NCBI RefSeq assembly: GCF_014203225.1
Contig: NZ_JACHIO010000004.1
Span: forward strand, 124,001 to 188,000
DNA: 64,000 nt
Origin: Granulicella mallensis
GTDB taxonomy: Bacteria > Acidobacteriota > Terriglobia > Terriglobales > Acidobacteriaceae
Direction of reading: 5' to 3'
Part shown: in pieces, positions 1-64,000 of the stretch
How the letters are laid out: each line of letters begins with the position of its first letter
How positions within the stretch are numbered: the first letter of the stretch is position 1
Made by a program: the position numbers and the translations under genes
Notes under the pieces: model-generated
Seen by the model: only the letters and a program-made list of their open reading frames with translations
Databases searched by the model: none
Told to the model about the DNA's origin: nothing

Positions 1-45
1 GCAGGCTTGCGGAAGAGAAAGCCACAAAGCGGCCGCGCAAACGCC

Positions 46-51
46 TATAAT
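46..51 (+). promoter_or_regulatory. TATAAT -10-like hexamer before small gene
   Basis: A perfect TATAAT lies 8 bases before the ATG at 60. No Shine-Dalgarno sequence is visible in that gap, so if this is a real -10 element the transcript would be leaderless or nearly so. No convincing -35 hexamer is seen at the usual distance. Confidence 0.3.
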
Positions 52-59
52 TTTGCCCC

Positions 60-296
60 ATGACAAAGTACGTTTATCTCGTGCTGGACTGCAAGAATCC
101 CAAATGTCGAACGGTGGATCTGCTCAAGTATCACGGCGTGTACGAGGGACAGCTTGAGATAGGAGAGATGTTCCCTGAAGGATTTTCTTGGGGTTGTGGC
201 CAGTGCCATCAAACCTATCGCTATTTACAGGAAGAGACTCGATTGGCTCTTCTAGACTTTCCTCCTCCGAAGGAATGGAAAGAAGCAGCATTTTAG
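60..296 (+). CDS. Small CxxxxC/CxxC zinc-ribbon-like protein
   Basis: A 78-residue protein of unknown function. It has two cysteine pairs, C-x4-C near residues 11-16 (DCKNPKC) and C-x2-C near residues 46-49 (WGCGQC), an arrangement typical of small zinc ribbons. There is no signal peptide or membrane segment, so it is probably cytoplasmic. The reading frame opens at an ATG without an obvious ribosome binding site and closes at a clean stop. Nothing next to it suggests a pathway: it stands alone beside a transposase remnant. Metal binding is inferred from cysteine spacing only, and no family is assigned. Confidence 0.5.
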   Translation: MTKYVYLVLDCKNPKCRTVDLLKYHGVYEGQLEIGEMFPEGFSWGCGQCHQTYRYLQEETRLALLDFPPPKEWKEAAF

Positions 297-474
297 AAGC
301 TTCAGCGTCCGGGCAATGGAGCTTCCCTTTAAACGTGATGTTTGGCATTTAGGCGCACCTCGTGGCATGATTTGAGTGCGCCGCAAACCAAATGACCTCC
401 GATCCTCATTGGAGGTTTTCTATTTGGGTTTCATCATGTGCTTACCGCGTCCCTGTCTTTTGCCGAGCAAAAGC

Positions 475-765
475 TTAGAAAGCCGTTTGCACCTCTTTCC
501 CGGTCAGTTCCTTATAGGTCAGGCGGCGTCCTGCGACCTGAGAGAGAACCTTCGCCAAGCGGGTTTCGTCCGAGTGGGTTTTACGGGTGTTGTAGCGGAA
601 TACTTGCTCATCAATGTATGCGTCCATGTGGAACGGCTCTACGGCGACGTAGGTTCCGGCAAGCGACCGTTTGAGGCAAGCCCAAAAGTTCTCGATTCCT
701 TGGGTATGGACGCGACCGTTGACGTATTCGTTCATCTGGTTCAGAAACAGTAAGAAGCGACACAA
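475..765 (-). pseudogene. IS1595-type (ISXO2-like) transposase, C-terminal remnant
   Basis: The 96-residue frame matches the end of ISXO2-like DDE transposases. It carries the phrase VHTQGIENFWACLKR followed by GTYV and FRYNTRKT, which in intact family members surrounds the last catalytic acidic residue and the C-terminal helix. Intact proteins are about 200-330 residues, so the N-terminal two thirds, including the zinc-ribbon and first catalytic residues, are missing. No upstream remnant or terminal inverted repeat was found. The fragment abuts a palindrome-rich stretch at 773-950. It is a dead insertion-sequence relic. Confidence 0.75.
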
Positions 766-772
766 ATTTCAA

Positions 773-950
773 TCCCGTAGGGGCGGGTCCATCATAGCCC
801 AGGGTGAAACCCTGGGTTACGGAATGGCCACAACAACGGAGCCCAGAAGGGGAGATCTATCACGGGTGCTTGGATAGGTCGCCCTTTCAGGGCTCTGCTT
901 TTCCATCTTGATCCGACCCAGGGCAACACCCTGAGCTGTTACTGCAAACG
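773..950. repeat. Palindrome cluster between IS remnant and efflux operon
   Basis: This gap holds short inverted repeats, the clearest at 798-816, where CCCAGGGT and ACCCTGGG flank a GAA loop, plus a looser partner around 913-935 (CCCAGGGCAACACCCTG). Such hairpins resemble bacterial REP sequences. It lies downstream of the minus-strand efflux operon and could end its transcription. No gene is seen here. Confidence 0.5.
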
Positions 951-952
951 GC

Positions 953-2410
953 TTACTGCCAGCCACCCCCAAGAGCGCTATAGAGCTGAACCAGCGCCAG
1001 GGCCTCTCCCTGCTGTGCGGTCACAAGAGATAACTGGGCCGTGAAGAGGTTAGAGTCCGTCGTCAGCACTTCAAGATAAGCCGTCGCTCCACCCTGATAG
1101 CGAAGCCGCGCAAGACGGGTCGCATCCTGTGCCGAATCCACCAGCTTCTCCTGCTGCACCCGGAACGCGTGCTGCTTGTTGAGAGCAATCAGCGCGTTCG
1201 AGACATCGTGAAAAGCCCCAGTGACAGTCTTCTGATAGCTCAGAAGCATCTCCTGCTCGGTCGCCTTGGAGAGGTTCAACTGACCGCGCAGTTTGCCGCC
1301 CTCGAAGATGGGTTGAGTCAGAGAACCGATGCTGTAAATGGTCCGGGAGCCGGCATTGAAAAAGTTAGTGAAAGAATCGCTGCCGAACCCCGCAGAAGCG
1401 CTGAGAGAAAGCTGTGGGAAGAACTGGGCGCGAGCCACCCCGATATTGGCATTGGCCTCTTTGAGCTGCGCCTCAGCCTGCTGGATGTCAGGCCGACGGG
1501 CCATCAGTTGCGTGGTCAGACCAGTCGGAAGGTCCTGCGGAGGCGGTGTGAGCGCGTTGGGGTCCGTGTGTCCTACAGGTCCGGGATTCGCACCCAGCAA
1601 GAGAGTGAGAGCATTCTCCTGCTGCTGGATCTGCTGCTCAAGCTGAGGAATCTCGGACGTCGCGGTATAGAGCAGTTGCTCGGCCTGACGAACATCGGAG
1701 AGCGGCACGGAACCGCCGTTCTCCAGCGTCTCGGTGAGCTTCACAGAATCCTGGCGGACACCGAGAGTCTGCTTCGTAATCTCAAGCTGGCGATCGAGCG
1801 AACGGAGCTGAATGTAGGTCGTCGCAACCTGTTGAACAAGGGTCATGCGAACAGCACGCTGTGCCCATGTCTGGGACAGAAGCTGATCGCGAGCGGCTTC
1901 TGTCTGCTTGCGATAGAGACCCCAGAAGTCCGGATTCCAGGTAGCGGAGAGACTGAAGTCTCCTTCAGCGAGAGGGCTGCTGAGAGAGAGTGAGCTATTG
2001 GAGTTGGAGCCCGAGTTGTTGGAACCAATGCTATTCAACGCGGGGATGCCGGCACCGATGCCCGTACCACCCACCCCGAGGGTCGGAAACTGCTGCGCGC
2101 GCGTGATCTGTACCTGCGCCTGCTGCTCAAGGATATGCTGCACAGCGATGCGGACATCGTAGTTGTTGGCAAGTGCGGTCTTGATCAGGGCCTGGAGCTC
2201 AGGCTCATGGAAGACTTGAGACCATTGCTGATCGCCAAGAGAGTCCGCGCTGCTGACAGCCGCTTCGTCCGCTCCGCGGTAGGCGGGCGGCGCAGGAAAG
2301 TTAGGCTGCTTGTACTTCGGTCCGACGTTGCAGCCTGCTAAAGTGCCTAGCAGGACTGCTCCGGCTGAGATTGCGCTGGTACGTTTAAGCCACATCGAAG
2401 AGTTCCTCAT
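953..2410 (-). CDS. RND efflux outer membrane lipoprotein (OprM/NodT type)
   Basis: A 485-residue outer membrane factor that would form the TolC-like channel of a tripartite pump. A lipoprotein signal is visible: a basic start, a hydrophobic run, then LAGC with the lipidated cysteine at about residue 27, followed by the family signature NVGPKYKQP. Two outer membrane efflux repeats fill the rest, including the typical RRPDIQQAEAQLKEANANIG stretch near residue 310 and a long C-terminal coiled coil. The ATG overlaps the pump gene stop as ATGA and is preceded by GGGAGG six bases away. It is last in a three-gene operon after adaptor and pump. Drug or solvent efflux is inferred; the substrate cannot be read. 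Confidence 0.93.
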   Translation of the reverse strand: MRNSSMWLKRTSAISAGAVLLGTLAGCNVGPKYKQPNFPAPPAYRGADEAAVSSADSLGDQQWSQVFHEPELQALIKTALANNYDVRIAVQHILEQQAQVQITRAQQFPTLGVGGTGIGAGIPALNSIGSNNSGSNSNSSLSLSSPLAEGDFSLSATWNPDFWGLYRKQTEAARDQLLSQTWAQRAVRMTLVQQVATTYIQLRSLDRQLEITKQTLGVRQDSVKLTETLENGGSVPLSDVRQAEQLLYTATSEIPQLEQQIQQQENALTLLLGANPGPVGHTDPNALTPPPQDLPTGLTTQLMARRPDIQQAEAQLKEANANIGVARAQFFPQLSLSASAGFGSDSFTNFFNAGSRTIYSIGSLTQPIFEGGKLRGQLNLSKATEQEMLLSYQKTVTGAFHDVSNALIALNKQHAFRVQQEKLVDSAQDATRLARLRYQGGATAYLEVLTTDSNLFTAQLSLVTAQQGEALALVQLYSALGGGWQ

Positions 2411-5400
2411 GCATGACCTCCCTTGGTCGGCGTCTCTGGTCCGCCTCCAGCAGCTTTACCGGCAGCAACAGGATCGAAGTCATGTTTCGAGTCCATCGTG
2501 GTACTCTTGCCGCCTTTGCTGAAGCGGTGGGAGATGTACTCGACGACAGAGAAGGTTACGGGGATAAAGATGAGACCTAAGCCTGTTGAGAGGAGCATGC
2601 CTCCAACAACGACAGTACCCAGAATCTGACGGGAAGCGGCTCCTGCTCCTGTCGCCGTCCAAAGCGGAAGGCAACCGACGATGAAGGCCAGCGCCGTCAT
2701 GACAATGGGCCGGAAGCGCACCCGGGCAGCAGAGAGAGCAGCCTCGGAGATGCTCTGACCGGCTTCGTAGTTGGTCTTCGCAAATTCAACGATAAGAATC
2801 GCATTCTTTGCAGAAAGACCGATCAACATGACAAGGCCGATGGTCGCGAAGACGTCGTTTTCAAGCAGCCGGGCGTGGAGTGCGATGTACGCGCCGAGAA
2901 TCGCGACAGGTGTACTGAGAAGGACGCTGAAGGGCAGAGTCCAGCTCGAGTAAAGAGCCGCAAGAATCAGGAAGACGAAGAGCAGAGAGAGCGCGAAGAC
3001 AGCCCAGGAGGGCACACCCTTTTCAGCCTGCTGTTCCTGATAGGACATGCCGGAGTAGTCGAAACCGCTGCCTGCGGGCATCGTCTTGGCAAAGGTATCC
3101 TCCAGAGCTTTGCGGATCTGCCCAGAGCTATAGCCCGGAGCGCCGGTAATGTTGATCTGTGCCGCGTTGAACTCGTTGAAGCGGTAGATAAACTCCGGAC
3201 CCGTGATCTTCTTCACCGTAACCAGAGAGGAGAGAGGAACCTGTCCACCGTTGGCACTGCGGACATAGAACTGGTTGATGTTCTTGATATCCGTGCGGGA
3301 CGTTCCTTCCGCTTCGACGTAGGTCTGCCACTGGCGGCCGAAACGGTTGAAGTAGTTGACCAGGTATCCGCCCATGAAGGTGGACATGGTGGTGTAAACG
3401 TCCGACAACTGAACCTGTTGCTGGAGTACCTTCTCCTGATCTACGTTGGCGTAGAGTTGGGGCACCGCAGGCTCATACGATGGGACTGCCGCGCCGATCT
3501 CAGGACGTTGTTTCAAGGCTCCAAGAAATGCATAGACATTCTTGGTGAGGGTAGCGGGGTCGTCCGAGCCGGAACGGTCTTCGAGAACCATGGTGACACC
3601 GCCGGAGGTTCCGATACCTGGAATAGAGGGCGGCGGGAAGGCGAAGGCAATGCCGTCCGGATCCTGGGAAAGCTGTTGCTGCAAATGGCCCTGGATGTAA
3701 TTGAGTTGCTCCTCCTTGCTCTTGCGTTGCTCCCACGGCGTGAGAGCGACGAAGAAGAAGCCCGCGTTGGTGCTCTGAACCTGGGTAAGGAGCGAGAAGT
3801 TATTGACCGCGATGACACCCTGAATACCGGGAGTCTTGAGCAAGGCAGCGGTAATCTTCTGCTCGGCTGCATCTGTACGCTGGGCCGAGGCCCCATCCGG
3901 CAACTGCAGGGCAAGGAACATATACCCCTGGTCTTCCGTTGGAATAAAACCTGTGGGAAGACTGGTGCCAAGGAAGAAGGCGATGACGCCAATCACCGCA
4001 ATGCCGAGCATGGCAAGCGAGGACTTATGGATAAGGATGTTGGAGGTGCTGACGAAGCTATCTGTCGTGCGGCCAAAGAACTTGTTGAAGAGACCAAAAC
4101 CGCGAGCCAGCAAGGTCTGCTTCTTGGCCGCATTTTTATCCTTGGGCTTGAGCAGGAGAGCCGCGAGCGCCGGAGAAAGTGTAAGAGCGTTGAAGGCCGA
4201 GATGAGCACCGAGATCGCGATCGTCACGGCGAACTGCTGGTACAAGCGACCGGTAATGCCAGGGATAAAGGCTGTTGGGATGAAGACAGCAGCAAGGATG
4301 AGGGCGATTGCGACAACCGGGCCGCCGACCTCTTCCATGGCCTTCTCGGTAGCAGCTACAGGGTCCAGTCCTTCGTCGATGTGATGCTCGACAGCTTCGA
4401 CGACGATGATGGCATCGTCGACGACGAGACCGATAGCGAGCACCAGTCCGAACAGTGACAGCGTGTTGATCGAGAACCCGAGCGCCGGAAAGATGACGAA
4501 GGTTCCGATCAGGGAGACCGGCACGGCCAGTAGCGGAATGAGCGTCGCGCGCCATCCCTGAAGGAAGATGAAGACTACGATGACGACCAGAGCGAGCGCT
4601 TCAAGAAGCGTGATGACGATCTCGCGAATACCGGCGGTCACAGCCTTGGTCGTATCCAGGGGAACGTCATAGCTGATGCCCGCAGGGAAGGTAGCAGAGA
4701 GCTCCTTCATGCGAGCGTTGACGGCAGCAGCGGTTTGAACCGCATTGGAGCCGGGAAGTTGATAGATCGCCATAACGCCGGAGGGCGCCTGGTTATATCG
4801 AGCAGAAAGGCTGTAGGCCTGATCGCCAAGCTCAACACGAGCAACATCTTTGAGGTGCAGGATCGAGCCGTCGGCGTTGGCGCGAAGGATGATGTTGCCG
4901 AACTCTTCCGGCGTGACGAGACGGCCTTGCGTACGAACGGTATAGGTAAACTGCTGGCCCTGGGGAATGGGCTCGGCGCCGATCTGACCGGCTGGGTTGA
5001 CGTTGTTCTGGGTTTGGATCGCCGCAATCACTTCAGGCGCGGTAACGCCGAGCTGCGCCAGCTTGTCCGGCTGAACCCAGATGCGGAGAGCGTACTGGCC
5101 ACCGAACGTCTGTACGCGGGAGACACCTTTGACGCGTGTGATCTGGTCCTGAAGGTTGATGATGGCGTAGTTGGTGAGGAAGTCCTGACTGAGCTTGCCA
5201 CCCGGCGAGTTGACCGCCACGAGCATAAGCGGCGAAGTGAGGGCCTTCTGGACGGTGAGACCGGCGGTCGTAACCTGAGCCGGAAGCTGAGACTGGGCCT
5301 GATCGACACGAAGCTGCGCGAGAACCTGATCGATGTTTGGATCAGTCTTGACGTCAAAGTCGACGAAGAGCTGAACCACGCCGTTGTTGGCGCTGACCGA

Positions 5401-5637
5401 GTTCATGTAGATCATGTTGTCGACGCCGTTCATCTGCTGCTCGATCGGAGTCGCAACAGCCTGGGTCAGCGTCTTGGCATCGGCGCCAGGATAGGTAGCG
5501 GTAACCAGAATTTCAGGCGGAACAATATCGGGAAACTGCGAGGTAGGAAGGCTCACCATCGTTACCAGGCCGAGAATGACCGTAAGGATGGCGATAACGA
5601 TCGCGACGATAGGATGGCGGATAAAATACTTTGACAT
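2407..5637 (-). CDS. RND multidrug efflux permease, HAE1 (AcrB/MexB) family
   Basis: A 1076-residue inner membrane proton/drug antiporter. The start MSKYFIRHPIVAIVIAI is the first transmembrane helix of HAE1 pumps, followed by porter domains containing FPDIVPPEI and the PIEQQMNGVDNM loop. The proton relay is intact: the GLVVDDAI motif places the aspartate pair at 407-408, as in AcrB, and GLSAKNAILIVEF supplies the relay lysine at about 944. Length fits the family (about 1030-1060) with a short charged C-terminal tail. GGGAGG lies six bases before the ATG. The adaptor gene ends 3 bases upstream and the outer membrane factor overlaps by 4 bases, so all three are co-transcribed. Confidence 0.96.
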   Translation of the reverse strand: MSKYFIRHPIVAIVIAILTVILGLVTMVSLPTSQFPDIVPPEILVTATYPGADAKTLTQAVATPIEQQMNGVDNMIYMNSVSANNGVVQLFVDFDVKTDPNIDQVLAQLRVDQAQSQLPAQVTTAGLTVQKALTSPLMLVAVNSPGGKLSQDFLTNYAIINLQDQITRVKGVSRVQTFGGQYALRIWVQPDKLAQLGVTAPEVIAAIQTQNNVNPAGQIGAEPIPQGQQFTYTVRTQGRLVTPEEFGNIILRANADGSILHLKDVARVELGDQAYSLSARYNQAPSGVMAIYQLPGSNAVQTAAAVNARMKELSATFPAGISYDVPLDTTKAVTAGIREIVITLLEALALVVIVVFIFLQGWRATLIPLLAVPVSLIGTFVIFPALGFSINTLSLFGLVLAIGLVVDDAIIVVEAVEHHIDEGLDPVAATEKAMEEVGGPVVAIALILAAVFIPTAFIPGITGRLYQQFAVTIAISVLISAFNALTLSPALAALLLKPKDKNAAKKQTLLARGFGLFNKFFGRTTDSFVSTSNILIHKSSLAMLGIAVIGVIAFFLGTSLPTGFIPTEDQGYMFLALQLPDGASAQRTDAAEQKITAALLKTPGIQGVIAVNNFSLLTQVQSTNAGFFFVALTPWEQRKSKEEQLNYIQGHLQQQLSQDPDGIAFAFPPPSIPGIGTSGGVTMVLEDRSGSDDPATLTKNVYAFLGALKQRPEIGAAVPSYEPAVPQLYANVDQEKVLQQQVQLSDVYTTMSTFMGGYLVNYFNRFGRQWQTYVEAEGTSRTDIKNINQFYVRSANGGQVPLSSLVTVKKITGPEFIYRFNEFNAAQINITGAPGYSSGQIRKALEDTFAKTMPAGSGFDYSGMSYQEQQAEKGVPSWAVFALSLLFVFLILAALYSSWTLPFSVLLSTPVAILGAYIALHARLLENDVFATIGLVMLIGLSAKNAILIVEFAKTNYEAGQSISEAALSAARVRFRPIVMTALAFIVGCLPLWTATGAGAASRQILGTVVVGGMLLSTGLGLIFIPVTFSVVEYISHRFSKGGKSTTMDSKHDFDPVAAGKAAGGGPETPTKGGHA

Positions 5638-5640
5638 GGA

Positions 5641-6897
5641 TTACCTCCCCGCCGAGTCGTTGCTGGCATCGGTGGGGGCAGCCGCAGGGCTGCGGTGTGG
5701 AGAGACGGGAGCTCCTTCGCGGAGCTTCTGCAGATTGTCGACAATCACCAGCGCGCCCGCCGAAATACCGCCATTGACGACCCAGTTAGTGCCGAGTTGC
5801 TGGCCAAGCTCAACGGTGGCAAGGTGCGCCTTGCCGTCAGAGCCGGCGACGTAAACCTGCTGCAGTCCCTGCAGCTCCTGGATGGCGACCTGAGGGATGA
5901 GCAAGGCTCCGTGACGCATTTCGGTAGCAGCCTTCACGCGTCCGAACTGCCCAGGACGCAGGATATTGCCGGGGTTCGGAAAAGCAGCCGCGATGCGGAT
6001 CGCACCGGTCTGGGCGTTGATCTGGCGATCGACAAAGGCAATGTGCCCCTTCTGCGGAAATTCTTCGCCGTTTGAAAGAGTGAGCGTAAGAGGAACGGCC
6101 GCGGCACTCTTCAGTAGATCGCCCTTGCCCTCGCGTGCATCCTTGATGAGGCTGAGGTACTCGGAGTCCCCGATCGAAAAGTAAGCCTTGATCGGATTGA
6201 GTTGCGAGACCGAGGTCAGAACGGTCTGAGCGTTTACAAGGCTGCCGACCTGCGTGGTCGCCTGGCCCGCAACACCGGTGATGAGCGAACGCACCTGGGT
6301 AAAGCCAAGATTCAGCTTCGCAGTGGCAACAGCGGCAGCGGCAGCATCCACCGAAGCCTGCGCCGATTTCACATTCGCTTCGTACTGGGCGAATTGCTGT
6401 GTGTCGTTGTCGAGCTGGCTCTGAGCGATAGCCCGGGCCTTTGCCAACGGAGTATCGCGATTGACATTGATCTGTGCCAACCCAAGCTGTGCCTGTGCCT
6501 GCTGTACCTGGCCCTTGGCCTGCTCCAACTGCCCCCTGGCCTGATCGAGCGCAGCCTGGAAGGGACGAGGATCGATCTCGAAGAGAACCTGTCCCTTGGA
6601 AACCTGGGAGCCTTCTTTATAGTCCTGTTTGATCAGGTAACCATTGGCCTGGGGCTGGATCTGGGCATTCACAAATCCATCCAGAGTTCCAACCCATTCA
6701 TTGGTGAGAGCTACGTCGGTAGGCTGAACCTCGACCACGGTGACCGGCATAGCGGGGGGGGGACCGGCAGGTGCGGCTGCTTTTTTGTCGCAGCCCGAGA
6801 ACATCCCGGCGCTCAGGAGCAGCACACTGACCGTGCAAGCGCACTTCACTCGGTTGAGGACAATCGTCGCTGCCGCATGTTTATGCTGCTCATTCAT
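5641..6897 (-). CDS. RND efflux periplasmic adaptor (AcrA/MexA type) lipoprotein
   Basis: Membrane fusion protein linking the pump to the outer membrane channel. It has a lipoprotein signal ending FSGC, a proline-rich spacer (PAGPPPAMPVTVVEV), a barrel-sandwich hybrid half (QANGYLIKQDYKEGSQVSKGQVLFEIDPRPF), a long Gln/Ala-rich coiled-coil hairpin, and the second lipoyl half and beta-barrel (GQATTQVGSLVNAQTVLTSV, FRPGQFGRV-like LRPGQFGRVKAATE). I chose the ATG at 6897 because GGAG precedes it by 9 bases; in-frame ATGs further upstream (6912, 6966) lack a ribosome site and add residues ahead of the signal peptide. First gene of the efflux operon, divergent from a TetR gene. Confidence 0.92.
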   Translation of the reverse strand: MNEQHKHAAATIVLNRVKCACTVSVLLLSAGMFSGCDKKAAAPAGPPPAMPVTVVEVQPTDVALTNEWVGTLDGFVNAQIQPQANGYLIKQDYKEGSQVSKGQVLFEIDPRPFQAALDQARGQLEQAKGQVQQAQAQLGLAQINVNRDTPLAKARAIAQSQLDNDTQQFAQYEANVKSAQASVDAAAAAVATAKLNLGFTQVRSLITGVAGQATTQVGSLVNAQTVLTSVSQLNPIKAYFSIGDSEYLSLIKDAREGKGDLLKSAAAVPLTLTLSNGEEFPQKGHIAFVDRQINAQTGAIRIAAAFPNPGNILRPGQFGRVKAATEMRHGALLIPQVAIQELQGLQQVYVAGSDGKAHLATVELGQQLGTNWVVNGGISAGALVIVDNLQKLREGAPVSPHRSPAAAPTDASNDSAGR

Positions 6898-6961
6898 TAA
6901 CTTATTCTCCATAGAAGCTCTAGAAATTCTTTGCCTCTCGATACTGGTTCGTGCGAAAAGG

Positions 6962-6973
6962 TACACGCGTGTA
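6962..6973. promoter_or_regulatory. Perfect palindrome, candidate TetR operator
   Basis: TACACGCGTGTA is a perfect 12-base palindrome in the 102-base gap between the divergent efflux operon and TetR gene. Palindromes of this size between a TetR gene and its divergent target are commonly the repressor operator. Function is inferred from position and symmetry. Confidence 0.5.
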
Positions 6974-6978
6974 TGTTT

Positions 6979-6997
6979 AGATCAGACTCGGTGATCT
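6979..6997. promoter_or_regulatory. Second inverted repeat abutting the tetR start
   Basis: AGATCA and TGATCT are perfect inverted arms separated by seven bases and end three bases before the TetR ATG. It could be a second operator half for autoregulation or a hairpin at the ribosome site; no standard Shine-Dalgarno sequence is seen here. Confidence 0.35.
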
Positions 6998-6999
6998 GA

Positions 7000-7656
7000 A
7001 TGCCCGATTCAAAAAATGTTGTCGATCCCCCGGAATTCCCCATTCTCCGGCAAAAACGTGCGCTACTCACGCGCCAGGAACTCCTGCGCTCTGCCAGAGC
7101 TATCTTCGCCAGCAACGGGTTTGAGCATGCACGCATTGAAGATATCGCCTCGAAAGCGGGCAAAACCCGCGGCGCTTTTTACGCTAACTTCAGCAATAAA
7201 GAGGATGTCTTTTACGCCATCTTTGAAGAAAACATCGATCGTGACATGGCGCACCTTGGTCCACTGCTTCTTGGTTTGCCAACCGAAGGCCAGCGCATCG
7301 AAGCCTTTGGGGAGTATCTGGTTGAGCTGAGCAAAGATCGTGAGCGAATTCTACTTGATCTGGAGTTCAAGCTCTACGCCATACGCCATCCGCAGAAACT
7401 TAAGCGCCTTGCAGACCTGTATACACGAATGTGTATCAGCAACTCCATCCCGGAGATCACGCAGCTGCTTCCACAACTCGGTGGAAACCATGCTACCTCA
7501 CAGCGGGTCGATGCCCTCGCCATAGGCGGTCTCATCGATGGACTCGCCCTCAACCACCTCTTCGATCCGGATGTGATGGACGACCGAGAACTTGCGCGAT
7601 ATCTGAAACTCTGCCTGCGCAAGATGCTGGAAAGAGCTCCCGGCGGGCCATCCTGA
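7000..7656 (+). CDS. TetR-family repressor of the adjacent efflux operon
   Basis: A 218-residue transcription factor. The N-terminal helix-turn-helix is clear: TRQELLRSARAIFASNGFEHARIEDIASKAGKTRGAFYANFSNKEDVFYAIF at about residues 24-75, including the TetR hallmark of a small residue-rich recognition helix followed by FYxxFxxKE. The C-terminal two thirds is the helical ligand-binding and dimer domain, which varies between members and gives no ligand clue. It is transcribed divergently from the RND operon with a perfect palindrome between them. By analogy with AcrR-type systems it probably represses the pump genes and itself and is released by pump substrates. This role is an inference from context. 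Confidence 0.9.
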   Translation: MPDSKNVVDPPEFPILRQKRALLTRQELLRSARAIFASNGFEHARIEDIASKAGKTRGAFYANFSNKEDVFYAIFEENIDRDMAHLGPLLLGLPTEGQRIEAFGEYLVELSKDRERILLDLEFKLYAIRHPQKLKRLADLYTRMCISNSIPEITQLLPQLGGNHATSQRVDALAIGGLIDGLALNHLFDPDVMDDRELARYLKLCLRKMLERAPGGPS

Positions 7657-7789
7657 GGGAAGCACCTGGCTTTTGCGAGGCGCGTAGTCGAAGGGTTGTT
7701 GTTTTCTTGCTGTTGCTTTTCTTGTTGTCATTCCCGCAGGGAATCTGCTGATTGTTCGTACCCTGGCAGTTCTTCGTGGATGCAGAGAC

Positions 7790-8075
7790 GGAAGGGCATG
7801 GTTTCAGCCATGCCACAAAAAGCTGGCCTCAGTCTGTGTGCCGCTCTGCCGAAGGCCGGAGTGAAGGCGCAGCCGCAGCGACTGAATTGCTTTCTTTGGT
7901 TGCTGCGAAACGGGCAGCCAAAGCCACGAATGTATCCAGGTTGCTCCCGTACAGTCTAGGCCGCACGAAGGAAGGCAATTCAGTCGTTGCGGCTACGCCT
8001 TCACTCCGGCCTTCGGCAGAGAGAAAAGAACCTCTGAACGCTGCTTTGGCGGCATGGCTGAAGCCATGCCCTTCC
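7790..8075. repeat. Nested inverted-repeat element, copy A (286 bp)
   Basis: Outer arms at 7790-7814 and 8051-8075 are 25-base inverted repeats with one mismatch. Inner arms at 7844-7890 and 7975-8021 are 47-base inverted repeats with two mismatches. The 84-base centre has no coding content. A second copy at 47226-47509 has the same architecture and nearly the same arm sequence but an unrelated centre. The whole gap 7657-8102 holds nothing else recognisable. It resembles a non-autonomous mobile or REP/BIME-like element. Confidence 0.7.
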
Positions 8076-8102
8076 GAATCTGCGCCTCAACATCGGTAGC
8101 CC

Positions 8103-10868
8103 TCAAAAGCTGAAGCGCCCTCCCAGTTCCAAACGTCGCGCTGTCTCTGTAGTGATGGGCTGTCCCAGCGTGAAGGAGGAAAGCACTGTATTCACTACCT
8201 CCACATTTGTGTGGTTCAGCAGGTTGGCACTGCGAGCGTTGAAGGTAAAGACGCGTGGATGATTTTTGTCCTTCCTGTTAAGAGTAAAGGCACGGCTCAG
8301 GTTCACATCTAGGTGCAGGAGGTTGGGCATCGTGCCAAGGTTGCGTGAAACATTCCCGTTTACCGTATTTGTAGTCAACAACCCGAAGCGTGTGGAATAG
8401 ACACCAGGACCAGGAACCGTGGCATAGGAAGGACGGTCGTTGAACTCGCCATCGCCATTGTTATCCGTGCCGGTCGTGATGTTGTAAGGCTGACCGTTGC
8501 TCGCGTCGAACTGCGCCATCAGTTCAACCTTGAGAGGAAGATTGAGATTGCCGATCACGTTAACCCGGTTGTGTCTCAGCCAATCGACGCGTGACGATTC
8601 TCCCGCGTCGCTATAACTCGACTGGGGAAAGACAGAAAGACCGTATCCAACATTGCTCTTGAAGTTCAGATGCGCGTAATACGCATAAAATCCGAATCTC
8701 TTGTAACTATGTTGTTCCACATTGAAGGACATCACATCGCCCGCCAGATGGCCTGAGTTCTGGTATTCGAGAATATTTTCTCCAGATGCAATCGGCCTGG
8801 GCGCCAGCAGCGCGGCTGTCGGGTCAGAAGCTGTGCCGACGCTACTGGGAACCAAGGGAGCGTTGATGTTCCTGATACGAATATTGTTGAAGTCCTCACC
8901 CCAATAGAGATTGGCCTGCATATGCGTATGGTGTAGAAAAATATGTTCGACGTTGAAGTAGGCAACGAACGTTCCCTGCTGTGTCAGCGAATGCGGAAAC
9001 TGATACACGGTATTCACTTGTATCGATCCCGGGACCGGATTCAAAGGATCTTTATAGCTGGGCGAATAGACCAACGCCTGCTGCTGGTGAACGCCATTCA
9101 GTCGTTCTACTTCGATCGCATAGGCCTGGTTATTAGGGCCACTGAACAATCCTGCTCGTAGATGAAAGTTCCAGGCCTCCTTCTTGTCGGCAGACCAGGC
9201 AATGCCAAGACGAGGCCCGAAGTTGGTCAGACTAATAGGCGCTGTTTGAAGAGAGTAACGCAGCCCGGCGAGAAGATTCAGGCGAGGCGCAAGCTTGAGG
9301 TTGTCCTGCGCGTACAGTGCCAATCGCCATTGCGTGAGAGACACCAGCGGCGTACCGCTGGTAAGTTGGTAGGTCGTCGGTGAACCTCCGGGGAGGCCCT
9401 GCAAGGCACGGCTATACTGCTCTATCGGTGTGATGCTTCCGGTTTCGCCGGTAGGCTTGTTGCTTGCATCCAGCACTGGCGCACTGCCGCCGCCGAACAC
9501 ATAGGCTCCGTTGAAAGTATTCGGATCATAGTCATGCACAAACAGGCCGAGACCCTGTGCCCCGATCTTCAGCTCATGCCTGCCGCGCGTAAGCAGCATA
9601 TCGTCGTCCACTTCAAGATCGTACTCACGATCATTCAGATTCTGACTAATAGCACCGCCCCCAGTAAAGTAACCAGCTACCTGGACCGATGGAGCCGTAG
9701 ACAGTGGCGTCTGCTGTGTGCGCTTCCGGGCGTAGCCGATTCGCGCCTCATGCAGTGTGTTCGCATTCAACGTCAGCGTGTTGGTCAGCCGTAGATCATA
9801 CTCGCTCACCAGGCTGTCATATCCAGCTTCAGCAAGCGTAAGACCACCAGCCCCCTGATTGCCGAGACTGCTCACTTTGGACGAAAAAGAAAGAGCACCA
9901 ACATCCTTCGTCGTGACTTGCCAGTCTGCACGAGCGGATGCAATCCAAAGTCTCTGCGGGGCTGAGAGTGTCTGCTGCAAGGGCACAATGGCATTGTTTG
10001 CACTTAGCGTCTTCGCGCTGATGACTCCGAACTCATCAATGTCACGCTTTTCAAGTGCCAGGGAGAAGCCACTCTTCTTCTGGATCATAGGCCCGCTGAA
10101 TTCAAACCCGTAGCGTCGCTTGCCCGCCGGCGTCGCCGTAAGAGAAAGTGGGTCGGTCGCGTTGAAGCGGCCATCGCTATCGGTAAAGAAGAGAGCACCG
10201 TGGAAGGTGTCTGCACCGGGTTTCGTGAAGATATCGATCTGTCCGCCTCCGAAGGGAGGAAAGGAATATTCAGACGAAAAGAGATCGGAGGCGACGCGAA
10301 TAGAGGCGATCGTACCTTTGGAAGGCAGCACAGTTCCATTTTGAAATCCGTCGACTCGAATGATCGCCGAGGTCGGATCACCTCCTGCAGCAGCTGCCAG
10401 ACTTTGCAGCTGACGTAGAAAATCATCGGGGTCATCGGCGAGTTGCTGCACTTCCTTCGTGTCGAGGGTGACGGTGCTTCCCCCTTCGTCCGTGTCGCTT
10501 GCAACCGTATCGGCGGTTACCTGAACGGAGTCCTGCACCGTTGCGATCTCCAATTGCACATCGGCCGTTACCAGTCTTCCCTGCTGACCACTCACCTGCA
10601 CCGTCTTTCCATCGAAACCCTCGGCCTGCACGGTGATAACGACTGTCCCCATAGGCACGCACGATAGCCCATAGTGCCCTGCGGCATCGCTCGTACTTCT
10701 CTTTCCATCGGAGACTTGCACCTGGGCTCCAGGAATGACGGCACCGGTTGGATCTGCGATAACCCCCTCAATGCGGAATCCGGTAGTACAGGGGGCCTGC
10801 GCCAAGACGAGCGATGAGTTCAGTGTCCCGATGACTGCAACCGCCAGTCTCCATGTCTTTCTGTTCAT
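8103..10868 (-). CDS. TonB-dependent receptor with carboxypeptidase-regulatory-like domain
   Basis: A 921-residue outer membrane transporter. A signal peptide (about residues 1-23, ending LAQA) is followed by an Ig-like carboxypeptidase regulatory domain (FRIEGVIADPTGAVIPGAQVQVSDGKRST, residues about 30-110), then a plug region with the glycine-rich phrase FSSEYSFPPFGGGQIDIFTKPGADTFHGALFF near 200-230, and a long beta-barrel ending in the aromatic outer membrane signature GGRFSF. Its lactonase neighbour begins 131 bases upstream and the oxidase gene before that, so the receptor is probably the third gene of a sugar-oxidation operon. It is shorter than the typical 1050-1200 residues of the Oar-like group. 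The ligand is unknown; an oligosaccharide is likely from context. Confidence 0.88.
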   Translation of the reverse strand: MNRKTWRLAVAVIGTLNSSLVLAQAPCTTGFRIEGVIADPTGAVIPGAQVQVSDGKRSTSDAAGHYGLSCVPMGTVVITVQAEGFDGKTVQVSGQQGRLVTADVQLEIATVQDSVQVTADTVASDTDEGGSTVTLDTKEVQQLADDPDDFLRQLQSLAAAAGGDPTSAIIRVDGFQNGTVLPSKGTIASIRVASDLFSSEYSFPPFGGGQIDIFTKPGADTFHGALFFTDSDGRFNATDPLSLTATPAGKRRYGFEFSGPMIQKKSGFSLALEKRDIDEFGVISAKTLSANNAIVPLQQTLSAPQRLWIASARADWQVTTKDVGALSFSSKVSSLGNQGAGGLTLAEAGYDSLVSEYDLRLTNTLTLNANTLHEARIGYARKRTQQTPLSTAPSVQVAGYFTGGGAISQNLNDREYDLEVDDDMLLTRGRHELKIGAQGLGLFVHDYDPNTFNGAYVFGGGSAPVLDASNKPTGETGSITPIEQYSRALQGLPGGSPTTYQLTSGTPLVSLTQWRLALYAQDNLKLAPRLNLLAGLRYSLQTAPISLTNFGPRLGIAWSADKKEAWNFHLRAGLFSGPNNQAYAIEVERLNGVHQQQALVYSPSYKDPLNPVPGSIQVNTVYQFPHSLTQQGTFVAYFNVEHIFLHHTHMQANLYWGEDFNNIRIRNINAPLVPSSVGTASDPTAALLAPRPIASGENILEYQNSGHLAGDVMSFNVEQHSYKRFGFYAYYAHLNFKSNVGYGLSVFPQSSYSDAGESSRVDWLRHNRVNVIGNLNLPLKVELMAQFDASNGQPYNITTGTDNNGDGEFNDRPSYATVPGPGVYSTRFGLLTTNTVNGNVSRNLGTMPNLLHLDVNLSRAFTLNRKDKNHPRVFTFNARSANLLNHTNVEVVNTVLSSFTLGQPITTETARRLELGGRFSF

Positions 10869-10999
10869 GCCGGATTTTCGCCTCCACGTCTACCTTCAGG
10901 GAGGCGACGTGGGCGTTCCAGCGGTTTGCAGCGAATGAGGAGAATGATGCAGTGAACAAAGCCAAGGGATGCGGTTCATCCGATTCGGGGAGAGCGCTC

Positions 11000-12046
11000 T
11001 CACGCACTCAACAGGCAATGGACGGGTTGATTCAAGGGCGCACACTCCATGCTCAGATCGTCCAGACTCATGCGGACGACTTCTTTACCCGAGGCCAACA
11101 GGATAGAACCCTGGCCAGCGTGCATCGTGGTCACAGCACCACGAACATCCACGGAATGAAGCAGCCTGAGCTGTCCCGTGTTGCTCTGCCACTGGTAAAG
11201 ATCCAGGCTCTTTCCAGTGCCGACGATCAACATGGAACGCTCTGAATGCAAAACCATGGCACGACCCGGCAAAGCTACAACCTGCTCTCCCACAAGGCCA
11301 CGCAACGAATCATATCGATACACACAGACAGAGTTGTTCAGAGAGTTTGAGATCGCAATAAAAGCGCCCGCCGGATGGACTGTGACCTTGGCAGGCCCAG
11401 CACCGGGTGCGACCTGATGTCTCCCTTGTAGCCGCAGACTCCCATCGGCCAGAGAGAGCACATGGATACGGTCCGTTCCAAGATCCGTCGCGAGGATGTG
11501 CCCCTTCCCATCAAAGCACGCATGCTGCGGATGAGAAGTCTCCTGATACTCCGGGTGCAAACTACTTCCGATTTCCTTCACGACACCACGGATGTATCCC
11601 AGCGCCCCGTCGTGGTTGATGGAAAAGAGATTGTACGACCCACCGCCGTGTGCCGTGATCAAGGCATAGGTGCCATCAGGAGAGATTGCAATGGACCTTG
11701 GCAGAGTGGCGGAAAGCGATAGCTTCGTCCGTTGGATCTGCGTCAGGTGCCCATCCGCTCCGACCTCAAACGCTGTAACAGATCCAGTCGGAAATCCTTG
11801 AAATTCTCGAACCTCATTTGTGGCATACAGCACCGGCATAGAGGGATGGAGTGCAAGGCAACTCGGAGCTTCGCAGGCAATCTCCTGCAACAGGGCCCAC
11901 CTCCCTCTCCGCATCGTGAAGACGTGGAGTGCCTGCGGAGTCCCGAGGTAGGCGATTTTTTCATCACGAACCGCCGCCCTCATCTGCCCCAGATGAAAGG
12001 CCATGGGCGTCAGCGCAGCCACCTTCAAAAATTCTCGACGATGCAT
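11000..12046 (-). CDS. Secreted lactonase-like seven-bladed propeller (6-phosphogluconolactonase type)
   Basis: About 348 residues. It opens with a Tat-type signal (HRREFLKVAAL, matching RRxFLK) and continues with propeller repeats of the lactonase family: FTMRRGRWALLQ, PSMPVLYATNEV, TLPRSIAISPDGTYALITAHGGGSYNLF, and AKVTVHPAGAFIAISNSLNNSVCVYRYD. Family members open sugar lactones or similar cyclic esters. I chose the ATG at 12046, preceded by AGGAG four bases away; the longer frame begins inside the upstream gene. The stop of the FAD oxidase gene lies 7 bases upstream, so the two are surely co-transcribed. A lactonase after an aldose oxidase would hydrolyse its product. The substrate is inferred. 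Confidence 0.82.
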   Translation of the reverse strand: MHRREFLKVAALTPMAFHLGQMRAAVRDEKIAYLGTPQALHVFTMRRGRWALLQEIACEAPSCLALHPSMPVLYATNEVREFQGFPTGSVTAFEVGADGHLTQIQRTKLSLSATLPRSIAISPDGTYALITAHGGGSYNLFSINHDGALGYIRGVVKEIGSSLHPEYQETSHPQHACFDGKGHILATDLGTDRIHVLSLADGSLRLQGRHQVAPGAGPAKVTVHPAGAFIAISNSLNNSVCVYRYDSLRGLVGEQVVALPGRAMVLHSERSMLIVGTGKSLDLYQWQSNTGQLRLLHSVDVRGAVTTMHAGQGSILLASGKEVVRMSLDDLSMECAPLNQPVHCLLSA

Positions 12047-12053
12047 AGCGCTC

Positions 12054-13520
12054 CTACAGACGAACGGACATTGCGTGATGAAAGACATTATTGGGGTCGT
12101 AACGGCGCTTCACTGTTTGAAGGTGCTCGTAGTTCTCTTCGCCATAGTAGAGCTGCGGCCAGTAGTTGTACTTCAGCATATCTACATCGGGATAGTTGAT
12201 ATAGCAGCCCTGGTATTGGTGATTCCAGTAAGGTGTCCCCGCGTGTTGTGGATCTGCATCCGGGCCGGAATAAAGCTCCTCGTAAAACTCGGCGAGCCAC
12301 TGGGTTTGGGCCTCACCTTCTTCCGGATCTTCCCAATAGGTTAGCGGCTGGAGCTTGATGACAGAGCCACGTTGCGTGATGGCAGTTTTCTCCGCCATCT
12401 CCCTTCGATTCACTGCGCCACCATAAGAGTGCGCATCGAAGCTCGCCGCATGCAAACTCGTGCCTTCTATCTCCTTTGTCAGATATTTATAGATGACAGT
12501 CGCTTCAGCCGGAGTAAATCCTCTCCGCATATAAGCCGATTTATACTTCCCTCGCCGGTTCGCTGCATCCCCTGCTGACATGGCACAGGCATCGAACCAA
12601 TCATTCCGGCCGATAGCAGCTTTGGCGGTATTATTTTTTTCGTGCCACCTCACGAATAGATTCAGATACTCCTGCAGCACTTGCAGATCGCGGCAAGTTC
12701 CATCAGGATTGCAGAATTGCACGGACAGACTGAACTTTCCCGATGATCGATGTGCGAGTTCCAGAACTGAATACATACCCCATGTATCTCGCTCCTGCCC
12801 TCGCGTCTCCCAGTACTTGCCGAAGGTCACCAGGATGTCGGTAAACTTCTGCAGGGTCATCCCCTCCCACGAGAAAGAAAGACTTGCCTTCGCAACCTCA
12901 CTAGGAGCTGGTGGCAAAGTATTAAATTCAAACTCGGTAATGAGACCGAAGCTCCCGCCTCCCGCTCCACGGCATGCGCGAAACAGGTCTGGGTGCTCGT
13001 TGGCATCGGCACGGATCGGTATCACCTTTCCGTTTCGATCCACGGTGAGGATGTGCACTGCGGTCATCCAATCGCAGATGAGCCCGTGGAGTCGAGAGAG
13101 AGGCCCATATCCGCCTCCGCTGACGTGGCCACCCACGCCGACCGTGCCACAAACTCCTCCCGGCAGAGTCACGCCATAGTGCTTGTAGAGGGCCTCATAG
13201 GTATTCCACAACTGTGCCCCGGAGCCAACATGGAACGTACCGCTCGAAGCATCACGGGTGACCAGAGAAAGGGAGCCAACATCCAGGATTGCGCCACCAG
13301 GATTATTCGCGACGAAATCCTCGTAGCAGTGGCCGCCGCTGCGAACAGTAGGACGCAAACCGGCCGTAACCACCTGCTGCAGAGCCGCCTGTGCATCGTC
13401 TGCGCTCTCACAGATGAGAATGCGCTCTGCTGCATCGGCATCGTGCGCGGGCCACCTCAAGTTATGGCCGCGACGCAGTGCAAGATAACGGGGATCGCGG
13501 CGGGTTACGGTGACTGCCAT
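12054..13520 (-). CDS. FAD-linked oxidase with bicovalent flavin signature (BBE/oligosaccharide oxidase type)
   Basis: A 488-residue FAD-binding type 4 oxidoreductase of the berberine bridge enzyme group. Both flavin attachment residues of this group are present: His64 in VRSGGHCYEDF and Cys124 in LPGGVCGTVGVGGHVSGGGYG, implying 8-alpha-histidyl and 6-S-cysteinyl FAD. The BBE domain closes the protein (YYGEENYEHLQTVKRRYDPNNVFHH). The group oxidises sugars at C1 to lactones with oxygen, or other alcohols and alkaloids. No signal peptide is visible. It heads an operon with a lactonase and a TonB receptor, which favours a carbohydrate substrate. A strong hairpin at 13629-13670 separates it from the upstream receptor gene. 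Confidence 0.87.
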   Translation of the reverse strand: MAVTVTRRDPRYLALRRGHNLRWPAHDADAAERILICESADDAQAALQQVVTAGLRPTVRSGGHCYEDFVANNPGGAILDVGSLSLVTRDASSGTFHVGSGAQLWNTYEALYKHYGVTLPGGVCGTVGVGGHVSGGGYGPLSRLHGLICDWMTAVHILTVDRNGKVIPIRADANEHPDLFRACRGAGGGSFGLITEFEFNTLPPAPSEVAKASLSFSWEGMTLQKFTDILVTFGKYWETRGQERDTWGMYSVLELAHRSSGKFSLSVQFCNPDGTCRDLQVLQEYLNLFVRWHEKNNTAKAAIGRNDWFDACAMSAGDAANRRGKYKSAYMRRGFTPAEATVIYKYLTKEIEGTSLHAASFDAHSYGGAVNRREMAEKTAITQRGSVIKLQPLTYWEDPEEGEAQTQWLAEFYEELYSGPDADPQHAGTPYWNHQYQGCYINYPDVDMLKYNYWPQLYYGEENYEHLQTVKRRYDPNNVFHHAMSVRL

Positions 13521-13628
13521 GTGCCTCCAACCAAAGTATCTGACTCTGGTTGATGACGCTCAGGGAGCATCCGTTGCACGAAAAACCCGACGATTCTGAG
13601 GTTGAAACCCTTGCTCGACAACATACGA

Positions 13629-13670
13629 CAAAGAGAGAGGGCTATCGCAAGCGACGGCCCTCTCTCTTTG
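13629..13670 (-). terminator. Strong hairpin terminator after the 13684-17040 receptor gene
   Basis: CAAAGAGAGAGGGC (13629-13642) pairs perfectly with 13657-13670 around a 14-base loop. It begins 14 bases after the stop of the upstream minus-strand receptor gene and lies before the FAD oxidase gene. It therefore separates the two transcription units. The following T-tract is weak. Confidence 0.75.
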
Positions 13671-13683
13671 TCTGTCGATCGAT

Positions 13684-16600
13684 CTAGAAGCGGTAGTTCA
13701 AAGCGAGTTGCAGAGTTCGTGGGTTACTCCGGGTTGAAGTGATTTGGCCGAAGTTCGGATCGTTGACGCCGGTATCCGGATTGCTATAGCTGGCAAAATT
13801 GAAGGCATTGAAGGCATCCGCACGGAACTCCAGGCTTTGGCTGGTCGTGATGTGAAATGCCTTGAAGCCGGAGAGGTCTATGTTTTCGAAACCGGGACCA
13901 CGCTCGGAACCGGGGCTGGCCGATCCAAAGGCAGTTGCCGATTCCTGGGAGTAAGCGCACAAGCCATTATCGGGGGTAGCGATACAGGGCACTGCGGATG
14001 GATCTGTTCCGAACCAATTATGAAGACTACGCTGCGTCACATGAAGAGACCTCAGGTGATTCGCCCTGGCATCAGCACTATTAACAAGACTTGTGTAATT
14101 CGCATTAGAGGTAATCGTTAGAGGGTTCCCGCTGAAGGCCGACGCAAGTCCGCTAATCTTCCAGCCACCAACCACGAGGTCGGTAATACGGTTCATATTC
14201 TGGCCAAAGCGATGACCACGTCCAAACGGGAGCTCATAAACTAACGATCCGGACACATTGTGCGTCGCATCCAGAGGGGATGGGCCATACTCCGGCCTCA
14301 AGTTATAGGCGTCTTGTTGATAATACTGACCATTCGTACCGTAGAGGCCGTTATATCCCTGTCCGGCATTGGTCATCGCTTTGCTATAGGTATAGTTCGC
14401 TGTGAAATCAAGGCCATTGCTGGTACGTTTGCGAAAGACGGCCTGGAAGGCGTTATAGTTCATCATTCCCTCCGTGTCCGTCAGCTTGACCACAACATTT
14501 TGTCCAAGTGAATTCGCAAAGGGTGCTGGGGTATTCGGCGCTGTTAGCTGATTCGCCATTCTGGGAATAGCGAGATGTTGCGCGGTCTGGCCCACGTAGC
14601 CTATCTGGAACGAAGAGTTATTACTGATCTGATATTCCATCGTTAGACTAAACTCCTGATTCCAGGAGGGCCTGATACTCGGGTTCCAGGCATTATAGGT
14701 GCCAGTTGCCGCAAGATTCGTGGAAAGGCCTTGCCCCACATTGAGTGGCGTGCCGGCAGGATCAGCAATGGTTGGGATGACTGCTCTCGATTGATATTCC
14801 TCTTGATAGGGTGGATTCTGGGTAAGGCGAAGACCCACGCCCATGCCTTCAAAATAGGACGAGATGCCATAGCCTCCCCGCACTACGGTTCTTGCCGAGG
14901 GAGAGTATGCGAAGCCAAGACGCGGCAGTAGCTGGTCGTAGGTCGGATTATAGAGAGCTCTGCTATTGCCATCCTGGCCTGCGGCCTCCAGCGCTCCTGT
15001 GGCAAGGTTCACATTTGTCATCTGGTTATGGACTTCATAGATAGGTTGCGAGTAATCGTAACGGACGCCAAGATTAATGGTGAGATTGGGCAAGACTTTC
15101 CAGTCGTCCTGGAAGAAAGCACCGTCACGCCATTGACGTTGTCCGAATCGACCCGTCTGGCTATTTGCTGTCTGCGTATCAACGTGGTTCAAAAGGAAAT
15201 CAGCGAATGGGTCACCTGGGCTTCCCGTAACTCCCGGAGCGCTTGTGAGGCCTGTGAAGTACCCCTCGTACTGTATCTGTCCCAACACGCCGGCATTTCC
15301 GGAGTAGCTGTAATTTTGTTGGTAACGAAGAAGCTGAACACCCATCTTCATCAAGTGGTGGCCGTGCTGCAGTGTAAAGTTGTCACCGTAGAAATAGGTA
15401 TTCTCGGTGAAATCCTGGGGTGTATCGTACGATCCGATATTGCTGATGTCATACCCTCCCGAAGGAGGATTGAATACCTGTTGAGAGAACCCCTCGTAAC
15501 CGTTCTGGGGCAGGTTGATCCCGACCCTCGAATTTCCGGAGGTTCCGAATAGACCGCTGGGATCTGTCGGCAATCCGGAGATCTGCTGATTGCGGCCAAA
15601 GCCCGCGCGGAGTTCGTTGACTGCATTCGTAGAGAAGGTGTGGACTTCGCTCACCACGAACGAAGTATAGGCTGTGGGGCTAGCTCCATTGGGGAATGAA
15701 ACAGGCACAGGTGTACCGAGAGTTCCATTGATCGCACGAGACATCGTAAATCGACCGCTTACATTGTCACGGGCCGATGCCTTCCAATCGATTTTGATAT
15801 CTCCCTGATTATTACGATTAAAGCTATTGCTCAACCCCAGATAGTTGTTCTGGGCAATACCGTCCGTGGCAGGACTATTCGGTAGCGGATATGCCGAAGG
15901 ATTTGCGAACAGAAATTGTGCGACAGGGTTAAGGATCGGGATCTGATTTTTAGGGAAGGGCTTTCCACCGTTTTGAGAATCGTATAGTTGTGTCGGTATA
16001 AGAGATAGATCTCCTGTACGGAAAGCTGCAGGCGCAACGCCCGCAAATGCAGTTCCACTTTGGTGGTAACGGAATCCCTGGTAGTCGACAAAGAAAAACA
16101 GCTTATCCTTCTTGATCGGCCCACCGAACGTACCGCCAAAGAATGTCTGCGTATAAGGCGTCAATGCCGTCGCAGTACCGGAGGTAAACTTATTGGCAAA
16201 GGTGTTGGCGTTCATCTGGTAGTTCTCCAGCTGAAAGAACGCGTTGCCATGAAACTGATTGGTGCCGCTCTTGGTGACAGCGACGATCTGGCCGCCACTC
16301 ACGTTGCCGAATTCAGCCGGAGCGTTCGAGGTGATCACGCGGATCTCCTGCAAGGCATCGGAGTTCGGAACATAGAGAGCGCCTTGGGGCTGGGAGTTGG
16401 CAGTTGGCGACTGGACACCCGCATTGTTGATGTTGTCGTATATGTCCATGCCGTCCAGCAGCATGCTGTTCCCCTGTTGCCGGTTGCCGTTGATGGCAGG
16501 CTGCTCGTTCGTGTTGCCGCCCGAGTGAATCGAACCGGGAACCGCAACCGTCGCGGCGACGAAGCTCCGACCGTTCAGAGGCATATTCGAGATGGCTGTC

Positions 16601-17040
16601 TGGTCGATCGTGACGCCGAGAGAGGCATTCTCCGTATTCAGGATCGGCGCCGTGTCGAAGTTGACCGAGACCTGCGTGCTGGAACCTTCCATGTGCATGG
16701 GAACGTTAATGGTGGCCTGCTGGTCGATCTCGAGCTGGAAGGGCGACGAATGCTCCTCCCCAAATCCCTTCGCCTTGACCTCGATCGTATAACGGCCGAT
16801 CTGCAAAAACTGGATGGAATAGAGACCCGTGCTGTTCGTCACAGTCGACGAGGAGACACCGGTTTCGACATTCTTTGCCGTCACCGTCGCGCCGGGAATC
16901 ACGGCCCCCGAAGGATCTGTGATCACGCCGCGAACAGACCCGGTGATCGTCTGGGCGCGACACAGGATCGTCGCTGTGGCCAGGAATAGAACGAATAGCA
17001 GATGCTGCATTCGCCAGACGGATGTTTTTGCTGAAGTCAT
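13684..17040 (-). CDS. TonB-dependent receptor, Oar-like, 1118 residues
   Basis: Full-length outer membrane receptor of the acidobacterial type. It has a signal peptide (LLFVLFLATATILCRA, residues about 14-30), a carboxypeptidase-regulatory-like domain (GSVRGVITDPSGAVIPGATVTAKNVETG, about 33-120), a plug with ISNMPLNGRSF, GNRQQGNSMLLDGMDIYDNINN and EFGNVSGGQIVAVTKSGTNQFHGNAF (about 150-270), and a barrel ending LQLALNYRF. This class imports or binds oligosaccharides or peptides with TonB energy. It is monocistronic (terminator at 13629-13670). A membrane-anchored regulator is transcribed divergently 526 bases away, so that protein may control it. The ligand cannot be deduced. Confidence 0.93.
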   Translation of the reverse strand: MTSAKTSVWRMQHLLFVLFLATATILCRAQTITGSVRGVITDPSGAVIPGATVTAKNVETGVSSSTVTNSTGLYSIQFLQIGRYTIEVKAKGFGEEHSSPFQLEIDQQATINVPMHMEGSSTQVSVNFDTAPILNTENASLGVTIDQTAISNMPLNGRSFVAATVAVPGSIHSGGNTNEQPAINGNRQQGNSMLLDGMDIYDNINNAGVQSPTANSQPQGALYVPNSDALQEIRVITSNAPAEFGNVSGGQIVAVTKSGTNQFHGNAFFQLENYQMNANTFANKFTSGTATALTPYTQTFFGGTFGGPIKKDKLFFFVDYQGFRYHQSGTAFAGVAPAAFRTGDLSLIPTQLYDSQNGGKPFPKNQIPILNPVAQFLFANPSAYPLPNSPATDGIAQNNYLGLSNSFNRNNQGDIKIDWKASARDNVSGRFTMSRAINGTLGTPVPVSFPNGASPTAYTSFVVSEVHTFSTNAVNELRAGFGRNQQISGLPTDPSGLFGTSGNSRVGINLPQNGYEGFSQQVFNPPSGGYDISNIGSYDTPQDFTENTYFYGDNFTLQHGHHLMKMGVQLLRYQQNYSYSGNAGVLGQIQYEGYFTGLTSAPGVTGSPGDPFADFLLNHVDTQTANSQTGRFGQRQWRDGAFFQDDWKVLPNLTINLGVRYDYSQPIYEVHNQMTNVNLATGALEAAGQDGNSRALYNPTYDQLLPRLGFAYSPSARTVVRGGYGISSYFEGMGVGLRLTQNPPYQEEYQSRAVIPTIADPAGTPLNVGQGLSTNLAATGTYNAWNPSIRPSWNQEFSLTMEYQISNNSSFQIGYVGQTAQHLAIPRMANQLTAPNTPAPFANSLGQNVVVKLTDTEGMMNYNAFQAVFRKRTSNGLDFTANYTYSKAMTNAGQGYNGLYGTNGQYYQQDAYNLRPEYGPSPLDATHNVSGSLVYELPFGRGHRFGQNMNRITDLVVGGWKISGLASAFSGNPLTITSNANYTSLVNSADARANHLRSLHVTQRSLHNWFGTDPSAVPCIATPDNGLCAYSQESATAFGSASPGSERGPGFENIDLSGFKAFHITTSQSLEFRADAFNAFNFASYSNPDTGVNDPNFGQITSTRSNPRTLQLALNYRF

Positions 17041-17566
17041 TATATTGCCCCCAAAGGTTGCGGCAAGCGCTGGTTCGGCGCTTGCGATGGTGTGCCAGGT
17101 ACTTCTCAGATGCCTGCCCAGCCTTAGGGCTGTGGCGGGTTAGTGGATTGCGACAATCCCGTTATGACTTTGAAGCCGGTACGAGACGAGCAGTAGAGTG
17201 TCTTTCTGAATACCCCCATGCCATAACCTTCGTATCCTTTGTCATTGCCAATCTCCTCACTCTCTACCGTTCGAGGAGCAGCCGATAAACGTCTACTCCT
17301 CGCTCATGCAACTCGTGAGCCTCGCGTATTCAACGAACCCCCATCATCCACAGCGGAACAGGAAAGCGGAAGTACGATACGGTATGAGACAACCCGTCTC
17401 CTGCCGTCATAGACATCGGTTAGTCTTTATTTTTGTTCAACATATGTGAGACCTTCTGCTGCTAACCGGTGTTCGGAGAAACGTCCCCAAAGAACTCCGG
17501 CGGGCGGTGTGAACCTGTACAGTGCTGTAACGAATCACGTATCATTCGGGCGGAGGAACTTTAGGT
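17041..17566. promoter_or_regulatory. Divergent intergenic region between TonB receptor and membrane regulator
   Basis: A 526-base gap with no convincing gene. It must hold the promoters of both flanking genes. Near the regulator start there is a CTGTACAG palindrome at 17515-17522 and a TGTAACG heptamer at 17526-17532. The same heptamer, as its complement CGTTACA, occurs three times upstream of the 23306-26638 receptor gene. GGAGG at 17552-17556 is the ribosome site of the next gene. Confidence 0.4.
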
Positions 17567-18856
17567 TTGGGTCGGGCATCAGTCCTCTATGACCAGTCTT
17601 CTCGGGTCCCGTTGTCAGCAGAAGAATGTGAACTGGTGCGGGCGGAGCTTCGAGCAATCGTCGCCAGCCCTTACTTCCGAAACAGCAAACGCTATCCGGC
17701 GTTTCTCTCCTACATCGTAGAAAAGACTCTTCAAGGCGAAGGTTCCGAGATCAAGGAACGCCTCATTGGGATTGAGGTGTTCGGCCGCCCCGCGGACTAC
17801 GATACGAACTCCGACCCCACCGTCCGCAACACCGCGAGCGAAGTCCGTAAAAGGCTGTCGCTCTATCATGCGGAGTCCATTAGCAGTACGGGGGTAGGGA
17901 TCTATCTCTCCCTCGGGTCCTATCAACCGGAGTTGCGGTTTGAGCCTGAGCCTCCGCCCTTCCATCCGGAAACCACCTTCGCAGAACCCGCAGAGATCTC
18001 CCTGCCCAACGTTTCAGGTGTTTCCACGGAGACTGCACCGGGCGTCGCGAAGGCGAGCCGAGCCCGTCTCAAATGGCCGATATGGGCAGTGCTCCTCTCG
18101 GTGCTGTTCGTAGGAGGGGGCCTTTGGGCATTGGTACTCCATCTCCAGAAGAGTCCCTTCGAGAAGCTCTGGACTGGATTTCTCGACCCTTCACAAACGG
18201 TTCTTATCGGCCTTCCACAGGCGCCAGCCCCTGCCGCGCTGGATGGCCCCTTTATGGCTGGACCTCTTACCAAAGAGGAGTTGCCCTCCTGGATCAAAGA
18301 CAATCCAGACATCGCAGCCGAGGATGTTTCGGCGATCATTCATGCGTCCAAGCCCCTCATGGAACATGATGTGGCCTATCGCATTCAGATGGACTCCAAC
18401 ATCACGCTTACAGATATGAGAGACCGCCCCGTTATTCTGATCGGCGGTCCTTCCAATCTATGGACGACAAAACTGCTGGCGCCACTTCGTTTTCACTTCA
18501 GTTCCATGAATCTATTGCACGTCGAAGATTCCCAGAACCCACAGTTCAAGGAATGGGCCTACGTACTCAGCAAGGTGTCTGGTCCAGGCTCTCATCTAAC
18601 GGTTGTTCAGGATTGCGCCATCGTCGCCCGTTTTCATGACCCGACAACCGGTGGTGTAGTCATGGTGATCGCCGGAGCCGGACGCAACGGGACCGAAGCC
18701 GCGGGTGAATTCGTCGCCTCCAATGAACTGCTCAAAGGACTTGAAAAACGCCTCCCCTCTGATTGGAAGAATAAAAATCTGGAGGTCGTCCTAAAAACGA
18801 AGGTGATCGACGGCAAGACAGGCTCTCCCTCCATTGAGGCCACCTATCTCTGGTAG
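17567..18856 (+). CDS. Membrane-anchored putative regulator (cytoplasmic N-domain, one TM helix, outer domain)
   Basis: A 429-residue protein with CadC-like topology. The N-terminal domain (about 15-105) contains PYFRNSKRYPAFLSYIVEKTL, IKERLIGIEVFGRPADYDTNSDPTVRNTASEVRKRL, a pattern common in acidobacterial regulator-like proteins. After a proline-rich linker, one membrane helix spans about 170-192 (WPIWAVLLSVLFVGGGLWALVLHL). The C-terminal 230 residues would be periplasmic and include LTDMRDRPVILIGGPSNLWTTKL. The start is TTG with GGAGG ten bases upstream; no in-frame ATG fits better. It has the same architecture as the 27079-28581 protein, also beside a TonB receptor. DNA binding is inferred, not shown by a recognised helix-turn-helix. 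Confidence 0.65.
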   Translation: MGRASVLYDQSSRVPLSAEECELVRAELRAIVASPYFRNSKRYPAFLSYIVEKTLQGEGSEIKERLIGIEVFGRPADYDTNSDPTVRNTASEVRKRLSLYHAESISSTGVGIYLSLGSYQPELRFEPEPPPFHPETTFAEPAEISLPNVSGVSTETAPGVAKASRARLKWPIWAVLLSVLFVGGGLWALVLHLQKSPFEKLWTGFLDPSQTVLIGLPQAPAPAALDGPFMAGPLTKEELPSWIKDNPDIAAEDVSAIIHASKPLMEHDVAYRIQMDSNITLTDMRDRPVILIGGPSNLWTTKLLAPLRFHFSSMNLLHVEDSQNPQFKEWAYVLSKVSGPGSHLTVVQDCAIVARFHDPTTGGVVMVIAGAGRNGTEAAGEFVASNELLKGLEKRLPSDWKNKNLEVVLKTKVIDGKTGSPSIEATYLW

Positions 18857-18889
18857 TTGACGCTACACCCTCACCAATGGCCCTGCCCT

Positions 18890-20368
18890 TCAAGGCCGGC
18901 TTACAGAGACCGTAGCTCCTACCGGGACATCGGTGATGATCCAGCTCATCGGTGCTCCTGCCACGTCGAAGGATGTTTGAGCGTGAACGGGATGACCATT
19001 CTTGATAAGGCTCGATACCGTACCGGGAAAAGCTGCCTGCCAGTGAATGGTTTCTCCTGAACGATTGGTCAAAGTGCTTCTTCTGTCTCCAAGGTGCTCC
19101 AGATCCACCACGTTTCCCCGGACACGAATGCCCTTTAGCGTAGCGCTATCGAATTCATGGAGAATTCGCGAGAAGGAATGAAGCAATGGACGCTCCGAAG
19201 TTCCATCGCCCAGCACTTCGATCCCCATCATTCCCGTAGCTATAGCTCCAATGACAGAGTAGGAGACCTCTGGGTACTCGCGCCGCTCTTTATCGGGGCG
19301 GGTAAGATCCATGATGCGTTCATATGCCGCGCGCTTCTCCCCATAGCGATAGAAGGTTTGGGCAAGATAGCTCTCCTCTTCAATCCCAATGCCATTTAAA
19401 TACTTTTCCGATTCGATATAAGAGAGTGCCGCACGAATGTGGGCGGGATCTTTAACGGCCCCGAAGTAAAGGGCCATTGCATCGCCCGAGCCGTGCCTGC
19501 TGCCATCCTGAGAGAAGAAACCCATAAAGTGGTGATCTTTTTCGGACCAGGCCTTACTCTCAATGATTTCCAGGATCTTATTTGCGATATCCGCATACCG
19601 TTGAGCGTGCTTTGAATCGTGCTGACTGATGGCAACGAGTTGAAGAGATTCAAAGCCACGATACTCAGCCGCCAGCAAATCTGTCCCAAGGTTGAAACCA
19701 ACCTCCCCTTCCGAATAGCTTGGAATTCCGCGCGCTTGCACGAATTGGCCTGCAGGTAAGCGCTGGTTCATGATCCTGGACCGCTTGAGAATCAGGTCCG
19801 GCTGAAGGTTCCAGGCGCTCACATAGGAGGTTGCCGTCGCATCGAAGAAACGTTGAAAAGATGGGTCGCTTATGTAAGTATCGTCCCCCGTCCAACGCCA
19901 CATGCGAACGATGCTGTCGAGCAGATCGAAGTTTGCCGGCAGGTTGTACCAGAAATCCTTGTCGTTTCGATAGTCCGCGGCGGACGGCTGCCCCAGCTTA
20001 TCGATCTCCCAATACCCTGCCCAATCTCTGTCAGGAGAAACCGCGGTAGCGAATCGCTTCAACATATTGCGATTCTCTGGATATAGCCCCAGGGCGGCGG
20101 CTCCCGTGGTTTGATGGGAAACGTCTCGCATACAAAACGAATCACGCCCCGGAAGCGCAGCCTCATACCATGGCCCTACAGGATCGGAGTGGTCATGCGC
20201 ATAAGCCAATGCCTGTAACTTTGCCCATTGGAAGGCCTGCACCAGCTTTGGGTCCGACGACTCGAACTGCAAGTTCGATATCGGCGTTGCCGTCTGCGCA
20301 TGGAGAGCAAGAGTGGTTGAGAGAACAACGACTAGAAGATATCGATTCACGACCACTCCTGCCTCCAC
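18890..20368 (-). CDS. Secreted six-hairpin (alpha/alpha barrel) glycosidase-like protein
   Basis: A 492-residue protein with a signal peptide (YLLVVVLSTTLALHAQ, residues about 10-25). The body is alpha-helical with the phrases PVGPWYEAALPGRDSFCMRDVSHQ (about 64-87), DFWYNLPANFDLLDSIVRMWRWTGDD (about 140-165) and PSYSEGEVGFNLGTDLL (about 220), as in alpha/alpha toroid glycoside hydrolases. Acidic residues in GRDSFCMRD and YSEGE are catalytic candidates, but I cannot place the CAZy family. It starts 3 bases after the stop of the GH27 gene, so it is translationally linked to it. It probably trims another linkage of the same galactoside-containing glycan. Confidence 0.72.
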   Translation of the reverse strand: MEAGVVVNRYLLVVVLSTTLALHAQTATPISNLQFESSDPKLVQAFQWAKLQALAYAHDHSDPVGPWYEAALPGRDSFCMRDVSHQTTGAAALGLYPENRNMLKRFATAVSPDRDWAGYWEIDKLGQPSAADYRNDKDFWYNLPANFDLLDSIVRMWRWTGDDTYISDPSFQRFFDATATSYVSAWNLQPDLILKRSRIMNQRLPAGQFVQARGIPSYSEGEVGFNLGTDLLAAEYRGFESLQLVAISQHDSKHAQRYADIANKILEIIESKAWSEKDHHFMGFFSQDGSRHGSGDAMALYFGAVKDPAHIRAALSYIESEKYLNGIGIEEESYLAQTFYRYGEKRAAYERIMDLTRPDKERREYPEVSYSVIGAIATGMMGIEVLGDGTSERPLLHSFSRILHEFDSATLKGIRVRGNVVDLEHLGDRRSTLTNRSGETIHWQAAFPGTVSSLIKNGHPVHAQTSFDVAGAPMSWIITDVPVGATVSVSRP

Positions 20369-20371
20369 TGA

Positions 20372-21541
20372 CTAACGTTGCTCCAACAGGAGGACACCAT
20401 GCTTAGGAACACGAAGTGATGCAGTAGGCCCAAGAACCAGCTCTTCCCTGGTCCAGAGATTCAGCAAAGACTTGCCTCTAAAGCCAGCAAGCTCCTTCAA
20501 CTTAGGATCGAAGATCATTGCGGACTCGCCACGATTGAAGAACGCAATCGCTTTTTTGCCGCCCGACAAATCCTTCACCCATATCTCCATGGGACCTTCG
20601 GCCCAGACTCTTCTGCCGGGACGCCCAAGGGCATCCTGATCGATAGCGATCACCTCTCGGTTCATCAGGATGGCCTTTGTCTCCGGAGTCATCTTGCTCA
20701 GATCGTTACCCGCCAACAGAGGTGCGGATAACATTGCCCATAAGCTCATGTGCACTTCATACTCTGATTTCTTCATCCCGCCATTGCCGACCTCCAGCAT
20801 GTCTGGATCATTCCAGTGTCCTGGCCCAGCGAAGCTCTCAAGTCCGGCTTGCTGAAAGCCGATCAGGGTCATGCGATCCCACGTGTCATTGATGTCGTCC
20901 GTTGTCCGCCACAGGTTTCCGCCCGCCTTCGGTGCCCACTGCCACACCGAGTACAGTCCATACTGGCAAAAGCTGTACACCATAGGACGGCCTGTCTTGA
21001 CGATGGCAACGTGCATCTTCTCATAGGCCGCACGCTGCATAGCTGCGGCTTTGTCCAGGTCGTTTCCAGCCTCCTTGGCAATCAAATCTCCGAAGCTGCA
21101 CTGGTCATACTTCAGATAATCGATTCCCCAGGCCGCGTAGGTCTGCGCATCCTGTTCTTCGTGACCATAGCTGCCTTCATAACCGGCGCAGGTCTTAGGT
21201 CCAGGCGAAGAATAGATTCCCAACTTGAGCCCCTTCGAATGGACATAATCCGCAAGAGCCTTCATGTCTGGAAACTTCTCGTTCGTTTGAATGATGCCAT
21301 GAGCATCACGCTTGGCTTCCCATGTGTCGTCGATGTTGACGTACACATACCCAGCGTCCCGCATGCCACTGGCAACGAGGGCATCTGCGGCCGCACGCAC
21401 ATCGGCATCGGTTACCTTGTCAGCGAAGTGGTTCCAACTATTCCAACCCATAGGCGGGGTCGCAGCTACCGGGATGCTCTGTGCAATCAATCCCAAAGGA
21501 GCCCAAAACGCAGCCATCAAACACAACTTCCAGCTCTTCAT
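20372..21541 (-). CDS. Secreted GH27 alpha-galactosidase
   Basis: A 389-residue retaining alpha-galactosidase, clan GH-D. A signal peptide (residues 1-20) precedes the family opening TPPMGWNSWNHFADKVTD. The VYVNIDDTWEAKRD and GLKLGIYSSPGPKTCAG strands are typical. The nucleophile is Asp146 in DYLKYDQCS, and the acid/base is Asp216 in WRTTDDINDTW, aligned with the human alpha-galactosidase A acid/base motif. GHWNDPDML follows, then a beta-sandwich C-terminal domain. Length matches bacterial GH27 enzymes. It releases terminal alpha-galactose (or, in some members, alpha-N-acetylgalactosamine) from oligosaccharides. It lies between two other glycosidase genes downstream of a TonB receptor. Confidence 0.94.
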   Translation of the reverse strand: MKSWKLCLMAAFWAPLGLIAQSIPVAATPPMGWNSWNHFADKVTDADVRAAADALVASGMRDAGYVYVNIDDTWEAKRDAHGIIQTNEKFPDMKALADYVHSKGLKLGIYSSPGPKTCAGYEGSYGHEEQDAQTYAAWGIDYLKYDQCSFGDLIAKEAGNDLDKAAAMQRAAYEKMHVAIVKTGRPMVYSFCQYGLYSVWQWAPKAGGNLWRTTDDINDTWDRMTLIGFQQAGLESFAGPGHWNDPDMLEVGNGGMKKSEYEVHMSLWAMLSAPLLAGNDLSKMTPETKAILMNREVIAIDQDALGRPGRRVWAEGPMEIWVKDLSGGKKAIAFFNRGESAMIFDPKLKELAGFRGKSLLNLWTREELVLGPTASLRVPKHGVLLLEQR

Positions 21542-21638
21542 TAGTCTTTCTCCTTGAACAGTTGAGCCGCAGCTCCATACATCGATTTAGTCTCGCATTG
21601 AAGTATGCCAGATATCCATAGCTGAAAGGTCTTTCTCT

Positions 21639-23207
21639 TCAGTGAATGGCAATTGCCAATCCAGGTGCGGATAGATCTCCAGGAGTCGCCTGACGGAGGC
21701 CGATCCGACGGATCACCTGGCCTGGGATCAAAAGACTCTTACCTCTGACCTGCACCATGTTGGAGATATCGATTGCCTCATCTCCAGCCAGGTCCTGCGC
21801 CAGAATACGCCTGCCCTGCAGAGGCCGATCCGAGATCAGCGTCAGGCTATCGAAATAACCAAATACTCCATACGGCCCTGGCGCGTCAGCTATCGATAGA
21901 GTTACATCGCATGCGGGCATATACCAGCCCTTGCCAACCTTCGTGCGCTCCTGCGCTGCGATAGCAACTGCACCGTTTGGAAATCTTGTGGCGAAGACAA
22001 ACGGCTTCTCCCCTGTTGCCTTCACCGCAGGCAGATTTATGTTGCGCGCCAGGCAGGCAGGCGCCCCCTGTCGCACAGTCTTCCCGATGATCTCGTTTTG
22101 CCAGGTTTGACCAGGCTCAAAGAGCCAGCTATCGGTCAGAATTTCGGCACTGAGCCTAACAGAGCTCTGTCCCGGAGAGAATGGCGGTGCAATTCGCTGC
22201 CAGCGAAGCGCCCGCACAACTTCATCCATCCGCTGTTTCGCTCGCCTGGGTCCATTGAAAAACAGGTCCACATCTCCACCCGGTCTCATTCCAACCAGAG
22301 GATGCCGCAGGATACCCATCGTGCATCCCATAGCTGCGGCTACGTAAACCTCATCCTCGACATTCAACAATGCTTGAATCTCCGGGTGCCCTTCAGCCCC
22401 CTTCAGCATCTCTGCAAGCCGATCAAGCGTCGTAGGCAAAGACAGGATCGAAGTAACATCGTAGGTCCTATAGACGTCTGTGTGCCGCAGAATTTCCATC
22501 CTGTTGGAGCCCCAGGGTTGCGGACCAAACCGTCCATCTTTCTCCCAGCTACCATTCATCGGCAATTCGCCGTGTACGTGTTCCAGCGTAAGTGGAATAT
22601 GGGCCTCATCGCGCAGCTTCACAAGCTCGAATGCCGGATCACCGATATCGATCTTCCAATATCTGATCTCAGCGGACTGACTGAGGCTTTCAAGATGAAG
22701 GTCTGTAGTTCCTCCTGGAGTATTACGGCACCACAATGCCGTGCCGCGCCATCCTGCCGCTTGTATTGCATGATTCAGTTTCTTAAGCCGATCGGCAGGA
22801 GCGCCGGAAAAAGAAGGAAACTTTTTCTGGTCCAGCTCGAATGTTGCAGTTCCTCCAGCCTGCCAGCCATCATCGAGAAGAAACAACACATCCTTACGAA
22901 TTCTGGGGAAGAACTCCGACACCCATCCTGCCCTCCCGAAGAGAACATCCTGAGTCATAGCATCGTGCGCCAGCTTGCTGCCCGAATCACCTTCTAACAC
23001 TTTAGGATCGAGCTTCGAGAGATGCTGGCCATACATATAATTCTGCACGGCCCAGGTGCACCAGTAATTCGGCTTGCCGGAAGGCTCCTCTGGCACCAGG
23101 CTACTTCCTGTTTTTTTCAGAGAAGTATTACCTTCTGCAAGCCCCTCTGCCTGAGACAAAACAGCCGCTGCCATCAGGGCAGCTAGAAACTCTCTCCTAT
23201 CCACCAT
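21639..23207 (-). CDS. TIM-barrel glycoside hydrolase, alpha-galactosidase-like (clan GH-D type)
   Basis: About 522 residues. The ATG at 23207 is preferred: AAGGA lies nine bases upstream and the protein then opens with a Tat/Sec-type signal (VDRREFLAALMAAAVLSQAEG). An in-frame ATG at 23249 lacks a good ribosome site, and longer forms run into the receptor gene. Barrel motifs include RKDVLFLLDDGWQAGG (about 105), GWRGTALWCRNTPGG, and IRYWKIDIGD (about 195), where the aspartate is the likely nucleophile, as in GH27/GH36 relatives. A beta-sandwich follows. It is first of three glycosidase genes after the receptor gene, 98 bases downstream of its stop. The family assignment is tentative. Confidence 0.7.
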   Translation of the reverse strand: MVDRREFLAALMAAAVLSQAEGLAEGNTSLKKTGSSLVPEEPSGKPNYWCTWAVQNYMYGQHLSKLDPKVLEGDSGSKLAHDAMTQDVLFGRAGWVSEFFPRIRKDVLFLLDDGWQAGGTATFELDQKKFPSFSGAPADRLKKLNHAIQAAGWRGTALWCRNTPGGTTDLHLESLSQSAEIRYWKIDIGDPAFELVKLRDEAHIPLTLEHVHGELPMNGSWEKDGRFGPQPWGSNRMEILRHTDVYRTYDVTSILSLPTTLDRLAEMLKGAEGHPEIQALLNVEDEVYVAAAMGCTMGILRHPLVGMRPGGDVDLFFNGPRRAKQRMDEVVRALRWQRIAPPFSPGQSSVRLSAEILTDSWLFEPGQTWQNEIIGKTVRQGAPACLARNINLPAVKATGEKPFVFATRFPNGAVAIAAQERTKVGKGWYMPACDVTLSIADAPGPYGVFGYFDSLTLISDRPLQGRRILAQDLAGDEAIDISNMVQVRGKSLLIPGQVIRRIGLRQATPGDLSAPGLAIAIH

Positions 23208-23305
23208 CTTGCGGATTCCTTTCCACGTTATCTTTCCCTCGTCGAACATAGCCTGCCGGCTCCTCCTGGGCAGAGGATGCCGGCAGTGCCGGATGCAGTG
23301 TGTGA

Positions 23306-26300
23306 TTAGAAGGTCAGATGGGCGCCCAACTGAAGATTGCGTGGAGGGCCGTTCGTACCCGTAATGGTGCCAAACAATGGATTCTGGCTGGTGCAGCACG
23401 TTGTGTTTGGATTTCCCATGTGCGGATTGTTAAGGGCATTGAAGGCATCGACCTGAACACTAATGTTCATCTCGTCATGAATTTTTTCAGACTTGGACAA
23501 GGAGAGATCGACGTTTTCATATCCCGGCCCGAACACCTTACCCACTCCTGAATTTCCAAGTTGATATTGTGCTGGAGTTGTAAAGCAGCTTGTATCGAAC
23601 CATTCAGAAGGCTTCTTCACCTTGCCTACAGCAGCGCAGGTAAGTTCAGCCCTATTGCTTACACCATTGTTCAGATTGTCGGAGGAGATTCCGAAGGTTA
23701 GGGGCTGCCCCGATTGCAATAGAGTGATCGTGCTCAACTGCCATCCGCCTGCGATATATTGCACAGCGCGAGGGCTACTTGTTAGCCACCGGCGTCCTTG
23801 GCCGAAAGGAAGCTGATAAGTAAGACTGGCAACAAAGATCTGCGGAACGTCCGGTGCCTGTCCTGTACCTAGTCCACGATTCAAACGATCCTGCCCAGGA
23901 ATAGGATCGAAGATATTCATGTCGTCTATCTCTTTGGACCAGGTATAGGCCACGCGTCCTTGCAGATCGTGCGAAAACCTCATCGTTACTTCCGCCTGCA
24001 ACGCGTTATAGCTGGAGGCTCCATCAGCGCCATAGTAGTTAATCGACGAGGCATTAGGGGAGATCTGATAATACGGTCGCCGGGTAATCTGATCGCCAGG
24101 CCCAGGCTCCGGCGTATTGATATTTCTCTCTCTAAATAAGTGCGTCCCTTTCGTCCCGACATAGGTGAGTGTAAAAGCCGATTGAGCGGTGAGTTGTTGC
24201 TGTATACCGATGTTCCACGAATTGGCGTTGTCGGGCCGGAAGTTTTTCGCCATATACGCTACCGACGAGTTAGGCTGCGGAGTGACCGGGGCAGCGGTTG
24301 AAAGCGGAACAAATCCAGGCAGGCCATCGGTGCTCACCTGCGTCCACGGTGTATAGGCAAACTGCTGGTTCAGATAGAACTGTTCGAAGAAAGGAAAGTT
24401 ACGCTCGAGACTGCCGCCGATACCGCCATAGTTAGCCGTGAACGTTGTCATGCCAAACGCACCGCGAATCGCGGTCTTTCCATTGTTGGGAGAGTATGAA
24501 AATCCAACGCGGGGAGCAACATTTCCATAGTAATTATCGACGTTCGGGGCACGATTACCTGAGGTCGCGATATCGAGCAATCCCGTTGTCAGGTTGAAGT
24601 TGGATTGGCGATTGAACTTATCTACGGGCTGTGTAACAACGTCCCAGCGCAGGGCAAGGTTCAAGGTCAGACTCTTGTTTACGATGTACGTGTCCTGTCC
24701 ATAGACACCCCAGAGATTAGCGCGCGTAGCTGGATCGGTATTCACAAATCCTCTGTATAACGACGAGGGAAGCCCCAGCAGAAAGCTTGCAAAGCCGTTG
24801 CCGCCCATAGAGTCGGGGCAGGAGGGTTGGTTCGTACAACTGCTCGTATAGTCCGAGTTGAAGGAGAAGCTTCCGCTCTGGTTGGCGTTGGCGTTCGTCA
24901 ACGACGCCTGCAGCCGCCTGTAGTCTTCACCCACTGTCAGGGTATGTTTACCTAATACCTTGGTGAAGTTATCCGTGATCTGGTAGATGTTCGTAATACG
25001 ATGGGCATCTGTATAGTCCTGCGACCCTGTCGCCGCGACATTGCCAGGGTTGAAGATCGCCAGTCCAGAGGCTCCGGGGAACCCGGCAATATTGCCGTTT
25101 GGAATGCCAAGGGTCGTATTTTCATTTGTCCCAAAGTCGTTGCCGAAGTCCTTCGTGTAGAACCGATTGAAACCGAAGCGCAGCTCATTCGTCGCCGACG
25201 GAGAGAAGGTGTGATCATATCCGACCGCAGCATTATGCATTCTGTTCTGGGCATTGACGTTGCTGATATTGATCCACTGCGTCCCCGGAGAGGGAGCCGT
25301 TAGATCGCGCCGCTGATAGGACTCACGCCCGAAGAGTCGGTCTCCATTGTGCAGCTGATAGTCGACCTTTACGTCGAATTGGTGCGTGTCATCCGTTTGA
25401 GTGTTGTTCGCAATGTAATTGTTCACAATGCTGTTTTGGTTCGTTGCTTCAGGCCATATATTTGCCGCACCCACCATGCGTGATGCAACGGCATCGAAAC
25501 GAGCAGCCGGAATCTGATAGGCCTGCCCCTGGACAGTCGTAACTAGAGGAAAGGGCTTTTGCGTGGTGGGGTCATAGATTGCCGGAAATTGGCTGGCGAG
25601 GAATAATCCCTGCTTCATTAGATCGGTCGGCACCGTCAGGTTGTAGTAGACACCGTTGTCCAGCAGCAGCCCCTGGTAGTCCACAAAGAAGAAGGCCTTG
25701 TTCTTGATCATGGGGCCACCCAGCGAGCCTCCAAACTGATTCGATCTGTCCGGAGCTTTGGAGGTGGAATCCCATGCGGTCGCGTTCAGGGAATCGTTAC
25801 GGAAGAACTCATAGGCCGAACCATGAAACTTGTTCGTTCCGGATTTAATCAGCGCATTGACCTGGGCGCCTCCATAGGTGCCTACTGTGGCATCTGCGTT
25901 GGCGGTCGAAACCTTCACCTCCTGGAGAGCGTCCAGAGCCGGCGTCACCGTCATGAACGCATTCAGCAACTCCATGTTGCTGACGCCGTCCAGAGTATAG
26001 GTAGTTCCTGACCAGGGCATGCCATTCACGCTGGCGGTAATCGCCGTTTGAGCCCCGGCACCCGCTGCAGCCTCCGGAGCACTGGATGGACCTGTCGCGA
26101 CAGCTCCGGGAACGGTATCCACTAACTGCGAAAAGATCCTGCCGTTGAGGGGCAGATTTTTAATATCCCTTTCGTTCAACACCTCACCGAGCGAGGAGCC
26201 GGTGGTGTCTACCAATGGATTTCCGGCAGTTACTTCGACGGACTGGTTGGCCATACCGACCTCTAGCTTGATGTCGTCCCGGTTGGCATTATCGACAGTC

Positions 26301-26638
26301 ACCACATTCCCACTCGAGATCACGGTGCGAAAGCCCTTCGCTTCCACCTTGACCTGATAGTTTCCCGGCGGCAGATTGTCGACGCGGTATTCACCGGACG
26401 AGTTTGATTTGGTCTTCGCAACGGAGCCGGTGTCCTGGTTGGTAATGGTGACGACAGCCCCCGGAACGACCGCATTGGTCGCGTCCTGGATTGTCCCGAC
26501 GATGCGCCCACTTACGCCCTGGCAAAAGGCCAGAGGCGTGACCGCCAACAAGCAAACCAACATCAGCAACCTGGCTGCAAGATTTTTCGGCCACTTATAC
26601 TTCGCGGTCTTTTTATGTGTGGATATTTCCATCTGCAT
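23306..26638 (-). CDS. TonB-dependent receptor heading the alpha-galactoside cluster, 1110 residues
   Basis: Full-length receptor with a signal peptide (LLMLVCLLAVTPLAFCQ, about residues 24-40), carboxypeptidase-regulatory-like domain (GRIVGTIQDATNAVVPGAVVTITNQDTG, about 44-130), plug elements (IKNLPLNGRIFSQLVDTVPGAV, TYTLDGVSNMELLNAF, TYGGAQVNALIKSGTNKFHGSAYEFFRNDSLNATAWD), and a barrel ending LQLGAHLTF. GGAGGAGG precedes the ATG; a second ATG two codons later is an equally possible start. Three glycosidase genes follow on the same strand, so by analogy with SusC-type loci it likely binds and imports products of an alpha-galactosyl glycan. Unlike Bacteroides loci, no SusD partner is present. 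Confidence 0.93.
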   Translation of the reverse strand: MQMEISTHKKTAKYKWPKNLAARLLMLVCLLAVTPLAFCQGVSGRIVGTIQDATNAVVPGAVVTITNQDTGSVAKTKSNSSGEYRVDNLPPGNYQVKVEAKGFRTVISSGNVVTVDNANRDDIKLEVGMANQSVEVTAGNPLVDTTGSSLGEVLNERDIKNLPLNGRIFSQLVDTVPGAVATGPSSAPEAAAGAGAQTAITASVNGMPWSGTTYTLDGVSNMELLNAFMTVTPALDALQEVKVSTANADATVGTYGGAQVNALIKSGTNKFHGSAYEFFRNDSLNATAWDSTSKAPDRSNQFGGSLGGPMIKNKAFFFVDYQGLLLDNGVYYNLTVPTDLMKQGLFLASQFPAIYDPTTQKPFPLVTTVQGQAYQIPAARFDAVASRMVGAANIWPEATNQNSIVNNYIANNTQTDDTHQFDVKVDYQLHNGDRLFGRESYQRRDLTAPSPGTQWINISNVNAQNRMHNAAVGYDHTFSPSATNELRFGFNRFYTKDFGNDFGTNENTTLGIPNGNIAGFPGASGLAIFNPGNVAATGSQDYTDAHRITNIYQITDNFTKVLGKHTLTVGEDYRRLQASLTNANANQSGSFSFNSDYTSSCTNQPSCPDSMGGNGFASFLLGLPSSLYRGFVNTDPATRANLWGVYGQDTYIVNKSLTLNLALRWDVVTQPVDKFNRQSNFNLTTGLLDIATSGNRAPNVDNYYGNVAPRVGFSYSPNNGKTAIRGAFGMTTFTANYGGIGGSLERNFPFFEQFYLNQQFAYTPWTQVSTDGLPGFVPLSTAAPVTPQPNSSVAYMAKNFRPDNANSWNIGIQQQLTAQSAFTLTYVGTKGTHLFRERNINTPEPGPGDQITRRPYYQISPNASSINYYGADGASSYNALQAEVTMRFSHDLQGRVAYTWSKEIDDMNIFDPIPGQDRLNRGLGTGQAPDVPQIFVASLTYQLPFGQGRRWLTSSPRAVQYIAGGWQLSTITLLQSGQPLTFGISSDNLNNGVSNRAELTCAAVGKVKKPSEWFDTSCFTTPAQYQLGNSGVGKVFGPGYENVDLSLSKSEKIHDEMNISVQVDAFNALNNPHMGNPNTTCCTSQNPLFGTITGTNGPPRNLQLGAHLTF

Positions 26639-27078
26639 AGAGCCTCCTCCGGCTTTCTTCCTTCGTTTCCTGGCTTCTACGCGTACCTGCTATCCGCAAC
26701 TCAGTCTGATCTTTCAGAAAAGGTATTTTTGCGCGAGCCGTGCAGTTGACGGAGTTAAAACATCCGCTTCATCAACGCTCGAAACGGTAGCGGGGCGAAA
26801 CTACGGCAGTCTAGTTACCGGAGGGCTACGAATATCTGCAACGTGCACGTTACAGGCGCTTTTGGAGGATGTTTCATCTACGTTACATGGCTCGTTACAT
26901 AGAATTTCGGCATAAAGAATGGAGGAAATATCTGGAGTTATTCCACGGGTTCCTACTTTGAGGGTCTTATCAGGAAGAACTCGCAAGTGATATCGAGCGA
27001 CCGGGCATAACTCTACCCTGTCGCTTCGGTGAGGAAGCGAACTTTCTAACGAGTAACGAGACTGGGGCTAGAAGCTTC
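26639..27078. promoter_or_regulatory. Receptor upstream region with three CGTTACA boxes and a palindrome
   Basis: A 440-base gap without a gene. CGTTACA occurs at 26848-26854, 26881-26887 and 26893-26899, with starts 33 and 12 bases apart (about three and one helical turns). The perfect palindrome ACGTGCACGT (26841-26850) overlaps the first box. The boxes lie 210-260 bases before the receptor start, on the side of the regulator gene. They are candidate activator sites, possibly for the membrane regulator encoded at 27079-28581. Confidence 0.45.
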
Positions 27079-28581
27079 TTAATGACCTGAGGCTTGAGGG
27101 GTAGGTCCGCCGGCGCCGCTCGGCGGCTGAGCATGGAGCTTGTGTACTGCCATCAGGTCGGCCTGCAGAACCTGATACCCCTTCTCAAGATGAGAACGTA
27201 TCAGGGCCTGAAACAAGGGTGTTTCGCCCTTTGCAGCGGATATTTCGGAGTCGGCCAGAATTTTGGATAGCTGCTCCACCCCCAGCTTCGAAGTGGCGAA
27301 CATCGCTACGCCTTCCGTCCCCTTCGTATCCAGTCCTCCCAGGACGGCAATATATCGCCCTGGAACTACACCGGGTTGAATGGACATAAGGCCGTAGTCC
27401 GTCTTCAATATCTGGGTAACCGGGTCTCGCTCCGTATGGTAAGCCGGGCTTTCATTGGCTCGCGGGTGCGCATTCAGAATCTGGGCTCTCCATTGCTCAT
27501 GCCGTGAATCGGGATTATCAAACGTAAAATCTCCCGTATCGATAAGTTGGGCCACCGCAATATTCTGGAAGGGGGAGCCGAATAAAATGACATTGTGTTG
27601 CTTCAGATCGTCGGGAGTCAGATCGCGGCTGGGTTTGATCGTTGCCTTTACGCCCATCTGTCCAAAGAGATTCGACAACATCGCAATGGCCTGAAGTTCT
27701 CCCGTGCCAGTATAGCCATTTTCATAGTGGAGCTTACCAGCCTGGGCAACAAGGGCTGGATTCGAAGCAAACTGCCGCGCAAGGTGCGGATCAACAGCGG
27801 CACCGCGACTATCGCTCGCCCCCTGGCGGAACCGGAAGAGATCGTTGGAGTCGTCCAGAAGAAACACAGCATCCGGATAGGCAATGACTGGAGCGGAGTC
27901 GTTGCCGAGGAGATTGGCCCAAAATGCCTTCACCGGATCGGCGGATCTCCCCAAAGCTACTTCTGGATTGGAAGAGAAAGTTTCAACTCCAGAGCGCATC
28001 TGCCTGGTGCCAATCCAGAAACCAGCTCCAAAGACCACCAGCAACGCTACGGCAACCAACGCACGACCAGAAGAGATCCAGCTCGAGCGAGGTCTTTTCG
28101 TAGCTGTTGAGGGGAGACTCTCCTCCACCTTGTGCTCCAGCAACCGGGTCGTGACGGAGACGGTTGTATCCAGCCGAGGGGAAGCAGCGGGCTCGTGTGC
28201 CGCTACTGGAACTGCAATCTCTTCGAAGCTCGGCAGGTAGTGCCCTTTGGGGATCTCGACCAGGATAGGGTCGTGACTGCCTTCGGCATCATAATACTCT
28301 TTCAGCTTCTGCCGCAGGCGATGGATCTGAACCCGAACGATCGTGTCCGTCTTGGGATCGAAGTCCTGTTTGCGGCCAAAGGCCTCAACGCCGATTGTGT
28401 ACTCTTTAAGCCCTTCCGTGGTCCCGGCAATAGCTTTATCCGCCACAAATTGAAAGAGCTGCTGCAACGTCGAGGCATTTCGGAAGGTAGCGGAATGGAG
28501 AATCCGATGAACCTGTTGTTGGCACTGCTCGGATGTAGGAACAGCACGCTGTGTGGTTGCTAATGCATCCGCGTGTCCCAA
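27079..28581 (-). CDS. Membrane-anchored putative regulator of the glycan cluster
   Basis: About 500 residues with the same architecture as the 17567-18856 protein. The N-terminal domain includes CQQQVHRILHSATFRNASTLQQLFQFVADKAI and LKEYTIGVEAFGRKQDFDPKTDTIVRVQIHRLRQKLKEYY. One membrane helix follows (ALVAVALLVVFGAGFWIGT, near residue 180). The outer C-terminal domain contains LTPDDLKQHNVILFGSPFQN, matching a strand phrase in its relative. I favour a TTG start at 28581 because GGAGGG lies six bases upstream; a GTG at 28647 gives 22 more residues without a ribosome site. It is encoded just upstream of the receptor and glycosidases, on the same strand. A transcriptional role is inferred from family pattern and context. 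Confidence 0.65.
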   Translation of the reverse strand: MGHADALATTQRAVPTSEQCQQQVHRILHSATFRNASTLQQLFQFVADKAIAGTTEGLKEYTIGVEAFGRKQDFDPKTDTIVRVQIHRLRQKLKEYYDAEGSHDPILVEIPKGHYLPSFEEIAVPVAAHEPAASPRLDTTVSVTTRLLEHKVEESLPSTATKRPRSSWISSGRALVAVALLVVFGAGFWIGTRQMRSGVETFSSNPEVALGRSADPVKAFWANLLGNDSAPVIAYPDAVFLLDDSNDLFRFRQGASDSRGAAVDPHLARQFASNPALVAQAGKLHYENGYTGTGELQAIAMLSNLFGQMGVKATIKPSRDLTPDDLKQHNVILFGSPFQNIAVAQLIDTGDFTFDNPDSRHEQWRAQILNAHPRANESPAYHTERDPVTQILKTDYGLMSIQPGVVPGRYIAVLGGLDTKGTEGVAMFATSKLGVEQLSKILADSEISAAKGETPLFQALIRSHLEKGYQVLQADLMAVHKLHAQPPSGAGGPTPQASGH

Positions 28582-28897
28582 ATCCAGCCCTCCAGAGTTC
28601 AAATGTGAGCACGAGTTTAGCAGTTTGCAGATAGGGCACACAAACACGCCTTATCCCCTGACAAACCGTCCTGGCCAGAAGCAGGCCTAACGTAGATGGA
28701 GCTCTGGCGCCGGATGTGACGCGACTGTCTCCACTGGTTTACGATCACGCTAACATGCTCCTTCGCCATTCTTGACATCCTCGCCCGAGGGGAACCGCGA
28801 CCTCTGCACGACCCTACAGATCGAAAACCCTAACCGAAATTCCGTTCAATCGCTCCAAAGATGCCAGATTCGATACATAGCCCCTAAAGGATGCCCT
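28582..28897. other. Divergent intergenic region, 316 bases
   Basis: It lies between the minus-strand regulator and the plus-strand propeller-lectin gene and must contain both promoters. I see no clear operator, repeat or RNA gene. Reading frames running into it from either side lack good starts. AAAGGA at its right end is the ribosome site for the ATG at 28898. Confidence 0.4.
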
Positions 28898-31060
28898 ATG
28901 CCACTCATTGCACGCTGTCCTGCCCGAAAGCTGATGGTCTTAGTCCTTGGCTCATTTCTCGGTGTTTCGCTGCACGCGCAAACGACCAGTCCTGTAAATG
29001 TACTGACCCAGCATAATGACAACGCCAGAACAGGTGCGAACCTGAGTGAGACAGTGCTGACCCCGGAGAATGTCAACTCCAGCCAGTTTGGGAAATTATT
29101 TTCTGTCGCAGTCGACGGTCAGGTATTCACGCAGCCCCTCTATGTGTCGAATCTTGCCATTCCCAACAAGGGAACCCACAATGTTGTCTACATCGCAACC
29201 ATGAATAACAGCGTCTATGCGCTTGACGCAGACAGCGGTCAGCAATACTGGAAGGCGAACTTTGGAACTCCGGTTCACCCCTGTGATGTGGAATGGCACA
29301 ACAATATCACTCACGGTTCCGGCGTCGGGATTTTAGGTACCCCGGTGATAGACCCTTCCACCAATACGATCTACTTCGTATCGCGCAATGAAGCCAACTT
29401 CAATCCCACTCTATGCAATTGGAATTCATCGGCCCAATCGACCGGAGTCAATCAGGGAACTTTTACGCAGTGGCTTAATGCGCTCGATATTACTACCGGT
29501 GCTCCCAAGTTCGGCAGTCCTGTTCAGATTCACGCTACATACACCACAAGTGACGGAACGCTGACCTTCGATCCCAAACTTCAGAATCAACGGCCTGCTC
29601 TGACTCTGTCCAATGGAAATCTCTATATCGCCTGGTCGTCTCACGACGATCTTGGTGCGTATCACGGTTGGATCATCTCCTATACAGCGAGCAACCTCGC
29701 CCAGGATCATGTCTACAGCGATACGACGTCCGGAACACTCGGAGGCATCTGGCAGGCCGGACAAGGGCTCACGGTGGACAGCAACGGAAACCTGCTTGTC
29801 TCGACAGGTAACGGAAGCTTCGGCGCATCACCCACGGGGGTGATTCAGACCGGAAACAGCTTCGCGAAGCTCTCTCCCGCTCTAGCGCTGCTCGATTACT
29901 TTACCCCATCCAATAGCGCCGTTCTGAATAGTGGCGACCAGGATCTAGGAGCCTCCGGGCTGCTCAGCATTCCAGGAACTACCCTAATAACAGGTGGCGG
30001 CAAGCAGGGACGCCTCTACCTTGTAGACATCAATAATATGGGGCACTTCAATGCCGCTTCCGATGAAGTGCAGCAAGAGTTCCAGGCGATCTTTGGAAAT
30101 GGTACCCAGCATATTCACGGCACGCCAATCTACTTCAACAGCCCGTCGGCAGGTCCCCTCATTTATGTGTGGGGTGAGAACGACTTCCTCAGAGCCTTCT
30201 CCTTCAACACCACATCGCAGATGATCAATACGACGCCGGTTGCGATGAGCGCGATGACGGCTCCTATGACGAACAACAACGCTGCCATGCCGGGTGGTTT
30301 CCTGTCGATCTCAGCCAATGGAAATGCGAACGGGATCATCTGGGCCAGCACACCCTATAAGGGCGATGCCGGGCAAGCCACGACAGAGGGCGTTCTGCAT
30401 GCTTTCGATGCGTCGAGCCTCCTGGAATTGTGGAACGACAAGCAGAACGAGCCGCGCGATGAGATTGGAAACTTTGCAAAATATGTTCCCCCCACCGTGG
30501 CCAATGGAAAGGTGTTTGTCCCAAGTTTCGGAGCTCTCAATTCGCCGGATGGATCCGGCGCTCTCAATGTGTATGGCCTGCTGCCAAATGGAGTTCCTCC
30601 CACCAATTTGCTTGCGAATGGAACCTATGTCGTCACAAGTGTTCATAGCGGATTGGCGATCGATGATCCCGCTCTCTCTACGACCCCCGGCACGGTGATG
30701 CAGCAGTACACCGTCAATGGTGGCAAGAACCAGAGCTGGACGCTTACGAATGTGGCAAACAATGTGGTTTATCTGGTCAACCAGGCCAGCGGTCTGGCGC
30801 TCGAGGTCTCCGGAGGCTCCAAGGCGAACAGCGCGCTCGTCGACCAGAACGCCTATGCCGGCAGTGCGTGGCAGCAGTGGCAGGTGACCGCCCTTGGCGG
30901 AAGCGCCTATGAACTTACAAATGTACAAAGCGGACAGGCGCTTGATGTGGACGCAGGATCGACAACACCCGGCGCGCAACTCGATCAATTTCCATATAAA
31001 GGATCGGCCTGGCAGCAATGGAGCTTCTCGCCGTCCAGTGCAGGCGCACCGGCACCCTAA
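28898..31060 (+). CDS. Secreted PQQ-like beta-propeller fused to a ricin-type lectin domain
   Basis: About 720 residues. The chosen ATG follows AAAGGA and gives a proper signal peptide (KLMVLVLGSFLGVSLHAQ); the longer frame adds 42 unlikely residues. The mature start NVLTQHNDNARTGANLSETVLTPENV is typical of PQQ-like propellers in acidobacteria. Blades include NVVYIATMNNSVYALDADSGQQYWKANFG, with conserved HPCDVEW and HGSGVGILGTPVID. The last ~150 residues are a ricin B trefoil with QxW repeats (QSWTL, QQWQV, QQWSF) and KSGLA/SGLALEV-like repeats, a carbohydrate-binding domain. It may be an extracellular glycan-binding or oxidoreductase-like protein; quinone-binding residues were not verified. 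Confidence 0.82.
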   Translation: MPLIARCPARKLMVLVLGSFLGVSLHAQTTSPVNVLTQHNDNARTGANLSETVLTPENVNSSQFGKLFSVAVDGQVFTQPLYVSNLAIPNKGTHNVVYIATMNNSVYALDADSGQQYWKANFGTPVHPCDVEWHNNITHGSGVGILGTPVIDPSTNTIYFVSRNEANFNPTLCNWNSSAQSTGVNQGTFTQWLNALDITTGAPKFGSPVQIHATYTTSDGTLTFDPKLQNQRPALTLSNGNLYIAWSSHDDLGAYHGWIISYTASNLAQDHVYSDTTSGTLGGIWQAGQGLTVDSNGNLLVSTGNGSFGASPTGVIQTGNSFAKLSPALALLDYFTPSNSAVLNSGDQDLGASGLLSIPGTTLITGGGKQGRLYLVDINNMGHFNAASDEVQQEFQAIFGNGTQHIHGTPIYFNSPSAGPLIYVWGENDFLRAFSFNTTSQMINTTPVAMSAMTAPMTNNNAAMPGGFLSISANGNANGIIWASTPYKGDAGQATTEGVLHAFDASSLLELWNDKQNEPRDEIGNFAKYVPPTVANGKVFVPSFGALNSPDGSGALNVYGLLPNGVPPTNLLANGTYVVTSVHSGLAIDDPALSTTPGTVMQQYTVNGGKNQSWTLTNVANNVVYLVNQASGLALEVSGGSKANSALVDQNAYAGSAWQQWQVTALGGSAYELTNVQSGQALDVDAGSTTPGAQLDQFPYKGSAWQQWSFSPSSAGAPAP

Positions 31061-31079
31061 CAGGAAAGGTCGATCAACC

Positions 31080-31113
31080 AGGATGTCCGCAGTCCATTGG
31101 CTGCGGACATCCT
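31080..31113 (+). terminator. 13-bp hairpin terminator after the propeller-lectin gene
   Basis: AGGATGTCCGCAG at 31080-31092 pairs perfectly with 31101-31113 around an eight-base loop, 20 bases after the stop codon at 31060. Because it lies over the in-frame TTG at 31097, it argues against that codon as the next gene's start. Confidence 0.7.
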
Positions 31114-31141
31114 GCCAGTTTCGATGCGGAGCATAAAAGGC

Positions 31142-32221
31142 GTGAAGAAGAACAGAGATCGTGAATTATCCCTGCGCTATCAGGCACTCCTTGCGGGCGT
31201 CATCCTGATCTGCGCCACTTGCGGGACATCGGCAGGCCAGGCCAAGGACGCGGGCTCCCACTCGCCACGCTATAGGGTCGTAGATCTGGGCGCATTCATG
31301 GCGCGCGAGATCGACGAAAGACCCGGGCTCAATCAGAAAGAACACGTGGCTTCCTGGCAGGTGATTCTCCAAACGCATACGAAAGCGGCGCTGGTTGATA
31401 GCCAGCGCTCCATGTTGATTGGAAACCCCTCACAGATGGGCAACAGTTTTGCCTTTGGCATTAATGACAAAGACGAACTGGCAGGCATCCTCGAATCGCC
31501 CAATGATCTGCGGCACACCCAGGCGTTTTATTACAAAGAAGGTGCCCTGCAGATCCTGCCTGCCTTAGGAGGGCGTTTCGCGGTCGCGAAATCCATCGCG
31601 AACAATGGACGGATTACAGGGAACGCGGAGACTCCGGATAAGCACGTGCATGCCGCCACGTGGTTACATGGAGCTGTCTATGATCTCGGCACGTTGCCGG
31701 GCGGGGATTTCAGCCGCGCCTTTGAAGGAAACGATTCAGGCGATATAGCAGGTGAGTCGAACACGGCTCCCAACGGCAAGACCCACGCGGTGCTTTGGAC
31801 GAACGGCAGCGTCCATGATCTCGGACTCCTCTCCGGAGGCTCCTTCAGCAGCGCGCTCGCTGTCAATCACAGGCACCAGGCCGTGGGATTCGCGGATGAC
31901 GATGAAGGGGGATCGAGAGCCGTACTTTTCTCCTCCGGCAAGGTAACCGACCTGGGCTCCCTGGGAGATGAACCAAGCAGCGCGCTCAGCATAAACGATG
32001 CAGGACAGATCGTCGGTGGCTCTCCCGTCGCCGAGGGGAAGATGCGGGCCTTTCTATGGGAGAAAGGTCATCTCGTGAATCTGAATAAGTTCATCCCTCA
32101 AGATTCAGGTTGGCTGCTCATGACAGCCTATCGGATCAATGCGGACGGGGACATACTGGCAGAAGGCTTTCATAATGGGACAACGCATCTTTGCCTGCTC
32201 ATCCCCACAACCAAACATTGA
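31142..32221 (+). CDS. Secreted HAF-repeat protein
   Basis: About 359 residues. The start is uncertain: GTG at 31142 has GGAG ten bases upstream, ATG at 31124 has no ribosome site, and TTG at 31097 falls inside a terminator hairpin. A signal-like hydrophobic run follows (LLAGVILICATCGTSA). About five repeats carry the HAF pattern, for example YDLGTLPGGDFSRAFEGNDSGDIAGES, HDLGLLSGGSFSSALAVNHRHQAVGFA and DLGSLGDEPSSALSINDAGQIVGGS, each with a G-[GS]-x-F/P-S-x-A and N-x-x-G-x-I-x-G core. Such extracellular repeat proteins are common in soil bacteria, but their function is unknown. It may share transcription with the preceding gene only by readthrough. Confidence 0.75.
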   Translation: MKKNRDRELSLRYQALLAGVILICATCGTSAGQAKDAGSHSPRYRVVDLGAFMAREIDERPGLNQKEHVASWQVILQTHTKAALVDSQRSMLIGNPSQMGNSFAFGINDKDELAGILESPNDLRHTQAFYYKEGALQILPALGGRFAVAKSIANNGRITGNAETPDKHVHAATWLHGAVYDLGTLPGGDFSRAFEGNDSGDIAGESNTAPNGKTHAVLWTNGSVHDLGLLSGGSFSSALAVNHRHQAVGFADDDEGGSRAVLFSSGKVTDLGSLGDEPSSALSINDAGQIVGGSPVAEGKMRAFLWEKGHLVNLNKFIPQDSGWLLMTAYRINADGDILAEGFHNGTTHLCLLIPTTKH

Positions 32222-32309
32222 GAAACGGAAGTCGGTGAAGACAGGCGTTTTGCCATACGAGTAGCGATGGCATGAAACTAGTTGAGGTTAGTGAAGAAGT
32301 TCTCGATCA

Positions 32310-32335
32310 GATGCCCCTCTTGATAGAGGGGCATC
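32310..32335. terminator. Perfect 11-bp hairpin between convergent genes
   Basis: GATGCCCCTCT pairs with AGAGGGGCATC around the tetraloop TGAT. It lies between the plus-strand HAF gene and the minus-strand GH13 gene, 23 bases after the latter's stop, and could end transcription from both sides. Confidence 0.7.
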
Positions 32336-32358
32336 CACGATAGCGTCAATTTGGCATC

Positions 32359-35300
32359 TTAGCTGCGTTTTCCTGCAACCTCTAAAGAAGCCAAATCGGA
32401 CGAAGACTTCTTTTCTAAGGAGCGGGTGGACAGCGATTTCTTACTCTTCTTCACGGAGACGAGGTTAAGAAAAAGCTTCACATCATAAGAAACGCTTCCA
32501 GCAGCGCGGGCCACCTCTTCGACAATGGAAGCGATCTCGGCGGCGGCCTCCAGGGGCGACGGGCTTCCGGCTGCCTCGATCAAAGCAGGCAGTTGAAGCC
32601 AGCAGATGAGCGCCTCGAAGCGTTCCTTGTTGAAGTACCCATTCTCATTGATTCCGGCGAGCCAGCGAACATCGGGATCTTGCCAGAACTCTTCCGAATA
32701 GATGGCAGCCAGATAGGTGCCCTCGGAGTTCATCTTGAGCAGGACCCGTGCTTGAGCCGCTACTCTCCATGCCTGCTCTCCCTCTACCCCCAGAGCAGAG
32801 GACATCTCCGCGAGCGCTCTTCGCAACTGGAGTTCATCGTAGAGAACAAGTCCGGAGGCCGGCGAAGAAAGTGCGCCGAGCGCGATCCATGCAAGTACAG
32901 ATCCCCATACCTCTCGGCAGTTGATGCTGATGTCACTGCAAGGCAGGACGGAGCGGACAGCGATCTCTAAGGTCTCAGGAAAGACTGAGACCAGGTAAGG
33001 AAGATGAACGGAGGCCAGCGCCATCGTAACGTAGTCTTCTGATTTGGCTTTTGCAGACTCCGTGACAGCCTTTGCCTCAGCTCTTTCTCCCATCACTCCC
33101 AACTGCGAGAGCTCCATCGCTGTCTGAACAAAAACAGGCACCTTGGCGATGAAATCATCGAGTCTTGAATCGAGGATGTCGCTGCTGTTTACGACAGGTT
33201 CAATCTGAGACTCTACGATCTGTTCTTCGTCCGCGACCGGAAGTATGCTGGGTTCAGCCTCCGCCTTGACCTCCTGGATTTGAACCATGAGATCCCTGGC
33301 CACTCCCGAGAACGCCTGCACATTCGCCACGCTGACCGTCTGGCGTAAAGCATCTACCAGGGGTTGCAGGCGAAGCTGAGAAAGCGCCTCATCCACGCTG
33401 TAAACCCCTGAACCGTTGAGCGCATCGCACAGGCGATCCCAGGGCTGCACTGCAGACGACTGCAGCCCGCGCCAATTCAACAGCACAGCATGTTGGTATC
33501 CCCGCAGAGCCAGAGAAAGACCCTGATCCCGGAAAGAGGACGCTCTCCGCAGATACTCGAGCCCAAGAACCGTATCGCGATAGGCGATGACGATGTTCTC
33601 GTCGTGCGGCAGCGCCAGCCCGTCACTCAGGCTCCTCTGCTGCAGCGAGCCGTTGGACTTATCCAGAAATCCGACCGACATATGGATCGTACCGTACGTC
33701 GATCCGTAGCTGTTGTTGTAGAAGATGATCGCGCGTTGGTCACCGGAGCGGTTCGAATAGGCAAAAACATTTTCATCTACCGTACCGTGGCTGTTCCAGA
33801 AGTCATAGAGCACGAAATTAGTGCTCTCGGCAAAGAGCTGGCGGTTCTTGAGCAGCGGAGCGATCTGATGCTGATGCCGCGCGATCAGGTCTTCGTTCGG
33901 ATGCTCATCCAGCCGCGCCTGCTTGAAGTCCATGCCATAGCGTTCGGTGTAGCCTTCGACCTGGCCGTGGCCGAACATGGGTAAGCCAGGCAAGGTAGCG
34001 AGCAGGACGGAGACCCCGAAGTACTTATCGCCCGAGCCGAATTGATCGATGGCAGTCCGCTCATCCGGATTGCTCATGAAGTTCACATAGCGCTTCAAGA
34101 TGTCCGGATCGAACTCCACAGTCTTCTTCAGATACGACCGGTACTTGGCATTCTCTTCGTCGCGCAGCATGTTCATGAACGCACTGTTGTAGACGCGATG
34201 CATCCCCAAGGTCCGAACGAAGTAGCCCTCCAGCAGCCAGAAGGCTTCGGCGAGCAACAAGGTTCCGGGCACCTCCACGGCGACGCGGTCAACGACCTCG
34301 CGCCAGAACTCGTGTGGCATCAGGGCATCGAACGCCTCTTGCGACATGGCGTTCTCCGCTCTCGAGGGGATCGATCCCCCTGCGCCAGGAAGCGGGAACC
34401 AGAGCCGCTGCACGTGGCGCTTCGCAAGCACCATCGCCGCATCGAACCGGATAATCGGAAAGCGACGTGCGACGTCGAGAATGACCTGAATGACGTGCTC
34501 ACGCACCTCAGCCTTGGAGTAATCCAACTGTGCGGTATCGTTCCAGGCAAACGTCGTTCCATCATTACCGTGATACATGTAGCGAGTGCTGCCGTCGCGA
34601 TGATGGCGCAGACGAAACACAACGGCTGCATCCGTCTGGTCGTAGTAGTGGTCTTCGATCTTGATCTCGACACGACTGTCGTTGGATAGATCCGGCCCCT
34701 CAAAATGGTACGCGGGAAATGGGCTCTCCCAACGCGACAAGAACCATTCGGGATGCTCGATCACCCACGTTGAATCAATCCCCATGTGATTGGGAACCAT
34801 GTCGCTTGCCAGCCGAAGGCCAGCCCTGGCAGCCCGATTGCGCAGATTCTCGTAGGCCGCTTCACCACCGAGATCTTCAGCGATCCGATAATCCTTCAGC
34901 GAATAAGCGGAAGCTACGGCGTCACTATTACCCCGAAGCCGCTTGATCGTCTTTGAAGCGGAGCTCCGCTCCCACAGGCCTATCAGCCACAAGCCGGTGA
35001 TGCCTCGAGTAGCCAGCAAATGCAGCTCTTCATCAGGAATCTGATCCAGCCGATGGATGTGGCGGCCATATTTTTTGGACAACTGCTCCAGCCAGACATA
35101 GGTGCTCTTGGCAATCAGAACAACGGTGGGCATCCAGGCCTGATCGGCGCTGAAAGCCTCGTACTCGTTCAGGGGCGCTTGATAGCCTGCCGCATAACGG
35201 CGCCGCTTTGTGCCGTCCGGATCGGTGATGAACTCCGAGTCGAAGCCGATAAACTCGTCTCCGACGAAGCCTTCACCTGTGCGTCCGTTGGGTCCATGGC

Positions 35301-36090
35301 GATGCCTGTCCGGACCGGCGGGATGGAACCTCATCCAAATCGCGACTTCTTCTTCGCGAAGAATATCGATCGCAAGCAACACTCTCTTCAAGTCTTCGCC
35401 AAGATATTGCGACCAGTTCTCCCGGATGAAATCCAACTGGCCGGTAAGAGAATCGGGCGAGGCAAGCATCGGTGCCCGCAAAGCGTCCAACAGGCTTCCC
35501 AGGCCGGGAGCAATCGGAGGCCGGGTGACGAAGAAGTTCGGAAGATTCGTGGTGACACCTTTATAGGCTGTCTGCTGCTTGAGTTCCTGGTCCTCAAACA
35601 ACAGGCGGAAGGAGGAAAGCGCCGGATTGCTGTTTGCCAGCCAGAGGAGCATCATCTCCTCGAAAGCAGCCTCCCGGTTGGACATCCCTTCTGTACTTCC
35701 CTGCAGCCATTGGCTGGCAGTCAACTCACCCCGATACACGGCGACAGTCGGAAACTGCTCCGTGAAGGCAAGGAGCAGCCGTTCCAATTGAACAGGGGTT
35801 ACCTGCTGGCCAAACCAGCGAATCGCGTCGGCAAGAATAGCTGGATCTTTCTCCTGACGGTAGCGGGCAACGAGCGCATGGCTCAACTCATCGATCAAGC
35901 CCATCGCAAACAGCGCGCCGGCGTTGATGGTCTTTTCGGGAGAGGCCTCCGCTCCCTGGAGTTCATTCAGCTGGTGGGCGAGCTTCCGGCTGACAGCGAC
36001 GTTCGCAAAGACCACATTCCCGGTAAAACTGAACAACAGATCGTCTAAATTCAATCGTTCTCGGATCTCTTTGGAAATGTGAAATTCCAT
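32359..36090 (-). CDS. Very large GH13 alpha-amylase-family protein, 1243 residues
   Basis: The central third is a GH13 barrel: region I SDMVPNHMGID (about 430), region II PIIRFDAAMVLAKRH with nucleophile Asp550, region III LLLAEAFW with acid/base Glu615, and region IV FMSNPDERT with Asp676. Region IV has proline where the family usually has histidine (NHD). Residues 1-400 are helical and unlike standard amylase N-domains, and the last ~350 residues are helical and low in recognisable motifs (VQAFSGVARDLMVQIQEVKAEAEPS onward). There is no signal peptide, so it is cytoplasmic; it probably acts on glycogen, trehalose or maltosyl compounds. It is monocistronic. The long flanking domains suggest a distinct subfamily. 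Confidence 0.85.
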   Translation of the reverse strand: MEFHISKEIRERLNLDDLLFSFTGNVVFANVAVSRKLAHQLNELQGAEASPEKTINAGALFAMGLIDELSHALVARYRQEKDPAILADAIRWFGQQVTPVQLERLLLAFTEQFPTVAVYRGELTASQWLQGSTEGMSNREAAFEEMMLLWLANSNPALSSFRLLFEDQELKQQTAYKGVTTNLPNFFVTRPPIAPGLGSLLDALRAPMLASPDSLTGQLDFIRENWSQYLGEDLKRVLLAIDILREEEVAIWMRFHPAGPDRHRHGPNGRTGEGFVGDEFIGFDSEFITDPDGTKRRRYAAGYQAPLNEYEAFSADQAWMPTVVLIAKSTYVWLEQLSKKYGRHIHRLDQIPDEELHLLATRGITGLWLIGLWERSSASKTIKRLRGNSDAVASAYSLKDYRIAEDLGGEAAYENLRNRAARAGLRLASDMVPNHMGIDSTWVIEHPEWFLSRWESPFPAYHFEGPDLSNDSRVEIKIEDHYYDQTDAAVVFRLRHHRDGSTRYMYHGNDGTTFAWNDTAQLDYSKAEVREHVIQVILDVARRFPIIRFDAAMVLAKRHVQRLWFPLPGAGGSIPSRAENAMSQEAFDALMPHEFWREVVDRVAVEVPGTLLLAEAFWLLEGYFVRTLGMHRVYNSAFMNMLRDEENAKYRSYLKKTVEFDPDILKRYVNFMSNPDERTAIDQFGSGDKYFGVSVLLATLPGLPMFGHGQVEGYTERYGMDFKQARLDEHPNEDLIARHQHQIAPLLKNRQLFAESTNFVLYDFWNSHGTVDENVFAYSNRSGDQRAIIFYNNSYGSTYGTIHMSVGFLDKSNGSLQQRSLSDGLALPHDENIVIAYRDTVLGLEYLRRASSFRDQGLSLALRGYQHAVLLNWRGLQSSAVQPWDRLCDALNGSGVYSVDEALSQLRLQPLVDALRQTVSVANVQAFSGVARDLMVQIQEVKAEAEPSILPVADEEQIVESQIEPVVNSSDILDSRLDDFIAKVPVFVQTAMELSQLGVMGERAEAKAVTESAKAKSEDYVTMALASVHLPYLVSVFPETLEIAVRSVLPCSDISINCREVWGSVLAWIALGALSSPASGLVLYDELQLRRALAEMSSALGVEGEQAWRVAAQARVLLKMNSEGTYLAAIYSEEFWQDPDVRWLAGINENGYFNKERFEALICWLQLPALIEAAGSPSPLEAAAEIASIVEEVARAAGSVSYDVKLFLNLVSVKKSKKSLSTRSLEKKSSSDLASLEVAGKRS

Positions 36091-36448
36091 TCAGAATGGC
36101 CCTTCTGGCGACTTTTCGCCTGCTAGCTGGTTAGAGCGTCTCAGAGCTTGTTCGGTTGCGAAGTAGGCGCGCCATAGGACGACATCTGAGTTCCGGACAA
36201 CGATACATATAGTTTGATGCAAAACATGGGCCCAGACATTTCCTTCCGGAAAGAGGCTCTCATGAGCAGTCTCTTCTTTCTACTCGATCCGGCTGGACCA
36301 CTCAGCTTACCGGCAGTCACCATCCTAACCAAACGGATGCAAGGACTGCTCCATGGTTTGCATGGATTCAGAAAGGCCGTGTGCAAGACAAAGTTTCCAC
36401 AAGGGCGGCATCGCGGAAATGCCTATGCCGCCATCATTGCACAACAGC
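36091..36448. other. Intergenic stretch, no recognisable gene
   Basis: This gap lies between the start of the minus-strand GH13 gene and the end of the interrupted DUF4010 gene. Short open frames exist on both strands (about 80-108 codons) but have poor starts, no recognised motifs and overlap one another, so I do not call them. The GH13 promoter is presumably here. Confidence 0.4.
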
Positions 36449-37732
36449 CTAGCGGAATAGTCCATGCCAATGTGTCTGCAGAACGATCATGGCGATGCCT
36501 CCTGCCATCTGGAGGACCGTGGCCAGCGTTATCTCTTTGATGATGGGTTTGGCATGGGTATGTCGATAGAGGATAGGCAGGTTGACTGCGGTGCTGACGA
36601 TCGAAGTCACCACGGTAGCCAGACCTGCCTGCATCGCGGTCGCCTTGCCATGGGCAACAAGATTGGCAGCAGCAGCCGTCGTGCTCGCGCTTTAAACCGT
36701 GCCGCCGACCATACTCACAGCCAGCAGGCCGGCATTGCCAAGCCAGCGTGTGGCTGCCGTCCCGATTACCTGAATCAGAATAAACAGCCCACCCATTCGA
36801 AAGACCTTCGCGAAGGAGACCGGAGAGGGCAGGTTCAGGTCCATCTCCTGCTCTTCGTCACGTGGCCGATGCCTGCGCCACACAAAGAATCCAGCAATCG
36901 CCGTCATCGTCAGCATGGGAGCCATCGCAAAGGGCACTGCATCGTGTGCAAAGATCGCGAGCAGAAGAAGGTTGCGCGCGAACATCGCAACGGACGTCAG
37001 AAGAACGGCCACAACTGTCTGCGACAGCAGACCTGAAGCAGGCAATGTCTCCGCGAACTCTGCGGTCGCCGCCGTAGAGTTGACCATGCCGCCCAGCACG
37101 GCTGTCAGCGCCACACCACGCTTCCCATACACGCGAAGCAGGATGTAATTCACGAATCCGATGCAGGCCACGACCAGGATCGTTACCCAGGCGTCGCGAG
37201 GCTGCAGCAGCTCCCAGGGATCGATGTACCGATTGGGCAGCAATGGCCAGACGACAAACCCGAAGAGCCCCAGCATCAGCGCGCTGCGAATCTCCTCCGG
37301 CTTTACGCCTCCCGCAAAAGCGCGAAACTGCGGTTTCAAGGAGAGCAGCCAGGTCGTCACGATGCCACAGGCGGTTGCGGTAAAGATGTGTCCCTCGCCG
37401 CTCAGCGCTCCCAACACAAAGGTGAGGATCAAGGCTGCGGAGGTGGTGCCTTCGACCGATTGAGAGGCCAGGATGTCCCGGAGGTTCAACAACGCGGCAA
37501 GGATAAGGACTCCGACCATACCGGTGATCAGCACCGGCATCGGCATCATCGCCGTCAGGCCGCCGATCAGCGCCGCCAGACTGAAGGTGCGGACGCCGAA
37601 GTCCTTGTGCGACCACTGCCGCTCAAATCCGATCAGGAGCCCGATCGCCAGGGCAACCCCCAGCTTCACCGCTGTCACCAACGGCGGAAACTCGGCGGAG
37701 CTGGCATGCAGCCGTTCGATCCAGGAATGCAT
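36449..37732 (-). pseudogene. MgtC/SapB-like DUF4010 membrane protein interrupted by one in-frame TAA
   Basis: The first 346 codons encode a polytopic membrane protein: LGVALAIGLLIGFERQWSHKDFGVRTF is the MgtC/SapB-type opening, followed by repeated helices and GGMVNSTAATAEFAE. Codon 347 is TAA (36692-36694). The same frame then continues for 80 codons to 36449 with SASTTAAAANLVAHGKATAMQAGLATVV and two more helices. This is what intact DUF4010 proteins contain at this point, where a serine-alanine-rich loop mirrors the earlier NSTAATAEFAE loop. A TCA serine codon to TAA is one substitution. It may be a recent nonsense mutation, a truncated but active protein, or a sequencing error. It follows the RND pump gene by 59 bases. 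Confidence 0.8.
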
Positions 37733-37791
37733 TCAGTCACCCCGTCACGGACAAGTATTTCCCGATTGTAGGGCCTTAGACAGTGAAACCG

Positions 37792-40700
37792 TCAGTCTTG
37801 TGCCTTGGGCCGATAGACCAGGAAGAAGCCGGCAGGCACAAGAAAGACAGTTAAGAGAACGGAAAGAGTCAATCCACCGATCAACGCCTGTGCCAGCGGG
37901 GCATACGATTCGCTACCCTCGCCAAGCTTGAGCGCCATGGGAAGAAGACCGATGACCGTCGCAAGAGACGTCATCAGAATGGGCCGCAAACGAACGCGGC
38001 AGGAGGTAATGATCGCCTCGCGAACAGCCATTCCCTCTTTCAACAGATGATGCGCAAACTCCACGATCAGGATGCTGTTGGAGAGCGCTATGCCTGCCAG
38101 CATGACAACACCCATCAGAGACATGACATTGAGCGTCGTTCCCCAGAGAAGAAGCGCAATCAATACGCCGGTGATGCCGGGCGGCAGAGCCAGCAGAATA
38201 ATGAAGGGATCGAGAAACGACCGGAACTGCGCTACAAGGATGAGATACAGCAGAAGGATCGAGAGTGTAAGACCGATGGCGAAGCTTCGGAAGGAAGCGT
38301 TCATGGATTCGACGCTGCCCGTCAGGGTTGCCTCCATTCCATGCGGCGTCTGAGTGGTATCGACGATGTGCTGGATCTCTCGCGTGATGTGGCCAAGGTC
38401 TTCATGCTCGGGACGCACATAGATATCCATCACCCGCCGGATCTGCGTGTGATCCAACTCGGTAGGGGCATTGAACTGTTGAATCGTAGCCACCATATCG
38501 AGACGCGTGGGCTGTGTCACATTGGCGCCATGCAGCGGAATCGCCTTGAGGTCATCGATCGATTTGACCTGGCCTTCCTTGTACATGACTGTCAGGAAGT
38601 AATTATTACCGCTGTTGGGATCGATCCAGATACTGGGAGCGATCATCTGGTTCGAGGTCAGAGCGGTAATGACGTTTGAAACCACCTCTTTTTCCGTAAG
38701 GCCCAGTTCGCTGGCACGAGTGCGATCGATCGCCAGCCGAAGCGAAGGATAGTCGACATCCTGCGGAATATAGACGTCGGCGACTCCGTGAACCCCACGG
38801 ATGCGCGCAGCGATCTTTTGTGCAACATCGAAATCAGCGTTGATGTCGTTGCCAGCAACGCGCACATCGATAGGAGCAGGAGAGCCCATATTGAGAACAC
38901 CATCAACAAGACTGCCACTCGAGAAGAAAGCTTGCAGCTCGGGCATCTGAACAGCAATCTTGCGTTTGACCTCGTCGATGTACTTGAAGCTGCTGATCGT
39001 ATGGTCGGGCTTGAGCGCCACCTGCGTGAAACCGGTGTGCATGGCCGAGTTCGGAGAATAAAGTGCCGAGAACCCAGGATCGACGCCTATATTGGAGACG
39101 ATCATCCCCATATCGTGTTTTGAAACGATGCTGCGAATGAGATTTTCGAGGCGCGTGGTCTCCTGCTCGGTATCGTCGAGCCTGGTTCCGGAAGGGGCTT
39201 TGAAGTTAATGACAAACTGGCCGGCATCCGTTCGAGGGAAGAACGAAAGACCCAACAGAGGAAACAGCAACAGGCTCAGCAAAAAGAGAACACCAAAGCC
39301 AACCAACGTAGCGCGTGGCCAATCGAGGACGCGCTCCACAAGACGGTCGTAGCGATGCAGGAGAGATTCAAAGGCAGCACTGAAACGCGCGTTGAAGCGA
39401 GCGGCAAAGCCAGGCTTCACCGCCGGATCAGCGTGTATAGCGCGCTCCGTCTCCGCCGATTCGTGAACCGCATCCCCATGAGCGCTCTTAATGAATCGGG
39501 CACAGAAGAGCGGAACAACCGTGAGAGCCACGAAGTAGGAAGCAAACAGCGAAATGACAACGGCAAGGGCAAGGGCCGTAAAAAGAAAGCGGCTGACCCC
39601 ATAAAGCAGCGTCACAGGAAAAAAGACGACAACGGTAGTGAGCGTGCCTGCGAGTACCGGCAGGGCGACTTCCCTTCCGCCTTTTTCGGCGGCGACCACC
39701 GGGGACTCGCCGCCTTCAAGATGCCGAAAGATGTTTTCCAAGACGACAACGGAGTTATCGATGAGGCGCGACAACGCCAGTGCCAGACCGCCCAGGATCA
39801 TGCTGTTCACCGAACTGCCTGCCAGATGAAGAATGAAAAAAGTAGTGAGCAGGGACAGAGGAATAGAGAAGAACACGGCGATGGTCGCACGCAGGCTTCC
39901 TAAAAAGATAAGGATCATCAGGCAGGTGAGAAAAAGGCCAACCCCTCCCTCATGCAGCAAAGTTTCGATGGCGGTCTTTACGAATCGCGACTGATCGAAG
40001 ACGATCTTGCTTTCCAGAGAAGGCGGGACGTCATAGAGCTTCTTGAGCGTCGTCTGTACACCGTTGACGATAGCAATCGTATTGGAGTCTCCGCCTTGTT
40101 TGAAGATCGGCAGATAGACGGCACGCAGGCCATCGACATGCACGATGTTGTATTGCAAACCGAACGAGTCTTTGGCCACGGCCACATCGCCCACACGGAC
40201 CGGCGATTGGCCAACCATCTTGATCGGAACCTGCGCGATGTCGTCAGGCCCCTTCAGCATGGAGTTGGTGTAGATGTTGTAGTCGTAGCGTCCGATCTGC
40301 ACGTCGCCCGCGGGCAGAATCACATTGGCGTCATTGACCGACCGCACGACATCCATCGGGCTCAGCTGGTTCGCCTCCAGTTTGTAAGGATCGGTATACA
40401 GCATGATCTGACGCCAGCGGCCGCCAAAGGGCTGCGGCACGGACGCGCCGGGCACACCGGCCAACTGATTGCGCACAAAGTTCTGCCCAATGTCTTTGAG
40501 CGTGCTCTCGTTCAAGCCGGCGCCACTCAGCGTCACCAGGGCTACAGGGAGACTCGAAGCATCCTGCTTGAGAACGATTGGCGGATAGGTGCCGGGCGGC
40601 ATATCCTTCATATCGCTCATGGCAAGCGTAGAGATGGACGCCGCAGCAGCATCGGGATCGGTGCCGGCGCGGAAATAAACCTTGACGAGACTGACACCCG

Positions 40701-40950
40701 GCAGAGAACGCGACTCCATGTGATCGATGCCGCTGGCAAGCGTGAACTGGCGCTCCAGGTGATAGGTAATGTTGGTTTCAATCTGCTGCGGCGGCATGCC
40801 GGAGTAGAAGGTAGCCACAGCAACAACCGGCAGATTGATCGGCGGGAACATATCCACCGCCATGCTGCCCGTACTGACCGTGCCGAGGATCATCACCACC
40901 AGGCACAGCACAACGATCAGATATGGGTTCTTTATCGCAAATCCCGACAT
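37792..40950 (-). CDS. RND efflux permease, divergent HAE1-like group
   Basis: A 1052-residue RND pump. It opens with MSGFAIKNPYLIVVLCLVVMILGTVS and has the porter phrase GMPPQQIETNITYHLERQF. Helix 4 reads ALALSRLIDNSVVVLENIFRHLE, so only one aspartate (Asp398) of the usual Asp-Asp pair is present and the second is Asn399. Helix 10 reads AGIALSNSILIVEFAHH, placing Ser957 where AcrB-type pumps have the relay lysine. Such substitutions are seen in a subgroup of acidobacterial pumps. The energising ion path must therefore differ from AcrB. It follows the adaptor gene by 61 bases within a DUF190-TolC-adaptor-pump-DUF4010 operon. The substrate is unknown. Confidence 0.93.
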   Translation of the reverse strand: MSGFAIKNPYLIVVLCLVVMILGTVSTGSMAVDMFPPINLPVVAVATFYSGMPPQQIETNITYHLERQFTLASGIDHMESRSLPGVSLVKVYFRAGTDPDAAAASISTLAMSDMKDMPPGTYPPIVLKQDASSLPVALVTLSGAGLNESTLKDIGQNFVRNQLAGVPGASVPQPFGGRWRQIMLYTDPYKLEANQLSPMDVVRSVNDANVILPAGDVQIGRYDYNIYTNSMLKGPDDIAQVPIKMVGQSPVRVGDVAVAKDSFGLQYNIVHVDGLRAVYLPIFKQGGDSNTIAIVNGVQTTLKKLYDVPPSLESKIVFDQSRFVKTAIETLLHEGGVGLFLTCLMILIFLGSLRATIAVFFSIPLSLLTTFFILHLAGSSVNSMILGGLALALSRLIDNSVVVLENIFRHLEGGESPVVAAEKGGREVALPVLAGTLTTVVVFFPVTLLYGVSRFLFTALALAVVISLFASYFVALTVVPLFCARFIKSAHGDAVHESAETERAIHADPAVKPGFAARFNARFSAAFESLLHRYDRLVERVLDWPRATLVGFGVLFLLSLLLFPLLGLSFFPRTDAGQFVINFKAPSGTRLDDTEQETTRLENLIRSIVSKHDMGMIVSNIGVDPGFSALYSPNSAMHTGFTQVALKPDHTISSFKYIDEVKRKIAVQMPELQAFFSSGSLVDGVLNMGSPAPIDVRVAGNDINADFDVAQKIAARIRGVHGVADVYIPQDVDYPSLRLAIDRTRASELGLTEKEVVSNVITALTSNQMIAPSIWIDPNSGNNYFLTVMYKEGQVKSIDDLKAIPLHGANVTQPTRLDMVATIQQFNAPTELDHTQIRRVMDIYVRPEHEDLGHITREIQHIVDTTQTPHGMEATLTGSVESMNASFRSFAIGLTLSILLLYLILVAQFRSFLDPFIILLALPPGITGVLIALLLWGTTLNVMSLMGVVMLAGIALSNSILIVEFAHHLLKEGMAVREAIITSCRVRLRPILMTSLATVIGLLPMALKLGEGSESYAPLAQALIGGLTLSVLLTVFLVPAGFFLVYRPKAQD

Positions 40951-41011
40951 AGTTCCGGCTTCCTCGCTCTGGATCGGTTAACTGAATGGAGAGCTGAATC
41001 GAATGGAGAGC

Positions 41012-42235
41012 TCAGCTGCGACTGGTGCCGTTGGCCTCGTAGCTCGCGGGATGCGCGTCTACCTTTTCTCCGTCGGAGAGTCCGCTGTGACGGCCCACAA
41101 CCACCTGGTCACCGCTGCTCAGACCGGAGAGTATCTCGACGCGCGTGGGTGTCTGCAGGCCCACCGTGACACTCACCAGATGCAGCTCATTTCCGCGAAC
41201 GACATAGGCATGCTGCACGCTGCTGCCAAGGCCATCGATCGCATCTACAGGAACGCTCAGCACGTTGGGGTGGTCGGCAAGATGCAGATGGACCTCCGCA
41301 TACATGCCGGGAACGAGCTTGTCGTCCGGATTCGGCACGTCGACTTCGGTCTCCATGGTGCGGGTTGAAGCCTGCAGGGAGTCGGCATAACGTGTGATCT
41401 TGCCCTCAATGGTTCGGCCCAGGGTAACGACATTCACATCGACCGGTTGCCCGTCATGAATCTCGGCAACTGCGTTCACCGGCACAGGCAGCATCAGGCG
41501 AAGAAGGCTGTTCTCCGCCAGCCGCACCACCGGCATGGCTTGAGTCTGTGACGAGATGCCTGCCTGGATCATGGAGCCGGTGTTGGCATAGCGCTTGGTG
41601 ATGACTCCGGCGAAAGGTGCACGGATGCTCGCATACTGCAGCATCGCGCTGGTGCGAGAGAGCTCGGATTCGGCCTGCGACTTTGTCTGCAAAGCCGCAT
41701 TGAGAGCTGACTGCGCACCGGCAAGCTGCGCGGCCGCCTCCAGGTCGCGTGACTGCGCCACGTCAACCTCCTGTCGCGGAACGAGGCCAGGCTCTTTGGT
41801 CAGGACATCTTGAATTCGTTGAAAGGAGAGATGCGTGATATTCGCCTCAGCCTGAGCGCGCTGAATCGCTCCCCTTGCTGTAACGACGTTCGCCTGTGCC
41901 GCGGCGACACCGGCGTTCGCCTTTGCCATTTCATCCTGTAGTTCAGGGACCTCAAGCGTGGCCAGCAGATCGCCCTGCCGCACATGGTCGCCGATATCGA
42001 CGCGAATGTTTTTGACATAGCCAGCCACCTTAGCCATAACATCGACATCCTGATAGGGCACGAACTCGGCCGTCAGCACCAGATCATTGGTCAGCGTCGC
42101 CGGCTCGACAGCGGCGACGGGGACGCTTGGCACATCGAGAGCGGCAACAGGAGTGGCCTGATGGCAGGAGGTCAAAAGGCATGCGGCACCTGTAGTCAGC
42201 GTGACGAGCGCCAGCAGTCGTCGGCGAAGAGCCAT
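41012..42235 (-). CDS. RND efflux periplasmic adaptor lipoprotein
   Basis: A 407-residue membrane fusion protein. A lipoprotein signal ends LLTSC at about residue 24. The lipoyl/barrel-sandwich halves are FVPYQDVDVMAKVAGYVKNIRVDIGDHVRQGDLLATLEVPEL and SIRAPFAGVITKRYANTGSMIQAG, on either side of a coiled-coil hairpin rich in Ala, Gln and Glu. A beta-barrel domain (LRLMLPVPVNAVAEIHDGQPVDVNV) and membrane-proximal domain (VVRGNELHLVSVTVGLQTPTRVEILSGLSSGDQVVV) follow. It sits between the TolC-like gene (14-base gap) and the pump gene (61-base gap). It would bridge those two proteins across the periplasm. Confidence 0.94.
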   Translation of the reverse strand: MALRRRLLALVTLTTGAACLLTSCHQATPVAALDVPSVPVAAVEPATLTNDLVLTAEFVPYQDVDVMAKVAGYVKNIRVDIGDHVRQGDLLATLEVPELQDEMAKANAGVAAAQANVVTARGAIQRAQAEANITHLSFQRIQDVLTKEPGLVPRQEVDVAQSRDLEAAAQLAGAQSALNAALQTKSQAESELSRTSAMLQYASIRAPFAGVITKRYANTGSMIQAGISSQTQAMPVVRLAENSLLRLMLPVPVNAVAEIHDGQPVDVNVVTLGRTIEGKITRYADSLQASTRTMETEVDVPNPDDKLVPGMYAEVHLHLADHPNVLSVPVDAIDGLGSSVQHAYVVRGNELHLVSVTVGLQTPTRVEILSGLSSGDQVVVGRHSGLSDGEKVDAHPASYEANGTSRS

Positions 42236-42249
42236 GTCGAAAGGTCCTT

Positions 42250-43578
42250 TCAGTTCAAGAGGCCAGCCGCGTAATCCAACTCGGCGCGACGGGCTAGATA
42301 GCTGTAGTTGGCGTCAGCCGCATCGATCTCAGCGGAGGTTTCGTTTAACTGCGCCTCGTTGAGTTCCACGATGCTGCCCAGCCCGGCACCATAGCGAGCC
42401 TGCGCCAAACGCAGAGCTTCCTTACTCTGGGCGACGAGCCGTGCGGAGACATCGAGGCTTCGAAAGGCTTCGTTGGCGCGATACCAGCCGTCCCTCACCT
42501 GCTCGTTGACTTCGAGCTTTACCTCGTCGGCATCGCGTGCACGCGCATTGGCCTCGAGCTCGGCCTCGCTGCGGCGAGCCGCGAAGAGGCCTCCATTGAA
42601 GACCGGAATATTGAGATTGAAGCCCGCTGCAGCATAGTTATCGTGCAGGGTATGGTCGCGGAACGGCACCTCCCCGGCAGTTCCCACGGCGCTGAGTGTC
42701 GGATAGCTCAACCGTTTCTCCGAGAGTGCAAACTGGGCCGCGGAACGCTGCTGTGCTTGCGCCGCATTGAGGTCGGCGCGCTGCGTGTCGGCGAGAGAGA
42801 GGAACGAAGCAGGATCAGGAGCAAGCGACGCAGGCAGGTCTACCTCTTCCAGCGGGGCAACGACAGGCTGTTGCTGTCCCATCGCACTTGCGAGATGAGC
42901 GCGTTGCTGCTCGACGGTGCTTTCAGCCCGCACGACGGCCAGCTCCGCTTCACTTTGGAGGACAGCCGCAAAGTTCACATCAAGAGTCGAACGAAGTTCG
43001 CTTTGAGCCAGTGCGCCGATCTGTCGTGAGATCAGTTTGCGATTGTCGAGCGCCTCGCGCGCTGCATGCAGCACGGCCTCTGCGCCGAGCACTTCGAAGT
43101 AAGCCTCGCGGACATTCAACCGCACCTGTGCCGTAGTCAGCGTTGCAAGGTCGCGCTGCGCCTCTGCAGACGATCGCGAGCTGGCAATCAACGCGCTGGT
43201 CCTGCCGAAGTCCGTAATCAGTTGGACGAGGCTTCCACCATAGGCGAAGCGGTCGGAGATCGATGAAGTGGTGATCGCACCTGCTGCCGTCGAGGTGCCT
43301 GTATCGGCGACTCGAACACCCGTGGCGTTGAAGCCGACCGTGGGCAGAAGAGCAGAGCGGGCCTCGCGGATCCGTTCCGAGGAGGCACGGGCTCGCAGTT
43401 GCGCGGCGAGCATGCGAGGTTGATTGGCGAGCGCGATCGATTCCGCTTGCGCGAGCGTGAGCGGTGGAGCAGCAACCGCAGGCGCCGGCTGCTGCGCGTG
43501 ACTCATCGCAAGGAGGAAACAGAGAAAGATTGCGGTGGCACTCCTCAACAGAGCGCCGCCATACTTTGCAATACGCAT
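42250..43578 (-). CDS. TolC-family outer membrane efflux protein
   Basis: A 442-residue outer membrane channel subunit. A Sec signal peptide (ATAIFLCFLLAMSHAQ) is cleaved by signal peptidase I rather than lipidated, unlike the outer membrane factor of the first efflux operon. Two TolC repeats are visible: LTLAQAESIALANQPRMLAAQLRARASSERIREARSALLPTVGFNATG, and NLNIPVFNGGLFAARRSEAELEANARARDADEVKLEVNEQVRDGWYRANEAF. The ATG overlaps the stop of the DUF190 gene by one base (TGATG). It forms a tripartite pump with the two following genes. Confidence 0.93.
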   Translation of the reverse strand: MRIAKYGGALLRSATAIFLCFLLAMSHAQQPAPAVAAPPLTLAQAESIALANQPRMLAAQLRARASSERIREARSALLPTVGFNATGVRVADTGTSTAAGAITTSSISDRFAYGGSLVQLITDFGRTSALIASSRSSAEAQRDLATLTTAQVRLNVREAYFEVLGAEAVLHAAREALDNRKLISRQIGALAQSELRSTLDVNFAAVLQSEAELAVVRAESTVEQQRAHLASAMGQQQPVVAPLEEVDLPASLAPDPASFLSLADTQRADLNAAQAQQRSAAQFALSEKRLSYPTLSAVGTAGEVPFRDHTLHDNYAAAGFNLNIPVFNGGLFAARRSEAELEANARARDADEVKLEVNEQVRDGWYRANEAFRSLDVSARLVAQSKEALRLAQARYGAGLGSIVELNEAQLNETSAEIDAADANYSYLARRAELDYAAGLLN

Positions 43579-43931
43579 CAGGACAGAACCTTTTCGGCGG
43601 TGGTGATGCTCTTGAGAATCTCTGTCGGATGGGCTTCCACCAGGCCATCCGTGACCATGGAAAGCAGCTCCGGCAGAATTGCCCGAACCTTCTCCGGTGT
43701 ATCGACAAAGTAAAGAACCACGGGAAGATGCTCGCCGGCTGTGTCGCCAGCTCCACTGGTGTGAAGCTGGCGATGGACGCCAAATCCTGCATGCGCTCGG
43801 AAGGCCGTCGCGCCATCGATTCCCTTGCTTTGTAGAAAGGCAAGGATGTCATCGTGAAGAAAGCCATTCGTCGAACCGGTGTCCTGATTGAGGTGCACGG
43901 TTACTTTCAGCGCAGGTCCAGCCACAGGCAT
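43578..43931 (-). CDS. DUF190 family protein
   Basis: About 117 residues. It has the DUF190 pattern: LKVTVHLNQDT, LHDDILAFLQSKGIDGATAFRAHAGFGVHRQLHT with the conserved GxxGATAFRxxxGFG core, then LPVVLYFVDTPEKVRAILPELLSMVTDGLVEAHP. This ferredoxin-like fold resembles PII-type signalling proteins, and DUF190 genes often lie next to CrcB/fluoride or efflux genes. Its exact role is not known. ATG at 43931 is chosen because GGAG lies nine bases upstream; the longer frame would need a TTG with no ribosome site. It heads the second efflux operon and may encode a small cytoplasmic regulator of the transporter. Confidence 0.82.
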   Translation of the reverse strand: MPVAGPALKVTVHLNQDTGSTNGFLHDDILAFLQSKGIDGATAFRAHAGFGVHRQLHTSGAGDTAGEHLPVVLYFVDTPEKVRAILPELLSMVTDGLVEAHPTEILKSITTAEKVLS

Positions 43932-43977
43932 CTTTAGGTCTCCAGGTTCGTTGAAATGCACTCTTTGCAATGGCTGC

Positions 43978-44769
43978 TTAGCGTGTGGCTACGACCTGGT
44001 CTTGCGGCAAGACCTCCAGTAAAGCCGTGCTGTTCTTCCAGACTTTGGGCGCGACACGGTTGGAGGTCAGCACAAGGGTCGAAGGCTCTCCCGTCTTTCC
44101 TGTCTGCTGGAGTCTGGTTCCTGTGAAGCCGTACAAACCGCAGGCGGATGCGGAATAGATTCCCACCGATACTTCCGTGTCACTGCCGTCGCATCCGTTC
44201 GGAGCGTTTCCGGAGGCTGCGATGAGATGGGCATACACACCACCACGACGGTTGTAGCCAACGATATCTCCGTCCTGCGAGACGACCTCTGATTGCGAGG
44301 GAGTCAATACGTCGCCGCCAATCTGCGTGACGGTGGCCAGCGTGTCGTCAGTGCCTGTCGATTCTCTTGCGCCCCATGAGGTGACAGGGTCTGCGATGGC
44401 CCGAACGTACACATTCAGGGGGAAAGTGGCGGAGTTTGAGCTGATGGTGTCGAATCGAATCGAAAGGCTTGACTGCTTTTGCACGGCATAGGGTGTTTTA
44501 TCTAAAGCAAATGCATTAGCGGCAACCACGTGCCCTGTAACCTCGGCTCCGGCAGGCAGAACTTTCCCGTCAGAAAGCGCAACGCTCTGAGTCGTTCTGG
44601 CATGCACGACGTCGCCTGCATGTGCATGGTTGGCGTCCAGACCACTTTTGAACACGATGGGCAGCGTCGTCTTTGGAGACAACGTTCCCGCTGTTGCTGC
44701 ATGTCCGCTCTGTGCGGTCAACAAAGGGGTGAAGCAAAGGGAGGCTGCGATTAGAAAATGAAGTTTCAT
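43978..44769 (-). CDS. Secreted protein of unknown function
   Basis: A 263-residue protein with a signal peptide (LHFLIAASLCFTPLLTAQSGHA). The mature part begins with TTLPIVFKSGLDANHAHAGDVVHARTTQSVALSDGKVLPAGAEVTGHVVAANAF, resembling the beta-rich domain seen in TrbI/VirB10-like and other acidobacterial envelope proteins. A second half contains GGDVLTPSQSEVVSQDGDIVGYNRRGGVYAHL, two cysteines and a C-terminal EVLPQDQVVATR. GGAG lies seven bases before the ATG. It is 46 bases upstream of the DUF190 gene on the same strand and may be the first gene of the efflux operon. No function is claimed. Confidence 0.7.
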   Translation of the reverse strand: MKLHFLIAASLCFTPLLTAQSGHAATAGTLSPKTTLPIVFKSGLDANHAHAGDVVHARTTQSVALSDGKVLPAGAEVTGHVVAANAFALDKTPYAVQKQSSLSIRFDTISSNSATFPLNVYVRAIADPVTSWGARESTGTDDTLATVTQIGGDVLTPSQSEVVSQDGDIVGYNRRGGVYAHLIAASGNAPNGCDGSDTEVSVGIYSASACGLYGFTGTRLQQTGKTGEPSTLVLTSNRVAPKVWKNSTALLEVLPQDQVVATR

Positions 44770-44889
44770 AGGTCAACTCCGTCCTTTCAACACCCTGAGT
44801 TGACCACGCAATCCCCTTACATCCTGCTTACAACTCCCTGACATTTCGTGCCATCTACTTGCTCCTGGGGAAGGTGTAAGACATCATCG

Positions 44890-44990
44890 TTGAGTGAAGC
44901 TTTGAAGAAGGGGGCTAGCATTCCCTCCGCGGCTAAAGCCGCAACGATTCCAGGAGCTTTACGGCGGTACTGAAGTACCGCCCCTTCAAA
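44890..44990. repeat. Two C-TRAA-G hairpins upstream of the first two-component pair
   Basis: GCGGCTAAAGCCGC (44929-44942) and GGCGGTACTGAAGTACCGCC (44963-44982) are perfect hairpins with TAAA and TGAA loops. The pair and their flanks (GCATTCCCTCCG before, CCCCTTCAAAG after) recur in variant form inside the element at 55865-56120. They lie in the gap between divergent transcription units. Confidence 0.65.
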
Positions 44991-45017
44991 GCCAGACACT
45001 TGTTCAGAGGTTAGTTA

Positions 45018-45725
45018 GTGGAGAAAGACCTGACAACGCGGCGCGTGCTGGTAGTGGAAGACGACAGGAAGATGGCGGATGCACTGGTAAGCGGCATCAA
45101 GGCTGCCGGCTATGACGTCAGCGTGGCACGCACGGGAGAAGAGGGATTCTTCCTGGTGCATAAGCTCTTTCCGCATCTCCTGGTGCTGGACCTCCATCTT
45201 CCTCAGCGCAACGGCCTCGAGATCCTGCAGCAGATTCGCGCGCAGTCGCTGGATATTCGCATCCTGATTCTTACGTCCAACAACACTCCCGAGGACCGGG
45301 TAACAGGCCTGAATGCAGGCGCGGACGACTATCTCGGCAAACCCTTCTCCTTTCCTGAATTGCTCGCCCGCATCGGTTCCCTTCTGCGTCGGATGCCGCT
45401 GCCCGCATCGGCTGGACTGTTGCGCATCGCCGATCTTGCGTTGGACACGGAGAGCCGCGCAGCCAGCAGATCGGAGGTCCGCCTCGACCTCACTACTCGC
45501 GAGTTCGACCTGCTGCTCTACCTGGCGGAGAATCGTGGACGCGCCGTGTCGCGAGAGATGCTCGCGAAAGATGTGTGGAAGGAAAATTCAAGATTTACGC
45601 CGCTCGACAACGTCATCGACGTGCAAATGACCCGGCTGCGCCGCAAGGTGGATGACCCCTTCACGACCAAGCTCCTGCATACCATTCGCGGTGTAGGTTT
45701 CATTCTGCGGGAGCCCAAGCCATGA
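45018..45725 (+). CDS. OmpR/PhoB-family response regulator
   Basis: A 235-residue DNA-binding response regulator. The receiver has the acidic pocket Glu14-Asp15-Asp16 (LVVEDD), phosphoacceptor Asp58 (LVLDLHLP), switch Thr86 (LILTS) and Lys108 (DDYLGKPF). The C-terminal winged helix includes LDLTTREFDLLLYLAENRGRAVSREMLAKDVW and NVIDVQMTRLRRKVDDPF and GVGFIL. The start is GTG with AGAGG seven bases upstream. It overlaps the histidine kinase gene by four bases (ATGA). It is divergent from the secreted-protein/efflux operon, the nearest likely target. The signal is unknown. Confidence 0.94.
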   Translation: MEKDLTTRRVLVVEDDRKMADALVSGIKAAGYDVSVARTGEEGFFLVHKLFPHLLVLDLHLPQRNGLEILQQIRAQSLDIRILILTSNNTPEDRVTGLNAGADDYLGKPFSFPELLARIGSLLRRMPLPASAGLLRIADLALDTESRAASRSEVRLDLTTREFDLLLYLAENRGRAVSREMLAKDVWKENSRFTPLDNVIDVQMTRLRRKVDDPFTTKLLHTIRGVGFILREPKP

Positions 45726-47161
45726 AGATCCTGGCCTCCAGCCCTATTCGGACACGGCTTACCGTATGGTACGTTGCGCTTCTGGCAGCAATTCTCGCCA
45801 TCTACATCTCGGTCGTATTCATCTTTCAGTACGGGTTGCTGGAACACCAGATGTTTCACGATGAGGTCCAGGATGTCGAGACCGTGGAGGGTCTGCTGTT
45901 CTTCGATGCGCAGGGGCAGCTCCACCTGCAACAGGACTACTACTCCCATCCCCGCTCGCATCTGCTGGTAGATAGGCTGATGGAGGTCCGCGATCTGTCC
46001 GGCGTCGTGCTCTATCGCACCGATACCCTGAACGGCCTTTCGCTCGGCGGTCCCTCCCGGCCTAATGAAGGAGGCAATGGGTTCGACGAACGCGCCATCA
46101 AACTCGTCGATGGAACACATGTGCTCGTCATCAGCCACCTGCATCCTGTCGGAGGGAGACAGGTGCTCATCCGTCTGGGGTACAGCCTGGTGCCTCTGCG
46201 CGACCGGATGTTTCAGTTCTTCCTTCTCCTGCTGGTAGCCATGCCGATCGGCCTGGTGATCGCAGGATTCGCGGGCTATAGCATCGCCAAACGTGCGTTC
46301 CTTCCGCTGGACCTGATGGCCGCACGCGCGGAGCAGATCACGGCCAGCAACCTGCAGGAACGCGTCGTCGTCGAGAACGAGCACGATGAGCTCGGACACA
46401 TGGCGAGGGTCCTCAACCACCTGCTGCAACGGCTGGAACAGGCCTTCGCTCAACTGCAACGGTTCACGGCGGACGCAGCCCACGAACTCAGAACGCCCCT
46501 GGCCTCCCTTCGCGCAGCCGGTGAGATTGCACTTCAGGAGACTGAAGACGAAGAAGGTTATCGCGAAGCCATCAGCAGCATGCTCGAAGAGACCGTACGC
46601 CTCGATCAGACGATCGATGGGCTGCTGATGCTTTCGAGAGCCGAAGCCGCGCAGCTTGAAGCGATGGACGAGTTTCTCCTGCCTGATCTTGTGAACGAGA
46701 TCCTGGTGCTGCTGGAGGTTGTTACAGACGAGAAGCAGATGATCGTGGAGCAGGAGCAGGATGAGCATGCAAGGCAGGTGATCTTTGCGGACCGCAGCCT
46801 GGTACGCGTCGCGCTGTTGAATGTGCTGCATAACGCGGTGAAGTTCTCGGGTGTTGGTTCCACTCTCCGCATTCGCTATTCACAGGTACACGCCTCGGCT
46901 GTCGAGATGGAGCGGGTGTGCATTCATGATTCCGGTCCCGGCATCTCTGCGGGAGAGCATCAACGAGTGTTCGAGAGGTTCTTTAGTGGCAAGTCGAAGA
47001 AGGTGTCTCCGAATAGCGGGGCGGGGCTTGGGCTTTCCATCGCGAGGCTTGCGGTGGAGCGGAATGGCGGGAAGATCTTCTTCGATGAGGGTGTTGCTAG
47101 CGGGGCGCGTTGTTGTGTCGATCTGCCGATCATGCGGTCGGCGAAAAGAAGCGGCGTTTAG
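45722..47161 (+). CDS. Sensor histidine kinase, partner of the preceding regulator
   Basis: A 479-residue membrane kinase. The first helix (TVWYVALLAAILAIYISVVFIF, about 13-36) and second helix (FFLLLLVAMPIGLVIAGFAGYSI, about 165-190) bracket a ~125-residue periplasmic sensor domain. A HAMP region follows, then the HisKA box DAAHELRTPLASLRAAGEIAL with phosphorylated His254. The ATPase domain has N box NVLHNAVKFSG, G1 HDSGPGIS, F box RVFERFFSGK and G2 GAGLGLSIARLAV. The gene overlaps the response regulator by four bases, so the pair is co-translated. The sensor domain resembles the efflux/heavy-metal type kinases only loosely. Confidence 0.94.
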   Translation: MKILASSPIRTRLTVWYVALLAAILAIYISVVFIFQYGLLEHQMFHDEVQDVETVEGLLFFDAQGQLHLQQDYYSHPRSHLLVDRLMEVRDLSGVVLYRTDTLNGLSLGGPSRPNEGGNGFDERAIKLVDGTHVLVISHLHPVGGRQVLIRLGYSLVPLRDRMFQFFLLLLVAMPIGLVIAGFAGYSIAKRAFLPLDLMAARAEQITASNLQERVVVENEHDELGHMARVLNHLLQRLEQAFAQLQRFTADAAHELRTPLASLRAAGEIALQETEDEEGYREAISSMLEETVRLDQTIDGLLMLSRAEAAQLEAMDEFLLPDLVNEILVLLEVVTDEKQMIVEQEQDEHARQVIFADRSLVRVALLNVLHNAVKFSGVGSTLRIRYSQVHASAVEMERVCIHDSGPGISAGEHQRVFERFFSGKSKKVSPNSGAGLGLSIARLAVERNGGKIFFDEGVASGARCCVDLPIMRSAKRSGV

Positions 47162-47225
47162 ATTCATTCAACAGCTATTCGAGACAGAGATTGAGCCGTG
47201 CAAATCGTTTCCTGTGGCAAGATCC

Positions 47226-47509
47226 GGAAGGGCCCGGCTTCAGCCGGGCCGTGGAAGATGTGCGCAATTTCCTTCTGCTCTGCCGAAGGCTGGAGTGAAG
47301 GCGTAGCCGGAGCGACTGAATTGCTTTCCTCGATGCCGCTAAGACTCTACAGGGCTCACCAATCCTGTATCCGTGGGCTGGGGCTGGTTGTTTCGCCACA
47401 GCTAAAGAAGGCAATTCAGTCGTTGCGGCTACGCCTTCACTCCAGCCTTCGGCAGAGCGGTACGGGCCTTTGGCTTGAGTTTCTACGGCATGGCTGAAGC
47501 CATGCCCTT
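47226..47509. repeat. Nested inverted-repeat element, copy B (284 bp)
   Basis: Inner arms at 47278-47324 and 47411-47457 (47 bases each) match those of the element at 7790-8075 closely, but the ~86-base centre differs. The outer left arm (47226-47250) has become a GGCCCGG/CCGGGCC palindrome, while the right arm (47487-47509) keeps GGCATGGCTGAAGCCATGCC. So the two ends no longer match each other here. No coding content. Confidence 0.7.
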
Positions 47510-47559
47510 AACGAAACGTGGCTTTTTCAGCACCATCGTTAGGCCCGAGCAGTCTTTCG

Positions 47560-47700
47560 GTTGCGAACAAAAGGCCCGGGGCTAAAGCCCGATTCTTGCC
47601 TGTTCCTTATTCCGTAGCCTAAAGGCTACGGCTCCCTCCGTCTCCCCGATGCTGAAGCATCGGGGAATGCGCTTCGCGCTGTCGTGAACAGGCCGTTATC
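47560..47700. repeat. C-TRAA-G hairpin mosaic including the uninterrupted (empty) site
   Basis: Three perfect hairpins in series: GGGCTAAAGCCC (47579-47590), a 20-base CCGTAGCC/GGCTACGG hairpin (47612-47631), and a 22-base CCCCGATGC/GCATCGGGG hairpin (47644-47665). The stretch 47566-47631 is the uninterrupted form of the sequence split by the element at 55865-56120. The remainder of the gap 47162-47831 has no gene. Confidence 0.7.
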
Positions 47701-47831
47701 CTTCAACGGGCTAAAGACTCGGGGCGCCGCACCAGCTTCATGGCAGCGGAGGAGATACCCCAGGCCCTGAACGCCGTTCACACGATTTTCATATTTGCCG
47801 CTGACCGGTGACATAGCTTAACAGTAGCCCT

Positions 47832-48512
47832 ATGAATGTTCTGGTAATTGAAGACGATAAAAGGATCGCGGGACTGGTCGAGCGCGGTCTGCGAGAGAAT
47901 GGGCACGAGGTCGTCCTTTCCCACAATGGCAAGGAAGGCGCCGAGATGATGTTGAACGGAAGATACGACGCCGCCCTGCTCGATATCTATCTGCCCGGCA
48001 TGGATGGCTTCGAGGTTCTGGAGCAGGTGCGGGCGCGCCGCTGCAAGACTCCCATCCTGATGCTGACCGCCGTGGATGCCGTCCCGAAGATCCTGCAGGC
48101 CTTCGACCTGGGCGCTGACGATTACCTGATCAAACCGTTTCTCCTGGAGATTCTGCTGGCGCGCGTAAGCGCCATCGCACGGCGCATGCAGCCCGTGGTC
48201 GAGCCGCCGGTGGTGCTAGCCGGAGGAATCACCCTGGATCGCAGCCGCCGGGTCGCGATACGTGGCGGAAAAGAGATCTACCTTACACGCAAGCAGTTTG
48301 AACTGCTCGACGCCCTGATGCGGCGCAGCGGCCTGGTGACCTCGCGAGACCAGTTGATCGAAGCGGGTTGGGGATACCTGGCGGATGTAAAGGAAAATAC
48401 GCTCGACGTCTACATCCACGGACTGCGGGCCAAGCTTGAAGACAAGACGCACGATAAACTTCCTCTGATCCGGACCATTCATGGAACGGGTTATATGTTC
48501 GTGACGGAGTAG
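47832..48512 (+). CDS. OmpR-family response regulator (second pair)
   Basis: A 226-residue response regulator. Receiver residues: Glu7-Asp8-Asp9 (VIEDD), phosphoacceptor Asp51 (ALLDIYLPGMDGFEVL), Thr79 (LMLTA) and Lys101 (DDYLIKPF). The winged helix contains LTRKQFELLDALMRRSGLVTSRDQLIEAGW and ENTLDVYIHGLRAKLEDK with GTGYMF at the end, as in CusR/QseB-like regulators. The kinase gene starts 9 bases after its stop. It is preceded by a repeat-rich gap with no clear operator. It is not closely similar to the 45018 protein beyond family motifs, so the pairs are not a fresh duplication. Confidence 0.94.
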   Translation: MNVLVIEDDKRIAGLVERGLRENGHEVVLSHNGKEGAEMMLNGRYDAALLDIYLPGMDGFEVLEQVRARRCKTPILMLTAVDAVPKILQAFDLGADDYLIKPFLLEILLARVSAIARRMQPVVEPPVVLAGGITLDRSRRVAIRGGKEIYLTRKQFELLDALMRRSGLVTSRDQLIEAGWGYLADVKENTLDVYIHGLRAKLEDKTHDKLPLIRTIHGTGYMFVTE

Positions 48513-48521
48513 AGGAACAGG

Positions 48522-49946
48522 ATGCGCGATTTTTCCGTTCGAGCCCAACTCACTCTGTGGTATCTGCTGGTGACCTTTACGGGCCTGCTGCTCTTCGGTG
48601 TGCTGTCTTACGGCGCGCTGCGGTTTGCGCTATTCCAGGGAAAGAAGTCGCATCTGCAGGGACGCGAGCAGCGACTGACCCAGTTCCTGAAAGAGAACAA
48701 GGTCGAGGGAACTCCATCGCCTCTGACCGAGCAGCTCAGGAAGTATGCGATCGCGACGCATGAAGGCAACCTGTTCGAGATTCGCAACCCGGATGGAAGC
48801 CTGCTGTTTCCACTCGACGTCAATAAAGAGGACAGAATCTCGCCAGGGAGTGACAGCTGCGAGCAGACGGTCTACTTCTTTCAGACCCTCGAGAACAAAC
48901 CGGCGATGGTGATGTGCCACCTCGCTCTGTTGAATGGACGGCAGGAGCGCCTCTACATCGGCGGCGCGCTGGATGAAGAGTTTTACATGCTGCAGGTCTA
49001 TCGCAATGCCCTGCTGCTGTTGACGCCTGTGCTGTTGAGCCTCTCCGCCATCAGCGGGTATTTCCTGAGCCGCAAGGCCCTGAAGTCGGTGGACCGCATG
49101 ACGAGGGCAGCGGTGAATATCGGCATCGGCAATCTATCGGCCAGGCTGCCCGTGCCCTCGGCGCAGGACGAGATCCAGCATCTGGCCGTGGCGTGGAATC
49201 AGTTGCTGGGCAGGCTCGAGACGGCGGTCTCGCGCCTCAGCAAGTTTTCGGCGGACGTGTCGCATGACCTCAGGACCTCCATCACGGTGATCCTGGCTAC
49301 GGCCCAGCTCTCGCTGCATCAGCGCCACTCGGAAGAAGAGTATCGCGATGACCTGAACAAGGTGGTGATGGAGTGTCGCACGGCGTCCACGCTGCTCGAT
49401 GCCCTACTCTCGCTGGCACGCAGCGAGACGTTCAGCCATGAGGTTGCGTTCCAGCGAATCAATATCTGCGAGCTGGTGGTGAATGGATGCAGGCGCGTCG
49501 AGGACCTGGCGGAGTCGACCGGAATCATGCTCGACTGGCATCTTCCGGATGAAGCGATGTATATCGAAGGCGATGAGCTGCTGCTGCAACGGCTGCTGGG
49601 CATCCTGCTGGACAATGCCATCAAGTTCACCCCGGCTCACGGAGAGATTGGAGCAGCGGTGTCGCGAACCGAAAGCGAGATCGTCGTGACGGTGCGCGAT
49701 ACAGGCATCGGCATGTCGGAGGACGTGCGACAGCGCGTCTTCGAGCGGTATTACCAGGCGGACCTACGCGAGAGAAAGACGCAGGCAGGCAATGGGCTGG
49801 GGCTGGCGATTGCGCGCTGGATCGCCGATGCGCACCAGGCGGAGTTGACGGTCGAGAGCATGCCGTTGAACGGGTCTGTCTTTCAGATCAGGTTTCCGGC
49901 AGCGGCGGGATTGCAAGCGGCGATGCCGAGAGTGCAGACGATTTAG
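48522..49946 (+). CDS. Sensor histidine kinase (second pair) with atypical H-box
   Basis: A 474-residue kinase. Membrane helices at about 10-32 (TLWYLLVTFTGLLLFGVLSYGAL) and 162-185 (ALLLLTPVLLSLSAISGYFLS) flank the sensor domain, which has a CEQTVYF...MVMCHLALLNGRQERLYIGGALDEEFYML stretch. HAMP follows. The HisKA motif is FSADVSHDLRTSITVILATAQ with His248; the family proline after the arginine-threonine is serine, and the glutamate after histidine is aspartate. The ATPase domain is normal: ILLDNAIKFTP, DTGIGM, RVFERYYQAD, GNGLGLAIARWIA. It pairs with the regulator 9 bases upstream. The substitutions are compatible with activity; Asp in place of Glu is common. Confidence 0.93.
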   Translation: MRDFSVRAQLTLWYLLVTFTGLLLFGVLSYGALRFALFQGKKSHLQGREQRLTQFLKENKVEGTPSPLTEQLRKYAIATHEGNLFEIRNPDGSLLFPLDVNKEDRISPGSDSCEQTVYFFQTLENKPAMVMCHLALLNGRQERLYIGGALDEEFYMLQVYRNALLLLTPVLLSLSAISGYFLSRKALKSVDRMTRAAVNIGIGNLSARLPVPSAQDEIQHLAVAWNQLLGRLETAVSRLSKFSADVSHDLRTSITVILATAQLSLHQRHSEEEYRDDLNKVVMECRTASTLLDALLSLARSETFSHEVAFQRINICELVVNGCRRVEDLAESTGIMLDWHLPDEAMYIEGDELLLQRLLGILLDNAIKFTPAHGEIGAAVSRTESEIVVTVRDTGIGMSEDVRQRVFERYYQADLRERKTQAGNGLGLAIARWIADAHQAELTVESMPLNGSVFQIRFPAAAGLQAAMPRVQTI

Positions 49947-50017
49947 GTCCAGGTAGTGTCATCAAACTGTTCTCTTATGGAGACGAAGAGTGCAAATAGT
50001 TTGTTGAGGAATGGATC

Positions 50018-50403
50018 GGAAGGGCCTGGCTTCAGCCAGGCTGCGAAAAAAGCCCCCATTTGATCTTTAGGGCCAACGGCCCGTTTCATACCAGCCTGGG
50101 GCACAGCGAACCCGAGGTAACACGCGATAGCGTGGTGGCTCGGAGAGCGACGCCCCAGGTTAGGCGTAGGAGTAGAAGTTGAGGGCTGTAAGCCCGACTC
50201 ATCCTTTGTGCAGACACTATGAGTCGGGCTTACAGCCCTCTGCTTTCGAGTTGATTCTGCACCTGGGGCTACGCTTGCAGCGAGCTAAAAAACGCTCACT
50301 GCTGCGCTCCACCCCAGGCTGGTATGAAACGGGCCCTTGGCCCTAAAGATCAAGACTCTCTTTCCATCGAGTTTCTCCGCAGCCCGTGAAGCCATGCCCT
50401 TCC
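50018..50403. repeat. Composite inverted-repeat element, three nested palindromes
   Basis: The outer ends (GGAAGGGCCTGGCTTCAGCC at 50018-50037; a GCCATGCCCTTCC end at 50391-50403) resemble the outer arms of the elements at 7790 and 47226. Within lie 40-base arms at 50062-50101 and 50312-50351 with one mismatch, and at the core perfect 22-base arms at 50181-50202 and 50219-50240. The rest of 49947-50764 contains no gene except the leader of the receptor gene. Confidence 0.7.
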
Positions 50404-50764
50404 GTTCCGTGCCTCAATGAACTGCTTGCACAGTTCGATCTTCATTACTCCGTATTGCTTCTTAAGAAAAGCTGAAATCCATCTGAAGGAAAACTGAAGG
50501 CCGATGGGATGCAACGCTCTTCCCGCGCCTGCGTTTCATGCCACCAACGACAAGAGGTTGCTGTTCAACACGAAGCAAAAGGGCCGTGGAATCAGGCTTT
50601 TTTGCATCTCCTGCAAGATCCGGTCACGATCTTGAAAAGAGAGCGGTTGCGGTCTGCCACCGCGCCAAAGTAACAGCAGACGGAATGTAACTCCAAGTTC
50701 ATACTCCGCAGCTACGTTTGCGAAACCAAGATGTTTATTGGTGTTTTTGGAGGAGACCTTGAAA

Positions 50765-53335
50765 TTGAAACAGGATTTGGTAAAGCTTTGGCGCTGCATC
50801 GTAGTTGCAAGCGTATTCGTGATTGTTTTCGCGGCAAGCCCCATCCGCATGTCGGGACAACAGGGACCGGATACAACTCTTACGGGAATTATCCTGGATC
50901 CGCAGGGCAATGCAGTACAGAACGCTACCGTGACCGTAAAGAATGAATCGACCAATGCCGTTCGCAAGCTCACTGCCGATGCCCAGGGACACTTCTCCTC
51001 CGTCGATTTGCCTGCGGGCAGATATACCGTTGAAGTCGCAGCGCCAGGCTTTGCCATCACCGACCGCACCGGGCTGCTCATCACGGCAGGCCAGTCGCAG
51101 GACATTTCGATCAAGCTGAACATCGGCAATGTGTCACAGCAGGTCACAGTCGACGGCTCCGGGGCCGACTCGGACTCCATCGCCGCTCAGACCTCGCCGG
51201 TTCAGTCCCTCCTGAATGCCCGCTCCGCGCGATCGGAGATCAGCTCCGAGTTCATTCAGCAGTTCACGTCTCCGGTGGCGGACTATACCGAGATCATTCA
51301 GATCGTTCCCGGCACCTTCACCATCAATACCAACGGAGTCGGCCTCGGCCAGGCGACCACTTCATTCCGCGGCTTCCAGGACGGCGAGTACGACATTACC
51401 TGGGATGGCATTCCCTTCCAGGATACGAATACTCCGAGCCACCACTCGTGGGCCTTCTTTCCGGGTCAGTGGATCGGCGGAGTCGACTTCGACCGCAGCC
51501 CCGGTTCTGCTTCCACCATCGGGCCTACCCCCTTCGGTGGATCGGTGAATCTTCTCTCCAAAGAGGTGCCGGTACAACATGCGGTACGGGGCACCGTCTC
51601 CTACGGCTCGTTCAATACTCTTCTACTGGACGGCGAGTACGACTCGGGCAGCATCGGCGCCAATCGCAAGACCAGCCTCTCGCTCGATGTGCACCGGCTG
51701 ACCTCGGACGGCTTCGAGACCTTCAACCATCAGGAGCGCAACGCAGGAGAGATCAAGGTACGGTACCAGTTCTCGGATAAGACGGTCTTGACCGGATTCA
51801 GCGGCGTCCTCATCCTCGATGCGAATACTCCCGACGCGAACCTGCCGACGCGAGACCAGGTAGCTCAGTTCGGATATAACTTCCTGCTGAACGATATTCC
51901 CAACGATCCTTCCAACTACCACTACAACAAGAACCATGTGCCTACCGACTTCGAGTATGTCGGAGTTAAATCACTGTTCGACCATGGCTGGAGCCTGGAC
52001 GTAAAGCCCTACACCTACAGCTACAACAACCATCAGCACTATACGAACATCGGTTCCATCACCACCCTTACGGATACGCCGACCGCCGCCGATCCGAATG
52101 GATATTGCGCAACGATTCAATCCAACGGCAGGCTGCCGTGCGGCATCGACAAGCTCAACAGCTATCGCCAGTACGGAGAGACCAGCACGATCAGCCAGAC
52201 CTCGAAGTACGGCGTCTTCCGCACAGGGCTCTGGTACAACTGGTCGACCACCAACCGCTTCCAGTTCCCTTCCGATCCGCTTACCGGCCTAGACCAGACC
52301 TTGCCGAACTTCCATGAGACGTACTACACCAACATCTATCAGCCTTATGCGGAGTACGAGTACCGCGCTATCCCCAGGCTCACGCTTACCGGTGGCTTGA
52401 AGTACGCCTACTACAACCAGAACTTCACGCAGTTCGCGGATGACGGCAAGGTAGTTGGAAACCTGAACGGCGCGGCGTCGATCAACAATGTCGCGGGGTA
52501 CCACTCCTACCTGCCGTCAGCGGATGCCAACTACCGCATCATGAATAACTGGTCGGTCTACGGCCAGTTCTCCAAGGGCAGCATCATTCCTCCGACCAGC
52601 GTCTTCGATGTGTCGACGGGAAAGGTCTCGGACCTGCCGAAGCCAACGGGAGTCTCCACCTACCAGACCGGTTCGGTGTTGAAGCTCAAGCGGCTGATGC
52701 TGGACGGCGATTTCTACTACATCAAGTTTCAGAACACCTATAGCGCCTTCAACCCAACCGATGGCCAGGGAGATACCCTCTATTTCCTAGGTCCGGACTC
52801 CTTCAGCAAGGGTGTCGAGCTCGAGACCAACGTGTCCTTGTGGAAGGGTCTGAGCTTCTATGCGAATGGAACTGTCGGCTCGGCAACCTACACGGGTGCG
52901 GGCGTGCCTTCGGGACTCTGGGTCACCAATACCCCGGCGAATACGCAAGGATACGGATTGACCTACCAGGATAAAAATATTGATCTTGGAATCTTCGATA
53001 AGCGTATTGGTCCGCAATGGAACGATAACGGCTCGTATCACAACCAGGTCTACACCGACTCCTTCAGCACCGTGAACCTGTTCCTGAACTACACGGTGAA
53101 GAATCATTCGCGCTTCAACGGCACCAAGATAGGGTTGAGCTTCAATAACCTGCTGAATGCGCACGATATCGTCGGCGTCATTCCGGCGGCATCGCCAAAC
53201 CCCTTGATCCTGCCCGATGGAACCACGTCGCCTTACCTTGCGACGACGGCTATCTCGGGAGGAGATCAGTTGACGCAAACCCCTGGGCGCAGTGTGATGC
53301 TTACGGTCACGTTCGGCTATACCGGCAAGCGATAG
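50765..53335 (+). CDS. TonB-dependent receptor, shorter type (~857 residues)
   Basis: I choose the TTG at 50765 because GGAGGAG (50749-50755) lies nine bases before it; an earlier TTG at 50738 lies upstream of that site. A signal peptide (CIVVASVFVIVFAASPIRMSG) leads to a carboxypeptidase-regulatory domain (LTGIILDPQGNAVQNATVTVKN). A classic plug follows: EIIQIVPGTFTINTNGVGLGQATTSFRGFQDGEYDITWDGIPFQDTNTP and GPTPFGGSVNLLSKE. The barrel ends in MLTVTFGYTGKR. The organised plug with SFRGF and YDITWDGIP resembles classical ferric-siderophore or vitamin receptors more than the Oar-like group in this window. It stands alone, closed by a strong terminator at 53383-53427. The ligand is unknown. Confidence 0.9.
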   Translation: MKQDLVKLWRCIVVASVFVIVFAASPIRMSGQQGPDTTLTGIILDPQGNAVQNATVTVKNESTNAVRKLTADAQGHFSSVDLPAGRYTVEVAAPGFAITDRTGLLITAGQSQDISIKLNIGNVSQQVTVDGSGADSDSIAAQTSPVQSLLNARSARSEISSEFIQQFTSPVADYTEIIQIVPGTFTINTNGVGLGQATTSFRGFQDGEYDITWDGIPFQDTNTPSHHSWAFFPGQWIGGVDFDRSPGSASTIGPTPFGGSVNLLSKEVPVQHAVRGTVSYGSFNTLLLDGEYDSGSIGANRKTSLSLDVHRLTSDGFETFNHQERNAGEIKVRYQFSDKTVLTGFSGVLILDANTPDANLPTRDQVAQFGYNFLLNDIPNDPSNYHYNKNHVPTDFEYVGVKSLFDHGWSLDVKPYTYSYNNHQHYTNIGSITTLTDTPTAADPNGYCATIQSNGRLPCGIDKLNSYRQYGETSTISQTSKYGVFRTGLWYNWSTTNRFQFPSDPLTGLDQTLPNFHETYYTNIYQPYAEYEYRAIPRLTLTGGLKYAYYNQNFTQFADDGKVVGNLNGAASINNVAGYHSYLPSADANYRIMNNWSVYGQFSKGSIIPPTSVFDVSTGKVSDLPKPTGVSTYQTGSVLKLKRLMLDGDFYYIKFQNTYSAFNPTDGQGDTLYFLGPDSFSKGVELETNVSLWKGLSFYANGTVGSATYTGAGVPSGLWVTNTPANTQGYGLTYQDKNIDLGIFDKRIGPQWNDNGSYHNQVYTDSFSTVNLFLNYTVKNHSRFNGTKIGLSFNNLLNAHDIVGVIPAASPNPLILPDGTTSPYLATTAISGGDQLTQTPGRSVMLTVTFGYTGKR

Positions 53336-53382
53336 ACGATCTTCAGCAGTAAGAAGAGCCTCTTCATCGCGGCTGGTCGGGG

Positions 53383-53427
53383 CAAAAACGGAAGGGCAGG
53401 GGTTGATCCCCTGCCCTTCCGTTTTTG
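53383..53427 (+). terminator. 20-bp perfect hairpin terminator after the TonB receptor
   Basis: A 20-base arm (53383-53402) pairs perfectly with 53408-53427 around a 5-base loop. The arms are AAAAACGGAAGGGCAGGGG-like and the right arm ends in TTTTTG, giving a classic intrinsic terminator 47 bases after the stop. It isolates the receptor from the lipoprotein array. Confidence 0.9.
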
Positions 53428-53483
53428 TTTGCAGCAGAGTGTTTGCGCTCTGCGAGGCGGTGTCTCGATCGCCCATGGTTCAA

Positions 53484-53591
53484 TTTCCCGGTGGAATTTT
53501 GATAAAAGTGCAGCCGGTCTGCTGATAACCTATCTGGGATTCCCGGGCCCCGTTCTGCATATGTTTTACGCATAAAACCACCGTTCCGGTG
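53484..53591 (+). promoter_or_regulatory. Conserved 5' leader of propeller lipoprotein gene 1 with two hairpins
   Basis: The conserved upstream box TTTCCCGGTGGAATTTT (53484-53500) begins it. Hairpin 1 is GTTTTA/TAAAAC around CGCA (53563-53578); hairpin 2 is CACCG/CGGTG around TTC (53579-53591). Then TGGGAGA and the GTG at 53603 follow. The same layout precedes the other three genes. Confidence 0.6.
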
Positions 53592-53602
53592 TGGGAGACC
53601 TC

Positions 53603-55588
53603 GTGAAAAAACATCCTCTATCTTTTTCGTCTGTGGCCAGCGTACTGAGCGTGGCTTTTGCTCTGGGGCTGAGCGGCTGCTCGGCGAACTTCGGGGACGT
53701 CTCCACGGCCTCGACGCAGACCGCGATGCACATTCAGGGCGTGGTTCATGGCGGCCAGCAGCCGATCAGCGGCTCGCATGTGTATATGTATGCCGCCAGT
53801 ACGGCCGCTTATGGCGGGAACGGCATCGCCCCCACTTCCGGTGCTACCGGCAATGCGTCAACCTCGCTGCTGACGGCAGCAACGGGAAATCCAGCGGATA
53901 CGAATGGGAACTTCTACGTCACCACGGATACCTTTGGCGACTTCGATATCAATGGAGCCTTTGCCTGCACTTCCGGGCAGCAGGTCTACCTGTACTCGAC
54001 CGGCGGCGATCCGCAGTTGGCCGGAACCGGAGTAGCCGGCACCCCGAATCCCGCGGCCTCGCTGCTGGCGGTGGTGGGCGATTGCTCCAGCTCGGCCTTC
54101 CCGGGGGTTACGTCCGTAGCCATGAACGAGATCACCACGATGGTCGCGGCCTACACGCTGGCGGGCTTTGCGACAGACCCGCTGCACATCGGAGCGCCCA
54201 GCGCGGTAACTGGGCATGCGCTCTCCGGGACCGGGTTGGCCAACGCTTTCACTACCGCGCTGAATGTTGTGGACCAGGCCAGCGGAACGCCTCATGCGAC
54301 TTTCCCGGACAATAACCAGGTCACCGTTCCAGTGGAGAGCATGAACACCGCGGCGGACTTCCTGGCTGCCTGTATCAACTCCACCGGAGCCAGCTCGTCG
54401 GGATGCAGCACGCTCTTCGCCAACACGAATAACGGGACGGCTCCCACCGACACCGCAACGGCGGCCATCCACCTCGCGCAGAATCCAACCAGCAACCTCA
54501 ACGCTCTGCTCAATCTCGCGACCAACGCCAGCCCCTTTCAGCCGTTCTCTACCAGTGCCAAAACCCTGGCTCTCACGCTCAACTACTCCGGCGGCGGCCT
54601 GAACCAGCCAGAGGCAATTGCGATCGACGGGGCGGGAAACGCCTGGGTCGCAAATTCCGGAGGTAACTCCGTGACCGGGATTTCCAGCAACGGGACCTAT
54701 CTCTCCGGGGCCAACGGCTACGCCGGCGGCGGCATCAACATCCCCGATGGGATTGCGATCGACGGGGCGGGCAACGTCTGGGCAAGTAATTTCCAAAGCA
54801 ATTCCTTGACCAAGCTCTCCAATGACGGAGCATTCCTCTCCGGAGCCAATGGCTACACCGGTGGCGGCCTGAACGGGCCCGGTCCGATCGCGTTCGACGG
54901 CGCGGGCAACGTCTGGGTCACGAATACCGAGGGCGTCTCCATGACCGAGTTATCCAGCACCGGAACAGTTCTCTCCGGAGCCAACGGCTACATTGGCGGC
55001 GGCGTGAACGGCGCCTTTGGGGTCGCGATTGACGGCTCGGGCAACTCCTGGGTCGCGAATCTCGGAGAGAACTCCGTAGTCGAGCTTTCCAACACCGGGG
55101 TATTCCTCTCCGGAGCCAATGGCTACACTGACGGCAACCTGTTCGACCCCTTTGCGGTGGCAATCGACAGCTCGGGCAACGCCTGGGTGGTAAATTTCGG
55201 AGGGAACACCGTGACCGAATACTCCAATACAGGGGCAGTCCTCTCCGGGGCCAGGGGCTACATTGGCAGTGGTCTGAGTGAGCCAAGTGGGATCGCGATC
55301 GACGGCGCGGGTAATGTCTGGGTCGCAAATTCCGGACATAACACCGTGAGCGAACTCTCCAGTTCCGGAACCATCGTCTCCGGGACCGGCTTTTATACCG
55401 ACAGTAGCCTGTCCGAGCCCTTTGCAATCGCGACCGACGGCTCGGGCAACGTCTGGGTGACAAACTCCCAAGGCAACTCCGTGACGGAGATAGTCGGCGT
55501 TGCTGCCCCTGTGATTACTCCGCTCGTTGCCGGCCTGCCCGTTGTACCGACGAAGGACGGAAGTAGCAACCTGGGCACGCGCCCGTAG
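53603..55588 (+). CDS. Seven-bladed NHL-type propeller lipoprotein, paralog 1
   Basis: About 661 residues. A lipoprotein signal (LSVAFALGLSGC, lipidated Cys26) anchors it. Then comes an Ig-like domain (IQGVVHGGQQPISGSHVYMYAAST), a helical middle domain (about 150-320), and seven tandem repeats of about 42 residues, each with PxxIAIDGAGNxWVxN and L-SGANGY-GG. The C-terminus ends KDGSSNLGTRP in all paralogs. Seven repeats predict a complete seven-bladed propeller. The GTG at 53603 is chosen because it sits behind GGGAG and aligns with the other paralogs; an in-frame GTG at 53591 lies within hairpin 2. It is the first of four tandem paralogs. Surface adhesion or binding is possible; no catalytic residues are seen. 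Confidence 0.85.
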   Translation: MKKHPLSFSSVASVLSVAFALGLSGCSANFGDVSTASTQTAMHIQGVVHGGQQPISGSHVYMYAASTAAYGGNGIAPTSGATGNASTSLLTAATGNPADTNGNFYVTTDTFGDFDINGAFACTSGQQVYLYSTGGDPQLAGTGVAGTPNPAASLLAVVGDCSSSAFPGVTSVAMNEITTMVAAYTLAGFATDPLHIGAPSAVTGHALSGTGLANAFTTALNVVDQASGTPHATFPDNNQVTVPVESMNTAADFLAACINSTGASSSGCSTLFANTNNGTAPTDTATAAIHLAQNPTSNLNALLNLATNASPFQPFSTSAKTLALTLNYSGGGLNQPEAIAIDGAGNAWVANSGGNSVTGISSNGTYLSGANGYAGGGINIPDGIAIDGAGNVWASNFQSNSLTKLSNDGAFLSGANGYTGGGLNGPGPIAFDGAGNVWVTNTEGVSMTELSSTGTVLSGANGYIGGGVNGAFGVAIDGSGNSWVANLGENSVVELSNTGVFLSGANGYTDGNLFDPFAVAIDSSGNAWVVNFGGNTVTEYSNTGAVLSGARGYIGSGLSEPSGIAIDGAGNVWVANSGHNTVSELSSSGTIVSGTGFYTDSSLSEPFAIATDGSGNVWVTNSQGNSVTEIVGVAAPVITPLVAGLPVVPTKDGSSNLGTRP

Positions 55589-55613
55589 CTTATTCGGCTT
55601 CAGGCTCTACCCG

Positions 55614-55652
55614 GCGCCCATTCCTGCGTGTTCTTCGCGCAGGGGTGGGCGA
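55614..55652 (+). terminator. Hairpin terminator after propeller gene 1
   Basis: GCGCCCATTCCTGCG pairs with CGCAGGGGTGGGCG around a 9-base loop, using two T-G pairs, 25 bases after the stop. Related hairpins recur at 56270-56310, 58470-58510 and 60890-60930. Confidence 0.6.
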
Positions 55653-55722
55653 CTTCGTTCGTTAGGCGCAGGCTAGCGTGATGAGTCATTCGTTCATTGA
55701 AGGGTGATGGTCTGTTCAGCAC

Positions 55723-55864
55723 AGCGCGAAGCGCGTTCCCTGATGCTTCAGCATCAGGGAGTCGGAGGGAGCCGTAGCCTTTAGGCTACGGAATAAGAGG
55801 CTGGCAAAGATGTGGCCTTTAGGCCCGGGCCTTCTTTCGGCTGCGAACAAAAGGCCCGGGGCTA
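55723..55864. repeat. C-TRAA-G hairpin mosaic after propeller gene 1
   Basis: It contains a GCGCGAAGCGCG palindrome, a 22-base hairpin at 55738-55759 (GATGC-TTCA-GCATC core), a 20-base hairpin at 55772-55791 (GTAGCC-TTTA-GGCTAC core), and the left half of the GGGCTAAAGCCC hairpin, which is cut by the adjoining element. A near-identical copy of the first part, less 11 bases, lies at 60703-60763. Confidence 0.7.
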
Positions 55865-56120
55865 GGTAGTGTCTGACGAATCGGAGCTACCGGCTTGTGT
55901 CGTTGTTTTTGCTTCTGAGGTAGGTCCGGGCTTTAGCCATGGAGAGGCTCTTTGCCAAGCGAGCATTCCCTCCGTGGCTAAAGCCACACTAACAACAGTG
56001 CATAGACGGCGGGACTGAAGTCCCGCCCCTTCAAAGCAAAGGCAATCGGCGGGGCAAAGACGACAACAAAAAACAGCCACAAGGACAAAAGCCGGCAGCT
56101 CCGATTCGTCAGACACTACC
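55865..56120. mobile_element. 256-bp MITE-like element with terminal inverted repeats and TA duplication
   Basis: The two ends are inverted repeats: the outer 24 bases match perfectly (GGTAGTGTCTGACGAATCGG then AGCT) and the similarity continues to about 33 bases. The flanks are TA at 55863-55864 and TA at 56121-56122. The joined flanks match an uninterrupted sequence at 47566-47631. Inside are two hairpins of the C-TRAA-G family (55974-55987 and 56008-56027). No open frame encodes a transposase. TA duplication suggests an IS630/Tc1-mariner-type mobiliser acting in trans. Confidence 0.8.
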
Positions 56121-56225
56121 TAAAGCCCAATTCTTGCCTGCCCCTTATTCCGTAGCCTAAAGGCGATTGCCTCCCTTACCCTCCGTTCCGCGACGCTAAA
56201 GCGTCACGGTTGGCGCTTCGCGCTA
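56121..56225. repeat. Right half of split hairpin mosaic
   Basis: This continues the sequence interrupted by the 256-bp element: AAGCCC, TTCCGTAGCCTAAAGGC (now degenerate) and a GACGCTAAAGCGTC hairpin at 56192-56205, with GCGCTTCGCGC. A similar module with the same hairpin is at 60799-60812. Confidence 0.6.
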
Positions 56226-56269
56226 TGGGTAACGCTGGTTGACTCAGCACACTAGCCTCTTCGCTACCC

Positions 56270-56310
56270 GACGCTCATTCCCGCGTGTTCTTTGCGCAGG
56301 GGTGGGCGCC
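56270..56310 (+). terminator. Recurrent hairpin before propeller gene 2
   Basis: GACGCTCATTCCCGCG pairs imperfectly with GCGCAGGGGTGGGCGCC around TGTTCTTT. It is a second copy of the hairpin after gene 1 and precedes the gene 2 leader, in the same position that the 60890-60930 hairpin has ahead of gene 4. Confidence 0.45.
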
Positions 56311-56333
56311 TTTGTTTGTGATGCGCAGGCTGA

Positions 56334-56447
56334 TTTTCCGGTGAAGTTTACCCCTTGCTATTCAAAGTGCTGTTTATCTGCTGTTAGGCTATCTGGAGTT
56401 CAAGAACAGTTCTGGGTAAGTTTCAGCATGAAACCACCGTTCCGGTG
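56334..56447 (+). promoter_or_regulatory. Conserved 5' leader of propeller gene 2
   Basis: Upstream box TTTTCCGGTGAAGTTTA at 56334-56350. Hairpin 1 here is GTTTC/GAAAC around AGCAT (56420-56434): both arms differ from copy 1 yet remain paired. Hairpin 2 CACCG/CGGTG (56435-56447) is unchanged. GGGAG then precedes the GTG at 56459. Confidence 0.6.
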
Positions 56448-56458
56448 TGGGAGACTTC

Positions 56459-58444
56459 GTGAAAAACCATCGTCTATTCTTCTCGTCCGTGGCCAGCGTA
56501 CTGGGCGTGGCTTTTGCTCTGGGGTTGAGCGGCTGCTCGGCGAACTTCGGAACCTCTTCCGATACCGCGGCGCAGACCGCGATGCATATTCGTGGCGTGG
56601 TTCATGGAGGCCAGCAGCCGATCAGCGGCTCGCATGTCTATATGTATGCCGCCAGCACAGCCGCTTATGGCGGCCGGGGCATTGCTCCCACTTCAGGGGC
56701 TACCGGCAATGCATCAACCTCGCTGCTGACTGCGGCGACCGGAAACCCGGCGGATACGAACGGGAACTTCTACGTCACTACAGACACCTTTGGCAACTTC
56801 GATATCAATGGGAACTTTGCCTGCACTCCGAATACCCAGGTCTACCTGTACTCGACCGGTGGCGATCCACAGTTGGCCGGCGTAGGAGTCGCCGGCACAC
56901 CGAATCCTGCAGCTTCGCTGATGGCTGTCGTGGGCAACTGCGCCAGTGCGACGGCCAGCGCGGCCTTCCCGGGTGTTACGTCGGTGTCGATGAATGAGGT
57001 CAGCACAGTGGTAACAGCGTTTGCCCTGGCGGGCTTTGCCACCGATCCCCTGCACGTCGGCGCGCCCAGCGCGGTGACGGGCCATGCACTCTCCGGGACC
57101 GGCCTGGCGAATGCCTTCGGGACCGCGTTGAATATTGTGAATCAGGCCAGCGGAGTTCCCAATCCGACCTTCCCAAGCAATAGCAGCGTCACCGTTCCTG
57201 TAACCAGGATCAACACCGTGGCGGACTTCCTGGCTGGCTGTGTCAACTCCAACGGAGTCAGCTCGTCGGGATGCAGCACGCTCTTCTCCAATACGACTTA
57301 TGGCACAGCCCCTACCGATACGGCAACGGCGGCCATTAACTTCGCGCAGAACCCGAGTGGCCACATCGGCGCTCTGTTCACTCTGGCCACCAATGCCAGT
57401 CCCTTCCAGCCCTTCTTCAGCTCGGCCAATGACTTGTCTCTCACCCTCAACTATGCCGGCGGCGGCCTGAACCAACCAGAGGCGATCGCGATCGACGGCG
57501 CGGGCAACGTCTGGGCGGCGAATGCCGGACGTGGCTCTGTAACCGAGATCTCCAGTGCCGGGACCTTTCTCTCCGGAGCCAACGGGTACACCGGCGGCGG
57601 CCTGAGCTCCCCAGAGGCAATCGCGATCGACGGCGCAGGCAACGCCTGGGTGGGGAATGTCTCAAGTAATTCCGTGACCAAACTCTCCAGCACCGGGACA
57701 GTTCTCTCCGGCACCAACGGGTATACCGGCGGCGGCCTGGCCGCGCCAAAGGCGATCGCGATCGACGCCGCGGGCAACGCCTGGGTGGCGAATACCGACG
57801 GTAATTCCGTGACCGAGATCTCCAATGCCGGGGCATTCCTCTCCGGAGCCAACGGGTACAGTGGTGGCGGCCTGTCCGATCCGGAGGGAATCGCGATCGA
57901 TGGTTCGGGCAACGCCTGGGTGAGCAATTTCGGTGGCTCCGCCATGACCGAGTTCTCCAATGCCGGGCCATTAGTCTCCGAGCACACCGGCGGTAGCCTG
58001 AGCTTTTCAGAGGGCATCGCGGTCGATGGCGCGGGCAACACCTGGACGCCAAATGGCTTAAGTGACCTTGTGACGGAGTTCTCCAATGCCGGGGTAATCC
58101 TCTCCGGGAACGGCTACACCGGCGGCGGCCTGAACGAGCCCTTTGGAATCGCAATCGACGGTGCGGGCAACGCCTGGCTGCCGAATTTCAGTGGCGAAAC
58201 CGTGACCGAGTTCTCCAGTACCGGAGCCATCCTCTCCGGGACCGGCTTCTATACCGGCGGCGGCCTGAACGGGCCCGAGGGGATCGCGATCGATGGCTCG
58301 GGCAACGTCTGGGTGGCAAATTTCAACGGCAACTCCCTGACCGAGCTGGTCGGTGCCGGTGCCCCCGTGATTACTCCGATCTCTGCCGGTCTGCCCGTGA
58401 TCCCGACGAAGGACGGAAGCAGCAGCCTGGGCACACGCCCGTAG
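56459..58444 (+). CDS. Seven-bladed NHL-type propeller lipoprotein, paralog 2
   Basis: About 661 residues, with the lipobox LGLSGC. Its early domain has CTPNTQVYLYSTGGDPQL and CASATASAAFP like paralog 3, but its middle domain (GHALSGTGLANAFGT, TFPSNSSVTVPV, AQNPSGHIGALFTL) groups with paralog 1. Seven propeller repeats are present; the fifth begins GGSLSFSEGIAVDGAGNTWTPN after a shortened linker (SEHTGG instead of SGANGYTGG). The GTG start aligns with the other copies. Upstream DNA includes the leader and the repeat cluster; it probably has its own transcript because a hairpin separates it from gene 1. Confidence 0.85.
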   Translation: MKNHRLFFSSVASVLGVAFALGLSGCSANFGTSSDTAAQTAMHIRGVVHGGQQPISGSHVYMYAASTAAYGGRGIAPTSGATGNASTSLLTAATGNPADTNGNFYVTTDTFGNFDINGNFACTPNTQVYLYSTGGDPQLAGVGVAGTPNPAASLMAVVGNCASATASAAFPGVTSVSMNEVSTVVTAFALAGFATDPLHVGAPSAVTGHALSGTGLANAFGTALNIVNQASGVPNPTFPSNSSVTVPVTRINTVADFLAGCVNSNGVSSSGCSTLFSNTTYGTAPTDTATAAINFAQNPSGHIGALFTLATNASPFQPFFSSANDLSLTLNYAGGGLNQPEAIAIDGAGNVWAANAGRGSVTEISSAGTFLSGANGYTGGGLSSPEAIAIDGAGNAWVGNVSSNSVTKLSSTGTVLSGTNGYTGGGLAAPKAIAIDAAGNAWVANTDGNSVTEISNAGAFLSGANGYSGGGLSDPEGIAIDGSGNAWVSNFGGSAMTEFSNAGPLVSEHTGGSLSFSEGIAVDGAGNTWTPNGLSDLVTEFSNAGVILSGNGYTGGGLNEPFGIAIDGAGNAWLPNFSGETVTEFSSTGAILSGTGFYTGGGLNGPEGIAIDGSGNVWVANFNGNSLTELVGAGAPVITPISAGLPVIPTKDGSSSLGTRP

Positions 58445-58469
58445 CCTCTTCGGCTTCGGGACTCTACCC

Positions 58470-58510
58470 GGCGCTCATGCCTACGCGTTCTTCGCGCAGG
58501 GGTGGGCGCC
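58470..58510 (+). terminator. Hairpin after propeller gene 2
   Basis: GGCGCTCATGCCTACGCG pairs with CGCGCAGGGGTGGGCGCC, with a few wobble or mismatched pairs, around TTCTT; 26 bases after the stop. Confidence 0.55.
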
Positions 58511-58533
58511 TTCGTTCGTCAGGCGCAGGCTCA

Positions 58534-58673
58534 TTTTCCGGTGAAGTTTTGCCTCCTGCTGTCCAAAGTGCAGCCGATCTGCTGCTAATCTAGGTTGACT
58601 CGTCCCCTTTCGCTCCATCTGGACCCGGCCCGCTTTCTCCATAGTTTTACGCATAGAAATCACCGTTCCGGTA
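58534..58673 (+). promoter_or_regulatory. Conserved 5' leader of propeller gene 3
   Basis: Upstream box TTTTCCGGTGAAGTTTT (58534-58550). Hairpin 1 is GTTTTA/TAGAAA with one G-T wobble and an open base pair (58644-58659). Hairpin 2 is CACCG/CGGTA (58661-58673), one pair shorter. GGAG at 58676-58679 precedes the TTG start. Confidence 0.55.
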
Positions 58674-58683
58674 TCGGAGAATC

Positions 58684-60699
58684 TTGAAAAATCGACAGTT
58701 GTCCTTTTCGTCCGTGCCCAGCCTGTTGGGTGTGGCTTTTGTCCTTGGCCTGAGCGGCTGCTCAGCGAACTTCGGGGATGTTTCCAATACCACGGCCCAA
58801 ACTGCGATGCACATTCAAGGCGTGGTTCATGGAGGCCAGCAGCCGATCAGCGGCGCGCATGTCTATATGTATGCCGCCAGCACCGCCGCTTATGGTGGCC
58901 AGGGGATTGCTCCCACCTCCGGGACTACCGGCAATGCGTCGACCTCATTGCTGACCTCTGCGACGGGGAATCCGGCGGATGGAAGCGGGAACTTCTACGT
59001 CACCACGGACACCTTTGGCAACTTCAATATCAATGGGTCGTTCGCTTGCACCCCGAACACCCAGGTCTATCTGTATTCGAGCGGCGGAGATCCGCAGTTG
59101 ACGGGCGTAGGTATTCCCAGCACCCCGAACTCCGCAGCCACGCTGATGGCGGTGGTGGGAGATTGCGCCAGTGCGACGCCCGGCTCCGCTTTCCCGAACG
59201 CTACGAACGTGTACATGAACGAGATCACCACGGTTGCCGCTGCCTATGCCCTGGCGGGCTTTGCCACCGACCCGCTGCACATCGGCGCGCCCAGCACGGT
59301 TGCGGGCCATTCGCTCTCCGGGATAGGCCTGGCCAATGCTTTCGCTACCGCACTGAACATCGTGAACCAGGCCACCGGAGTTCCCAATGCAACCTTGCCT
59401 CTGAACACCACCGCCGTCGTTCCCGTGAGCACGATCAACACTGTGGCGGATATCCTGGCCGCCTGCGTCAACTCCAACGGGATCAGCTCGTCCGGTTGCA
59501 GCACGCTCTTCGCTAACACGACGTACGGTACAGCGCCCGGCGATATCGCAACCGCTGCGATCAATCTTGCTCAGCACCCGGGAGCCAGCGTCTCCAATCT
59601 GCTCGTTCTGGCAACCAACGCCAGTCCCTTCCAGCCATTCATCAGCTCTCTCAACGATCTATCCCTCGCTATCAACTATTCTGGCGGCGGCTTGAACACT
59701 CCCGATGGAATCGCGATCGATGCCGCAGGCAACGCCTGGGTGGTGAATTTAATAGCAAGTAGCCCCGTGATCAAGATCTCCAGCGCCGGGGCATTCCTCT
59801 CCGGTGCTAACGGCTACACCGGCGGTGGACTGAACAATCCCCAGAACATTACGATCGACGGCGCGGGCAACGCCTGGGTGGCGAATGAGGGGGATAGTTC
59901 CGTGATCGAGTTTTCCAGCGTGGGGGCAGTCCTCTCCGGGACCAACGGCTACACCGGCGGTGGCTTGAACGAGCCAATCGCGATCGCGTTCGACGGCGCG
60001 GGCAACGCCTGGGTGAATAATTTCGGGAATAATTCCGTGACCGAGCTCTCCAGCGTGGGGGCAGCCCTCTCCGGGACCAACGGCTACACCGGCGGTGGCA
60101 TGAACCTGTCAAGCGGGGTCGCGATCGACGGCGCGGGCAACGCCTGGGTGTCTAATTTCAACGGCAACTCCGTGACCGAGCTCTCCAATGCCGGGGCAGT
60201 CCTCTCCGGGACCAATGGCTACACTGGCGGTGGCATGCTCGAGCCCTTTACCATCGCGATCGACAGCGCGGGTAACGCCTGGGTGGTGAATGCGGGGGAT
60301 AACTCCGCGACCAAGACCTCCGTGACCAAGATTTCCAATACCGGAGCACTCCTCTCCGGAGCCAGCGGCTACACGGGCGGTGGACTGAATAGTTCCGAGG
60401 GCATTGCGATCGATGGCGCGGGCAACGTCTGGGTGTCTAATTTCAACGGTAACTCCGTGACCGAGCTCTCCAATACCGGGGCAGTCCTCTCCGGAGCCAA
60501 CGGCTACCTCAGCGGCGGCTTGAACGAACCCAATGTAATCGCGATCGATGGCTCGGGCAACGCCTGGGTAGTGAATTTCGGAGCTACCTCCGTGACCGAG
60601 ATGATCGGCATCGGTATCCCCGTGATTACTCCCATCGCTGCCGGTTTGCCCGTGATCCCAACGAAGGACGGAAGCAGCAACCTGGGCACACGGCCGTAG
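58684..60699 (+). CDS. Seven-bladed NHL-type propeller lipoprotein, paralog 3 (TTG start)
   Basis: A 671-residue member of the array. Here the aligned start codon is TTG behind GGAG four bases away; the upstream in-frame GTG of paralogs 1 and 2 is absent, which supports the aligned start in all four. Lipobox LGLSGC. The early domain resembles paralog 2 (CTPNTQVYLYSSGG), but the middle domain (GHSLSGIGLANAF, ATLPLNTTAVVPV, AQHPGASVSNLL) matches paralog 4. There are seven repeats; two (starting near 60118 and 60415) are nearly identical in DNA (AGNAWVSN/AGNVWVSNFNGNSVTELSN), and the fifth has a six-residue linker insertion (SATKTS). Confidence 0.85.
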   Translation: MKNRQLSFSSVPSLLGVAFVLGLSGCSANFGDVSNTTAQTAMHIQGVVHGGQQPISGAHVYMYAASTAAYGGQGIAPTSGTTGNASTSLLTSATGNPADGSGNFYVTTDTFGNFNINGSFACTPNTQVYLYSSGGDPQLTGVGIPSTPNSAATLMAVVGDCASATPGSAFPNATNVYMNEITTVAAAYALAGFATDPLHIGAPSTVAGHSLSGIGLANAFATALNIVNQATGVPNATLPLNTTAVVPVSTINTVADILAACVNSNGISSSGCSTLFANTTYGTAPGDIATAAINLAQHPGASVSNLLVLATNASPFQPFISSLNDLSLAINYSGGGLNTPDGIAIDAAGNAWVVNLIASSPVIKISSAGAFLSGANGYTGGGLNNPQNITIDGAGNAWVANEGDSSVIEFSSVGAVLSGTNGYTGGGLNEPIAIAFDGAGNAWVNNFGNNSVTELSSVGAALSGTNGYTGGGMNLSSGVAIDGAGNAWVSNFNGNSVTELSNAGAVLSGTNGYTGGGMLEPFTIAIDSAGNAWVVNAGDNSATKTSVTKISNTGALLSGASGYTGGGLNSSEGIAIDGAGNVWVSNFNGNSVTELSNTGAVLSGANGYLSGGLNEPNVIAIDGSGNAWVVNFGATSVTEMIGIGIPVITPIAAGLPVIPTKDGSSNLGTRP

Positions 60700-60702
60700 A
60701 AC

Positions 60703-60830
60703 GGCGCGAAGCGCGTTCCCTGATGCTTCAGCATCAGGGAACCGTAGCCTTTAGGCTACGGAATTCAAGCCTCGGAAGAGTCTGGCCTTTAGGCCCGCGA
60801 CGCTAAAGCGTCACGGTTTGCGCTTCGCGC
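60703..60830. repeat. C-TRAA-G hairpin mosaic directly after propeller gene 3
   Basis: It begins four bases after the stop codon. It holds GCGCGAAGCGCG, hairpins at 60718-60739 and 60742-60761 matching those after gene 1, then GGCCTTTAGGCC and GACGCTAAAGCGTC (60799-60812), as in the module at 56192. It is a fusion of both modules without the 256-bp insertion. Confidence 0.7.
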
Positions 60831-60889
60831 TATGGGTAACGCTGGCTCTTCAACAAACTAAAGACTCCACACTAGCCTCTTCGCTACCC

Positions 60890-60930
60890 GGCGCTCATTC
60901 CTGCGTGTTCTTCGCGCAGGAATGAGCGCC
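60890..60930 (+). terminator. Perfect 16-bp hairpin before propeller gene 4
   Basis: GGCGCTCATTCCTGCG (60890-60905) pairs perfectly with 60915-60930 around TGTTCTTCG, followed by TTTGTT. It is the best-preserved copy of the four related hairpins and is a good intrinsic terminator for the upstream unit. Confidence 0.75.
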
Positions 60931-60955
60931 TTTGTTCGTTACACACGAATTAAGA

Positions 60956-61070
60956 TTTCCGGTGAAGTTTACCCCCTTGCTATCTAATGTGCGGCTGAGC
61001 TGCTGCTAACCTAGGTGCATTCGGGCCCCTGTTCTGCATAAGTTTTACGCATAAGACCACCGTTCCGGTG
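60956..61070 (+). promoter_or_regulatory. Conserved 5' leader of propeller gene 4
   Basis: Upstream box TTTCCGGTGAAGTTT (60956-60970). Hairpin 1 is GTTTTA/TAAGAC with one G-T wobble (61042-61057) and hairpin 2 is CACCG/CGGTG (61058-61070). GGGAG then precedes the GTG at 61083. Confidence 0.6.
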
Positions 61071-61082
61071 TGGGAGAATTTC

Positions 61083-63071
61083 GTGAAAAACCATCGTCTA
61101 TCCTTCTCGTCTGTGGCCAGCATACTGGGCATGGCTTGCGCTCTGGGGCTGAGCGGTTGCTCGGCGAACTTCGGGGATGTCTCCAACACCTCAGCGCAGA
61201 CCGCGGTGCACATTCAAGGCGTGGTTCATGGCGGCCAGCAGCCGATCAGCGGAGCGCATGTCTATATGTATGCCGCCAGCACGGCTGCTTATGGTGGTAA
61301 CGGCATCGCCCCCACCTCCGGGGTAACCGGCAATGCGTCGACCTCGCTGCTGACAGCAGCGACGGGAAATCCGGCGGACACGAACGGGAATTTCTACGTC
61401 ACTACGGACGCCTTTGGCAACTTCAGTATCAATGGGGCGTTCGCCTGCTCTTCCGGCCAGCAGGCCTATCTCTACTCCACCGGCGGTGATCCGCAGTTGA
61501 ATGGCGTAGGAGTGGCCGGGACGCCTAATCCCGCAGCCACTCTGCTGGCGGTAGTGGGCGACTGCACCGGCTCGGCCTTCCCTGGGGTCACATCCGTATC
61601 GATGAACGAGGTCACCACAGTCGCTGCCGCGTATGCGTTGGCGGGATTTGCCACCGACCCGCTGCACATCGGCGCGCCCAGCGCGGTGGCGGGCCATTCA
61701 CTCTCCGGCATTGGGTTGGCCAACGCCTTCGGTACCGGGTTGAATCTCGTGAACCAGACCAGCGGAGTTCCCAATGCAACCTTGCCTCTGAACATCACCG
61801 CCGTCGTTCCCGTGACTACGATCAACACCCTCGCGGACATGCTCGCCTCCTGCATCAACTCCAACGGCGTCAGCTCGTCGGGATGCAGCACGCTCTTCGC
61901 CAACACGACCTACGCCACGACGCCCACCGATACGGCCACGGCCGCCATCAACATCGCGCAGCACCCGGGAGCCAGCGTCTCCAACCTGCTCGCTCTGGCA
62001 ACCAATGCCAGTCCCTTCCAGCCCTTCGTTAGCGCTGCCAACGACTTGTCTCTCGCGATCAACTACACCGGCGGCGGCTTGAACCAGCCCGATGCGGTCG
62101 CAATCGACGGCGCAGGCAACGCCTGGGTGGCGAATGACATACAAAATGCCTCCGTGACCAAGATCTCCAGCGCCGGGGCATTCCTCTCCGGAGCTAACGG
62201 CTACACCGGCGGTGGACTGGACGCTCCCGATGGGATCACAATCGACGATTCGGGCAACGCCTGGGTGGCGAATTTCACATCGGGCACCGTGACCGAGCTC
62301 TCCAATGCCGGGGCAATCCTCTCCGGAACCAACGGATACTTTGGCGGTGGCCTGAACGAGCCCCTTGCGATCGCGATCGACGGCGCGGGCAACGCCTGGG
62401 CGACGAATTTAGTAGGTAGCTCCGTGACCAAACTCTCCAGCGCCGGGGTAGTCCTTTCCGGGCCCAGCGGCTACACTGGCGGCGGCCTGAGCGAGCCCTT
62501 TGGGCTTGCGATCGACGGCGCGGGCAACGCCTGGGCGGCGAATTTCGACGGTAGCTCCGTGACCAAGCTCTCCAATACCGGAGCTGCCCTCTCCGGAGCC
62601 AACGGCTATACCGGCGGCGGACTGAACGGGCCCTTTGGGATCGCGATCGACGGCGTGGGCAACGTCTGGACGGCGAATGGTTTTGGAAACTCCATGACCA
62701 AACTCTCCAACGCCGGGGTAGCCCTCTCCGGGCCCGGCGGCTATACCGGCGGCGGAATGGCCGAGCCCCTTGCGGTCGCGATCGATGGCGCGGGCGACAT
62801 CTGGGTGACGAATTTCGAAGCTAACTCCGTGGCCGAACTCTCCAATACCGGAGCAATCCTCTCCGGAGCCAACGGCTACACCAGCGGCGGCCTGAACGAG
62901 CCCAATGCGATCGCAATCGATGGCTCGGGCAACGCCTGGGTCAGTAATATCAACAATAGCTCCGTGACCGAGACGATCGGCATTGGTACCCCCGTGATTA
63001 CGCCCATCGCTGCCGGTCTGCCCGCTATCCCGACGACGGACGGAAGCAGCAACCTGGGCACACGTCCGTAG
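61083..63071 (+). CDS. Seven-bladed NHL-type propeller lipoprotein, paralog 4
   Basis: About 662 residues, the last of the array. Lipobox LGLSGC; the early domain (CSSGQQAYLYSTGG, short GDCTGSAFP) groups with paralog 1, while the middle domain (GHSLSGIGLANAFGT, ATLPLNITAVVPV, AQHPGASVSNLLAL) groups with paralog 3. Seven propeller repeats with PxxxAIDGAGNAWxxN cores are present, including a sixth with AGDIWVTN in place of AGNxW. The GTG at 61083 aligns with the other starts; an upstream in-frame GTG at 61068 lies in hairpin 2. Followed by a strong hairpin at 63145-63192. Confidence 0.85.
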   Translation: MKNHRLSFSSVASILGMACALGLSGCSANFGDVSNTSAQTAVHIQGVVHGGQQPISGAHVYMYAASTAAYGGNGIAPTSGVTGNASTSLLTAATGNPADTNGNFYVTTDAFGNFSINGAFACSSGQQAYLYSTGGDPQLNGVGVAGTPNPAATLLAVVGDCTGSAFPGVTSVSMNEVTTVAAAYALAGFATDPLHIGAPSAVAGHSLSGIGLANAFGTGLNLVNQTSGVPNATLPLNITAVVPVTTINTLADMLASCINSNGVSSSGCSTLFANTTYATTPTDTATAAINIAQHPGASVSNLLALATNASPFQPFVSAANDLSLAINYTGGGLNQPDAVAIDGAGNAWVANDIQNASVTKISSAGAFLSGANGYTGGGLDAPDGITIDDSGNAWVANFTSGTVTELSNAGAILSGTNGYFGGGLNEPLAIAIDGAGNAWATNLVGSSVTKLSSAGVVLSGPSGYTGGGLSEPFGLAIDGAGNAWAANFDGSSVTKLSNTGAALSGANGYTGGGLNGPFGIAIDGVGNVWTANGFGNSMTKLSNAGVALSGPGGYTGGGMAEPLAVAIDGAGDIWVTNFEANSVAELSNTGAILSGANGYTSGGLNEPNAIAIDGSGNAWVSNINNSSVTETIGIGTPVITPIAAGLPAIPTTDGSSNLGTRP

Positions 63072-63144
63072 CGTTTGCTCCGGAGTGAGGTCAGAGCAAG
63101 AAATCTTCTATAGCAGTTCTTATGAAGAGATCAGGCAATAGAGC

Positions 63145-63192
63145 GCTGCCACGCCATGCGCGGGAAGCCGAACCCGCGCATGGCGTGGCAGC
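63145..63192. terminator. 20-bp perfect hairpin between convergent genes
   Basis: The arm 63145-63164 pairs perfectly with 63173-63192 around an eight-base loop. The arms are GC-rich. It lies two bases after the stop of the minus-strand gene and about 75 bases after propeller gene 4, so it may terminate both transcripts. Confidence 0.75.
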
Positions 63193-63194
63193 AC

Positions 63195-63587
63195 TTAGGA
63201 CTTGTCTTTAAAGGTGAGTGTGATCGACGTATCCGTCGCGTCCGTGGGGACATAGACGAGGGGACCGCCTCCGTCATCTTCACTATCACTGATGACTTGA
63301 AATTGCGGTGAACTCAGGCCAACGGCCTGACCGGAGCCTACTTCCATATACCGCTCGTCGCTGTTATAGGTAAAGCAGAGGCCCATATCGCCTCCAGAGG
63401 TGGAGACGTCAGCGTCATAAGTAGAGCCGACATGGACCTGCTTTTCCGGCGACAACTGAAACGGACTGTGCGCCACTACACCGTCGAAGACAAGTATCAT
63501 GTCGTCAAAATTCGGGTCGCGATCTATCGTGATCGTGTTCCTGGCTTTGTTGATGATTAACGCGGTATTCGGATACGTCTTGCTCAT
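63195..63587 (-). CDS. Unrecognised small beta-rich protein
   Basis: A 130-residue protein with no signal peptide or membrane segment. It begins MSKTYPNTALIINKARNTITIDRDPNFDDMILVFDG and ends VYVPTDATDTSITLTFKDKS. Alternating hydrophobic residues suggest a beta-sheet fold; an acidic patch (SDSEDDGGG) lies near residue 100. One cysteine (GLCFTY) is present. The reading frame is uninterrupted, begins with ATG, and is bounded by a hairpin. It does not resemble its array neighbours and I cannot assign a family. Confidence 0.6.
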   Translation of the reverse strand: MSKTYPNTALIINKARNTITIDRDPNFDDMILVFDGVVAHSPFQLSPEKQVHVGSTYDADVSTSGGDMGLCFTYNSDERYMEVGSGQAVGLSSPQFQVISDSEDDGGGPLVYVPTDATDTSITLTFKDKS

Positions 63588-64000
63588 TTACGACTCCTTT
63601 CGATGTATCTGCTTTTTCCTCTAAAGCAAGCAGGAAGTTCTAGTGGGCATTGCTCTGTTTATTACCTACTGACTTTGATCGAAACGCCTGTCGCGCCCGA
63701 ACCGGCACGACAAACAGTCGTTCAAGCATTATTAGCCAAACTTAACTGTTTTGTCAGGACAGATTTTTGAGGTAGTGGGTCATGTTAGGTTCCCACAGGG
63801 CTTATGAGCTTAGGGCAAGAGTGGCTTTGCTCCAGGGTGAGGTCAAAGCGCGGTTTTGTTTTAAAGGGGCGGGACTTTGAGTTCCGCCGTTAGAGCATTT
63901 TCCCTGTAGGTGTAGAGCGGGGCCTCGATCTTTATGGGTGTTTTCCCCAATGAAAACGCCGCTGCACGCCCGTTTCCGGATTCCCAGCAACAGGGAAAAT
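63588..64000. other. Intergenic end of window with a degenerate hairpin
   Basis: No gene is supported in these 413 bases. GGCGGGAC and GTTCCGCC around TTTGA (63868-63888) resemble the GGCGGGAC-TGAA-GTCCCGCC hairpin inside the 256-bp element, with one wobble pair and a longer loop. The promoter of the small minus-strand gene is presumably near 63600-63700. Confidence 0.4.

What the first reader, a model, noticed from the sequence alone, without database searches (positions are those of the whole stretch)
53603..63071. Tandem array of four seven-bladed propeller lipoproteins
Four adjacent genes encode paralogous lipoproteins of nearly equal length (about 661-671 residues). Each has an LSGC lipobox, an Ig-like domain, a helical middle domain, exactly seven tandem repeats of about 42 residues with an AIDGAGNxWVxN core, and the shared end DGSSNLGTRP. 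Seven repeats in all four, despite sequence drift, points to selection for a closed seven-bladed propeller rather than free repeat expansion. The arrangement suggests a family of variant surface-exposed binding proteins. The combination of lipid anchor, Ig domain and propeller in tandem copies is not one I recognise as described.
Basis: partly seen in the sequence, partly recalled or inferred. Interest (0 to 1): 0.72.

Follow-up and report, generated by a model that had tools for sequence, protein, structure and literature searches.

The report
Diversified seven-bladed propeller lipoprotein gene array
A soil bacterium carries four neighbouring copies of a surface-type lipoprotein whose seven-bladed propeller keeps its frame but varies strongly on one face, and cousins of these genes appear to split the same propeller between two proteins, which may hold large secreted proteins at the cell surface.

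Summary
Four adjacent genes (661, 661, 671, 662 aa) encode lipoproteins with seven NHL/Vgb-type repeats of mostly 45 residues. AlphaFold2 gives a confident region of seven repeat units; the best Foldseek fit by target among 50 rows listed is seven-bladed virginiamycin B lyase. Seven is the norm in the family (72 of 100 complete members by HMM, 84 of 96 by span). The genome is a Granulicella. A close relative (G003) has seven copies between the same flanks, only two of them shared. Variation concentrates, in every blade, at b-c and d-a loop positions that face one side. Between 20 array-type proteins these are nearly as unlike as unrelated blades, while the scaffold is 67% identical; orthologues of other subfamilies show less contrast. 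No catalytic site is conserved. Omega there is about 0.83, so positive selection is not shown. Silent changes cluster in 4 of 5 family orthologue pairs, not in two flanking genes, which suggests gene conversion. I read it as a birth-and-death repertoire of binding proteins; ligand unknown. A side finding may matter more: in 13 of 13 loci examined, a short family member ends after strand a of blade 4 and the upstream gene, usually large and of varying type, ends in the complementary half.

The parts
53603..55588 (+). array gene 1, 661 aa lipoprotein; orthologue in G003 95.0% identical
56459..58444 (+). array gene 2, 661 aa lipoprotein; orthologue in G003 (its copy 4) 92.6% identical
58684..60699 (+). 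array gene 3, 671 aa lipoprotein (TTG start); no close orthologue found in G003
61083..63071 (+). array gene 4, 662 aa lipoprotein; protein used for the structure model; no close orthologue found in G003
54563..55510 (+). seven-repeat propeller of gene 1 with its closing N-terminal strand (ends approximate)
57431..58366 (+). seven-repeat propeller of gene 2 (ends approximate)
59656..60621 (+). seven-repeat propeller of gene 3 (ends approximate)
62043..62993 (+). seven-repeat propeller of gene 4, predicted as seven repeat units (ends approximate)
53579..53591 (+). leader CACCG-TTC-CGGTG, able to form a hairpin, just before the Shine-Dalgarno of gene 1
56435..56447 (+). same leader before gene 2
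58661..58673 (+). same leader before gene 3, last base A instead of G, so the outer pair is lost
61058..61070 (+). same leader before gene 4
60890..60930 (+). 18-pair terminator-like hairpin between genes 3 and 4
   Evidence: the scan's total, 7, is not above its shuffles, 9.1
50738..53335 (+). TonB-dependent receptor upstream of the array; conserved flank, not a general neighbour of the family

Best explanation
The four genes are a birth-and-death array of secreted, lipid-anchored binding proteins. Shown or well supported by computation: each is a lipoprotein with a propeller of seven NHL/Vgb-type blades; the array differs by whole genes between two closely related genomes; family members carry mosaic tracts that fit exchange between paralogues; the array copies of the window genome and of G003 share a leader found only in front of this clade in the three genomes scanned; in every blade the most variable positions lie on one side of the ring, while the rest of the blade (with a few intermediate positions) and the N-terminal stalk are better conserved. 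Inferred: the variable face is a ligand-binding face, so the array and its dispersed copies present different specificities on a common stalk at the outer surface. The ligand could be a polysaccharide, a protein partner, or a phage or rival receptor; I cannot choose. They are most likely not enzymes.
For: Fold: (TM by target 0.84 to seven-bladed Vgb 2z2p; 0.64-0.71 to the six-bladed Pizza6 rows). Seven in relatives: 72 of 100 complete members by HMM, 84 of 96 by span. Copy number 4 versus 7 in conserved flanks, only 2 shared. Mosaic silent divergence: permutation p 0.0005-0.0015 in 4 of 5 family pairs, 0.49 and 0.15 in flanking TBDR and kinase. Most variable positions 2,3,5,6,18,20-23 over seven blades of 20 proteins; strand order in the model puts them at the d-a and b-c loops or the strand ends next to them, one face. 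Within-genome array-type pairs differ there at 0.79 versus 0.31 elsewhere in the blade (medians, 47 pairs); RBH pairs of other subfamilies 0.50 versus 0.32 (31 pairs). Identity at these positions between the 20 proteins 0.226 at the same blade, 0.200 at different blades; scaffold 0.671 and 0.612. An independent tandem pair in G003: 0.89 versus 0.38. No conserved His, and no conserved Glu on that face. Leader hits 14 of 14 in front of this clade.
Against: Omega at the variable positions is 0.82 (5 closest pairs) and 0.83 (all 190 pairs), and 0.43 in three own/G003 orthologue pairs, equal to the rest of the blade (0.44), so relaxed constraint is not excluded. The positions were chosen by entropy in the same 20 proteins, so the array-type contrast is partly circular, and the cut is not sharp: position 6 (1.68) is in the set, while 34 (1.81, strand d) and 31 (1.62, c-d turn on the other face) are not. 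Of four within-genome paralogue pairs outside that set, two show the effect (0.84, 0.89) and two do not (0.22 in G203:C34, 0.42 in G023:C7). Array-type orthologues also vary there (4 of 5 RBH pairs at 0.60-0.76). Asn at position 19, at the top end of strand b, is well conserved (116 of 140) and could belong to a site. Surface exposure and binding are untested. N-terminal domains are modelled at low confidence.
Confidence: 0.6

Rival explanations
1. Neutral drift after duplication: loops of a stable propeller are simply free to vary, and the array is a dosage or by-product expansion without selected specificities.
For: Omega below 1 at the variable positions and equal to the rest in orthologue pairs; G003 copy 7 has a premature stop; two tandem pairs show no excess.
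Against: At similar scaffold divergence, orthologues of other subfamilies vary less at the same positions (0.50 versus 0.79; 0.42 versus 0.71), so the positions are not generally free; the turns of the opposite face differ alike in both sets (0.34 and 0.33).
Confidence: 0.25
2. Enzymes of the Vgb lyase or SMP-30/gluconolactonase type, duplicated for substrate range.
For: Pfam Vgb_lyase above cut-off for gene 1 and SGL above cut-off for 4 of 4; same fold.
Against: Polar columns conserved at 90% or more on the propeller are mostly structural and repeat from blade to blade; no His among them, and the only Glu is in strand c of blade 7. The face that holds the active site in Vgb (recalled) is the most variable one here. 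NCBIfam VgbA reaches 17 and 23 bits in two of the four, cut-off 600.
Confidence: 0.05
3. Docking heads for other secreted proteins: the propeller itself is a protein-protein dock, as suggested by the split-propeller gene pairs of the same family, and the varied faces of the array fit different protein partners.
For: 13 of 13 half members examined sit directly downstream of a gene ending in the complementary half.
Against: Array members carry a complete propeller and no such gene is among the window neighbours read; in the pairs the partner would join by completing the ring, not by the variable face.
Confidence: 0.15
4. SusD-like partner of the TonB-dependent receptor next door.
For: TBDR directly upstream in the window genome and in G003.
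Against: tblastn of the window TBDR over the loci held found it only at this locus and its G003 counterpart, besides a 134-residue N-terminal match in L077; the G009 array has none in its 20-kb stretch. Many loci have flanks of 1.5-5 kb only, so this is limited.
Confidence: 0.05

Closest known systems
Virginiamycin B lyase (Vgb, PF24684; PDB 2z2n, 2z2p, 2qc5)
   Same: seven-bladed propeller with related repeats; gene 1 above the Pfam cut-off; TM by target 0.75-0.84
   Different: no conserved catalytic residues found; lipid anchor and a 300-residue N-terminal part; variable rather than conserved top face
NHL-repeat propellers: extracellular domain of Mycobacterium tuberculosis PknD (1rwi), TRIM NHL domains, designed Pizza proteins
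   Same: repeat sequence (A2 profile E 1e-31 to 1rwi, 2e-47 to a Pizza6 variant) and fold
   Different: those are six-bladed (recalled; Pizza6 by name); not lipoproteins and not in tandem gene arrays as far as I recall
Fungal HNWD NLR sensors (het-d, het-e; PMC12222747 and PMC4986451, passages read)
   Same: propeller with the same few hypervariable positions in each repeat on the interaction surface, in a multigene family
   Different: there the repeats are over 80% identical, vary in number, and the positions are under diversifying selection; here blades within a protein are 52% identical over positions 1-34, seven is the norm, omega is below 1, and there is no NLR
Newly amplified propellers with near-identical blades (PMC6805158 seen in the search listing with the start of its abstract; PMC9218822 passages)
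   Same: propellers built from recognisably repeated blades
   Different: no sign here of recent blade-level amplification: whole genes duplicate, and mean scaffold identity is highest between same-index blades of different proteins (0.671 against 0.625 within a protein)
Blade completion between chains: Sec13-Sec31 and Nup145C, Ralstonia solanacearum lectin (recalled, not read)
   Same: a propeller completed by another polypeptide, as proposed for the split pairs
   Different: there one blade is donated, or identical subunits assemble; here the cut lies inside blade 4, between an anchored lipoprotein and proteins of differing type

Membership tests
Virginiamycin B lyase (Vgb) | Pfam PF24684 above the curated cut-off (50 bits) | tested here: inconclusive
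   61.4, 36.7, 19.7, 45.8 bits; 1 of 4 above
Virginiamycin B lyase (Vgb) | seven-bladed propeller fold | tested here: met
   (prediction)
Virginiamycin B lyase (Vgb) | conserved catalytic His/Glu on the top face (residue roles recalled; H270A is in the title of 2z2p) | tested here: not met
   no conserved His; no conserved Glu on the variable face; His 0.7% of variable-position residues
Virginiamycin B lyase (Vgb) | streptogramin B cleavage | not testable with these tools
   needs an enzyme assay
NHL repeat proteins (PF01436) | Pfam NHL above the cut-off (20 bits) | tested here: met
   44.7, 45.3, 31.8 bits for genes 1, 2, 4; gene 3 17.3, below it (3 of 4 met)
Bacterial lipoproteins | signal peptide with lipobox and Cys, conserved in relatives | tested here: met
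   G-C invariant in 12 aligned proteins, 4 of them the window's; lipobox by eye, no signal-peptide program run
Surface-exposed outer membrane lipoproteins | location on the outer face | not testable with these tools
   Ser at +2; no localisation data
Diversifying propeller receptors (HNWD type) | hypervariable positions at the same places of each repeat, on one face | tested here: met
   cut-off not sharp (positions 31 and 34 intermediate)
Diversifying propeller receptors (HNWD type) | positive (diversifying) selection at these positions | tested here: not met
   omega 0.82-0.83 in close and all pairs, 0.43 between orthologues; crude pairwise method
Diversifying propeller receptors (HNWD type) | high internal repeat identity and repeat-number polymorphism | tested here: not met

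The most novel reading that the evidence does not exclude
Acidobacteriaceae use the seven-bladed propeller as a programmable head on one lipid-anchored stalk, in two modes. In the window array the head is closed and one face is diversified into a repertoire. In at least 13 gene pairs of relatives, one of them in this genome, the head is cut inside blade 4: the lipoprotein holds the closing strand, blades 1-3 and strand a of blade 4, and the adjacent gene, in 12 of 13 a large protein, of differing type (with pro-kumamolisin, astacin, FG-GAP or TIG domains among others), ends with strands b-d of blade 4, blades 5-7 and a family-like tail. Assembly of the two halves into one ring would tether exoproteins to the cell, a two-chain propeller dock that I have not seen described.
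Probability: 0.45. Interest if true: 0.82.

Novelty: new variant of a known kind. Interest (0 to 1): 0.6.

Why it matters
Hypervariable-face repertoires on repeat scaffolds are known best from eukaryotic receptors (recalled); a gene array that turns over between closely related soil bacteria would offer a tractable bacterial case. The N-terminal stalk of about 300 residues matches no Pfam model in the window proteins. If the split pairs assemble, they define a modular way in which these bacteria fix large proteins, some with protease domains, on their surface, and a natural split-protein tag for engineering.

Tried and rejected
Enzyme reading rejected. TonB-receptor partnership not general in the loci held. 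Positive selection tested and not shown. Recent blade shuffling or concerted evolution of blades within a protein not supported (of 140 blades the best match in another protein had the same index in 64 and a different index in 76; for 11 a blade of the same protein was closer still; no cross-index match above 85%). Defence function: PADLOC PD-T4-6 hits (E 1e-5 to 2e-9) fall mostly on the NHL-type repeats, so I do not take them as a sign of defence. Plasmid relatives of the N-terminal part: no match. CBM96 search was a poor first guess and empty. PDB sequence relatives of the N-terminal part: none at E 1 or better. Papers: no paper holds both 'Granulicella' and 'NHL repeat'; 'seven-bladed, propeller, lipoprotein, paralogous, tandem' together 0 papers; 'split propeller' and three like phrases 0 papers; the listings showed nothing on this family by title and start of abstract. 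The library lacks most subscription journals and preprints. PMC5900883 (passages) speaks of paralogues in soil Acidobacteria in general only.
Full report
OBSERVATION. The window is G000:C4:124001-188000 of a 6.47-Mb genome. It groups in one genus with G009; G009 contig C26 has the same length and match coordinates as NZ_LMUH01000009.1 of Granulicella sp. S156, so the host is a Granulicella (Acidobacteriaceae). The four ORFs are real and adjacent. With starts that fit a Shine-Dalgarno they run 53603-55588, 56459-58444, 58684-60699 and 61083-63071. They are 67.5-75.0% identical to each other. Each has a lipobox LSGC-S, a beta-rich part, a helical part, seven repeats, and the end DGSS(N/S)LGTRP. 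The repeat is mostly 45 residues (42-50), not 42. The mature proteins are very acidic (pI 4.05-4.10) with 5-8 Lys+Arg in 636-646 residues, and have four cysteines besides the lipid one.

FOLD. AlphaFold2 on gene 4 with 12 rows gives block means of 75-95 over residues 331-630 (67 for 321-330): seven successive units of three strands with short fourth-strand segments, preceded by an extra strand (324-329) that can close the ring. I could not view the coordinates, so closure is inferred from the strand list and the fold search. The N-terminal and middle parts are poorly modelled (30-71). Foldseek ranks designed Pizza6 first by E-value, but among the 50 rows listed TM by target is highest for seven-bladed Vgb (0.84 for 2z2p, 0.82 for 2z2n, against 0.64-0.71 for the Pizza6 rows). 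Pfam hits are SGL, NHL and Vgb_lyase, among weaker propeller-type families. The N-terminal 300 residues have no Pfam match in the window proteins. Of 14 relatives one matches CarboxypepD_reg at E 0.002; four match Ketoacyl-synt_C (best E 0.0072) and one ApbA_C (0.24), which I take as chance. They match no PDB sequence at E 1 or better.

SEVEN REPEATS. Of 100 unique complete ORFs of the family in the loci held (fragments of broken genes among them), 72 have exactly seven HMM-detected repeats; the others have 0 (1), 1 (1), 3 (2), 4 (3), 5 (5), 6 (15) and 8 (1). The 8 is window gene 3, which reads as seven; I take the extra hit as false. By span, 84 of the 96 with four or more detected fit seven; the rest are 6 (1), 8 (8), 13 (1, window gene 3) and 14 (2). 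The repeat model was built from the window genes, so divergent repeats are under-counted.

FAMILY AND COPY NUMBER. In 28 genomes of the genus, 24 have a match at E 1e-20 or better, 0-26 matches per genome (fragments and more distant relatives included). The window genome has seven members above 1000 bits: the four here and three dispersed. Family-wide, 12 of 200 sampled genomes have E 1e-100 or better (at most 6 candidates scored per genome). The N-terminal part reaches E 1e-8 in 19 of 297 genomes of the phylum, 17 of them in the same family (at most 7 scored).

BIRTH AND DEATH. G003 keeps the upstream flank (response regulator 98.2%, kinase 99.4%, TonB receptor 98.4% protein identity; DNA 92-96%) and the downstream flank (DNA 90-96%). 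Between them it has seven copies; only copies 1 and 4 are orthologous to window genes 1 (95.0%) and 2 (92.6%). Window genes 3 and 4 have nothing above 75% among the G003 members compared. G003 copy 7 has a premature stop. G009 has three tandem copies, without shared flanks in the 60 kb compared. In a tree of 32 members, three genomes interleave without genome-specific clustering (14 changes, shuffled mean 13.3). The dispersed copy at C9:160759 has no close counterpart in the G003 loci compared, and 4.5 kb upstream of it match G003 only in pieces at 66-77%, besides two of about 30 bases at 89-94%.

MOSAICS. Silent differences are unevenly spread in 4 of 5 family orthologue pairs (p 0.0005-0.0015), not in the TonB receptor (0.49), the kinase (0.15) or the fifth family pair, C8:255342 (0.16). 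For example window gene 2 versus G003 copy 4 has dS 0.51 in the middle part and 0.095 in the propeller. This fits exchange between paralogues.

VARIABLE FACE. Over 20 array-type proteins, mean entropy within the 45-residue unit is highest at positions 2, 3, 5, 18 and 20-23 (2.1-2.9), then 34 (1.81), 6 (1.68) and 31 (1.62), and lowest at D10, G13, W16, G32, L35, S36 and G37 and their like. I took 2, 3, 5, 6, 18 and 20-23 as the set. Domain means are 0.51 (beta part), 0.67 (middle), 1.12 (propeller) and 0.43 (C-end). In the model, strand a is positions 4-9, b 15-19 and c 24-28, so 20-23 is the b-c loop, 1-3 the end of the d-a loop, and 5, 6 and 18 the strand ends next to them. By antiparallel order all lie on the same side; positions 31 (c-d turn) and 34 (strand d) do not. 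Identity at the set between the 20 proteins at the same blade is 0.226, nearly that of different blades (0.200); scaffold 0.671 versus 0.612.

CONTROLS. Pairs of like divergence: array-type 0.712 (set) versus 0.248 (rest), 9 pairs; others 0.424 versus 0.264, 9 pairs, of which one is an independent tandem pair at 0.89 versus 0.38. Among 110 members of 29 genomes (19 of them array-type), with rest-of-blade difference 0.15-0.40, medians are: within-genome array-type pairs 0.79 versus 0.31 (47 pairs); RBH pairs of other subfamilies 0.50 versus 0.32 (31); array-type RBH 0.66 versus 0.23 (5). The four other within-genome pairs are at 0.84, 0.89, 0.42 and 0.22. Mann-Whitney on the ratios of the first and the second group gave p 8e-13, but pairs are not independent. 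Against: the positions were picked on the array-type set, and tandem pairs in G203 and G023 do not show the effect. Nei-Gojobori omega at the set is 0.82 (5 closest pairs) and 0.83 (all 190 pairs), against 0.20 in the N-domain and 0.40-0.41 in the rest of the blade; in three own/G003 orthologue pairs it is 0.43 versus 0.44. So diversification is shown, selection for it is not.

NOT AN ENZYME. Polar propeller columns conserved at 90% or more in the array-type set are mostly structural residues repeated from blade to blade (D10, N14, W16, S29, S36); none is His, and the only Glu is in strand c of blade 7. Asn 19 of blade 6, near the variable face, is invariant.

REGULATION. Of the 11 array copies of G000 and G003, 10 carry CACCGTTCCGGTG, able to form a hairpin, directly before the Shine-Dalgarno; window gene 3 has CACCGTTCCGGTA. 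With one mismatch allowed the leader pattern occurs 5, 8 and 1 times in G000, G003 and G009, all 14 just upstream of members of this clade; the reversed-pattern control gives 0 (places compared). G003 copy 3 falls outside the pattern. No sigma-70-like promoter was found.

SPLIT PROPELLER. In this genome, L115:2834-7339 (1501 aa; FG-GAP, DUF7933) ends with about three and a half blades and ..NTLGTRP. It is followed by L115:7362-8705 (447-aa lipoprotein) with the family stalk, three blades and strand a of a fourth. I then picked short members from the hit lists by length. 13 complete ones with this end, in 12 genomes of three genera, were examined: 13 of 13 have, directly upstream on the same strand, a frame ending in about three to four family blades plus a family-like tail. 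The distance from its stop to the lipobox Cys is 48-199 nt in the 12 with a recognised lipobox. By eye the cut is between strands a and b of blade 4 in 12 of 13; in L186 the partner's half blade is unclear, and L187 and L222 run on for some residues past strand a. Partner frames are 1050 aa or longer in 12 of 13 (four of them, in L183, L184, L225 and L226, reach the edge of the stretch held) and 338 aa in L187. That they are secreted is inferred (a signal peptide seen by eye in L115 only). Twelve of the 13 partners were scanned with Pfam: pro-kumamolisin in three (L185, L188, L221), astacin (L222), FG-GAP with DUF7933 (L115, L182) or with Big_3_5 (L226), TIG with NHL (L184, L225), SBBP with DUF7948 (L186), no match (L183), and propeller-type matches only (L187). 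Left out: L223 and L224 (cut by contig ends), L190 (three blades with the tail, a different variant), L227 (no blades), and G025:C142 (stops inside, not examined); the list was capped. Gene order is the reverse of a simple fission.

VERDICT. The family is a new variant of NHL/Vgb-type propeller proteins.

Noticed in passing
L115:2834-7339 and 7362-8705 (window genome C22); also L181, L182, L183, L184, L185, L186, L187, L188, L221, L222, L225, L226: Gene pairs in which a lipoprotein and an upstream, mostly large protein each carry about half of a seven-bladed propeller, apparently complementary at strand a/b of blade 4.
   Followed up: partly
window 55863-56122: MITE-like element of 260 bp with 44-nt inverted ends (93% complementary) between array genes 1 and 2, where G003 has two extra gene copies; near-full-length copies elsewhere in both genomes.
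   Followed up: partly
window 55814-55864 and elsewhere: 51-base REP-like repeat with many copies at 90-100% identity in G000 and G003.
   Followed up: no
window 53579-53591, 56435-56447, 58661-58673, 61058-61070: Hairpin-like leader before the Shine-Dalgarno, found only in front of this clade in three genomes.
   Followed up: partly
L029, L030: The same N-terminal stalk in longer proteins of Granulicella MAGs whose C-terminal parts show no propeller repeats (one hit and none by HMM).
   Followed up: no
L190 (G191:C1, 476 aa): Short member with the stalk, three blades and the family C-terminal tail, unlike the half members.
   Followed up: no
window 63195-63587, minus strand: 130-aa ORF downstream of the array, not found in the G003 stretch searched; no Pfam match.
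   Followed up: no
window 37795-49943: RND efflux pump (AcrB-type, HlyD, OEP) on the minus strand and two OmpR-type two-component systems upstream of the array.
   Followed up: no
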